Positions 1-35,148 of a stretch of DNA of 35,148 nt are shown here, one piece after another (position 1 is the first letter of the stretch; each line of letters opens with the position of its first letter). The DNA is taken from NCBI GenBank assembly GCA_013152585.1, contig JAADGC010000196.1, forward strand, positions 1 through 35,148, in the 5' to 3' direction. This DNA is from Chloroflexota bacterium (GTDB lineage Bacteria > Chloroflexota > Anaerolineae > J102). A model generated the notes under the pieces. The model saw only the letters and a list, made by a program, of their open reading frames with translations, was not told the DNA's origin and searched no databases. The position numbers and the translations under genes were made by a program.

Positions 1-33
1 ACCCTTGCGGTCGCCCCGGCGCTAAATAATAGG

Positions 34-90
34 AAGGTTGTCGAGCACCCGGCGCATCCGTGATGCGCCGCAGCGCCACCTCCAACCTTA
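34..90. repeat. Nested inverted repeat upstream of the GNAT gene
   Basis: A perfect 8-bp stem (CGGCGCAT / ATGCGCCG, 50-57 with 63-70, five-base loop) sits inside an outer arm pair AAGGTTG (34-40) / CAACCTT (84-90). There is no T-run after it on either strand, so it is not an obvious intrinsic terminator. It may be the end of a gene or element lying left of the window. The rest of 1-235 holds no convincing gene. Confidence 0.5.
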
Positions 91-167
91 CGCCCAAATT
101 CCGGGGACGCACCCGCCTGGAGAGTGCCTTTGCCCAAAACTGACCCTGTCCCGGGTCAAAGGGTGCA

Positions 168-197
168 TTGACAGCTCGATTTCTTTTGTGGTACTTT
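168..197 (+). promoter_or_regulatory. Possible sigma70-type promoter for the GNAT gene
   Basis: A consensus TTGACA (168-173) is followed after 18 bases by TACTTT (192-197), a weak -10 box. It lies about 100 bases before the preferred GNAT start. The -35 is perfect but the -10 matches only half of the consensus, so this is tentative. Confidence 0.35.
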
Positions 198-295
198 CAT
201 GTCAGACAGAGCATTGACTACACCGTGCCGCAAAAATGGCTGTGGCCGTGCATCATGAGCCACAGCACACTTTGACAATGGAGATGAACCAACCT

Positions 296-778
296 ATGGT
301 ACGCTTCGTGCCAATGACGGAAAATGAATTTCAGGCGTACCGCAAAAATGCCATAGAAGAGTATGCCCAAGACCATGTCCGAGCAGGCAATTGGCATCCG
401 GCAGAGGCGCTCGAGAAAGCAGAAAAGGAGTTCCAGCACCTTCTGCCCGATGGCGTGGCCTCGAAGAACCAGTATCTCTATGCCCTTGTGGATGCCCAGA
501 CTGGCGCAAAAGTCGGCAGAATCTGGTTTTCCGTGAACGACAAAGCTCCGCAGCCCACGGCATTCATCTACGATTTTCTGATTGACGAACACTGCCGTAG
601 GCGAGGATACGGCAGGCAGGCCCTGGGCGTGTTGGAAGAGAAAGCTCGGGAACTGGGCATCGATACGGTCTCGCTGCACGTGTTTGGTCGCAATCAAGCT
701 GCGATTGCCTTGTACCAAAAGGTGGGATACGAGATAACCAATCTCGTCATGACAAAGAAGTCGCTGGGCAGCGTATGA
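296..778 (+). CDS. GNAT-family N-acetyltransferase
   Basis: A 160-residue protein with the GNAT fold: an N-terminal MVRFVPMTENEF start typical of one GNAT subgroup, a beta4 strand (AFIYDFLIDEHCRRRGYG) carrying the R-R-x-G-Y-G acetyl-CoA pyrophosphate-binding loop at about 121-127, and the C-terminal signature LYQKVGYE. It should transfer an acetyl group from acetyl-CoA to an amine; the substrate cannot be read from the sequence. An in-frame ATG at 236 would add 20 residues that do not look like the family. I prefer 296 because the family N-terminus begins there and a GGAG lies at 280-283. It is followed 52 bases later by a co-oriented gene with its own strong ribosome site, so a shared transcript is possible but not shown. 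Confidence 0.85.
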   Translation: MVRFVPMTENEFQAYRKNAIEEYAQDHVRAGNWHPAEALEKAEKEFQHLLPDGVASKNQYLYALVDAQTGAKVGRIWFSVNDKAPQPTAFIYDFLIDEHCRRRGYGRQALGVLEEKARELGIDTVSLHVFGRNQAAIALYQKVGYEITNLVMTKKSLGSV

Positions 779-830
779 AGGGGCTCCCCTTTGCACCGTG
801 GCCGGTAGTCTTGTCCCATAGGAGGTTGCC

Positions 831-1700
831 ATGATTCTGATCACCGGTGCAGCCGGGAAAACCGGCCAGGCGATAGCGCGGGCGCTGTGCAAAAGGAAGC
901 AGTTCATACGGGTGTTGGTGCATAACGACAAACAGGCGCAAATGATGCGAGGACTTGGTGTCCAGGAAAGCATCGTGGGAGATATGCGCTCGCAGGAAAC
1001 CATGAATCAGGCGGCCAGGGGCGTGCGGGCAATCTATCATATCTGCCCCAACGTCAGCCCTGACGAGCTCAGCATCGGTCAGGCAGCCATTCGAGCCGCC
1101 CAGTCGGCCGGCGTCGGGCACTTTGTCTATCACTCCGTCCTTCACCCCCAGGTCGAGGCCATGCCCCACCATTGGCAGAAGATGCGGGTGGAAGAACAGC
1201 TTTTTACATCGGGCTTAGCCACCACCATCCTGCAGCCCGGCCCTTACATGCAAAACCTGTTGGCCTACTGGCACGATATGGTGACCACGGCGAAATATGC
1301 GGTGCCTTATGCCGCCGACACTCGTTTGAGTCATGTGCACCTGGACGATGTGGCAGACGTGGCTGCCACCGTGCTCACCGAGCCCGGACATCAGGGCGCC
1401 ATCTATGAACTCTGTGGCACCGACATCCTCTCGCCCCACGACATCGTCGAGACCGTCAGCCGCTACGTGGGGCGGCGCCTCCGTGTGGAAGTCATTCCCA
1501 TCGACCAATGGGAGGCCAGCGCTCGCAAGCGGGGGCTGGGGGTCTATCAGGTGCAAGCGCTCAGGCAGATGTTCGGGTATTACGAACGCTATGGGTTGAT
1601 AGGAAATGCCCGGGTTCTGCAAGCGCTCCTGCAGCGAGCACCCACCACGTTTGCGCAGTTTGTACAACGAACGTATGCTGCAAACCCGGCCGTCAGGTAA
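831..1700 (+). CDS. NmrA-like / atypical SDR NAD(P)-binding protein
   Basis: A 289-residue Rossmann protein. The N-terminus MILITGAAGKTG contains the glycine-rich dinucleotide-binding loop (GAAGKTG, residues 6-12). After it come a VLVHND strand end that would sit near the adenosine ribose and a YHSVLHP segment (about 105-111) in place of the canonical SDR catalytic Tyr-x-x-x-Lys. The layout resembles NmrA/HSCARG and azoreductase-like quinone oxidoreductases (QorB type) of 280-300 residues. It may be an NAD(P)H-dependent reductase or a redox-sensing binding protein; which one cannot be decided. AGGAGG at 821-826 fixes the start. It converges on the large surface gene that ends at 1780, with a hairpin between them. 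Confidence 0.8.
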   Translation: MILITGAAGKTGQAIARALCKRKQFIRVLVHNDKQAQMMRGLGVQESIVGDMRSQETMNQAARGVRAIYHICPNVSPDELSIGQAAIRAAQSAGVGHFVYHSVLHPQVEAMPHHWQKMRVEEQLFTSGLATTILQPGPYMQNLLAYWHDMVTTAKYAVPYAADTRLSHVHLDDVADVAATVLTEPGHQGAIYELCGTDILSPHDIVETVSRYVGRRLRVEVIPIDQWEASARKRGLGVYQVQALRQMFGYYERYGLIGNARVLQALLQRAPTTFAQFVQRTYAANPAVR

Positions 1701-1704
1701 CCGT

Positions 1705-1745
1705 AAAAAGAGGCCTCCCCGTGCACTGGGCGGCGCGCGGGGAGG
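1705..1745 (-). terminator. Intrinsic terminator of the surface-protein operon
   Basis: CCTCCCCGTGC (1714-1724) pairs with GCGCGGGGAGG (1735-1745), an 11-bp stem with one G-U and a 10-base loop. Read on the minus strand it is followed by CCTCTTTTTAC, giving a T5 run at 1709-1705, 35 bases past the stop of the 1084-aa gene. The same stem lies 14 bases past the end of the plus-strand reductase gene and could stop both. Confidence 0.75.
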
Positions 1746-1779
1746 GTGGCGGAGAGGAGGGGAAGGAGAGAGGGGAGGT

Positions 1780-4700
1780 TTAACGACTGATGACGGGCAG
1801 GAAGAGCTTGCTGGCGATCACATCCACATAACCCGGCCAAACGTACACAGCCAGAGTGGTGCCGTGGATGTCGGCAAAGGTGCTGATGTCGGCGTTCAGG
1901 TCACTGGTGCTGCCGCTATCTCCCACGGCCCGGAAGGTGATCGCCGCCATATCCACGACCCCGCTGACACCCGCACCCGATAGCATGTTGAAGCGAACGG
2001 CGTCTGGTGACGTCCCGTCTTGCTCGTAGGCGATATTGCAGAGGTCGAAGTCGAAGCGGCTGTCGGGATCGGCCTGACAACTGAGGGGTTGAAGGACGGC
2101 GGGGTCGTAGCGGAGTTCGACTGCAACGGCGCCGAGCTTGTCCGCGCCCAGGTCGGCCGTGGTATGGATGGTCACTTCCTCACCGGGCAAGACCGTGGTT
2201 GCCTGCACCCGTACCGTGCTCGTCTGCGGCATGTCCACAACCATGGGCCCCAACTGGGGGGCTGCGAGGCTGACCGGACAGAGGGAGTTGGCGATGCCAG
2301 CATCACATTGGATGATGAAAAGGGCATCAACCGAATTACAGGCGGTATCGCCGCTGACATCGCAGTTGGGAAGATAGAGGGTGTCGGGGGCAGGAGGACA
2401 CTGGTCGCCAGCGCTGCGCAGTCCCACTTCGTATTGCAGGATGAAGAGGGCGTCGATGGGATCGACACGGGTGTCGCAGTTGACGTCGCCAGCCTGGCTG
2501 ACCACGCCCGAGAGGTTGATGAGGTTGTCGTTGTCACCCACGGGGATGGCAACACCGCCCGGATCGGCGAAGTTGAGGAGTTGGAGATCGAGAGTGCTGA
2601 AGGTGTTGGGCAGGCCAATCGCCTGGAATGTGACCTCGGCGAGGGGGTGATTGCCGTCGATGCCCAGGGCGCTGATCAGGCTGAGCCGCACGCTGTCGGG
2701 ATCAACGCCATTGTCATCGAAGGCGATGTTGCAATTGCCGAAGTCGAAGAGGGAATCGGGATCGGCGACGCAGGCGATGGGTTGCAGCACGTCCGGATCG
2801 TAGGCGAGTTCGATGCTGGCGGCGCTGACACCGGGAGCTGCCACATTGGCCATGTCGATGGTGACGGTGATGGTGTCGCCGGGGTCCACCAGGCCGCCGC
2901 TAACGCTGACGACCGCCTGCGAAGGCAGAGGGGTGCTGGTCGGTGTGGGAGTCGGCGTTGGCGTGGGTGTGTCGGTCGACGTGGGAGTCGGTGTGAATGT
3001 GGGTGTGTCGGTGGGGGTCGGTGTGAATGTGGGTGTGGGCGTGGGTGTCAAGGTGGGAGTGGGAGTATCTGTGGGCGTGAAGGTGGCGGTAGGAGTGGGC
3101 GTGGCGGTGGCATTGGCCCCGGCTTCGCAGGCCAGGATACTGACATCATCCACATACATCCAGGTGCGGCCATTGGCGCCGGTGCTGTTGTTATAGACTT
3201 CGAAGTAGAGTACCAGATTGCGGCCCTTGTAAGCATTCAGGTTGAAGCTGGCGTGCTTCCACACCCCATCATTCTCCAGCACCCGCATCAGCTCTTTGAC
3301 CTTGCCGTAGCTGGTGTTAAGCAGCATGACTCGTTGCCAATCATAGTTGCTGGCCTGGCTGTGGGGCTCGTACCAGAATTCGAGGGTGATGTTATCGACA
3401 TCGCTGGGGAAATGGATTGTCTGGTAGGCAGTGGAGTAGGAGGCGCCGCTGGGCAAGGGGTTGATCTCGGGCAGGAAGCGGGAGATGGGATCAGCCGCCG
3501 GAGGTAGCCCCAGTTGCCCGGAACGAGCGCCTGTGTGCGCGGTGTAGGTGGTGTAGCGGGCCCGGCTGGCGGTGTTGGGCATGGACCAGATGGCGCTATC
3601 TTCAAAGCCGCCGTTGCCCACGAGTTCGTAACAACTGGGGGCTGGGGTGCTCGTTGGCGTGGGGGTCGGCGTCGGGGTATCTGTGGGGGTGGGCGTCGGC
3701 GTATCGGTGGGAGTGGGCGTGTCCGTTGGTGTCGGGGTGGGCGTGTTTGTCGGCGTCAGTGTCGGCGTATCGGTGGGAGTGGGCGTGTCTGTTGGCGTCG
3801 GTGTCGGCGTGTCGGTGGCGGTGGGCGTGAAAGTGGGTGTATCAGTGGGGGTAGCGGTGGGCGTTGGCGTCGGTGTTGAGGTATCTGTGGGGGTGGGAGT
3901 GGGGGTGTCGGTCGCAGTGGGCGTAGCGGTGGGCGTGGCTGTGGGGGTAGGCGTGGGCGTATCTGTTGGCGTCGGCGTGGGCGTGTCGGTGGCGGTGGGC
4001 GTGGGGGTAGCCGTGGGCGGCGGCGCCTGCAATTCTATCTGCTGTAAATCGCCGTTGCTCGTCCACAGGCCGTCAGGGATCTCGAAGGCGAGGAGACCGT
4101 CGATGGTGAAGGTGATATCGTAGGGCGGGGTCAAGGCGGGATTGCGGTTGCAGGTGAGCAGGCCATAGACGCCAAGCTGGGTCACTAGCACGCTCCCGCA
4201 TTCACCGACGGAGTCGAAGGCTTTGACCTCGGCCCCGACCGGCAAAGGTTGGCCGTTGAGCAAGGAAGCCAACCCGTAGAAGTTGACCCATTCGGGGGGC
4301 TGTTGGGGAGAAGTAGTAGGCGTGGCTGTGGCTGTCGCCTGTACCGTGCCGGCGCTCAGTTCCAAGAGGAAAACGTCCCCGTTTTGTGACCACTGCCCGC
4401 TTTCGTTGGCTGGCGTGCCATCGATGGTGAAGGTGATGGGGTAGGGCGGCGTGAGGCCATCACGGCGGGAGCAGGCCAAAAGCCCGTATTCACCCGGAGA
4501 TTGCACGGTGTATTGGCCACATTCACCGACGGTGTCTTGGGCAGCGACAACAGCGCCAACAGGGATGGGCACGCCGTTCAGGGTGGAGTGCAGGCCGTAG
4601 AAGTTGACCCATTCGGGTGAGCCGCTGCCACCGCTGGGCGTAGGCGTGGGCGTGGCTGTGGCCTGGGTGGTGCCGGAAGACAGTTCTACAAGATGCAGAT

Positions 4701-5034
4701 CGCCGTTGGTCGTCCAGGTGCCGCTGCCGGTGGTGGGCTGGCCATCGATGGTGAAATGAATGGCGTAGGGTGGGGTGATGGCGGGATTGCGATCACAGGC
4801 CAGCAGGCCGTAGATGCCGGGCTCGCTGACAACGGTGCTACCGCAGGAGCCCAGGTCGTCATAGGCTGTCACGACTGCGCCCACGGGAAGGGGGGCGCCA
4901 TTCAGGGTGGAGTTGAGGCCATAGAAGTTGACCCACTCGGGTGCAGATTGGGCCACGCTGACGCCCGTCAATTGAGAGAACCCAAGCACGGCCACGCTTA
5001 TGAGCAAAAGAATGAGGTAGGTGCGGCGATTCAT
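1780..5034 (-). CDS. Giant secreted multimodular protein with cohesin and dockerin modules
   Basis: The 1084-residue product has a signal peptide (MNRR then a hydrophobic stretch, cleavage probably near AQS, about residue 30). Three copies of an about 88-residue WVNFYGL module follow (33-120, 141-229, 248-336), each with a CG...LLxC cysteine pair. Next come a Thr-Pro linker (338-466), a jelly-roll-like domain opening with LVGNGGFED and closing with [10 protein letters not shown] (468-636; MAM or carbohydrate-binding type), and a second linker (640-704). The C-terminal part is cohesin-like (706-846), a dockerin with two calcium half-sites [12 protein letters not shown] and [12 protein letters not shown] (849-920), a second cohesin-like domain (938-1073) and the tail KLFLPVISR. 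An upstream in-frame start at 5100 is rejected: AAGGAG lies 6 bases before the ATG at 5034 and the signal peptide begins there. The likely role is extracellular adhesion or scaffolding; no catalytic domain was recognised. It follows the 1528-aa gene after 102 bases, so they are probably co-transcribed. Confidence 0.85.
2275..2490 (-). other. Dockerin module of the 1084-aa protein
   Basis: Residues 849-920 hold two calcium-binding half-motifs of the dockerin type, each D-x-(N/S)-x-D-(x)6-D-like followed by ALFI(L/I)Q. The two halves are separated by a Cys/Pro-rich loop ([15 protein letters not shown]) longer than the usual dockerin linker. The module is flanked on both sides by cohesin-like domains of the same polypeptide. 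Confidence 0.75.
2923..3117 (-). repeat. Thr-Pro linker coding repeat, second block
   Basis: The DNA is a degenerate tandem array of GTGGGN/GTCGGN hexamers (plus-strand reading) encoding TPTPT, TDTPT and TFTPT units over residues 640-704. It separates the jelly-roll-like domain from the first cohesin-like domain. Such arrays are prone to length change by slippage. Confidence 0.85.
3637..4023 (-). repeat. Thr-Pro linker coding repeat, first block
   Basis: About 390 bases of degenerate hexamer repeat encode 129 residues of (TPTPT)(TDTPT)(TATPT) type, residues 338-466, between the three WVNFYG modules and the jelly-roll-like domain. Interspersed Asp residues sit mostly in TDTP units. The product is expected to be an extended, possibly O-glycosylated spacer. 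Confidence 0.85.
4027..4938 (-). repeat. Three tandem WVNFYG modules
   Basis: Three in-frame copies (4675-4938, 4348-4614, 4027-4293) encode modules with a shared pattern: EWVNFYGL, LNGxPxPVGA, a CG pair, YGLLxC, TPPYxIxFTIDG, then WxxNGD and a closing L/VEL. A fourth, diverged copy closes the neighbouring 1528-aa protein at 5179-5460. I do not know a family name for it. Confidence 0.85.
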
Positions 5035-5136
5035 AGTGAACTCCTTGAGGAGAACTGCGCCAGCGGCAAGGGCGTTGGGGACGGATGTCGCTCGATGCAA
5101 ACGCCCTTGTCGGTTGTTTCAGCGCTTGGGTGTGGG

Positions 5137-8100
5137 TTAGCGGATGAACATGGGCATGAAGATGCGGCTACTGGCAGGGAGGACGTTCACTTCCTGACGG
5201 TCGTGATTCTTGGTCCAACGTGTCTGGCCGGGGCCGACGGTGAGCGCAGGCTGACCGTCGATCATGAAAGTGAGCGCTTCGCCGGGCAGGGCGCCATCGA
5301 TAGCCTCGGTGGTGGCATCATCGCCGTAGACGGGCATGATGCCGTAGCTGCCATCGGCATGGACGATGGCTTCGCCCACCAGCAGCCCAGAGGCGGTGTA
5401 TGCCTGGATGCGACTGCCCACAGGCGCCTGCGAGTTCAAGCCGTAGAAGTCGACCCACCGGCTGCTGGGATGAACGGCGCTGTCGGGAGCAGAGGCTGCT
5501 ACCACCTGGCTCTGGGCGGTGAGGACTGGGTAGAAGAGGGTGGCCGCTTGATCCATCCAGATCCAGTAGGCGTAGCCCGGTTTCATGACCGTGAGGGTGT
5601 TGATTGTGTCGGGTAGGTTGGGATAGAAGCTGAGGGCGCCGTTTTCATAGCCCAGCACGGCGCCATGCAAGCCGTCGATGCCAGCGAGTGCGGTGCGCAC
5701 AGAGACAGGTTGATCCGGCAGGTAGGGGATCAGATTCCAGCCCGGGCAGAGGTAGAGAGGTGTGTCGGGCGCCATTTGCCAACCGTAGGTGGTCAGCGAG
5801 GCGGCAGTGGTGGTCTTCAGCCAGTAGCCATGCCAACCGGTCAGCCATTGCAGGGTGCTGAGCATGGGCAGGGATGGATAGTAGCTGAGGCCACCTACGG
5901 CACACTCATAGCCCAAGGCCACTTCGGTCGAACTGAGTACCGGTTGCAAGACAGTGGAGATGTCGGGGTCGCCTGGCAGCATGGCTGTGCTGTAGAGGTT
6001 CCAGCCCTGGTCCAGGGCACGGGTGAGGGTGTCTTGGATGCGAGCGAAGGTATTGATGTAGAGGTCCTCGTCATGCCCCGGCGCATAGGTGTACTGCACA
6101 CGATCATTGTTGAGAGAGGTGGCAGGCTGGTAGGGAGCAGGATCGGGCTGGCAGGCGTAGTGATGATCACGATTCTCGGCCGCAGTCCAACTGCTGGTGA
6201 GCAGATAGAGCTGATCGGGCGAGAGACTGACCTCGGTATAGGCGTCAGGCATGGTGGCGAAGGGATAGACATCCCAGCTATCGGGCAATCGCAATTCCTG
6301 CAACTCGCCGGTGAAACGAGGTTCGATATTTTCGCTGAGGATGCGCATGGCCAGCGGCGGTCGCGCCATGATGCTGTCGGTGCCGGCACATTGGGGATCG
6401 TAGGCAAGAGGATTGGCGAAGTTCAGAGGATCGAGAGCGACGATGTCTTCGGCCACGGTGTGGTTCATGTTGAAGGGCGGGAGCATGGGCGCCTGGTAGC
6501 GGTCGAAGGGCATACCCTGGGGGCCGAAGAAGTAGCCCTCGAGCACCTGCGTGTCCTGCTCATTAACGAAAGTAGCTTCCTTGGGAACGGGCATGCGCAG
6601 GGTCAGGTATTTGAATTCGAAGCATTCGGGCAGGGTGTCGTTCACGTCACCGCTGCACGTGGGCGCCTCAGTGGTGGGAGCGTCGATGGCAACGACATTG
6701 TATTCGTGGCCGTCGACGAAGAAGCGTTTGAGATACCAGGGATCGCCGGGGGTGAGGTCGTGGGCACCGGCGCCGTTGTCGATGGCGCTATGCGCGGCAC
6801 CGAGGGCACGACCGATGGTAACGGTGGCGGTTTCGGTGAGGCTGTTGATGCCGGACACATACACGAACCAGGCACCTTGCACCTGGCCCAGATTATCACC
6901 ACCGGCCGGTATCTGGAAGACATTGACCTTATCCCGACCGACGATGCCCATCTCGCCCACCGAGTACGGCAGGGCGCTGCCAACGTGGGCCGGTTTGATG
7001 TCGTAGCCACCGCTGATGGGGTTGAGGCCGCCACCCGTGTTCCAGATTTGTAGTTGGGCCTGGCCGCCGTTGTTGCTGGTGACGTTTTCGAGGGTGACGA
7101 GATGATCGAGGAATTGGGCGCTGTCCCCGCGGGTAAGCGTGAGGTTTTCGACGGCAAACACCACGAGTTCATCGCCGCTGAGGGCGACGCCATCGTCATC
7201 AAGCTGATCGAGCTGGTTGTCACCATCGAAATCGGCCGAGATGCCGGTCAATTTGGCCAGGCTGACCTCGCTGTGGATGCGGGTGATGTCGGGAACGCCG
7301 TCGAAGTTGGCATCGTAGCTGGTGATGCCGTAGCCGTTGCTGGGCAGGAAGGCGGCCGGTAGCTCATAGGGAGCGGATGTCGTCGGTGCCGGCAGTTCTT
7401 CGGCGCCGGTAGCCATGGGGAAGGCAATGTTCGAGGAGCCCGGCTGGCCGTGGTCCGGCTGATCCTGGGTATTAAGAAGCATGGTGGTGCTTTCCAGCAT
7501 CAAGGCCGGGAAAGTATAGACGGTAGTGGGCGTAATCCCGTCGGTCGCTTCGAGAATCTTGTCGAGATTCGGCTCGTACCAGGCTCGCAGGTAGACCTTC
7601 TGGCGGGCATTGGCGCCCTCGCGGGAGATGTAGCGATAGAGATCGGCCAGCGTCTCGCCGGAATTACGGAATTCATTCATGTAGGCCGGATTGAAGGAGA
7701 GGGAATCGCCGGGTGGGGCCTGAACGTGTTTGGGGTTGAAGGGCGCCCACACGTCGGTGTAAGGTAGCGTCTCAACGGGATAGGCACCGTTGCTGCCGGG
7801 GTCGCTAACAGCAGCGCCAGGACCCATGCTGTCGTAGCCGAAGATACGGAGGCCGTTGGCGTCTTTGAGCAATTTGCCATCATGCGCCGGATCGTACCAG
7901 AAGCCCACACGGGCGCTGACATCAAGAGCGGGCAGGGTAGTGCGGAAATGCCCGGTAAAGAGGTAGAGATCAGGTTTGTTGGCTGTGCGCGCCGGTGCTG
8001 CATCGGGGAAGACGAATTCGGTGAAGAGATAGGGCAGGGTCCAGTTTTGCTGGCTGTACCAGTATTCGGCGCCTGTTCGCTCATCTTCGCCGAGCAGCTC

Positions 8101-9723
8101 TTTGTGCTCATTGAGCAGGCTCAGGTTAGGCTCCTCACGCACGTAGTAATGGAGCATCTCGCTGGGATCGGGATAGAGCATACCGGCGGGACTGGAGCTG
8201 CGATAGGCGCGGTAGGGGAAGGGGCCGTTTCGCTGCAAAATGGGAGCCAGCGGCCCGTAGAGCGTGCCCATTACCCGGGCATCATCCGCAGGATCGAGGA
8301 AGGGCACATCCAGCACATCATGCAGGGCGTAGTGTTCGTAGTTGAACGGCGGTAAGAGGCTGAGCCAGTCTTCGAATCTATAGGACTGGAGGCGCACCGA
8401 GTGGAGATCGATGGCTATTTCGCTCTTGGGCAAGGGAGTGCGTAAGGTAATGAAGCCAAATTGCTCAGGGCCGTTGCTGCCAATCGCCACGACATCGTAT
8501 TGGTGGCCATCGACATAGAAGCGTTTGAGGAACCAGGGATCGCCGGCTTGCCGGTCGATGACACCGGGTGCCGAGACCATGGCACTGAAAGGAGCCCCCA
8601 AAGCACGTCCCACCCGTAATTGCGCCATATTTTCTACAGTATCGACATTGGTGACCTGGATAAAGAAGGAACCTGCGGGCACGACGCCCATATTCGGGGC
8701 TTTGGTGCCCGGGAAATGACGGCCATACAGCCACAGATCGCCCTGCGAAATCACTTGTGAGCCCATAAAGAAGGGCGCCGAATCGCCCGTGTACCAGATA
8801 TCGACGGACACGCCGCTGTTGGTGACGCCTTTGAGCACTACCATGTGATCCAGGAACTGCACGGCCTGATTCAGGGTGCGGTCGACGGGATTGAGGGAAA
8901 ACACCGCCAGCTCGTCGCCACTGAGGGCATTGCCATCTGTATCGAGGTTATCCAGGTTGTTATCCCCATCGAAATCCGCCTGCACACCGGTTTTCTGGCT
9001 GAAGGTGGCTTCGCTATCGATCATGACGATATCAGGTTTACCGTCAAAATCACCATCGAGACTGGTGAGGCCGTAGCCATGGGGATCGAATGCCACCTGG
9101 CTATCGTTGACGAAGAGATCGCCGCCTCGCATACCCACGGGAAAGACGAAGCTGCTATTGCCGACCTGGCCATAAGCAGGCGGCGGCTGATTGGCACTGG
9201 CGCCGTATTGCACCAGTTGGTACGTATATTCCTGCATGATGGCCGGGCCCACGACATCGTTGCTGTCGGCTGAGCCGTTGCCATCGAGGTCAAGATAGAT
9301 ATTTTGCGGTTCATACCATTCCCGCAGGTTGACCTTTTCGGCCCCATTGACCGCGCCCAGGAAAATCTTGCTATACAATCCGTAGGCGTGGAGCTCGTCG
9401 AAGGATTCCAGCTCACTGAGCCAGGCTGGATCCCAGGTCACGAAATCCTTGGCGGGCGCCTGCGAACCGCTGGGGTCGGTAATAGACGCCAGGTCGGTGT
9501 AAGGCGCTTCTTCCGGCGTGATGTCCGTCACCGGATCATCTGAGACAGGGTTCCCTGCACCTTCGTTATCGTTGCCATAAAGGCGCAACGTATTGACGGT
9601 GATGGCATCTGGCGCCGATTGAGTGCCGGGAGCGGCTTGCACGAGCACGGCCCCAAACATCAGCAAAGCCAGTAGCAACAACAGGGTGAACCCAAGGGAG
9701 ATGGGTCGGGATTGATATTTCAT
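5137..9723 (-). CDS. Giant exported protein with an internal duplication, putative surface-layer or cell-wall protein
   Basis: The 1528-residue product starts with a signal peptide (MKYQSRP, hydrophobic core, cleavage near VQAAPG, about 30-32). Residues 74-610 and 653-1225 are diverged copies of one large unit. Shared landmarks are PYTD, KV(N/Y)LR(E/A)WYEP, an Asp-rich stretch with ADFDGDN and LSGDEL (calcium-loop-like), QFLDH, GRALGA, GDPW(F/Y)LKRF(Y/F)VDGH and LPPFN. Two copies of a GWNL domain follow (about 1237-1310 and 1326-1398, each ending in GYW- or YWI-type segments), then one WVDFYGL module (1422-1515) and the tail RIFMPMFIR. An in-frame start at 9807 is rejected because AGGAGG lies 7 bases before the ATG at 9723, where the signal peptide begins. 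The duplicated, Asp-rich architecture suggests a calcium-stabilised envelope layer, but I do not recognise the family. First gene of a likely two-gene operon. Confidence 0.8.
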   Translation of the reverse strand: MKYQSRPISLGFTLLLLLALLMFGAVLVQAAPGTQSAPDAITVNTLRLYGNDNEGAGNPVSDDPVTDITPEEAPYTDLASITDPSGSQAPAKDFVTWDPAWLSELESFDELHAYGLYSKIFLGAVNGAEKVNLREWYEPQNIYLDLDGNGSADSNDVVGPAIMQEYTYQLVQYGASANQPPPAYGQVGNSSFVFPVGMRGGDLFVNDSQVAFDPHGYGLTSLDGDFDGKPDIVMIDSEATFSQKTGVQADFDGDNNLDNLDTDGNALSGDELAVFSLNPVDRTLNQAVQFLDHMVVLKGVTNSGVSVDIWYTGDSAPFFMGSQVISQGDLWLYGRHFPGTKAPNMGVVPAGSFFIQVTNVDTVENMAQLRVGRALGAPFSAMVSAPGVIDRQAGDPWFLKRFYVDGHQYDVVAIGSNGPEQFGFITLRTPLPKSEIAIDLHSVRLQSYRFEDWLSLLPPFNYEHYALHDVLDVPFLDPADDARVMGTLYGPLAPILQRNGPFPYRAYRSSSPAGMLYPDPSEMLHYYVREEPNLSLLNEHKELLGEDERTGAEYWYSQQNWTLPYLFTEFVFPDAAPARTANKPDLYLFTGHFRTTLPALDVSARVGFWYDPAHDGKLLKDANGLRIFGYDSMGPGAAVSDPGSNGAYPVETLPYTDVWAPFNPKHVQAPPGDSLSFNPAYMNEFRNSGETLADLYRYISREGANARQKVYLRAWYEPNLDKILEATDGITPTTVYTFPALMLESTTMLLNTQDQPDHGQPGSSNIAFPMATGAEELPAPTTSAPYELPAAFLPSNGYGITSYDANFDGVPDITRIHSEVSLAKLTGISADFDGDNQLDQLDDDGVALSGDELVVFAVENLTLTRGDSAQFLDHLVTLENVTSNNGGQAQLQIWNTGGGLNPISGGYDIKPAHVGSALPYSVGEMGIVGRDKVNVFQIPAGGDNLGQVQGAWFVYVSGINSLTETATVTIGRALGAAHSAIDNGAGAHDLTPGDPWYLKRFFVDGHEYNVVAIDAPTTEAPTCSGDVNDTLPECFEFKYLTLRMPVPKEATFVNEQDTQVLEGYFFGPQGMPFDRYQAPMLPPFNMNHTVAEDIVALDPLNFANPLAYDPQCAGTDSIMARPPLAMRILSENIEPRFTGELQELRLPDSWDVYPFATMPDAYTEVSLSPDQLYLLTSSWTAAENRDHHYACQPDPAPYQPATSLNNDRVQYTYAPGHDEDLYINTFARIQDTLTRALDQGWNLYSTAMLPGDPDISTVLQPVLSSTEVALGYECAVGGLSYYPSLPMLSTLQWLTGWHGYWLKTTTAASLTTYGWQMAPDTPLYLCPGWNLIPYLPDQPVSVRTALAGIDGLHGAVLGYENGALSFYPNLPDTINTLTVMKPGYAYWIWMDQAATLFYPVLTAQSQVVAASAPDSAVHPSSRWVDFYGLNSQAPVGSRIQAYTASGLLVGEAIVHADGSYGIMPVYGDDATTEAIDGALPGEALTFMIDGQPALTVGPGQTRWTKNHDRQEVNVLPASSRIFMPMFIR
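5527..6015 (-). repeat. Two tandem GWNL domains
   Basis: Residues 1237-1310 and 1326-1398 each start with GWNL, continue with a valine/leucine-rich segment, an L-G-Y-E strand, S-(Y/F)-Y-P-(S/N)-L-P and an aromatic G-Y-x-(Y)-W end. Single or paired domains of this look are common near the C-terminus of secreted proteins in this type of bacterium. The function is unknown to me. Confidence 0.65.
6049..9504 (-). repeat. Large internal duplication in the 1528-aa protein
   Basis: The protein segments encoded by 7894-9504 and 6049-7767 align over most of their length (about 540-570 residues each) through the shared landmarks listed for the gene. The second copy lost the DLDGNGSADSND calcium-loop-like segment found at 146-156 of the first and gained a CSGDVNDTLPEC insertion at about 1023-1034. 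Confidence 0.8.
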
Positions 9724-10097
9724 GCTGTTTCCTCCTACACCAGAAGAGTATGGTGAGCCAAATGGATCGACCAGTGTCTCGATTTTCTCGCTTGTAAGAA
9801 CTCCCATAACGGAACAAACACGTTTCCGCCGGCGAACAAGTCTTTTTACCGGGCAGGAATTCTCATAGTGGTTGACCAGAGCGGCAAAGAATAAAAACTA
9901 TTTGAGTGAACACATGACAGGATTGGCCCGACGAAATAGGGCATCCGTCAAACAGATAGACGGCAAGTTCTGGCGAAAGTTACGGTCAAAGTTTGGAGTT
10001 CGTGCCCCCTGTTTTTTCTTGATCGGTCTCTGATGCGGATGAATGTGGTGCTACGGCATTTCAGCGCCGGATAAAAAACCAACGACCATCCCCCATA
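9724..10097. other. Upstream region of the giant-protein operon, no gene seen
   Basis: About 370 bases separate the start of the 1528-aa gene from the terminator of the pilin gene. It should contain the operon's promoter and leader on the minus strand. I see a CGCCGGCG palindrome (9827-9834) but no convincing -35/-10 pair, no riboswitch I can name, and no open frame with a ribosome site. Confidence 0.5.
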
Positions 10098-10136
10098 CAC
10101 AAACAGAGAAGCGGCCTGTCCGCTCCTCTGTTTGTG
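10073..10136 (-). terminator. Strong hairpin terminator after the pilin gene
   Basis: CACAAACAGAG-A-AGCGG (10098-10114) pairs with CCGCT-C-CTCTGTTTGTG (10120-10136): 16 of 17 pairs with a five-base loop. It begins 49 bases past the pilin stop on the minus strand. The T-run on that strand (10078-10073) lies about 20 bases after the stem, later than in a textbook terminator, so part of its role may be 3'-end protection. Confidence 0.65.
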
Positions 10137-10184
10137 GGTTGATCTTCAGTTGTCGGTAAAGCAAGCCAGCGCCCAGCCACAGGC

Positions 10185-10382
10185 TCAGTGGCCAGCCCCC
10201 GAGATGCCGTTACTGGCACTGGTGATACCGCTACTCACGCCACTGCCCAGCACACCCAGGGCGGTGATCGCAGCGACGACTACCAGAGCCAGTATCAACG
10301 CGTATTCAGCCAACTCGGCGCCTTTCTCATCATCGACGAAACTGCGCAACAGAAATCGGATACCAAACATAAATTGCTGCAA
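10185..10382 (-). CDS. flp: Flp/Fap-type class III pilin
   Basis: A 65-residue type IVb prepilin. The processing site of Flp pilins, G followed by xxxxEY, is visible as DEKG/AELAEY at residues 18-27: cleavage after Gly21 leaves Glu and Tyr at mature positions 5 and 6. The hydrophobic helix ALILALVVVAAITALGVLG and a small Gly/Ser-rich tail follow. I choose a TTG start at 10382, because AGGAGG at 10392-10397 is 9 bases upstream of it; the next ATG (10370) is 21 bases from that site. Flp subunits are normally assembled by a Tad secretion apparatus, none of which lies in the window. It stands alone between a G-rich tract and a strong hairpin, next to two giant surface proteins, which fits an envelope-related neighbourhood. 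Confidence 0.85.
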   Translation of the reverse strand: MQQFMFGIRFLLRSFVDDEKGAELAEYALILALVVVAAITALGVLGSGVSSGITSASNGISGAGH

Positions 10383-10604
10383 TATGATCTGCCTCCTCGC
10401 GGAATAAACCGTAACGAAACGAGTAGAATACAACACGTTCCAGGCTACAGATCAGGTGCGTTATCTGCGGCCCGTTGCACTAGTAGAGACGGAACACCGC
10501 ACCGTAAGTTACGCAAACTTGTGACAATTTTCCGCAAATTTGGCGGCAGCGAACGAAATCCGTTTTCCTCCTCTGTGACCCTTGTCAGCGACCGTCGCGG
10601 AGAA

Positions 10605-10641
10605 GGGGAGATAGGGAGATAGGGGGAGGGGGAGAGGGGGG
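10605..10641 (+). other. G-quadruplex-capable G-tract
   Basis: Five G-runs of 4, 3, 5, 5 and 6 bases (10605-10608, 10614-10616, 10622-10626, 10628-10632, 10636-10641) are separated by loops of 5, 5, 1 and 3 bases, satisfying the usual G3+N1-7 rule on the plus strand. It lies just past the 3' end of the histidine phosphatase gene and upstream of the pilin gene, both on the minus strand. The rest of 10383-10664 shows no gene. Confidence 0.6.
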
Positions 10642-10664
10642 TCGGTGTGTAATGCAGACGTTTC

Positions 10665-11282
10665 TCAGAAGGGTTGATAGACGAGTTCACCGGTGTCATT
10701 GATCTTGAGAATCACCGGGCCCAGCGATCCCAGACGGACGATATTCAGTGATGCCGGTTGAATGACAAGCCGCTGAAACAGATCGAAATGGGTACCGGCA
10801 AAATGTGCCAGTGCGGCCTTGATAGGATCGGCGTGCGAGCAAACCAACACAACCTGGCCGGGATGCGCCTGCGCCATTTCCTGCAGCGCCGCCACCACAC
10901 GCTGTTGCATTGCCAACATGCCCTCGCCACCGGGAAATACGACCTGGCTGGGCGTGCGCAAAATGACAGGCCACAGCGCCTCTTTTTTTAGCTCTTCGTA
11001 GCCTTGGCCTTGCCAAGTCCCATAATCGGTTTCGAGGACGCCGTCGTGCGTGAGCACAGGCGAATGGTGGGGGCGGGCCAAAATGGTGGCTGTTTCCAGA
11101 CATCGTTCCAGGGGCGAACTGTAGACCGCTGCCAGGGGCCAGTGGGCCAGTCGGGCCGCCAGACGACGAGCCTGAGCCCGGCCGGTGGCATTCAAATGTA
11201 CATCCGGCAGACGCCCGGCCATCTTCCGGCTTTTCACCCAATCGTTTTCGCCGTGCCGTACGAGCAGTAGCGTAGTAGCCAT
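10665..11282 (-). CDS. Histidine phosphatase (phosphoglycerate mutase) family protein
   Basis: 205 residues, the usual length for this branch of the family. The phosphate-accepting RHG is at 9-11 (LLLVRHGEND, His10), the YSSPLERCLETA segment supplies Arg60, the acid/base Glu is in LETDYG (about 84), and the second catalytic His is His150 in VLVCSHADPIK. The family includes phosphoglycerate mutases, cobalamin-pathway and fructose-bisphosphate phosphatases and broad phosphatases; the C-terminus resembles the MSMEG_4193-type phosphatases, so I do not assign glycolysis. It starts 18 bases after the M20-like fragment, probably on one transcript from the promoter at 11620-11649. The upstream ribosome site is weak. 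Confidence 0.85.
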   Translation of the reverse strand: MATTLLLVRHGENDWVKSRKMAGRLPDVHLNATGRAQARRLAARLAHWPLAAVYSSPLERCLETATILARPHHSPVLTHDGVLETDYGTWQGQGYEELKKEALWPVILRTPSQVVFPGGEGMLAMQQRVVAALQEMAQAHPGQVVLVCSHADPIKAALAHFAGTHFDLFQRLVIQPASLNIVRLGSLGPVILKINDTGELVYQPF

Positions 11283-11300
11283 AATAGGAGCCTGCGTCCT

Positions 11301-11552
11301 TTAGGTTGTCGCAAAACGACGGATGAGCGACACCAGATAAACGATGTGCTGAAAATAATCGTTCAGGCGGATATTTTCGTTTTCCCACAGCGTGACTTCA
11401 CAGCCTGCACGTTGCAGGCGCTGCCGAATCCAGGCGGCCACCTTCTGCAGATCCGCCATCTGTTCCGAGACCGACGGCAACGAGCAGGCTACGATTAGCT
11501 CCTCTAAAAACGTTTGCCGATGTTGCTCGACGGATTGTTGAACCTCGTTCAT
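11301..11552 (-). pseudogene. Truncated M20-peptidase-like N-terminus
   Basis: An 83-residue frame beginning MNEVQQSVEQHRQTFLEE. Residues 10-57 match the opening of M20 dipeptidases: a helix HRQTFLEEL, the (I/L)PSVS motif (about 25-30), then WIRQRLQRAGCEVTLWE. In a full enzyme the metal-binding segment (G-H-x-D) would follow and the chain would run to about 450 residues. Here it changes abruptly to an unrelated tail (NIRLNDYFQHIVYLV) and stops, so no metal ligand is present. The start at 11552 is supported by GAGG about 8 bases upstream. It could be a decayed gene left by a deletion, or a short expressed remnant, since promoter and ribosome site look intact. Confidence 0.55.
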
Positions 11553-11619
11553 AGTGAAGACCTCGCTATCGAAAATGAACCTGTTTTCACTGTTCGGGCA
11601 CCTCAAGCGGCACAAACTA

Positions 11620-11649
11620 ATTATACCTTTTGCCCAATCGCATGTACAA
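11620..11649 (-). promoter_or_regulatory. Probable promoter of the M20 fragment and phosphatase genes
   Basis: On the minus strand TTGTAC (11649-11644) is followed after 18 bases by a perfect TATAAT (11625-11620), 68 bases ahead of the start at 11552. The -35 is only half-consensus. The remainder of 11553-11875 is the divergent spacer shared with the lipid kinase gene and holds no other gene. Confidence 0.45.
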
Positions 11650-11875
11650 TACATCATCTCTCCGGCAAGGCATGCCCGCTCCCAATCATGGCCATCGAGT
11701 CGTACCGCTGCCGGGATCAGAGGCACATCGTTGTTTGTCTGGAATTCGCCTCCGAGAGGTGTCCACCGCAATTTCGGTGCCGGCAGCACTTCTGGCCCTC
11801 TCACGGAGCTCAAAAACGGGAACTCATTTTTACACGATTCTTTATTCTGCATTTATCACGACAAAGGAGAAGCTG

Positions 11876-12793
11876 ATGCCCTCGACAATCGTTATTTTTA
11901 ATCCATTCGCCAACCGTGGTGACAGCCAGCATCAGATCGATCTGGGCCTGCAATCGCTGGCCACCAGCGGCCTCGATTTCGAAGTCAGACTGACCGAATA
12001 TCCCGGCCATGGCATAGAACTGGCCTTGACCGCTGTCCGTGACGGTGCCACCACGATCATCGCCGCCGGGGGCGACGGCACCGTGCACGAAGTGGCGAAC
12101 GGCATCCTCAAGGCGGCCGAAGGCATGGAAGGTGTGGCGCCGACAACGCTGGGGGTATTGCCTGTGGGCAGCGGCAATGATTTCGCCTGGGGCCTGGGGA
12201 TCGATCAGGGTTTAGATGATGCCATCGCTCGTATCCGTCTGGGCCATACCCGCATCATCGATGTAGCCCAGGTGGAGACCGACGTGTCCGAGCCCCGCTA
12301 TTGCGTGAATATGTTGGGCGGTGGCTTTGATGCCCGGGTCAATGTCGAGGCGCACAAAATCAAGCGCTTGCGTGGCTTCGCCATCTACATTGTGGCCGTG
12401 CTCAAAACCCTGGCCATCTACTATCGTCACCCCCCCACCACGATCCGCTACGACGATCAGGAAAAGACCTTCTCCATGCTCATGGGCCTGGTGGCGAATG
12501 GGCTGCGCGTGGGCGGCGGCTTTCTGGCCACACCCAACGCCCTCTACGACGACGGCCTGCTCGACCTGTGCCTGGTGGAGAAAACCACCCGCTGGGACAT
12601 GCTGCGCATGATTCCCCAGTTCATGAAAGGCCAGCATCTCGACCATCCTAAAGTCACGATGGCCCGCTCTCACAAAGTGCACTTTAGCTGCCAACAAGGT
12701 TTTCCAGCTCAGCTCGATGGCGAGATGGTGGGCTTGAGTGTCAAAGACATGCAGATTGAAATCATCCCCCAACGGTTACGTGTGATTGTATGA
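11876..12793 (+). CDS. Diacylglycerol kinase-family lipid kinase (YegS/DgkB type)
   Basis: 305 residues, the normal size. The ATP-binding motif GGDGT lies at 65-69 (IIAAGGDGTVHEVANG), followed by LPVGSGNDFAWGL (95-107) and a C-terminal beta-rich substrate domain with ALYDDGLLDL. The family phosphorylates diacylglycerol or related lipids with ATP at the membrane, recycling diacylglycerol to phosphatidate. The start at 11876 is chosen because AAAGGAG lies just upstream and MPSTIVIFNPFA is the family's usual first strand; the frame is open further upstream to 11630 but that part resembles nothing. Its stop overlaps the next gene by four bases (ATGA), coupling it to plsY, which acts in the same phospholipid pathway. 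Confidence 0.9.
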   Translation: MPSTIVIFNPFANRGDSQHQIDLGLQSLATSGLDFEVRLTEYPGHGIELALTAVRDGATTIIAAGGDGTVHEVANGILKAAEGMEGVAPTTLGVLPVGSGNDFAWGLGIDQGLDDAIARIRLGHTRIIDVAQVETDVSEPRYCVNMLGGGFDARVNVEAHKIKRLRGFAIYIVAVLKTLAIYYRHPPTTIRYDDQEKTFSMLMGLVANGLRVGGGFLATPNALYDDGLLDLCLVEKTTRWDMLRMIPQFMKGQHLDHPKVTMARSHKVHFSCQQGFPAQLDGEMVGLSVKDMQIEIIPQRLRVIV

Positions 12794-13368
12794 ACGGCCT
12801 CTCCCTGTGGAACATCCTCTTTGCCCTGCTGGCGGGCTATCTTATCGGTTCCTTCCCCACAGGGGTGGTGCTGGCGCGTGTGCTGCGCGGCCCTGACCCG
12901 CGCACGGCTGGCAGTGGGCACACGGGCGGCTCCAATATGCTGCGTACCAGTGGCTTGGTTCCGGCCCTGATCACCGGGGCATTCGATGTGCTCAAAGGCC
13001 TGCTGGCCGTGTGGCTGGTGCTGCGCCTGATTCCCAACCCATGGGTGATTCCCCTGGTGGGCACGGCCGCTGTAGCCGGGCACTGCTGGTCGGCCTTTGC
13101 CGGATTGAAGGGCGGCATGGGCATTGCCACGGGGCTGGGCCTCGGCGTGTGGTTCTTCCCCCTGGCTGTCCTCATCCTGGGCCTTTTCTTTTTGCTTTTG
13201 CAGCGTTTCATCCGCCATCGGGCCCGCGCCATGATGATCGTGGCCGCACTGATTCCCATGGTGCTGTTGGTACTGGGCAGCCGGGGAACTGATTTTCTGC
13301 TTGGCGTCGGTGTGGCCACCGTGCTCATCATCCGCTTTGCCAGTGATTTCAATCGTGTGTACTCATAA
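12790..13368 (+). CDS. plsY: Glycerol-3-phosphate acyltransferase PlsY
   Basis: 192 residues with at least five hydrophobic segments and the three conserved cytoplasmic motifs of PlsY: GSFPTGVVLAR (20-30), GSGHTGGSNMLRTSG (42-56, usually GSGNxGATNxxR) and GHCWSAFAGLKGGMG (97-111, usually GHxxxxFLxFKGGKG). It should move the acyl group from acyl-phosphate to the 1-position of glycerol-3-phosphate at the inner face of the membrane. Two motif changes are visible: His for Asn in the second motif and Met for Lys in the KGGK of the third. It overlaps the lipid kinase gene by ATGA. Confidence 0.88.
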   Translation: MNGLSLWNILFALLAGYLIGSFPTGVVLARVLRGPDPRTAGSGHTGGSNMLRTSGLVPALITGAFDVLKGLLAVWLVLRLIPNPWVIPLVGTAAVAGHCWSAFAGLKGGMGIATGLGLGVWFFPLAVLILGLFFLLLQRFIRHRARAMMIVAALIPMVLLVLGSRGTDFLLGVGVATVLIIRFASDFNRVYS

Positions 13369-13395
13369 CCCCTCTACTCCCCGATTCCCCACCCC

Positions 13396-13432
13396 TTGAC
13401 TTTTCCCCGCTCTCCGGCTCATCGGCTATAAT
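13396..13432 (+). promoter_or_regulatory. Possible promoter of the carboxylase cluster
   Basis: A perfect -10 box TATAAT (13427-13432) lies about 60 bases before the carboxyltransferase start. TTGACT (13396-13401) is the nearest -35-like element, but the spacing is 25 bases, well over the usual 17, so recognition may depend on the -10 or an activator. Confidence 0.4.
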
Positions 13433-13492
13433 GCGACTATTATTCCCCCACATCCCATTCATCACTCACTTATTGCCCCCGAGAATCAGGGT

Positions 13493-15043
13493 ATGAACAA
13501 CAACGAGCGCATCCAATATCTGCACGAAATGAGGGCGAAATCGCTCCTGGGTGGCGGCGAAGAACGCATCAAGCGCCAACACCAGAAGGGTAAATATACC
13601 GCCCGTGAACGCCTGGAGCTCTTGCTCGATAAAGGCTCCTTCCGCGAACTGGATTCTTTTGTGACCCACCGCAGCCATGACTTTGGGATGACCGACAATC
13701 GTCCCCTGGGCGATGGCGTGGTCACAGGCTACGGCACCGTGGACGGTCGTCTGGTCTATGTGTATTCGCAGGACTTCACCGTTTTTGGCGGTGCACTTTC
13801 GGAAACGTATGCCGAAAAAATCGTCAAAATTATGGACATGGCCATGCGCAATGGCGCCCCCATCATCGGGCTCAACGATTCGGGCGGGGCCCGAATCCAG
13901 GAAGGGGTGGTGTCTTTAGGCGGCTATGCCGAGATATTCCTGCGCAACACCCTGGCCTCAGGCGTCATCCCCCAGCTTTCGATCATCATGGGCCCTTGTG
14001 CGGGCGGTGCTGTTTATTCGCCTGCCATCACCGATTTTATCTGCATGGTCAAAAACACCTCGCACATGTTCGTCACCGGCCCCGAAGTCGTCAAGACGGT
14101 CACCCACGAAGACGTGAGTATGGAAGAATTAGGTGGGGCACTCACACATGGCGCCAAAAGCGGTGTCTCGCATTTTGTAGCCGAAAATGAAGAAGAAGCC
14201 ATCTTCATGATGCAGCAACTGCTTTCATACCTGCCCCAAAACAATCTCGAAGATCCACCTACCGTGCCCACCACTGACGATCCTATGCGTCAGGACCCCC
14301 AGTTGGATGAGATTGTGCCCGACCATCCTCACAAGCCCTACGATATGCACGAAGTCATCCAGCGCATCGTCGATGACGGACAATTCCTGGAAGTACACGA
14401 GAACTACGCCATGAACATCCTTGTGGGTTTTGCCCGTCTGGGCGAGCGCAGCGTGGGCATTGTCGCCCAGCAGCCCTCCGTGCTGGCAGGGGTGTTGGAT
14501 ATCGACGCCTCTGTCAAGGGCGGACGCTTCGTACGCTTCTGCGATGCCTTCAACATCCCCATCATCACCTTCGAAGACGTGCCCGGCTTTTTGCCCGGTG
14601 TGACCCAGGAACACGGAGGCATCATCCGCAACGGAGCCAAATTGCTCTACGCCTACTGCGAAGCCACCGTGCCCAAGATCACGGTAATCACCCGCAAAGC
14701 CTACGGCGGAGCCTACTGCGTGATGAACTCCAAACACATCCGCGGCGATCTGGTGCTGGCGTGGCCCACGGCCGAGATCGCGGTCATGGGCCCCGAAGGC
14801 GCTGTCAACGTCATCTATCGCCGCCAGTTGGCCGAGGCCGACGATCCCACCACCCTGCGTTCGCAACTGGTGGCCGAATATCGCCAAAAATTCGCCAATC
14901 CCTACGTGGCAGCCTCGCGTGGTTATATCGACGATGTCATCGAACCCCACACCACCCGCCCCCGCCTGATCAACGCCCTGGAAATGTTGCGCAACAAGCG
15001 CGATACGAATCCGTTCAAAAAGCACGGAAACATCCCCCTGTAA
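13493..15043 (+). CDS. pccB: Acyl-CoA (propionyl-CoA) carboxylase carboxyltransferase subunit
   Basis: 516 residues, the usual length of the beta subunit. N- and C-terminal crotonase-like halves carry the two oxyanion-hole regions: [14 protein letters not shown] (126-139) with [16 protein letters not shown] (167-182), and [20 protein letters not shown] (361-380) with [10 protein letters not shown] (402-411). It transfers carboxyl from carboxybiotin to an acyl-CoA; the epimerase and mutase nearby point to propionyl-CoA. The residue matching the specificity Asp of actinobacterial PccB (Asp422, in AYGGAYD) is Cys409 here, so acetyl-CoA or mixed use is possible. The start codon is preceded only by a weak AGGG. 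First gene of the carboxylase cluster, preceded by a TATAAT box. Confidence 0.93.
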
Positions 15044-15121
15044 GCTGATAAAAGGGTAAACCGGGTGACCGGTTAGGTGAAAACCGGGCTTTGCCAGCCT
15101 GGTTTACGGGTCTATCGGCTT
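15042..15121 (+). promoter_or_regulatory. Multi-hairpin intergenic leader
   Basis: Arms 15042-15065 and 15098-15121 match as an imperfect 24-base inverted repeat (18 of 24 pairs). Inside, AACCGG (15059-15064), CCGGTT (15069-15074) and AACCGG (15082-15087) allow two mutually exclusive hairpins that share the middle segment. It begins within the carboxyltransferase stop and ends before the next gene. The layout would suit an attenuator or RNA-processing site; no named riboswitch is recognised and no T-run follows. Confidence 0.4.
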
Positions 15122-15175
15122 ATCGGATTCCCATTCTGCCCCGAACCCTTCCTTATTTCTTTACCCACCCCCCTT

Positions 15176-15757
15176 ATGTCAAATATGATGCTGCGGCTGG
15201 ATGCCACCACCCTGCAAAAACGGGGCTACCTGGGCCTGAAAGTCGCTGAGATACACGAAATCGTCATCCTCAGCGAACTGACCAGCCCGGGCGTGGCCGG
15301 AGATGCCCAAAACTGGTGTGCCCCGGCAGCCGCCGGCAGTCCAAGTCTCAAGCATCTGGGACTGGCCCAATATGCCTACTACGCCCCAGTGCAGGAAACA
15401 TGGCTGCCGCAACCTGATCGTCTGCCCTTGCAATACAGCATTCTGGGCACCCATCCCCCCCTGAGCCTGGTTAACATCCGGGATGAGGAAGAGGGTGCCT
15501 GGGGGCCTGAGGTCGACGGGTGGGTGTACGGGCTGACAGCCCTGCGCCTGAGTTGGCCCGAGCTCAACGAAGTCCCAATCAGCACCGTCGTCCCCGTCGT
15601 CATCACCGGTATCCAACGTCTGATCCTCCAACCCGGCCCCATGTTTGGCCAGATCACGTCCCTGTCGGCGCTTCCGCCTGCGCCCCTGGGTCCCGACCTG
15701 GTGGTCGTTGAAGTGCAACAGAGGGACGGACTCAAGATCAGGTCACCGCACCGCTAA
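15176..15757 (+). CDS. Hypothetical protein within the acyl-CoA carboxylase cluster
   Basis: 193 residues from ATG 15176 (MSNMMLRLDATTLQKRGY). I do not recognise the family. It is rich in short hydrophobic strands (HEIVILSEL, VVPVVITGIQRLIL, DLVVVEVQQ) and has no signal peptide, membrane helix or catalytic motif I can point to. The frame stays open upstream to 15077, but that stretch overlaps the hairpin region and adds a Pro/Cys-rich lead that looks non-coding. A long opposite-strand frame covers the same DNA; I prefer the plus strand because it matches the direction and spacing of its neighbours and ends 7 bases before the biotin carboxylase start. There is no clear ribosome site, which lowers confidence. 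Confidence 0.55.
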   Translation: MSNMMLRLDATTLQKRGYLGLKVAEIHEIVILSELTSPGVAGDAQNWCAPAAAGSPSLKHLGLAQYAYYAPVQETWLPQPDRLPLQYSILGTHPPLSLVNIRDEEEGAWGPEVDGWVYGLTALRLSWPELNEVPISTVVPVVITGIQRLILQPGPMFGQITSLSALPPAPLGPDLVVVEVQQRDGLKIRSPHR

Positions 15758-15764
15758 AAATCTT

Positions 15765-17273
15765 ATGTTCCAAAAAATTCTCGTTGCCAACCGGGGCGAA
15801 ATCGCCGTCCGCATCATCCGCGCCTGTCAGGAGCGCGGCATCCGCACGGTCGCCGTCTATTCCGACGCCGATCGCTCGGCCTTACACGTGCGCTACGCCG
15901 ACGAAGCCTATCACATCGGCCCGCCACCGGCCCGCGACAGTTATCTGCGGGGCGATACTCTCATCGACGTGGCCCGCCGGGCCGGCGCCGATGCTATCCA
16001 TCCCGGATACGGCTTCCTGGCCGAAAATGCCGCCTTCGCTGCGGCCTGCGCCGATGCCGGCATTGTCTTTATTGGCCCCACGGCCGCTGCCATCGCCACC
16101 ATGGGCGATAAAACCACGGCCCGGGAGACAGTCGCCAGAGCCGGTGTCCCCCTGGTGCCAGGCACAACCAAAGATCTCAGGGATGACGAACTGGCGGCTG
16201 CAGCCGAGCGCCTGGGCTACCCCATCCTGGTCAAGGCCAGTGCCGGGGGCGGCGGCAAAGGCATGCGCCTGGTACAGGAGGAGGCTGAACTCAAATCGGC
16301 CCTGGGTGCAGCCCGCCGGGAAGCGCTGGCCGCTTTTGGGGATGGGAGCATCTATCTCGAAAAGGCGATCACCGCCGCCCGGCACATCGAAATCCAGATT
16401 TTGGCCGATGCGCACGGCAACGTCATCCACCTGGGCGAACGCGAATGCTCCATCCAGCGCCGACACCAAAAGCTGGTGGAAGAAGCGCCCTCCGTGGCGG
16501 TGTCGCCGGAACTGCGGGCCGAGATGGGCGCCATCGCCGTGGCGGCCGCCCGCGCAGTCGACTACCAATCGGCAGGCACCGTCGAGTTCCTCGTGGACAA
16601 AGACGGCAGCTACTATTTTCTGGAAATGAACACCCGCCTGCAGGTCGAACATCCTGTCACCGAACTGGTCACGGGCGTCGACATCGTCAAGGAGATGATC
16701 TCCATCGCCAATGGCCGCCGCCTGCGCCTGCGCCAGGAAGATGTGACCATGAAAGGATGGGCCATCGAATGCCGTATCACCGCCGAAGATTCCGAAAACG
16801 ACTTCATGCCCGCGGGCGGCACCATCGTCTCGTTGCGCGAGCCCACCGGCCCCGGCATCCGCGTCGAATCGGGTATCTACGAAGGCTTCGACGTCCCCCT
16901 GTTTTATGATCCCATGATCGCCAAGCTGATTGTGTGGGGAGAAAGCCGGGCCGATGCCATCATGCGCATGAGGCGGGCGCTGAGTGAATACCGCATTGCC
17001 GGTATCAAGACCACCATTCCTTTCCATCTGGCGCTCATGGACAACCCCCGTTTTCAGTGGGGCCAGATCGACACCAACTTCCTGGACACGCACACACCGG
17101 TCACCCACCCCGATATCGAGCAACAACAAAAACAGGCGGCGCTGGTGGCCGCTATGCTGCGCCACGAACGAGGGCTGCGCGCCATCAACATCAGTCATGG
17201 CGCCGAACTCGAACACGGCCAGAGTGCCTGGCGCCGTTCGGCCCTGCTCAACGGCCTCCGATCTCTGCTTTAG
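15765..17273 (+). CDS. accC: Biotin carboxylase subunit of acyl-CoA carboxylase
   Basis: 502 residues, slightly longer than the about 450 of E. coli AccC and typical of acyl-CoA carboxylase A subunits without a carrier domain. The start MFQKILVANRGEIAVRIIRA is the family's. ATP-grasp elements follow: the glycine loop KASAGGGGKGMR (157-168), ECSIQRRHQK (227-236) with the bicarbonate/biotin-site residues, and EMNTRLQVEHPVTE (287-300) with the metal-binding Glu and catalytic Arg. It carboxylates the biotin of the carrier protein using ATP and bicarbonate. The partner carrier starts 11 bases later and the carboxyltransferase is two genes upstream, so all three activities are present on separate chains. 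The extra C-terminal 50 residues (QQQKQAALVAAM) are helical and of unknown role. Confidence 0.95.
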   Translation: MFQKILVANRGEIAVRIIRACQERGIRTVAVYSDADRSALHVRYADEAYHIGPPPARDSYLRGDTLIDVARRAGADAIHPGYGFLAENAAFAAACADAGIVFIGPTAAAIATMGDKTTARETVARAGVPLVPGTTKDLRDDELAAAAERLGYPILVKASAGGGGKGMRLVQEEAELKSALGAARREALAAFGDGSIYLEKAITAARHIEIQILADAHGNVIHLGERECSIQRRHQKLVEEAPSVAVSPELRAEMGAIAVAAARAVDYQSAGTVEFLVDKDGSYYFLEMNTRLQVEHPVTELVTGVDIVKEMISIANGRRLRLRQEDVTMKGWAIECRITAEDSENDFMPAGGTIVSLREPTGPGIRVESGIYEGFDVPLFYDPMIAKLIVWGESRADAIMRMRRALSEYRIAGIKTTIPFHLALMDNPRFQWGQIDTNFLDTHTPVTHPDIEQQQKQAALVAAMLRHERGLRAINISHGAELEHGQSAWRRSALLNGLRSLL

Positions 17274-17284
17274 GTTCGCATCCC

Positions 17285-17782
17285 ATGAAATACGAAGCGC
17301 AAATTGCCGCTACCACTTACGAAATCGAAATTGACGACGACGGCGTCATCACCTTCGAAGGTCATCCCATCGCAGCGGATCTGCTGCAGGTGGGGCCCCT
17401 GGGCCTGTACTCCCTCATTGTCGACAACCGCTCGGTGGAGCTGGTGGTGGAAGAAACGCAGTGGGGATACCGAATCATGTTCGGGGGCAATGCCATCGAT
17501 GTGCGCGTAGTCGACGAACGCCAGTTGCGTCTGGCCGGCCGCCGCACCGACTTACTCATCCCCACCGGTGAGGTCGCTGTCAAAGCACCGATCCCGGGCA
17601 TGATCGTCCGTGTACTGGTCAGCGAAGGCGATGTGGTGGAACTAAACCAGCCGGTTGTGCTCCTCGAAGCCATGAAAATGGAGAACGAACTGCGCGCCCC
17701 TCGCCCGGGCACCGTCACCGGCATCAAGGTGCAGGCCGGTGAAAGCGTGGATCAGGGCACGCCATTGCTGACATTGCACTAA
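17285..17782 (+). CDS. Biotin carboxyl carrier protein of acyl-CoA carboxylase
   Basis: 165 residues. The C-terminal half is a biotinyl/lipoyl domain: [18 protein letters not shown] (99-116), then EAMKMENE (128-135) with the biotinylated Lys131, and a closing APRPGTV...GTPLLTL. The N-terminal half (about 1-90) is a beta-rich domain like the BT domain that docks carriers on acyl-CoA carboxylases. The start at 17285 gives a family-like N-terminus ([16 protein letters not shown]); a longer upstream frame overlaps the biotin carboxylase gene and is rejected. It carries carboxybiotin from the carboxylase to the carboxyltransferase. It ends 23 bases before the mutase gene. Confidence 0.93.
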
Positions 17783-17805
17783 CCGCCATCATCAGCGAAA
17801 CAGCC

Positions 17806-19476
17806 ATGACCAAACCATCCCCACCACTGGCCGACGCCCTTTCCCGCTGGGAAGACACCACCCTGCGGCCCACACTTGCCCGCCATCCCGAGCGCAAAGA
17901 CCGTTTTCAGACCTCGTCCGGCATAACAGTCAACCGCCTCTACCTGCCACCAGCCGATGACGAATATCTGCAAAAGCAGGGACTTCCGGGCGCCTACCCT
18001 TTTACGCGCGGGGTGCAGCCCACCATGTACCGCGGGCGCTTGTGGACCATGCGCCAATATGCCGGTTTCGGCTCTGCCGCCCAAACCAATCAGCGTTTTA
18101 AGTACCTGCTGGCGCAGGGACAGACCGGTCTCTCCGTAGCTTTTGACCTGCCCACGCAAATCGGCTATGACGCCGACCATCCCCTGGCCGCGGGCGAAGT
18201 CGGCAAAGTGGGTGTCTCCATCTCCTCGTTGGCTGATATGGAAATCCTGCTGGCGGGCATTCCTCTGGATCAGGTCTCGGTGTCGATGACCATCAATGCG
18301 CCGGCCAGCATCCTCCTGGCCATGGTGCTGGGCGTGGCCCAAAAACAAGGCGTCGAGCCCGCCCACCTGCGCGGCACCGTGCAAAACGATATTCTCAAAG
18401 AATACGTTGCCCGCGGCACCTACATCTACCCTCCCCGCCACTCCATGCGCCTGATCACCGATCTCTTTAGTTATTGTAACCAAAATATGCGGCGCTGGAA
18501 CACCATCAGCATCAGTGGCTATCACATTCGGGAAGCAGGTTCCACCGCCGTGCAAGAAGTGGCTTTTACCCTGGCCAACGGCATAGCCTATGTGCGGGCG
18601 GCCCTGGCGGTCGGCCTCGATATCGACGATTTTGCCGCCCAGCTTTCCTTCTTCTTCAACGCCCACAACAACTTCCTGGAAGAGATCGCCAAATTCCGGG
18701 CGGCCCGGCGCCTGTGGGCCCGCATCATGCGTGAGCAATTCGGCGCCCGCAGGCCCCGCTCGTGGATGTTGCGCTTCCACACCCAAACCGGTGGCTCCAC
18801 CCTCACCGCCCAACAACCCCAAAACAATATCGTACGCGTGACCCTGCAAGCACTGGCGGCCGTCATGGGGGGCACGCAAAGCCTGCACACCAATTCTATG
18901 GACGAAGCCCTGTCGCTGCCCACCGAAAAGGCCGTGCGCACGGCCCTGCGCACGCAACAAATCCTGGCCTACGAATCCGGCGTGGCCGACACCGTCGATC
19001 CGCTGGCCGGCGCCTACTTTATCGAATATCTGACCGATGAAATCGAACGCCAGGCGAGTGAGACCATCGAGCGGATCGAGGCCATGGGTGGGGCAGTGCA
19101 GGCCGTCGAGCAAGGCACCATCCAGCGTGAAATCCAGAACGCCGCCTATCAGACCCAGCAGGCCATCGAATCGGGTCAGGAGATCGTGGTGGGGGTGAAT
19201 CGCTTCCAGGTGACCGAAGAGGCGGCGCCCAAGATCATGCGGATGGATGCCAGCGCCCAGGAAGCGCAAATCGCCAGCGTGCGTGCGCTCAAGGCCCAAC
19301 GTGATCGCCGGCGCGTGGCCGAATTATTGACCCGCATCGAGAACGCCGCCCGTGATGCACAGGCTCCGCTCCTGCCTCTTTTCGTCGAGGCCGTACAAGA
19401 GTACGTCACCCTGGGCGAGATATCCGATGTGCTGCGCCAGGTCTTCGGCGAATATCAGGCCCCCACGTTGCTTTAG
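17806..19476 (+). CDS. Methylmalonyl-CoA mutase, catalytic (alpha/N-terminal) subunit
   Basis: 556 residues: the TIM-barrel catalytic part only. Recognisable blocks are [17 protein letters not shown] (73-89), [10 protein letters not shown] (113-122), [21 protein letters not shown] (190-210), [13 protein letters not shown] (234-246) and [20 protein letters not shown] (283-302). Tyr85 and Arg203 sit where methylmalonyl-CoA mutase has Tyr89 and Arg207 (P. shermanii numbering); isobutyryl-CoA mutases carry Phe and Gln there. His240 matches catalytic His244. The chain stops near the end of the barrel domain, so the about 130-residue cobalamin-binding domain (DxHxxG motif) must be a separate protein. 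None is in the window. It converts (R)-methylmalonyl-CoA to succinyl-CoA and vice versa. Confidence 0.93.
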
Positions 19477-19510
19477 TTTCGCTTGCACAGTGTCAGACAC
19501 TCTAAGTGAA

Positions 19511-19717
19511 CGTCTAAAAATTACTTTTCGTTTTGCTCTCGCTGACTGAAAGTCAGGCTCTTCAGGCCTGCGGCCAGGAGTCGGCCTTCGCCGACGATCG
19601 GACGACGATGGCCGATTCGCGGCACAAAGCGTCCAAAGAGCCCGAGCCTGCCCTCGAGTGCCGTGAAGGGTACCCCCGGCCAACGTCAGCCCCAAAAAGG
19701 AAAGTTATTCCTGGACG
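19511..19717. repeat. MITE-like element with imperfect terminal inverted repeats
   Basis: Left arm 19511-19546 (CGTCTAAAAATTACTTTT...GCTGAC) and right arm 19685-19717 (GTCAGC...AAAGTTATTCCTGGACG) match as an imperfect inverted repeat of about 33-36 bases. Between them lie smaller hairpins such as GTCGGC-CTTC-GCCGAC near 19580. There is no coding frame with a ribosome site. The whole gap 19477-19817 between the mutase and thioesterase genes is otherwise gene-free. Confidence 0.45.
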
Positions 19718-19720
19718 CTT

Positions 19721-19817
19721 ACTAACGCAGAGAGACAGAAAGCGCAGAGTTTAAGAGATATTGCCAACGAGAGCATTATACACCGCAATTCGCATTCCGC
19801 ATTCCGCAATTCTTCCC
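19721..19817. repeat. Degenerate intergenic repeat remnants
   Basis: The stretch ACTAACGCAGAGAGACAGAAAG resembles a worn copy of the ACGCAGAGACGCAAAG-type intergenic repeat seen in many environmental genomes. It is followed by a short tandem (CGCATTC, CGCATTC, CGCAATTC at about 19790-19812) ending directly before the thioesterase start. A similar trace, CGCCAAGACGCAAAG, lies at about 20375-20388 after the same gene. Confidence 0.4.
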
Positions 19818-20339
19818 ATGCCAACCCCTTACGACACCATCAACCGACACACCGCCGAAAAACAGTACAATTCCCGCATGTGCTTCGTGTGCGGGGTCGA
19901 AAATCCCGCCGGACTCCATGCCCACTTCTACCAGGCCGAGCCTCAGACCTGCGTGGGCCGTTTTCTGCCCGCAGCCCAGCATCAGGGCTATCCCGGACGC
20001 GTGCATGGCGGCGTGGTGGCCGCCATGATGGACGAAACCCTGGGCCGGGCCGTGTGGGGCGACGCCAGCACCTGGGGCGTCACCGCCGAACTCACCCTGC
20101 GCTACAAAGCGCCCGTGCCCCTGGGCCAGATGCTCACCGTGGTCGGGCGCATCACCAGCAACCGGCGCCGCCTGTTTACGGCCGAGGGTGAACTGCTGCT
20201 GGCCGACGGCACCGTAGCCGTGGTGGCTCACGGCAAATTCGTCAAGCTCGATCTTGGTCAAATTTTGGAGGATGAAAGCGCTCTGGACCCGAATAGCGAA
20301 CTTTTTATCATTCCTGACCCCAATGAACCGTCGCCCTGA
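19818..20339 (+). CDS. PaaI-type hotdog-fold thioesterase
   Basis: 173 residues from ATG 19818. The hotdog signature is RVHGGVVAAMMDETLG (61-76), with the HGG turn and the DE pair used by PaaI/4HBT-like enzymes on the central helix; it is followed by LRYKAPVPLGQ and GRI...EGELLLADGTVAV strands. An N-terminal C-F-V-C-G segment (22-26) recurs in this subfamily. It should hydrolyse an acyl-CoA thioester, and its place between mutase and epimerase suggests clearing an acyl-CoA of this pathway, which is inference. An in-frame start at 19761 would begin inside the CGCATTC repeat and is rejected. Confidence 0.85.
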   Translation: MPTPYDTINRHTAEKQYNSRMCFVCGVENPAGLHAHFYQAEPQTCVGRFLPAAQHQGYPGRVHGGVVAAMMDETLGRAVWGDASTWGVTAELTLRYKAPVPLGQMLTVVGRITSNRRRLFTAEGELLLADGTVAVVAHGKFVKLDLGQILEDESALDPNSELFIIPDPNEPSP

Positions 20340-20473
20340 GCAAGCGCTCGCCATTAGACGAAAAAAGCTCTCTCGCCAAGACGCAAAGCAGAAAAGAGGC
20401 ATTTTGCATTCTTGCTGACCCTCCACCTTCGTTCAGGACATGTTTGGCGAGAACACCTCACGGAACAATCACC

Positions 20474-20881
20474 ATGATCCAACGCATTCATCACATCGCC
20501 ATCGTCGTTTCCGATCTCGATGCTGCCATCGACAGCTACCAAAATCAGCTCGGCTTCGAGGTCGGCAAACGCCTGCTCATACCCGAGCAGGAAGTGGAAA
20601 TCGCCTTCCTGCCGGCCGGCGAAAGCATGATCGAACTCATCCAACCCACCACCGAAACCTCGGGCGTGGCCAAATACCTGGCCAAACGAGGCGAAGGGTT
20701 GCACCATATCTGTCTCACCGTGGCCGACATCGAGGCCAGCCTGGAAGCGCTGGCCGCCAAAGATGTACAATTGATCACCCCCAGCCCCATTCAGGCCGCC
20801 GAAGGCCGGGGCCTGTTCATCCATCCCCAGGCCACCCACGGTGTGCTCATCGAACTGCTCGAACCTGACGACCCATCATGA
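20474..20881 (+). CDS. mce: Methylmalonyl-CoA epimerase
   Basis: 135 residues, the normal length, of the vicinal-oxygen-chelate fold. Two beta-alpha-beta-beta-beta units open with IHHIAIVVSDLDAAID (5-20) and GLHHICLTVADIEASL (75-90). Metal ligands are expected at His7, His78 and Glu127 (HGVLIELLE), with a basic Glu in the FLPAGESMIELI strand. It interconverts (S)- and (R)-methylmalonyl-CoA, linking the carboxylase product to the mutase. The start at 20474 is the family start; an upstream ATG at 20444 adds ten unlike residues. Its last four bases overlap the next gene (ATGA), implying translational coupling to a gene with no obvious role in the pathway. Confidence 0.93.
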   Translation: MIQRIHHIAIVVSDLDAAIDSYQNQLGFEVGKRLLIPEQEVEIAFLPAGESMIELIQPTTETSGVAKYLAKRGEGLHHICLTVADIEASLEALAAKDVQLITPSPIQAAEGRGLFIHPQATHGVLIELLEPDDPS

Positions 20882-22086
20882 ACCTTATCGCTACGCTGTC
20901 TCTGATACTCATCGCCCTGGCAAGTCTCCTGCTGGTGCTGGCCATTTACGGCCGTCTGCGGCAGGGTAGCGGCGTGCTGGCAGCGCTGGCAGGCGCCTCC
21001 GTCGTGCTCGAACGCCGGGATGGCGTACAACTGACGGGCATTCTGCAGGCCACTGCGGCCGGGCTGGAACTGCAAGGCGCCATTCGTAGCTCAGCCGAAC
21101 AACCGGCCCTGCCCGCCAGCATCCTCCTGTATGCGGTCGAATACGATGCCATCGAAAGCATCAGCCGCGAAACAGCGGACGCCGCTGCCAGCCGAGGTCA
21201 GTCCTATCGCCAGACCAGGCTGGAGCGGTTCCTCAATCGCCTGGGCGATGCCGTCGATGGCCTGCTCAATCGCCAGGCACGGGTCACAGCATGGGATTGG
21301 GTGCCCGAGGATGCTTTGGCGCCACGACGCATTTTGGGCTATGATGGAAATCGTTGGGACCCCATGCTCGCACGCAGTCTGGGGCAGCGCGTCATCTTCC
21401 ACTGCGTGCTGGGCAACGCCCAGTACGAACGCATGGGCGTGCTCGGTGCCTATGATCAGCGCTTTCTGCTCCTCACCGACGTCCTCCTCCCCCGCAGCCA
21501 GGTGTTTCCCCTCCCCCAATCTCAAACCCAGGTGACCACCGATGCCGTGCGCATCCAGCGCAGTGGCTCACGGCTGGAAATCCAGAATCGCAGCCCCTAT
21601 CCCCTGTTGCTGGACGATCTACACATGGCAGAACAGGACCGTGAGCTGGGCATGATGATCGAAGCCGGCGCCAGCTTCAGCATTCATACCGATCAGCCAT
21701 TGGCCGCCCCCTGCGAGCTACGTTGCCAGATTGTGCATCAGGTAGACATGATCCTGCCCCGGCGCACCACCCTCATCCGTTATCGCACAGCCACCACCGA
21801 CATCCTGCCCCTGTTCGATGCCGGCATTCTCTTGCAACCCGATGCCTCGTTGCAGACACGGGAAGAAGAATTGCGCTGGGAGCTACGCCAGCATCCCCAA
21901 AATGCACTGGCAGCCGCCAGCCTGGGTCGCTTACTCTACCGCAAAGGCCAGTGGACCGAAGCCGAAAGCTATCTGCAACAGGCCCTGCAAACCCCAAAAT
22001 CCCTGCCCGATAGTGGACAGCGCCTGCGCCTGGAACTCATTCAACTACAGCGGCGTCAGGGCAATCCCCCGGAAAACCAGTCATGA
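20878..22086 (+). CDS. Membrane-anchored protein with C-terminal TPR-like repeats, unknown function
   Basis: 402 residues, not recognised as a named family. A single N-terminal hydrophobic helix ([23 protein letters not shown], 3-25) would anchor it in the membrane. A beta-rich middle follows, including a segment with [17 protein letters not shown] and a strand-rich 220-300. The C-terminal about 60 residues look like one TPR-type helical pair ([29 protein letters not shown], read as two helices). It overlaps the epimerase gene by four bases and tsaD by four bases, both ATGA, so it is translated in step with them. The context hints at envelope work but gives no substrate. Confidence 0.75.
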
Positions 22087-23144
22087 CCCTCATCTTAGGT
22101 ATCGAATCTTCGTGCGACGAAACAGCGGCCGCCGTGGTGATCGACGGTCGCACCATGCGCAGCAACGTCGTGGCCTCGCAAATTGAGTTGCACCGCCAAT
22201 ACGGCGGCGTTTTCCCCGAAATGGCCTCGCGGCAGCATGTACTGGCGATATTGCCGGTGATGCAGCAGGCTCTGGCCGATGCGGAGGTGGTCTGGGCCGA
22301 TCTCGACGCCATCGCCGTCACCCGGGGGCCGGGATTGGCCGGCTCACTGCTGGTAGGCGTCAATGCCGCCAAAGCCGCCGCCTGGATGCAAGGCCTGCCC
22401 CTGCTGGGCATCAACCATCTGGAAGGGCACATCTACGCCAACTGGGTCGAGGCAGAGGGAAATCTCCCCGACAAGCAGTTTCCGGTGCTGGTGTTGATTG
22501 TCAGTGGCGGTCATACCGAACTCATCCTCATGCTCGGGCACGGGAGTTACCGGCGGCTGGGGGGGACGCTAGACGATGCTGCCGGCGAGGCTTTTGACAA
22601 GGTTGCGCGCGTGCTGGGTCTGGGGTATCCTGGAGGTCCCGCCATCGAACAAGCCGGCCGCAGCGGCGATGCCGCCGCCTACCCCCTCCCGCGGGCCTGG
22701 CTGTCTGGTAGCCACGACTTCAGCTTCAGTGGCCTGAAGACGGCAGCCTTACGGGCGGTACAGAAGCTGGAAGGCGCCGGCAACGACGAAGAGCGCCGAC
22801 TCACCCCCGGCGCCCACCTTCCCCCGGCCCAAATCGCCGATTTAGCGGCGTCGTTCGAGGAGGCCGTGGTGGATGTGCTGGTGACAAAAACGATTGCGGC
22901 CGCCAAAGCTACCGAGGCCAACGAAATCTGCGTATGTGGCGGTGTGGCGGCCAACGCCCGTCTGCGCCACCACTTTCAGCAACGCTCCCCCCTGCCCGTG
23001 GCCACCCCCCCCCTGTACCTTTGCACCGACAACGCCGTGATGATTGCGGCTGCCGGTTATTATCGCAGGCTGCACGGCGAGCATAGCAACCTGCAACTCG
23101 ATGTCAAGCCCCATCTCCCCCTGGTCTTGGCTCAGGAGGCATAG
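22083..23144 (+). CDS. tsaD: tRNA N6-adenosine threonylcarbamoyltransferase TsaD
   Basis: 353 residues. The ASKHA fold shows [16 protein letters not shown] (4-19), EMASRQHV (46-53), the iron-binding pair His112 and His116 in NHLEGH (111-116), [10 protein letters not shown] and [15 protein letters not shown]-like [15 protein letters not shown] (phosphate region), then [13 protein letters not shown] and the C-terminal [15 protein letters not shown]. It transfers threonylcarbamoyl from TsaC/TsaC2's product to A37 of ANN-reading tRNAs together with TsaB and TsaE, which are not in the window. Its start overlaps the upstream membrane protein (ATGA), and the next gene begins two bases after its stop. 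Confidence 0.96.
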
Positions 23145-23146
23145 CC

Positions 23147-23530
23147 ATGAAACAATTCGAATTGGCCAAACAAGTCGAAAAAAGCGGTGAAGTCGCCATG
23201 GGGCCCCAACAATCGGGCATGCTCACCACCTATCTGATCTACGGTGCCCTGGCGCCAGGGGAAACCGGACGCCGGATTCGCCCGGGCCGTGGTCGCGAAG
23301 AGATACTCTTTCTGATCAACGGCAAGGCGCGCATCGAGAAAGGGGGGCGGAAATCGACGGAAATAGTGTGTGAAGGCGGCAGTGCCATTCCTATGCCCGA
23401 AGGCAGCGACTACTGGTTGAGCAATCTCACTTCGACGCGGGTTGAATATATCATTGCCGGTGGTTTTACGGAACCGGTACATTTTTTGCGGCAGGTGCAG
23501 GAGCAGATGGCGACACCGAAAAAGGAATAG
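23147..23530 (+). CDS. Small cupin-domain protein
   Basis: 127 residues forming a single cupin barrel. It shows GRGREEILFLINGKARIE (about 44-61, in the place of cupin motif 1, G(X)5HXH, but without the two histidines) and GGSAIPMPEGSDYWLSN (motif 2 region) ending in a hydrophobic strand. With Arg and Glu where metal ligands usually lie, it may bind a ligand without metal. The start is supported by AGGAGG inside the end of tsaD, 2 bases after whose stop it begins in register for one transcript. The substrate is unknown. It closes the coupled mce-tsaD group. Confidence 0.75.
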   Translation: MKQFELAKQVEKSGEVAMGPQQSGMLTTYLIYGALAPGETGRRIRPGRGREEILFLINGKARIEKGGRKSTEIVCEGGSAIPMPEGSDYWLSNLTSTRVEYIIAGGFTEPVHFLRQVQEQMATPKKE

Positions 23531-23615
23531 GAGGCTCTTTTGGAACTCAGGGGGTACATTGTGACCTCCTGAGATGCGATTAAAGCGGAACACCACTTTC
23601 CCAGCCGAAGCTCAT

Positions 23616-23644
23616 TTGACACATTTTGACATCCATGGTAATTT
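23616..23644 (+). promoter_or_regulatory. Possible promoter of the amino-acid ABC transporter operon
   Basis: TTGACA (23616-23621) and, after 17 bases, TAATTT (23639-23644) form a weak sigma70-like pair; a second TTGACA lies at 23626-23631. They are about 185 bases before the binding-protein start. The rest of 23531-23827 shows GC-rich inverted segments but no gene. Confidence 0.35.
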
Positions 23645-23827
23645 GGGGACGCTGCTGGGGCAACCGTCGCCGTTTTGGAGTGACACCGGCGCTAACGGTT
23701 CGCCTTGCAGGGCAAAACTTGCATTAGGGTTCATTCAGGATCCATACCATGCCACATCTGGCCGGGCACGTGTTAGGACCCTGGTATTTTTCAATCTCTC
23801 CACTTTCCTTAAAAGGAGGAAACTCAG

Positions 23828-24907
23828 ATGTCCCGTAAATTGATCGTTCTATTTGCAGTGCTCATCGTGTCGGTGTTGGTAATCAGCGCTTGTGCAAGTG
23901 CCGCGCCCGCACCTGCGGAGCAAAAGGCGTCCGAACCCGCCCAATCAACCACCCAGAGCACCCTCGATGTGGTCAAAGCCCGAGGGAAGCTGATTTGTGG
24001 CTCGAACCAGGCCGTACCTGGCTTTGGCTTCCTGCAGACGGATGGTTCGTTTGCTGGCTTCGATATTGACTTCTGCAAGGCGCTCTCTGCCGCCATTTTT
24101 GGGGACCCCAGCAAGGTAGAATATCGCCCCTTGAGCGCGAAGCAACGTTTTACAGCTTTGCAGGCAGGTGAAATCGATGTCCTCATCCGTAACACGACCT
24201 GGACCCTGACCCGCGACACCGAACTGGGCGCCAACTTTGCCCCCACCACCTTCTACGATGGCCAGGGCATCACCGTGCGTCGAGACAGCGGTGTCAACAC
24301 GTTGGAAGATCTTGCAGGCGCTTCCATCTGCGTAGCCTCCGGCACCACCACCGAGCTGAACCTGGCCGACCAAATGGCCTCCCGCGGCATTGCCTACACG
24401 CCAGTCGTGTTCGAAACCGCTGACGAGACCACCAGCGCTTATCTCGATGGCCGTTGTGACGCCTACACCACCGACAAATCCGGCCTTGTCGCCCGCATGT
24501 CTCTCTTCCCCAATCCCCAGGACCACAAGATTTTGGAAGAAACCCTGTCGAAAGAGCCCCTGGGCCCCGTCGTGCGTCAAGGCGACGACCAATGGTTCGA
24601 CGTTGTGAAATGGACAGTCTTCGCCACTTTCACGGGTGAAGAAATGGGCATCACCTCGCAGAACGTGGATGACGCCAAAGCCAATGCCAAAGACCCGAAC
24701 GTGCGCAAGCTGCTGGGTCTGGAAGGCGATATGGGCCAGAAACTGGGTCTCAGCAATGACTGGGCCTACAACATCATCAAGATGGTCGGCAACTACGCCG
24801 AAATCTACAACCGCAACCTGGGCCCCGACACGGTATTCAACCTGGCGCGCGGCCTCAACGCTTCGTGGGTGGATGGCGGCCTGCTGTACGCTCCTCCCAT
24901 TCGCTAA
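23828..24907 (+). CDS. Amino-acid ABC transporter substrate-binding lipoprotein
   Basis: 359 residues. A lipoprotein signal with lipobox VISAC places the lipidated Cys at 22, followed by an Ala/Pro/Gln-rich tether (23-42). The periplasmic-binding-protein type II fold follows: LDVVKARGKLICGSNQAV, PGFGFLQTDGSFAGFDIDFCKALSAAIFG, LIRNTTWTLTRD, and the C-terminal NRNLGPDTVFNLARGLN. This pattern is that of general L-amino-acid binding proteins (AapJ/BztA-like). It would capture an amino acid outside the membrane for the two permeases downstream. AAAGGAGGAAACTCAG immediately before the ATG is a strong ribosome site. A perfect hairpin lies 19 bases after its stop, consistent with higher expression of the binding protein than of the permeases. 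Confidence 0.93.
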   Translation: MSRKLIVLFAVLIVSVLVISACASAAPAPAEQKASEPAQSTTQSTLDVVKARGKLICGSNQAVPGFGFLQTDGSFAGFDIDFCKALSAAIFGDPSKVEYRPLSAKQRFTALQAGEIDVLIRNTTWTLTRDTELGANFAPTTFYDGQGITVRRDSGVNTLEDLAGASICVASGTTTELNLADQMASRGIAYTPVVFETADETTSAYLDGRCDAYTTDKSGLVARMSLFPNPQDHKILEETLSKEPLGPVVRQGDDQWFDVVKWTVFATFTGEEMGITSQNVDDAKANAKDPNVRKLLGLEGDMGQKLGLSNDWAYNIIKMVGNYAEIYNRNLGPDTVFNLARGLNASWVDGGLLYAPPIR

Positions 24908-24926
24908 ACTTGCTTTCTGAACCGAT

Positions 24927-24953
24927 GAAGGGAAGAGCTGAGCTCTTCCCTTC
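24927..24953 (+). terminator. Hairpin between binding protein and permease genes
   Basis: GAAGGGAAGAGCT (24927-24939) is a perfect complement of AGCTCTTCCCTTC (24941-24953), a 27-base palindrome. No T-run follows. It most likely acts as an mRNA stabilising stem or partial terminator that lets the binding protein be made in excess; a full stop is unlikely if the permeases share the transcript. Confidence 0.55.
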
Positions 24954-25082
24954 GTTGCATAGCAGCGCCCACGCGAAGGTGGCCAACGGCTGGGCTAGGT
25001 GATAAAATCGGCTTTGTACGTTGGCCTTGCGGATTGGGCGTTCATTGTTTTCTGGATTCTGCGTTCAACATAGGGTAATGCC

Positions 25083-26264
25083 ATGGCAACAAACACGTCC
25101 GAACAGTCTGCTGTTCCCATTTGGCGAGATGAGCGTTACCTGGAGATAATCGCCCAGGCGGTGGTCGTCCTGGGAATTGTCGCTCTCTTCTGGTGGCTCA
25201 TCCATAATTTATTGACAGGACTGGAATCGCTGGGGACGCCGTTGAGCTTTCGCTTTCTGGGGCAAACGTCGCAGTTTGATATCGGGGAGACATCGCTTGA
25301 ATATAGCCGCAACAGCAGTTATTCCCGCGCTCTTCTGGTAGGGTTGGTCAATACCCTCAGGGTTTCCTTGATCGGTATTGTATTCGCCACACTCCTCGGT
25401 CTTATCGTGGGGGTAGCGAGACTGTCTTCCAACTGGCTGGTCAGCCGTCTGGCCGCTGTCTACGTCGAGCTCTTACGCAATATTCCCCTCTTGGTCTTTC
25501 TCATTTTTCTGTCTTCAACCGTTTTTCATAAGCTGCCCAAAGTACAGGAAGCCGCCCACCTTGGAAACTGGGCCTTTCTCACGAATCGAGGGATATACAT
25601 TGCCTGGTTTGACCCTGCCGCCAGTTATACAGTGTATCGCTGGGTGCTCATGGTGGCTGCCCTGGCGGCTGTGGTGGTGGCGGCGCTGCTGATCCGCAAG
25701 GGCAAACGCACGGGGCGCATGCCTTTGTATTGGCTGTGGGCCTTCGTCATCTTTGTCGTCGTGACCGGGTTGGGGTGGTTCCTCATGCCGACCCCGCCAT
25801 TGACCGTCAATATCCCCAGTCTCCAGGGCCGTAATTTTCGAGGGGGCATTTCTCTCACGCCGGAATTCATGGCTATTTTCAGCGGCCTTGTCATTTACAC
25901 CGCCGCCTTCATTGCCGAAGTCGTGCGTGCCGGTATTCAAGCGGTGTCGAAAGGGCAACGGGAGGCAGCCTCGGCCCTGGGGTTAAGCGGATTCATGACG
26001 CTGCGACTGATTATCTTTCCGCAGGCCTTACGTGTCATCATCCCTCCCCTTACCAGCCAGTACCTCAACCTGACAAAAAACTCTTCCCTTGCCGTGGCAG
26101 TAGGCTACCCGGACTTGTTTTCCGTGGGTGGCACGATAGTCAATCAGTCGGGGCGGGCTGTAGAGGTTATTCTCATTACGATGGCGGTTTATCTCAGCTT
26201 CAGCTTACTGACGTCGCTGTTCATGAACTGGTATAACCGTCGTACGCAACTGGTGGAGCGTTAG
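25083..26264 (+). CDS. Amino-acid ABC transporter permease (AapQ-like)
   Basis: 393 residues, longer than typical about 230-residue HisM/GlnP permeases because of an extended N-terminal half with extra membrane segments and a loop, as in AapQ/BztB proteins. The permease core has VGLVNTLRVSLIGIVFATLLG (about 89-109), the assembly motif with EVVRAGIQAVSKGQREAASALGL (about 280-302), then FPQALRVIIPPLTSQYLNL. It forms one half of the membrane channel with the following gene, from which it is separated by two bases. The ATPase is third in line. Confidence 0.9.
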   Translation: MATNTSEQSAVPIWRDERYLEIIAQAVVVLGIVALFWWLIHNLLTGLESLGTPLSFRFLGQTSQFDIGETSLEYSRNSSYSRALLVGLVNTLRVSLIGIVFATLLGLIVGVARLSSNWLVSRLAAVYVELLRNIPLLVFLIFLSSTVFHKLPKVQEAAHLGNWAFLTNRGIYIAWFDPAASYTVYRWVLMVAALAAVVVAALLIRKGKRTGRMPLYWLWAFVIFVVVTGLGWFLMPTPPLTVNIPSLQGRNFRGGISLTPEFMAIFSGLVIYTAAFIAEVVRAGIQAVSKGQREAASALGLSGFMTLRLIIFPQALRVIIPPLTSQYLNLTKNSSLAVAVGYPDLFSVGGTIVNQSGRAVEVILITMAVYLSFSLLTSLFMNWYNRRTQLVER

Positions 26265-26266
26265 CC

Positions 26267-27478
26267 ATGACAACCCAACTATCGTCTGTTTCCGAAGTCC
26301 TACCGCCCCCCACCGAGCGTTACACCATTCTGGGATGGTTACACAAGAATCTGTTCAGTAGCTGGTTCAACAGCATCCTTTCGATCGTGGCCGGCTCCTT
26401 TGTAGCCGTCGTTTTAGTGGGCATCATCAAGTGGGTTTTCGTTTCGGCGCAATGGGCGGTCGTCAACGATAATATCGCTCTGTACATGAAAGGACAGTAT
26501 CCTGGGGCGCAGGACTGGCGCCTGTGGGTGCTGATTTATCTGGCGGCCCTGTTGGTGGGTTTGATGTGGAGCAGTTACTTTCACCGTGTCGACGTCATCG
26601 CCTGGGTGCTTGTCAGCATCTTCCTTGTCTTGGCGATATGGCTGCTGTTGCTGGGCAAAGCTGCCTGGTGGAAGCTGCTGCTGGTCGATGGGTTCGGCAT
26701 CGTGGGCTTCTCTTTGGGGCAGCGATTCCCCAACGTGAGCAAACGCCTCACCATCCTCCTGCTCCTGTTGTACATGCCGCTGGTGCTCCTGATCATCCGC
26801 GGATTCGGTACGGATGGCTTCATACCGCAAATTGGCACCAACCTGTGGGGTGGTTTATTACTGTCGCTGCTGTTAGCCATCATCGGCATTGTTTTCTCCT
26901 TCCCCATCGGCGTCCTGCTGGCACTGGGCCGGCAATCGCAGATGCCGGCGCTGAAGACCCTCAGTATCATTTACATCGAAGTGATCCGCGGCGTCCCCCT
27001 GATTACGTTGCTGTTCATGGGCCAATTGATGCTGCCTTTCTTCCTGCCAGCCGGTATATCCATCGACCGCGTCATTCGGGCTGTGGTCGCCATCATTATG
27101 TTCGCGGCTGCTTACATGGCCGAAAACGTACGCGGAGGGCTGCAATCAATTCCCGTCGGCCAGTACGAGGCTGCTGACGCCATTGGCCTCAGCGGATATC
27201 GGAAGATGTTGAACATCATTCTGCCGCAGGCCTTGCGCACGGTTATTCCCGTCCTCGTGGGCCAATTCATCGGCCTGTTCAAAGACACCTCGCTGGTGGC
27301 CCTGGTGGGCCTGCTCGACCTGTTGGGCATCGCCCGCGGCATTCTGGCAAATCCCTCCTACATTGGCCGGCAACTGGAGGTCTTTGTCTTCATCGCTCTC
27401 ATTTACTGGATTTTCAGTTACGCCATGTCGTATGCCGCCCGGCGGCTGGAAATTTCCCTGGGTGTGGGCGAGCGCTAG
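26267..27478 (+). CDS. Amino-acid ABC transporter permease (AapM-like)
   Basis: 403 residues, again with an extended N-terminal half of several membrane segments (GSFVAVVLVGIIKWVF, WVLIYLAALLVGLMW, VLVSIFLVLAIWLLLLG). The core is in the second half: NLWGGLLLSLLLAIIGIVFSF, IYIEVIRGVPLITLLFMGQL, and the ATPase-contact loop AENVRGGLQSIPVGQYEAADAIGL followed by LPQALRTVIPVLVGQFIGLFKDTSLVALVG. It pairs with the preceding permease. A 72-base gap with AAGGAG precedes the ATPase gene. Confidence 0.9.
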   Translation: MTTQLSSVSEVLPPPTERYTILGWLHKNLFSSWFNSILSIVAGSFVAVVLVGIIKWVFVSAQWAVVNDNIALYMKGQYPGAQDWRLWVLIYLAALLVGLMWSSYFHRVDVIAWVLVSIFLVLAIWLLLLGKAAWWKLLLVDGFGIVGFSLGQRFPNVSKRLTILLLLLYMPLVLLIIRGFGTDGFIPQIGTNLWGGLLLSLLLAIIGIVFSFPIGVLLALGRQSQMPALKTLSIIYIEVIRGVPLITLLFMGQLMLPFFLPAGISIDRVIRAVVAIIMFAAAYMAENVRGGLQSIPVGQYEAADAIGLSGYRKMLNIILPQALRTVIPVLVGQFIGLFKDTSLVALVGLLDLLGIARGILANPSYIGRQLEVFVFIALIYWIFSYAMSYAARRLEISLGVGER

Positions 27479-27550
27479 TTCCCCACTCTCCATCCTTCAC
27501 CCCCTGTTCTTAAAATAATCATCCCCGCTAGATAGCTCAAGGAGATACAA

Positions 27551-28291
<741 letters not shown>

Positions 28292-28342
28292 CGACCATCG
28301 CGCACATTTTGCGGACAAACCACGCACGCAGACAGCACCTTC

Positions 28343-29401
28343 ATGAACCACATCGCCATCGATCAAGCCTATCTGCTCGAAACACTGACTACGCTGCTGA
28401 ACATACCCAGCCCCACCGGCTACACCGACGCCGCCATCACTTATGTCGAGCAGAAACTGCAGGCATTAGGGCTCCAGGCCAGACGTAACACCAAAGGCGC
28501 TTTGCTGGCCACGCTGCCGGGTGCATCCCAGGCAGCGCCCCGGGCCCTCACAGCCCATCTCGATACCCTGGGAGCGATGGTCAAACGCATCAAAAGCAAC
28601 GGGCGTTTGCAGCTCAGCAAAATCGGCAGTTTTGCCTGGAATACGGTCGAGGGCGAAAGCTGTCAGGTGTTTACGGCCGGGGGGGCGGTGGTGTCTGGCT
28701 GTTTGCTGCTGACACAGGCCTCGGAGCATGTATACGGGGCGGCTGTCAATGACACCAAACGCAGCGACGAGATGATGGAAGTACGTCTGGACGCCCGGGT
28801 GAGCAATGCCGATGAAACGGCCGCCCTGGGCATCGGCGTGGGCGATTTCGTCGCCTTCGATCCCCGGGTGGTGGTCAGCAATGCCGGATTCATTCGCTCC
28901 CGCCATCTGGATGACAAAGCCGGCGTCGCTTGCCTGCTGGCCGCCATCAAGGCCCTGCAGGACGCGGGCGTGCAGCCCACACAGCGCAGCAGCTTTCATT
29001 TCAGCCATTACGAAGAAGTGGGGCACGGGGCGGCGACCGGTTTTCCTGCCGATGTGGTGGATGTGGTGGCGGTGGACATGGCGGCTGTGGGTGAAGGCCA
29101 GGCATCCGATGAATTTCATGTCACCGTCTGTGCCAAAGATTCTGGCGGCCCCTATCATTACGAGCTCAGCCTGCGCCTGCGCCAACTGGCCCACGCATTC
29201 GACATCCCCCATGTTGTCGATCTCTATCCGTACTACGGATCGGACGGGGAGGCCTACTGGCGAGCCGGCGGCGACGTGCGCGTGGCGTTGATCGGTCCCG
29301 GCGTGGATGCTTCCCACAACTACGAACGCACGCATATGGAAGCCCTGCTGGCCACCACGCGCCTGATCCTGGCCTATCTCACCAGTAGCGGCGATTCATG
29401 A
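28343..29401 (+). CDS. M42-family metalloaminopeptidase
   Basis: 352 residues, the typical size of the glutamyl-aminopeptidase/endoglucanase-like M42 family. The two-metal site reads as His72 (AHLDT), Asp190 (RHLDDKAG), the catalytic and ligand Glu224/Glu225 (HYEEVGHGA), Asp245 (VAVDMAAVG) and His331 (YERTHM). These cytosolic, often dodecameric enzymes trim peptides from the N-terminus. Its position 51 bases after the amino-acid importer ATPase suggests a scavenging role, a contextual inference. No signal peptide. It is the last gene before the 790-base repeat region. Confidence 0.92.
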   Translation: MNHIAIDQAYLLETLTTLLNIPSPTGYTDAAITYVEQKLQALGLQARRNTKGALLATLPGASQAAPRALTAHLDTLGAMVKRIKSNGRLQLSKIGSFAWNTVEGESCQVFTAGGAVVSGCLLLTQASEHVYGAAVNDTKRSDEMMEVRLDARVSNADETAALGIGVGDFVAFDPRVVVSNAGFIRSRHLDDKAGVACLLAAIKALQDAGVQPTQRSSFHFSHYEEVGHGAATGFPADVVDVVAVDMAAVGEGQASDEFHVTVCAKDSGGPYHYELSLRLRQLAHAFDIPHVVDLYPYYGSDGEAYWRAGGDVRVALIGPGVDASHNYERTHMEALLATTRLILAYLTSSGDS

Positions 29402-29486
29402 TGCGCCTAAGACGGGCTTACCCCCCGACTTGCCCTCCTGCGGGGGCAGGTCGCCGAAAATAACGGGCCGCTGTCAACAAGATTCA

Positions 29487-29553
29487 GACCTCCGGGAGGT
29501 GGCCGGGATATTTTTGCCCCAAACAGAGCGTTTTTGGCCACCTCCCGGAGGTC
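29487..29553. repeat. 18-bp perfect inverted repeat with 31-base spacer
   Basis: GACCTCCGGGAGGTGGCC (29487-29504) is the exact reverse complement of GGCCACCTCCCGGAGGTC (29536-29553). The arm itself contains CCTCCGGGAGG, a palindrome, so it can fold alone or with its partner. It lies between R1 and R2 of the first unit only. Confidence 0.8.
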
Positions 29554-29822
29554 ACTGCGAGACCCCCCGAGATGCGGTTGAACAGATATTATGTCACCCT
29601 GAACGGGTGCAACAGGCAATTACATGAACAAAAAACGCCAGTGAAGGGTCTCACCGCCCACGAAGGGCCAGATTCTTCGCTAAAAACGGCTTGGCGATGG
29701 CCGTTCCGGCGTCAAGGTCGGTGTCCCTTTGATGTGTGTTGGCTTCTGGAACCCGTTCAGAATGACAGGCAACGGCGAGTCGAATTCGCCGTCTCATCAT
29801 TCGAAATCCCCGCTTAACCACA

Positions 29823-29875
29823 TCAAATCCCTGCAGGGATTTGGCCCCCTGAGACGCACATTTCCAATGTGCGGC
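29823..29875. repeat. Two small hairpins between the repeat units
   Basis: CAAATCCCTGCAGGGATTTG (about 29823-29842) is a perfect palindrome, and CGCACATT-TCC-AATGTGCG (about 29856-29874) is a perfect 8-bp stem. Both lie between R2 and R1' and have no following T-run. Confidence 0.6.
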
Positions 29876-29987
29876 CAATGTCGGTCATCGCCGGTACGGC
29901 GATCAAATTCAGGGCTCGGGGGCGTTCCGCCGCCTGCCCCCCTACGGGGGCAGATCACCGAAAATAGCGGGCCGTTGTCAACAAGAT

Positions 29988-30047
29988 CGGTCGGCGGAGG
30001 CCGACCGGCGGCCGCAGGCCCCCTAGCCCCGATTTCAATCGGCGGGG
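29988..30047. repeat. Hairpins inside the second repeat unit
   Basis: CGGTCGGC (29988-29995) pairs perfectly with GCCGACCG (30000-30007) around a GGAG loop. A second stem CCGATT/AATCGG follows at about 30029-30042. They occupy the place that the 18-bp inverted repeat occupies in the first unit. Confidence 0.65.
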
Positions 30048-30194
30048 ACGGCACGCCGCCCATGAAGGGCCAGATTCTTCGCTAAAATCGGCTCCGTGAT
30101 GCCCGTTTCGTCGTCAAAGTGTGTGTCTCTTTGATGTGTGTTGGCTTCTGGAACCCGTTCAGAATGACAGGCAACGGCTTGAGGCGCAGCCTCG

Positions 30195-30665
30195 CTAGCC
30201 CTCATCCATATCGGGTGGGGCGGCAGCAGCCTGTGTGTGGGCCGCATCATTGGCCAGGGTGTCCACGCGCTCGTTCTCGGCATGGCCGGCATGGCCTTTC
30301 ACCCATATCCAATGGATATCGTGGGAGGCCAACACCTGCAACAGCAATTGCCATAAGTCCTGATTCTTGACGGGTTGCTTGCTGGCCGTGCGCCAGCCAT
30401 TGCGCTGCCATTTGCGTACCCATTGCGTGATGCCCTGACGTAAATATTGCGAGTCGGTGTGGAGATGAATCTCGCAGGGGCGGGTGAGGGCTTGCAGTGC
30501 ATTGATGGCCGCCCGCAACTCCATGCGGTTGTTGGTGGTATGACTGGCTGCCCCCACCAGTTCTTTTTCGTGGGCGCCATAACGCAGCAGCGCCGCCCAG
30601 CCACCGGGGCCGGGATTGCCCAGGCAGGCGCCGTCGGTAAAAATGTGTACAATAGGTTTGCCCAT
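30195..30665 (-). CDS. rnhA: Ribonuclease HI
   Basis: 156 residues, matching E. coli RNase HI in length. The catalytic carboxylates are Asp11 ([11 protein letters not shown]), Glu49 (NNRMEL), Asp71 (HTDSQY) and Asp135 (ERVDTLAN), with His125 in KGHAGH, each offset by one from the E. coli numbering. It cuts the RNA strand of RNA-DNA hybrids. The basic handle region ([20 protein letters not shown]) is present. It starts one base after the stop of the cold-shock fusion gene, last of three tightly packed minus-strand genes. Confidence 0.96.
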
Positions 30666-30666
30666 A

Positions 30667-31086
30667 TCAGCTTTTTGGGGGTGAGGTGGAAGGTTGGGAT
30701 TGGCGGCGGCGCTGCGAATGCCGACCTATACGACGAATATCAACCGCCTGCGGGCCCGACGGTGTGGGCTCCACGCGGAAGGCCAGCACCTGCCCCCGCC
30801 GCAACGATCTCAGCCGCCCTAAAGCCCGGCGGTGTACAAAAACCTCGCTGCCGTCGCTGGCCGTGATAAAGCCATAGCCCTTTTGGGGGGCGTACCACTT
30901 GACCACACCTCGGCGGCGCTGTGTGAAGAGGCGCAGCGCCCGGCAGCCCGGGCAGCACTCCGGCGTGTTGGCCGCCTGCTGCTGCTCCCAACCCGTCCAC
31001 ACAAAGCGGATGCCACATTGGCTACAACTGAGAGTGCGGTCGGGGGGCAGTCGCAGGGTGGAGATCAGTTCGGAACCGGCGTTCAT
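30667..31086 (-). CDS. Zinc-ribbon and cold-shock domain fusion protein
   Basis: 139 residues from ATG 31086 (a TTG at 31095 would add three). The N-terminal half is a zinc ribbon: CSQCGIRF (Cys21, Cys24) paired with PECCPGC (Cys44/45, Cys48) around [11 protein letters not shown]. The second half is a cold-shock domain with RNP1-like KGYGFITA (69-76) and RNP2-like EVFVHRRAL (81-89), after [10 protein letters not shown] basic tail ([10 protein letters not shown]) follows. It should bind single-stranded RNA or DNA. The gene is squeezed between the PAP2-like gene, whose stop overlaps or abuts its start, and rnhA one base later, so a nucleic-acid transaction shared with RNase HI is a reasonable guess. 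Confidence 0.85.
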
Positions 31087-31087
31087 A

Positions 31088-31669
31088 TCAGCCAATCCCC
31101 GCCAGTTTCAGCACCGCGGCCGTGATCAATGCCCCCAGGAGCGCTCCCACCACCAACTGCGCCCCGTTATGTTTCTTCCGGTGCAGACGCGCCCAGGCCA
31201 CCAGGGGCAGGCTCAGCCACACCCATGTGATGCCGGCGCCAAATACGGTGCTGAGCAACACGGAAAAGCCACTGACAGTGACCATGTGCAGGCTGATTTT
31301 CCAGAAATTGGAGATGATGAACATGGTAATGCCCAGGCTGGCGTAGACAAGTGCCAGCGCCCAAACGGTAGCCGGCGCTCCCCCCCACCCCAGCACCGCC
31401 AGTGCCAGCACATCACTCCCCAGGCTCACCAAAATAAAGCGAGGCCGTTCTGCACGCTGCGTTAGCTCCCAATCGCTCACCCAGCCGCGTTTACGGCCTA
31501 TCGCCAGATAAGTCAGCGGGAAGCCAGTCAGCATGAGCAGGGCAACAAGCGACCATCCCACACCAACAAAACCGGCCACATGCCAACCGATGGCCGGAAA
31601 CACGAACAGCGACAGCACCGAACTATCAAAAAAGACGGAGACCCATCGGGCCAGACGATTTGCAAACAT
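31088..31669 (-). CDS. PAP2-like integral membrane protein
   Basis: 193 residues with five or six hydrophobic segments. The C-terminal half has traces of the PAP2 phosphatase motifs: RAERPRF after a charged loop (about 73-79), NFWKISLHMVTVSG (about 119-132, place of the PSGH motif) and ARLHRKKHNGAQLVVGALLGA (about 161-181, place of SRxxxxxHxxxD, here ending in Gln). The final catalytic Asp is not visible, so it may be a diverged phosphatase or lipid-binding relative. GGAG lies about 8 bases before the ATG. It is the first of three packed genes with the cold-shock fusion and rnhA. Confidence 0.7.
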   Translation of the reverse strand: MFANRLARWVSVFFDSSVLSLFVFPAIGWHVAGFVGVGWSLVALLMLTGFPLTYLAIGRKRGWVSDWELTQRAERPRFILVSLGSDVLALAVLGWGGAPATVWALALVYASLGITMFIISNFWKISLHMVTVSGFSVLLSTVFGAGITWVWLSLPLVAWARLHRKKHNGAQLVVGALLGALITAAVLKLAGIG

Positions 31670-31698
31670 GAAAGTAACTCCAATGATGCGGATACAGT

Positions 31699-31728
31699 AT
31701 CATACCGCAGGAAGCGGCCAGATTCCAA
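31699..31728 (-). promoter_or_regulatory. Probable promoter of the PAP2-like/cold-shock/rnhA operon
   Basis: On the minus strand TTGGAA (31728-31723) is followed after 18 bases by TATGAT (31704-31699), 30 bases before the start at 31669. Each box differs from consensus by one or two bases. Confidence 0.5.
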
Positions 31729-31764
31729 CCCCGGCATCCCACGGCGTACCCCCCTTGAACAAAT

Positions 31765-31792
31765 TTGCAAAATCCGCCCATGCGTTTACAAT
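31765..31792 (+). promoter_or_regulatory. Probable promoter of the DksA-like/lspA operon
   Basis: TTGCAA (31765-31770) and TACAAT (31787-31792) with 16-base spacing form a good sigma70-like pair about 95 bases before the start at 31888. It is back to back with the minus-strand promoter at 31699-31728. Confidence 0.5.
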
Positions 31793-31887
31793 AGGACTAG
31801 CTTTCAACTTACCGTGCCCAGAGGCTTCCCCCGATGGCTGCAAATAGGTGGAGTCGGAAGCAACAACCCATCTGAAGGAAGAACGAC

Positions 31888-32304
31888 ATGACACGCGATG
31901 ACGCACGATTGCGTCGGCTTCTCGACCAGGAAAAGCAAGTCCTCTTAAAAGATATAGCCTATCTCCAATCCCTGGAGCACATAGAGGTCGGCGCCGGCAA
32001 CCATATGGCCGACGACGGTACGGCTGCTTTTGATCAGGCCAGTGGAGATGCTTTGTTGCAACAGGCGCAACATCGTCTGCGGCGTATCGAGCATGCTTTG
32101 CCCAAGTTCGAGCAAGGCGACTACGGCTTTTGCGAAGGGTGCGGTGAAGCCATCGACTTTGCCCGCCTCAAAGCTTTGCCCGACGCCCGTTTTTGTCTGT
32201 CGTGCCAGCGTAAACGCGAGACCAGCGGCAGTCCTTCGCCGGGTCCCCGCGCCATCGAAGAAGGTAAAATCCACCATCTCAACGGTAGGTCAAAACGCAC
32301 TTGA
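31888..32304 (+). CDS. DksA/TraR-type zinc-finger protein
   Basis: 138 residues. An N-terminal helical part (LRRLLDQEKQVLLKDIAYLQ and QQAQHRLRRIEHALPKFEQG) would form the coiled-coil hairpin, and the four-Cys finger is CEGCGEAIDFARLKALPDARFCLSC (Cys82, Cys85, Cys103, Cys106, read as two pairs). The family acts through the secondary channel of RNA polymerase. The tip Asp-x-x-Asp-Ala of true DksA is not clear; ADDGTAAFDQAS at 41-52 occupies the equivalent spot, so a general DksA-family protein is the safer call. AAGGAAG precedes the ATG. Its stop overlaps the TTG start of lspA (TTGA). Confidence 0.88.
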   Translation: MTRDDARLRRLLDQEKQVLLKDIAYLQSLEHIEVGAGNHMADDGTAAFDQASGDALLQQAQHRLRRIEHALPKFEQGDYGFCEGCGEAIDFARLKALPDARFCLSCQRKRETSGSPSPGPRAIEEGKIHHLNGRSKRT

Positions 32305-32834
32305 TTAGCAAACCTCGCTCTATTTCCCTCATCTTTTTCGTTGCCGCCATCACACTCACACTCGACCAGATCAGCAAGAATTGGGTCATTGATCACATTG
32401 CTGTGGGCGGTGCCTGGTCGCCTTTCCCCGCCATCGGGCGCTATTTTCGGATCATCCACACCGGCAACACTGGCGTGGCCTTTGGTATGTTTCAGGGATA
32501 CGGCAATCTCTTCACCTTTGTCGCCGCTGCCGCCGTGATCGCTATCATCGTCTATGCCTTCACGCAAACCGACACCACCTGGCTCGCCAGCATCAGCTTC
32601 GGCCTCATGTTGGGGGGCGCTGCCGGCAATCTCTGGAATCGTCTGACCTATGGGCATGTCATTGATTTTATCGATGTGCGCTACTCCGACAGCCTGGTGT
32701 GGCCCACCTTTAACATCGCCGATAGTAGCCTCATCGTGGGGGTGATCTTGCTCACGATCGGCCTGTGGGTCGCAGAACGACAGCCTCCTCCCTCCCCCGG
32801 CGTACCCCTGGAGCAAGGGGAGCCACTGTCGTAA
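32301..32834 (+). CDS. lspA: Lipoprotein signal peptidase
   Basis: 177 residues, four membrane segments. The catalytic aspartates are Asp122 (GHVIDFIDV) and Asp141 (FNIADSSL), the two conserved motifs of LspA, together with LDQISKNWV (21-29) and GGAAGNLWNRL (105-115). It cleaves signal peptides of lipoproteins such as the binding protein at 23828 after lipidation. The start is a TTG sharing its bases with the stop of the upstream gene (TTGA), implying coupled translation. The next gene is an RluD-family synthase, a frequent neighbour of lspA. Confidence 0.95.
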   Translation: MISKPRSISLIFFVAAITLTLDQISKNWVIDHIAVGGAWSPFPAIGRYFRIIHTGNTGVAFGMFQGYGNLFTFVAAAAVIAIIVYAFTQTDTTWLASISFGLMLGGAAGNLWNRLTYGHVIDFIDVRYSDSLVWPTFNIADSSLIVGVILLTIGLWVAERQPPPSPGVPLEQGEPLS

Positions 32835-32856
32835 CCATGCCCTCTCGCAGTTGCCC

Positions 32857-32885
32857 ACGCCGAGGTTCATCCCCCGGCGTTTTTT
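32857..32885 (+). terminator. Rho-independent terminator after lspA
   Basis: ACGCCG (32857-32862) pairs with CGGCGT (32875-32880), the stem extended by GG/CC around a short loop, and is followed at once by TTTTTT. It lies 23 bases after the lspA stop and just before the pseudouridine synthase gene, so that gene probably has its own promoter or is read by leak-through. Confidence 0.85.
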
Positions 32886-32903
32886 CTGTTCCCCACCTGC
32901 ATC

Positions 32904-33803
32904 ATGTCGCCCACCCTGCACGTTGACAGCACCGACATCCGTCTGGACCGTTACCTGAGCCAACAACTGCCCCGGCATTCGCGTGCCGAAATCCAACGCT
33001 GGATCCGGCAAGGCCATGTGTTGGTCAATGGTTGTGCGGCCAAGGTCAGCCTCAAGCTGGCGCCCGGCGACACCGTCACTTTCGACATCCCGGATACGCA
33101 GCCCGCCACCCTGCAAGCCGAGGCCATCCCCCTGGTTATCCTGTACGAAGACGATGATCTGATTGCCGTGGATAAGGCCGCAGGCATGGTGGTGCATCCG
33201 GCGCCCGGCCACGATAGCGGCACACTGGTCCATGCCATCCTTTATCATTGTCCCGATTTGCAGGGGGTGGGGGGAGAACAACGCCCGGGCATTGTGCATC
33301 GCCTGGATAAAGATACGTCGGGGATCATCCTCGTAGCTAAAAACGATCAGGCGCATCGTTATTTGCAAGACCAATTTCGGCAGCGTAGCATCGAAAAGAC
33401 CTATCTGGCCCTGCTTATCGGCCAGCTCGAAGCCCGTCAGGGCCGCATCGACGCCCCCATCGCCCGCCATCCCCGACACCGCAAGCGCATGGCCATCGTG
33501 CCCCAGGGCCGTGCCGCCAGCACCAGTTACGAAGTCATCGCCTTTTACGGGGGCACCACCCTGGTGTCCGCTCATCCCCACACCGGGCGCACGCACCAGA
33601 TTCGGGTGCATTTTGCCTCGCTGGGACATCCCATTGTGGGCGATACCGTGTACGGCCCGCGGCGGGACCCTTACCGGCTGGGACGACATTTTTTACACGC
33701 ACATCGGCTGCGCTTCCGGCGTCCTTCCGACCACAGCCTGCTAACGCTGGAAAGCCCCTTACCCGACGAGCTGCAAGCGCTATTGCAACGGCTGACTCCC
33801 TGA
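32904..33803 (+). CDS. rluD: RluD-family 23S rRNA pseudouridine synthase
   Basis: 299 residues. An N-terminal S4 RNA-binding domain (RLDRYLSQQLPRHSRAEIQ, about 13-31, with VNG at 41-43) is followed by the catalytic domain with HRLDKDTSG (132-140, nucleophile Asp135), IEKTYLALL and GRTHQIRVHFASLGHPIVGD. It should isomerise uridines in ribosomal RNA (RluD/RluA group). The start ATG lies 18 bases after the T-run of the terminator, so its own ribosome site would be weak; a start further in is unlikely because the S4 domain begins here. Confidence 0.93.
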   Translation: MSPTLHVDSTDIRLDRYLSQQLPRHSRAEIQRWIRQGHVLVNGCAAKVSLKLAPGDTVTFDIPDTQPATLQAEAIPLVILYEDDDLIAVDKAAGMVVHPAPGHDSGTLVHAILYHCPDLQGVGGEQRPGIVHRLDKDTSGIILVAKNDQAHRYLQDQFRQRSIEKTYLALLIGQLEARQGRIDAPIARHPRHRKRMAIVPQGRAASTSYEVIAFYGGTTLVSAHPHTGRTHQIRVHFASLGHPIVGDTVYGPRRDPYRLGRHFLHAHRLRFRRPSDHSLLTLESPLPDELQALLQRLTP

Positions 33804-34206
33804 CAGTTTGCTGGAGCCAGGCGGGTGCGATGGATCAAGGCACGGATTGACACGGAATTTCTTATTGCCTTATGCGTGTTTTTCGGCGTCCCAATAAGAA
33901 AGGACGCCGATGGCCGAGGAGAAACGCGGATGAAGAGTAGGATTCAGGACAGTTGAGCTTTTCAAACACAGCCTGAAGCAGTCCGCGGTGCTCCACGTTT
34001 ATTCGTGTGTTTTTTCGCAGCGGGCATGTCGGTCATATGTTGGTGGCAAGCTTGCTTCCGATCCTACCGACTCGGAGCAAAGCTGCGTCCACGCGGGCGA
34101 CAAGACACCCTCACAAGAGGCAGAGCCTCAACCGACCTGTGAACGTCGCTACGGGGTGCGCTGAATGGGCGTCAGCTTGAGCGACTGAGTAGGCGGGCCA
34201 ACAGCA
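33804..34206. other. Intergenic stretch after the pseudouridine synthase gene
   Basis: About 400 bases with no supportable gene. The left part holds the interlocking inverted repeats at 33858-33909. The sequence around them (CACGGATTGACACGGAAT, GAAACGCGGATGAAGAG) resembles the worn intergenic repeat types found elsewhere in such genomes. Nothing clear is seen between 33950 and 34206. Confidence 0.5.
33858..33909. repeat. Two interlocking perfect inverted repeats
   Basis: TTTCTTATTG (33858-33867) pairs with CAATAAGAAA (33892-33901), and CGGCGTCC (33884-33891) pairs with GGACGCCG (33902-33909). The order A-B-A'-B', with B, A' and B' directly abutting, makes the hairpins mutually exclusive or pseudoknot-like. 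There are no mismatches in either arm. Confidence 0.75.
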
Positions 34207-34593
34207 CTACCAAAGCAATTTGACCGGGTACTTCGCGAATATCGGATCACCGCTCACCAGAGTAGCATCCTCAGCATTCGCTTGAGCAATGAGCAGTCGA
34301 TCAAATGGGTCTCTGTGGTGCGCGGGCAAATCCTGCAACGCTAAAACGTGCGTCAGGGTGATGGGAAGCAATTCGATGTTGTTACTCTGTTGTTGACTTT
34401 CAATCACTTCTGCCAAAGGCAGATTGAGCCTCAACTTGCCCAACTGGAGCTTGATTTGCATTTCCCACGCGCTCGCCACGCTCAGCAACACAATGTTCGC
34501 CCGATCTTGACACAATGCCAGAACTTGGGTTGGAAGTTTCGCTGGGTCACTGTCCCACCAGATGAAGGCATGGGTATCTAACAGCAGCTTCAT
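34207..34593 (-). CDS. VapC-type PIN-domain toxin
   Basis: 128 residues, the usual VapC length. The PIN active-site acids are Asp6 (LLLDTHAFIWW), Glu44 (SAWEMQIK), Asp95/Asp98 (RDPFDRLL) and Asp116 (LVSGDPIF). It would cut RNA when unchecked. The start at 34593 overlaps the antitoxin stop (ATGA), so an in-frame ATG at 34608 inside the antitoxin gene is not chosen. PIN proteins with a Phd/YefM-like partner form a common toxin-antitoxin arrangement. Confidence 0.9.
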   Translation of the reverse strand: MKLLLDTHAFIWWDSDPAKLPTQVLALCQDRANIVLLSVASAWEMQIKLQLGKLRLNLPLAEVIESQQQSNNIELLPITLTHVLALQDLPAHHRDPFDRLLIAQANAEDATLVSGDPIFAKYPVKLLW

Positions 34594-34814
34594 TCGTCTC
34601 CCATCCAAAACCCCTCCGGTAGCGGTTCATCGAAATCGTCGCTAGTCCAGATGGCTCTGGGGTGTAACCCTGCCACGCGCGGCGTGATGGGCACCAAACG
34701 GGCAATCGGCGTGCTGCTTTCGGTCAGGATAATCTCTGTACCGGTCACCACCAAGGACAATAATTCTTTCAACTGCGTCTGGGCTTCACACACGTCAACC
34801 GTTCTTGTCGTCAT
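34590..34814 (-). CDS. Phd/YefM-type antitoxin
   Basis: 74 residues from ATG 34814, supported by GGGAG about 8 bases upstream (an ATG at 34829 adds five residues). The N-terminal half is a Phd-like DNA-binding fold (VDVCEAQTQLKELLSLVVTG, then EIILTESSTPIARLVPI) and the acidic C-terminus (WTSDDFDEPLPEGFW) would wrap the toxin. It is expected to neutralise the VapC-type protein and repress its own promoter. The two genes overlap by four bases. Confidence 0.88.
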   Translation of the reverse strand: MTTRTVDVCEAQTQLKELLSLVVTGTEIILTESSTPIARLVPITPRVAGLHPRAIWTSDDFDEPLPEGFWMGDE

Positions 34815-35148
34815 TATCGGTTCTCCCAATCTATGCTTGTTCCAGATTCTAGAACAGAAACGGGAATATGTAAAGGAGCGTGGTCAGCCAGCCCAACGAA
34901 GTAAGGATTGATGTGGCGCGGCCAACACGCGGCAGGCGCCGGTTGAGCGGCGCTAAGAAACATGATCCCCAACCATCGTGAGCAGAGAAAGCCGCCACAC
35001 TGTCTCTGGTTGAACTAAACCGTAAGGCGAGCCCTGCTTCTTTGGGGATTAAGGCGTGAAATTCGTCCTTGCCTCAGGATACAACCAACAAGACAACTCT
35101 GTCAACCCCGCCTTTGACAGGTGACCGCGGCCAATTGCTGCCAATATC
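34815..35148. other. Right-hand end, no gene seen
   Basis: About 330 bases to the window edge. The part near 34815-34860 should carry the toxin-antitoxin promoter (minus strand), but no clear box pair is visible. A short GCGCC/GGCGC stem lies at 34936-34953. Nothing else is recognised. Confidence 0.4.

Follow-up and report, generated by a model that had tools for sequence, protein, structure and literature searches.

To our knowledge, little has been described of the proteins at the outer surface of Chloroflexota and methane-cycling archaea. Two kinds of described system come closest to the locus analyzed here. The S-layer tiles of the Methanosarcinales (tandem DUF1608, PF07752; MA0829, 3u2g) are exported and contain two tandem copies of a beta-rich domain, as does the protein described below, and they are found in the same archaeal genomes as its family. 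In the cellulosome-type and the ANME non-cellulosomal systems (PMC9012536, PMC5244752), a dockerin protein has its cohesin partner encoded next door and an anchor module resides on a partner, an arrangement that recurs in the present family, and the ANME dockerin and cohesin proteins have been discussed in connection with cell-cell contact.

A duplicated exported protein

The window, the whole stretch of 35,148 nucleotides of a Chloroflexota bacterium that was analyzed, encodes on its minus strand (9723→5137) an exported protein of 1528 amino acids; all features located below in this gene and in its downstream neighbor lie on the same strand. The reading frame stays open from 9807 to 5137 (1556 amino acids), and the likely start codon is the ATG at 9723, which is preceded by a Shine-Dalgarno-like taggagg (9731-9737). 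The interval given in the original prediction, 6049-9504, falls inside this gene and covers only its inner part, residues ~102-1253 of the 1556-residue frame. The export proposed there agrees with a clear signal peptide, MKYQSRPISLGFTLLLLLALLMFGAVLVQAA (9631-9723), which, as with the taggagg motif, was read from the sequence. The rest of the protein comprises unit A (7849-9591, including the linking strand GFWYDP...; placed by alignment and the two-unit AlphaFold model), unit B (6037-7905, starting at the linking strand; placed by alignment and AlphaFold model), a tandem pair of 'GWNL...GYW' modules (5530-6033), a PapC_C-like domain (WVDFYGLNS..., 5185-5496) and the C-terminal tail IFMPMFIR (5140-5163), which has counterparts at the ends of many Chloroflexota members of the family.

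Units A and B are each ~550-600 residues long, mostly beta, and contain conserved Asp-rich loops. Alignment of the two halves bears out the duplication that had been proposed, with 36% identity over 460 columns (BLASTP E=1e-63) and a local alignment score of 621, against a mean of 44, a standard deviation of 6.2 and a maximum of 74 in 200 shuffles. The motifs named in the original prediction are all present in both copies, including GDPW(F/Y)LKRF (GDPWFLKRF at 8518-8544 in A, GDPWYLKRF at 6721-6747 in B), QFLDH, LSGDEL and the loop ADFDGDN (8959-8979 in A, 7216-7236 in B), and the Asp-rich loops are conserved in both units as it had stated. One calcium-like loop was said to be lost from the second copy, and this loop, DLDGNGSAD after WYEP (9265-9291 in unit A), is found in 25 of 26 Chloroflexota A copies and in none of the 26 B copies. 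The Cys-containing insertion of unit B (CSGDVNDTLPEC, 6622-6657), also taken as a sign of specialization, is real and largely private to the window protein, with C417 in one and C428 in eight of the 26 B copies. A lineage-wide B-specific Cys pair is found instead at unit residues 506 (26/26 B) and 585 (25/26 B), spanning 6151-6390 in the window and occurring in 0/26 A copies of Chloroflexota. On the evidence of the Asp-rich loop and the Cys pair, in which the two differ, the Chloroflexota A and B copies have specialized, as had been suggested.

Family, fold and the enzyme alternative

The full window protein matches nothing in Pfam at E<=0.1, in NCBIfam or among PDB sequences, and a profile of 25 unit copies gives nothing significant against the PDB and only weak, mixed matches against Pfam. 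No such protein is named in those portions of the literature on Methanosarcina surfaces and Chloroflexota envelopes that were consulted. AlphaFold2 yields confident, mostly beta models for unit B (pLDDT 88.4, pTM 0.91) and for A and B together (pLDDT 90.0, pTM 0.88). Fold prediction had been proposed as a check, with an enzyme fold as the outcome that would speak against a surface-layer subunit; Foldseek comparison of the unit B and two-unit models with 350,542 PDB chains turns up nothing at E<=0.001, enzymes included, which argues against any known enzyme fold. The unit B model also finds no match among viral models, and the simple reading of these comparisons, which covered PDB chains and viral models, is that the predicted unit fold is new.

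These results bear on the idea that the two-unit protein acts outside the cell as an enzyme of new fold, for instance on carbohydrates or peptides, and is borne by a cohesin-dockerin complex like that of cellulosomes. Dockerins classically carry enzymes, as in known cellulosomes, and several polar residues (D67, K103, D267, R366, D398, R437, D487) are invariant over 91 unit copies. However, Pro, Gly, Val or Tyr occupies over half of the invariant positions, the units stay paired in nearly all lineages, and neither a Pfam or NCBIfam enzyme family nor a PDB fold is matched, so that an enzymatic function appears distinctly unlikely.

Distribution and history of the family

Full-length relatives found by whole-genome searches are 62% identical in a genome of the same taxonomic family and ~42-54% identical in other families of the class. 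Of 396 genomes sampled from the class to which the window belongs, 25 contain the protein family, as do only two of 400 in a sample of the whole phylum, and no match was found in a genome of the same genus (G001, 85% complete). A scan of named genomes matched one Chloroflexota MAG and one ANME-2 archaeon, the homologue in the latter having a single unit and a C-terminal tail that resembles a dockerin. In the class of this archaeon, Methanosarcinia, 24 of 238 genomes contain the family, mostly as proteins of two tandem units and typically 1136-1270 amino acids, while in its phylum 30 of 393 genomes do, more divergent two-unit proteins among them. Members are nearly always two-unit proteins, and the archaeal set is patchy. 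Searches of viral contigs and plasmids found no relatives, and together with the lack of a fold match among viral models this led to rejection of a viral or plasmid origin.

In a tree built from 91 unit copies by a quick search, with SH-aLRT as the only support measure, no bootstrap and long branches flagged, the 26 Chloroflexota A copies fall in one fully supported group and the 26 B copies in another. The archaeal copies pair inside their own lineages and, in five genomes, inside the same protein. The AU test on this quick tree without bootstrap rejects a history in which one ancient A/B duplication served the entire family (p-AU 3e-5), indicating that the two-unit state arose, or was homogenized, several times. 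Such recurrence is to be anticipated if having two units in a chain is important.

Several family members have unusual architectures. Two genomes, G055 and G472, contain several two-unit paralogues each, of 2000-3800 amino acids (loci L029-L031; L127, L134, L138). Long Thr/Pro/Ser linkers and repeats of the type 'NLGDVPLxxVxVTD' occur in some of them. At L133 (6915-15856, genome G528) a two-unit gene extends over separate frames and is broken or mis-assembled. In the two-unit homologue of a divergent archaeon (L175, 5886-10544), a stretch inserted into the first unit (LFLVVDSSQNL...) looks von Willebrand A-like from its sequence only.

Relation to S-layer proteins

The original prediction favored a surface-layer subunit, and the features on which it relied, export, duplication and Asp-rich loops, are all present; the lattice role fares less well, as the archaeal genomes tested have DUF1608 proteins and the family is patchy. 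That no S-layer family would be recognized is confirmed by the Pfam and NCBIfam scans, and neither the window protein nor any of 25 family members scanned with Pfam matches PF07752 (DUF1608). As the main S-layer protein of this bacterium, forming its paracrystalline lattice, the window protein would have suitable size, signal peptide, tandem duplication and Asp-rich loops. It has the tandem domains behind a signal peptide that characterize DUF1608 tile proteins, and PMC12369344 describes the same combination in the Methanosarcina tile. DUF1608 S-layer proteins were not found in the four Chloroflexota genomes tested. Codon adaptation of the two-unit gene, which is a poor guide to abundance where G+C content is high and is measured here against a small background set of loci, equals or exceeds the mean of ribosomal proteins in six of six genomes and is higher than that of the DUF1608 tile gene in three of three archaea.

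Against this reading, all 14 family-bearing archaeal genomes tested have DUF1608 S-layer proteins, ten of them including tandem tile proteins of ~880-910 amino acids, so that the family is something additional there. Its patchy presence, the same-genus genome without a match and the several paralogues in each of G055 and G472 also speak against a main lattice protein. The unit profile is unlike DUF1608 (hhalign against 14 DUF1608 units, <1% probability), and 3u2g, the highest-probability match among those listed for the two-unit model by Foldseek, stands at rank 4 with E=0.06 and probability 0.25, a suggestive resemblance that is not significant; for the single-unit model it is absent from the best 50 matches. 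Homology to DUF1608 is rejected by the profile comparison, the 3u2g match being non-significant. The two-unit protein cannot be filed as an S-layer protein and is quite unlikely to form the main lattice of this bacterium, but it may work like an S-layer protein in some Chloroflexota. The dockerins and cohesins found in its relatives suggest a surface complex that is tethered or assembled on a scaffold.

Neighboring genes and shared modules

The next gene, 106 bp downstream (1780-5034), encodes a protein with a signal peptide, Thr/Pro-rich linkers and the tail LFLPVISR. It contains three PapC_C-like domains (approximately 3970-4960) followed by a cohesin (PF00963, 2620-2892), a dockerin (PF00404, 2308-2493) and a second cohesin, and so provides a cohesin-bearing partner next door. 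Neither a dockerin nor a cohesin occurs in the two-unit protein of the window itself. Elsewhere in the window (11630-28288) lie ordinary metabolic genes, for diacylglycerol kinase, glycerol-3-phosphate acyltransferase, a carboxyltransferase, biotin carboxylase, methylmalonyl-CoA mutase, TsaD and an amino-acid-type ABC transporter.

In Methanosarcinia, a dockerin lies C-terminal to the units at 20 of 20 loci according to a profile built in this analysis, and of four two-unit proteins scanned with the Pfam dockerin model, three are confirmed. At all 20 loci 2-3 cohesins are encoded by the next gene, which usually lies ~26 bp downstream, most with GWNL modules, the cohesins of two such genes having been scanned and confirmed with Pfam. 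A further gene, present at each of the 17 loci where the contig reaches it, has a product that combines a PapC_C-like domain with a hydrophobic segment at the C-terminus. In most two-unit proteins of Chloroflexota, a dockerin and a cohesin are part of the protein itself. The gene that follows there usually encodes a cohesin with three LysM domains, a PapC_C-like domain with three LysM domains, or a cohesin alone. These differences in placement among loci indicate that the same modules have been shuffled between partners.

Comparison with hhalign shows the bacterial PapC_C-like domains to be homologous to those of the ANME-2 archaeon (97%, E 1.8e-11), and the same probably holds for the GWNL modules (84%). 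The GWNL module, which has no Pfam match in the window protein, is common to many exported proteins of relatives and to archaeal homologues; it was seen in many proteins of related genomes (window 5530-6033; G000:C162:729-1238) and also in cohesin proteins of archaea. C-terminal tails that follow the pattern [YFW][LM]P[LIVM]..[RK] (window 5140-5163 and 1783-1806) close many exported Chloroflexota proteins at many loci and are possibly a sorting or anchoring signal.

The cohesin-dockerin pattern was checked on 15 further loci outside the set that gave it. Three fit at least partly, L181 fully, L184 with cohesins next door and L185 with a dockerin gene nearby. At the other 12, mostly of divergent archaea, no dockerin or cohesin was detected by the profiles used, and a universal dockerin-cohesin wiring was rejected on this basis. 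Most of the 12 non-fitting two-unit proteins end in GWNL-like modules, as the window protein has, and several neighboring proteins end in sequences that read as PGF-CTERM-like anchors. The combination of two units, a display module and a neighboring anchor is therefore more general, with the cohesin-dockerin joint being specific to certain clades.

Because its relatives lie beside genes for wall or membrane anchors, the protein is probably a tethered building block of the outer surface, and neither an ordinary enzyme nor one of the known S-layer proteins. The two-unit protein would be exported by the general pathway, and its units probably fold around Ca2+, as suggested by the DFDGD and DANFDG loops that are well conserved in the bacterial copies. 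Both units would then form one body displayed outside the cell and held at the surface by the C-terminal modules and the product of the next gene. The partners would attach this body through LysM domains to the bacterial wall and through membrane segments in archaea, and the joints, judged from their domain families, would be cohesin-dockerin or GWNL/PapC_C-like parts. Methanosarcinia and most Chloroflexota would couple a dockerin on the two-unit protein to cohesins on the neighbor, with the product of a further gene anchored in the membrane in archaea. In the window variant, GWNL and PapC_C-like modules sit on the two-unit protein, and further PapC_C-like domains and the cohesin-dockerin-cohesin array on its neighbor. 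Candidate roles of the displayed body include covering, cross-linking or adhesion.

An alternative emphasis is that the protein is an adhesin or receptor for a polysaccharide, a mineral or a partner cell, and that the anchors only present it. The assembly from modules, among them PapC_C-like, Ig-type, cohesin, dockerin and LysM domains, is consistent with such a function, as is the presence of the family in an ANME-2 archaeon, a member of a group living in consortia. No lectin or carbohydrate-binding family scores above its cut-off, however, and a dedicated adhesin is the less likely outcome, at somewhat under one chance in three by our judgment. It overlaps with the preferred reading, which leaves a structural or adhesive function open. 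Taken together, the data favor, with moderate confidence, a structural or adhesive surface subunit that is tethered by neighboring anchor proteins and is probably not an enzyme.

Comparison with known systems

It is plausible, though at somewhat less than even chances, that the family represents a class of surface block not described before, which has a new fold and members in both Bacteria and Archaea. In this reading, the pair of tandem ~550-residue units has been re-made repeatedly and is hung on the envelope by domain-specific anchors (LysM in Chloroflexota, membrane partners in archaea) via cohesin-dockerin or GWNL/PapC_C-like joints. A family that lies outside Pfam and NCBIfam and beside anchors in two domains of life is a concrete candidate for building or decorating the envelope, and its neighboring genes name the predicted binding partners of the two-unit protein. 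With its several separate origins or homogenizations, the two-unit state also lends itself to the question of why tandem duplication is so common among surface subunits.

The unit of this family is twice as long as that of the Methanosarcinales tiles and has neither profile similarity to it nor a significant fold match, and the family has dockerin or GWNL modules whereas the tiles have a C-terminal membrane helix. The PapC_C-like modules are related to PF13953, the domains in the window's neighbor and in the neighbor of one relative scoring weakly, below the Pfam gathering score, and the C-terminal domain of the window protein is of the same type; neither an usher barrel nor a chaperone context accompanies these modules. 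Compared with the cellulosome-type and ANME cohesin-dockerin systems, the window variant has its dockerin and cohesins in the neighbor only, and the payload of the family is an undescribed two-unit domain rather than a known enzyme, a substrate-binding protein or DUF1608.
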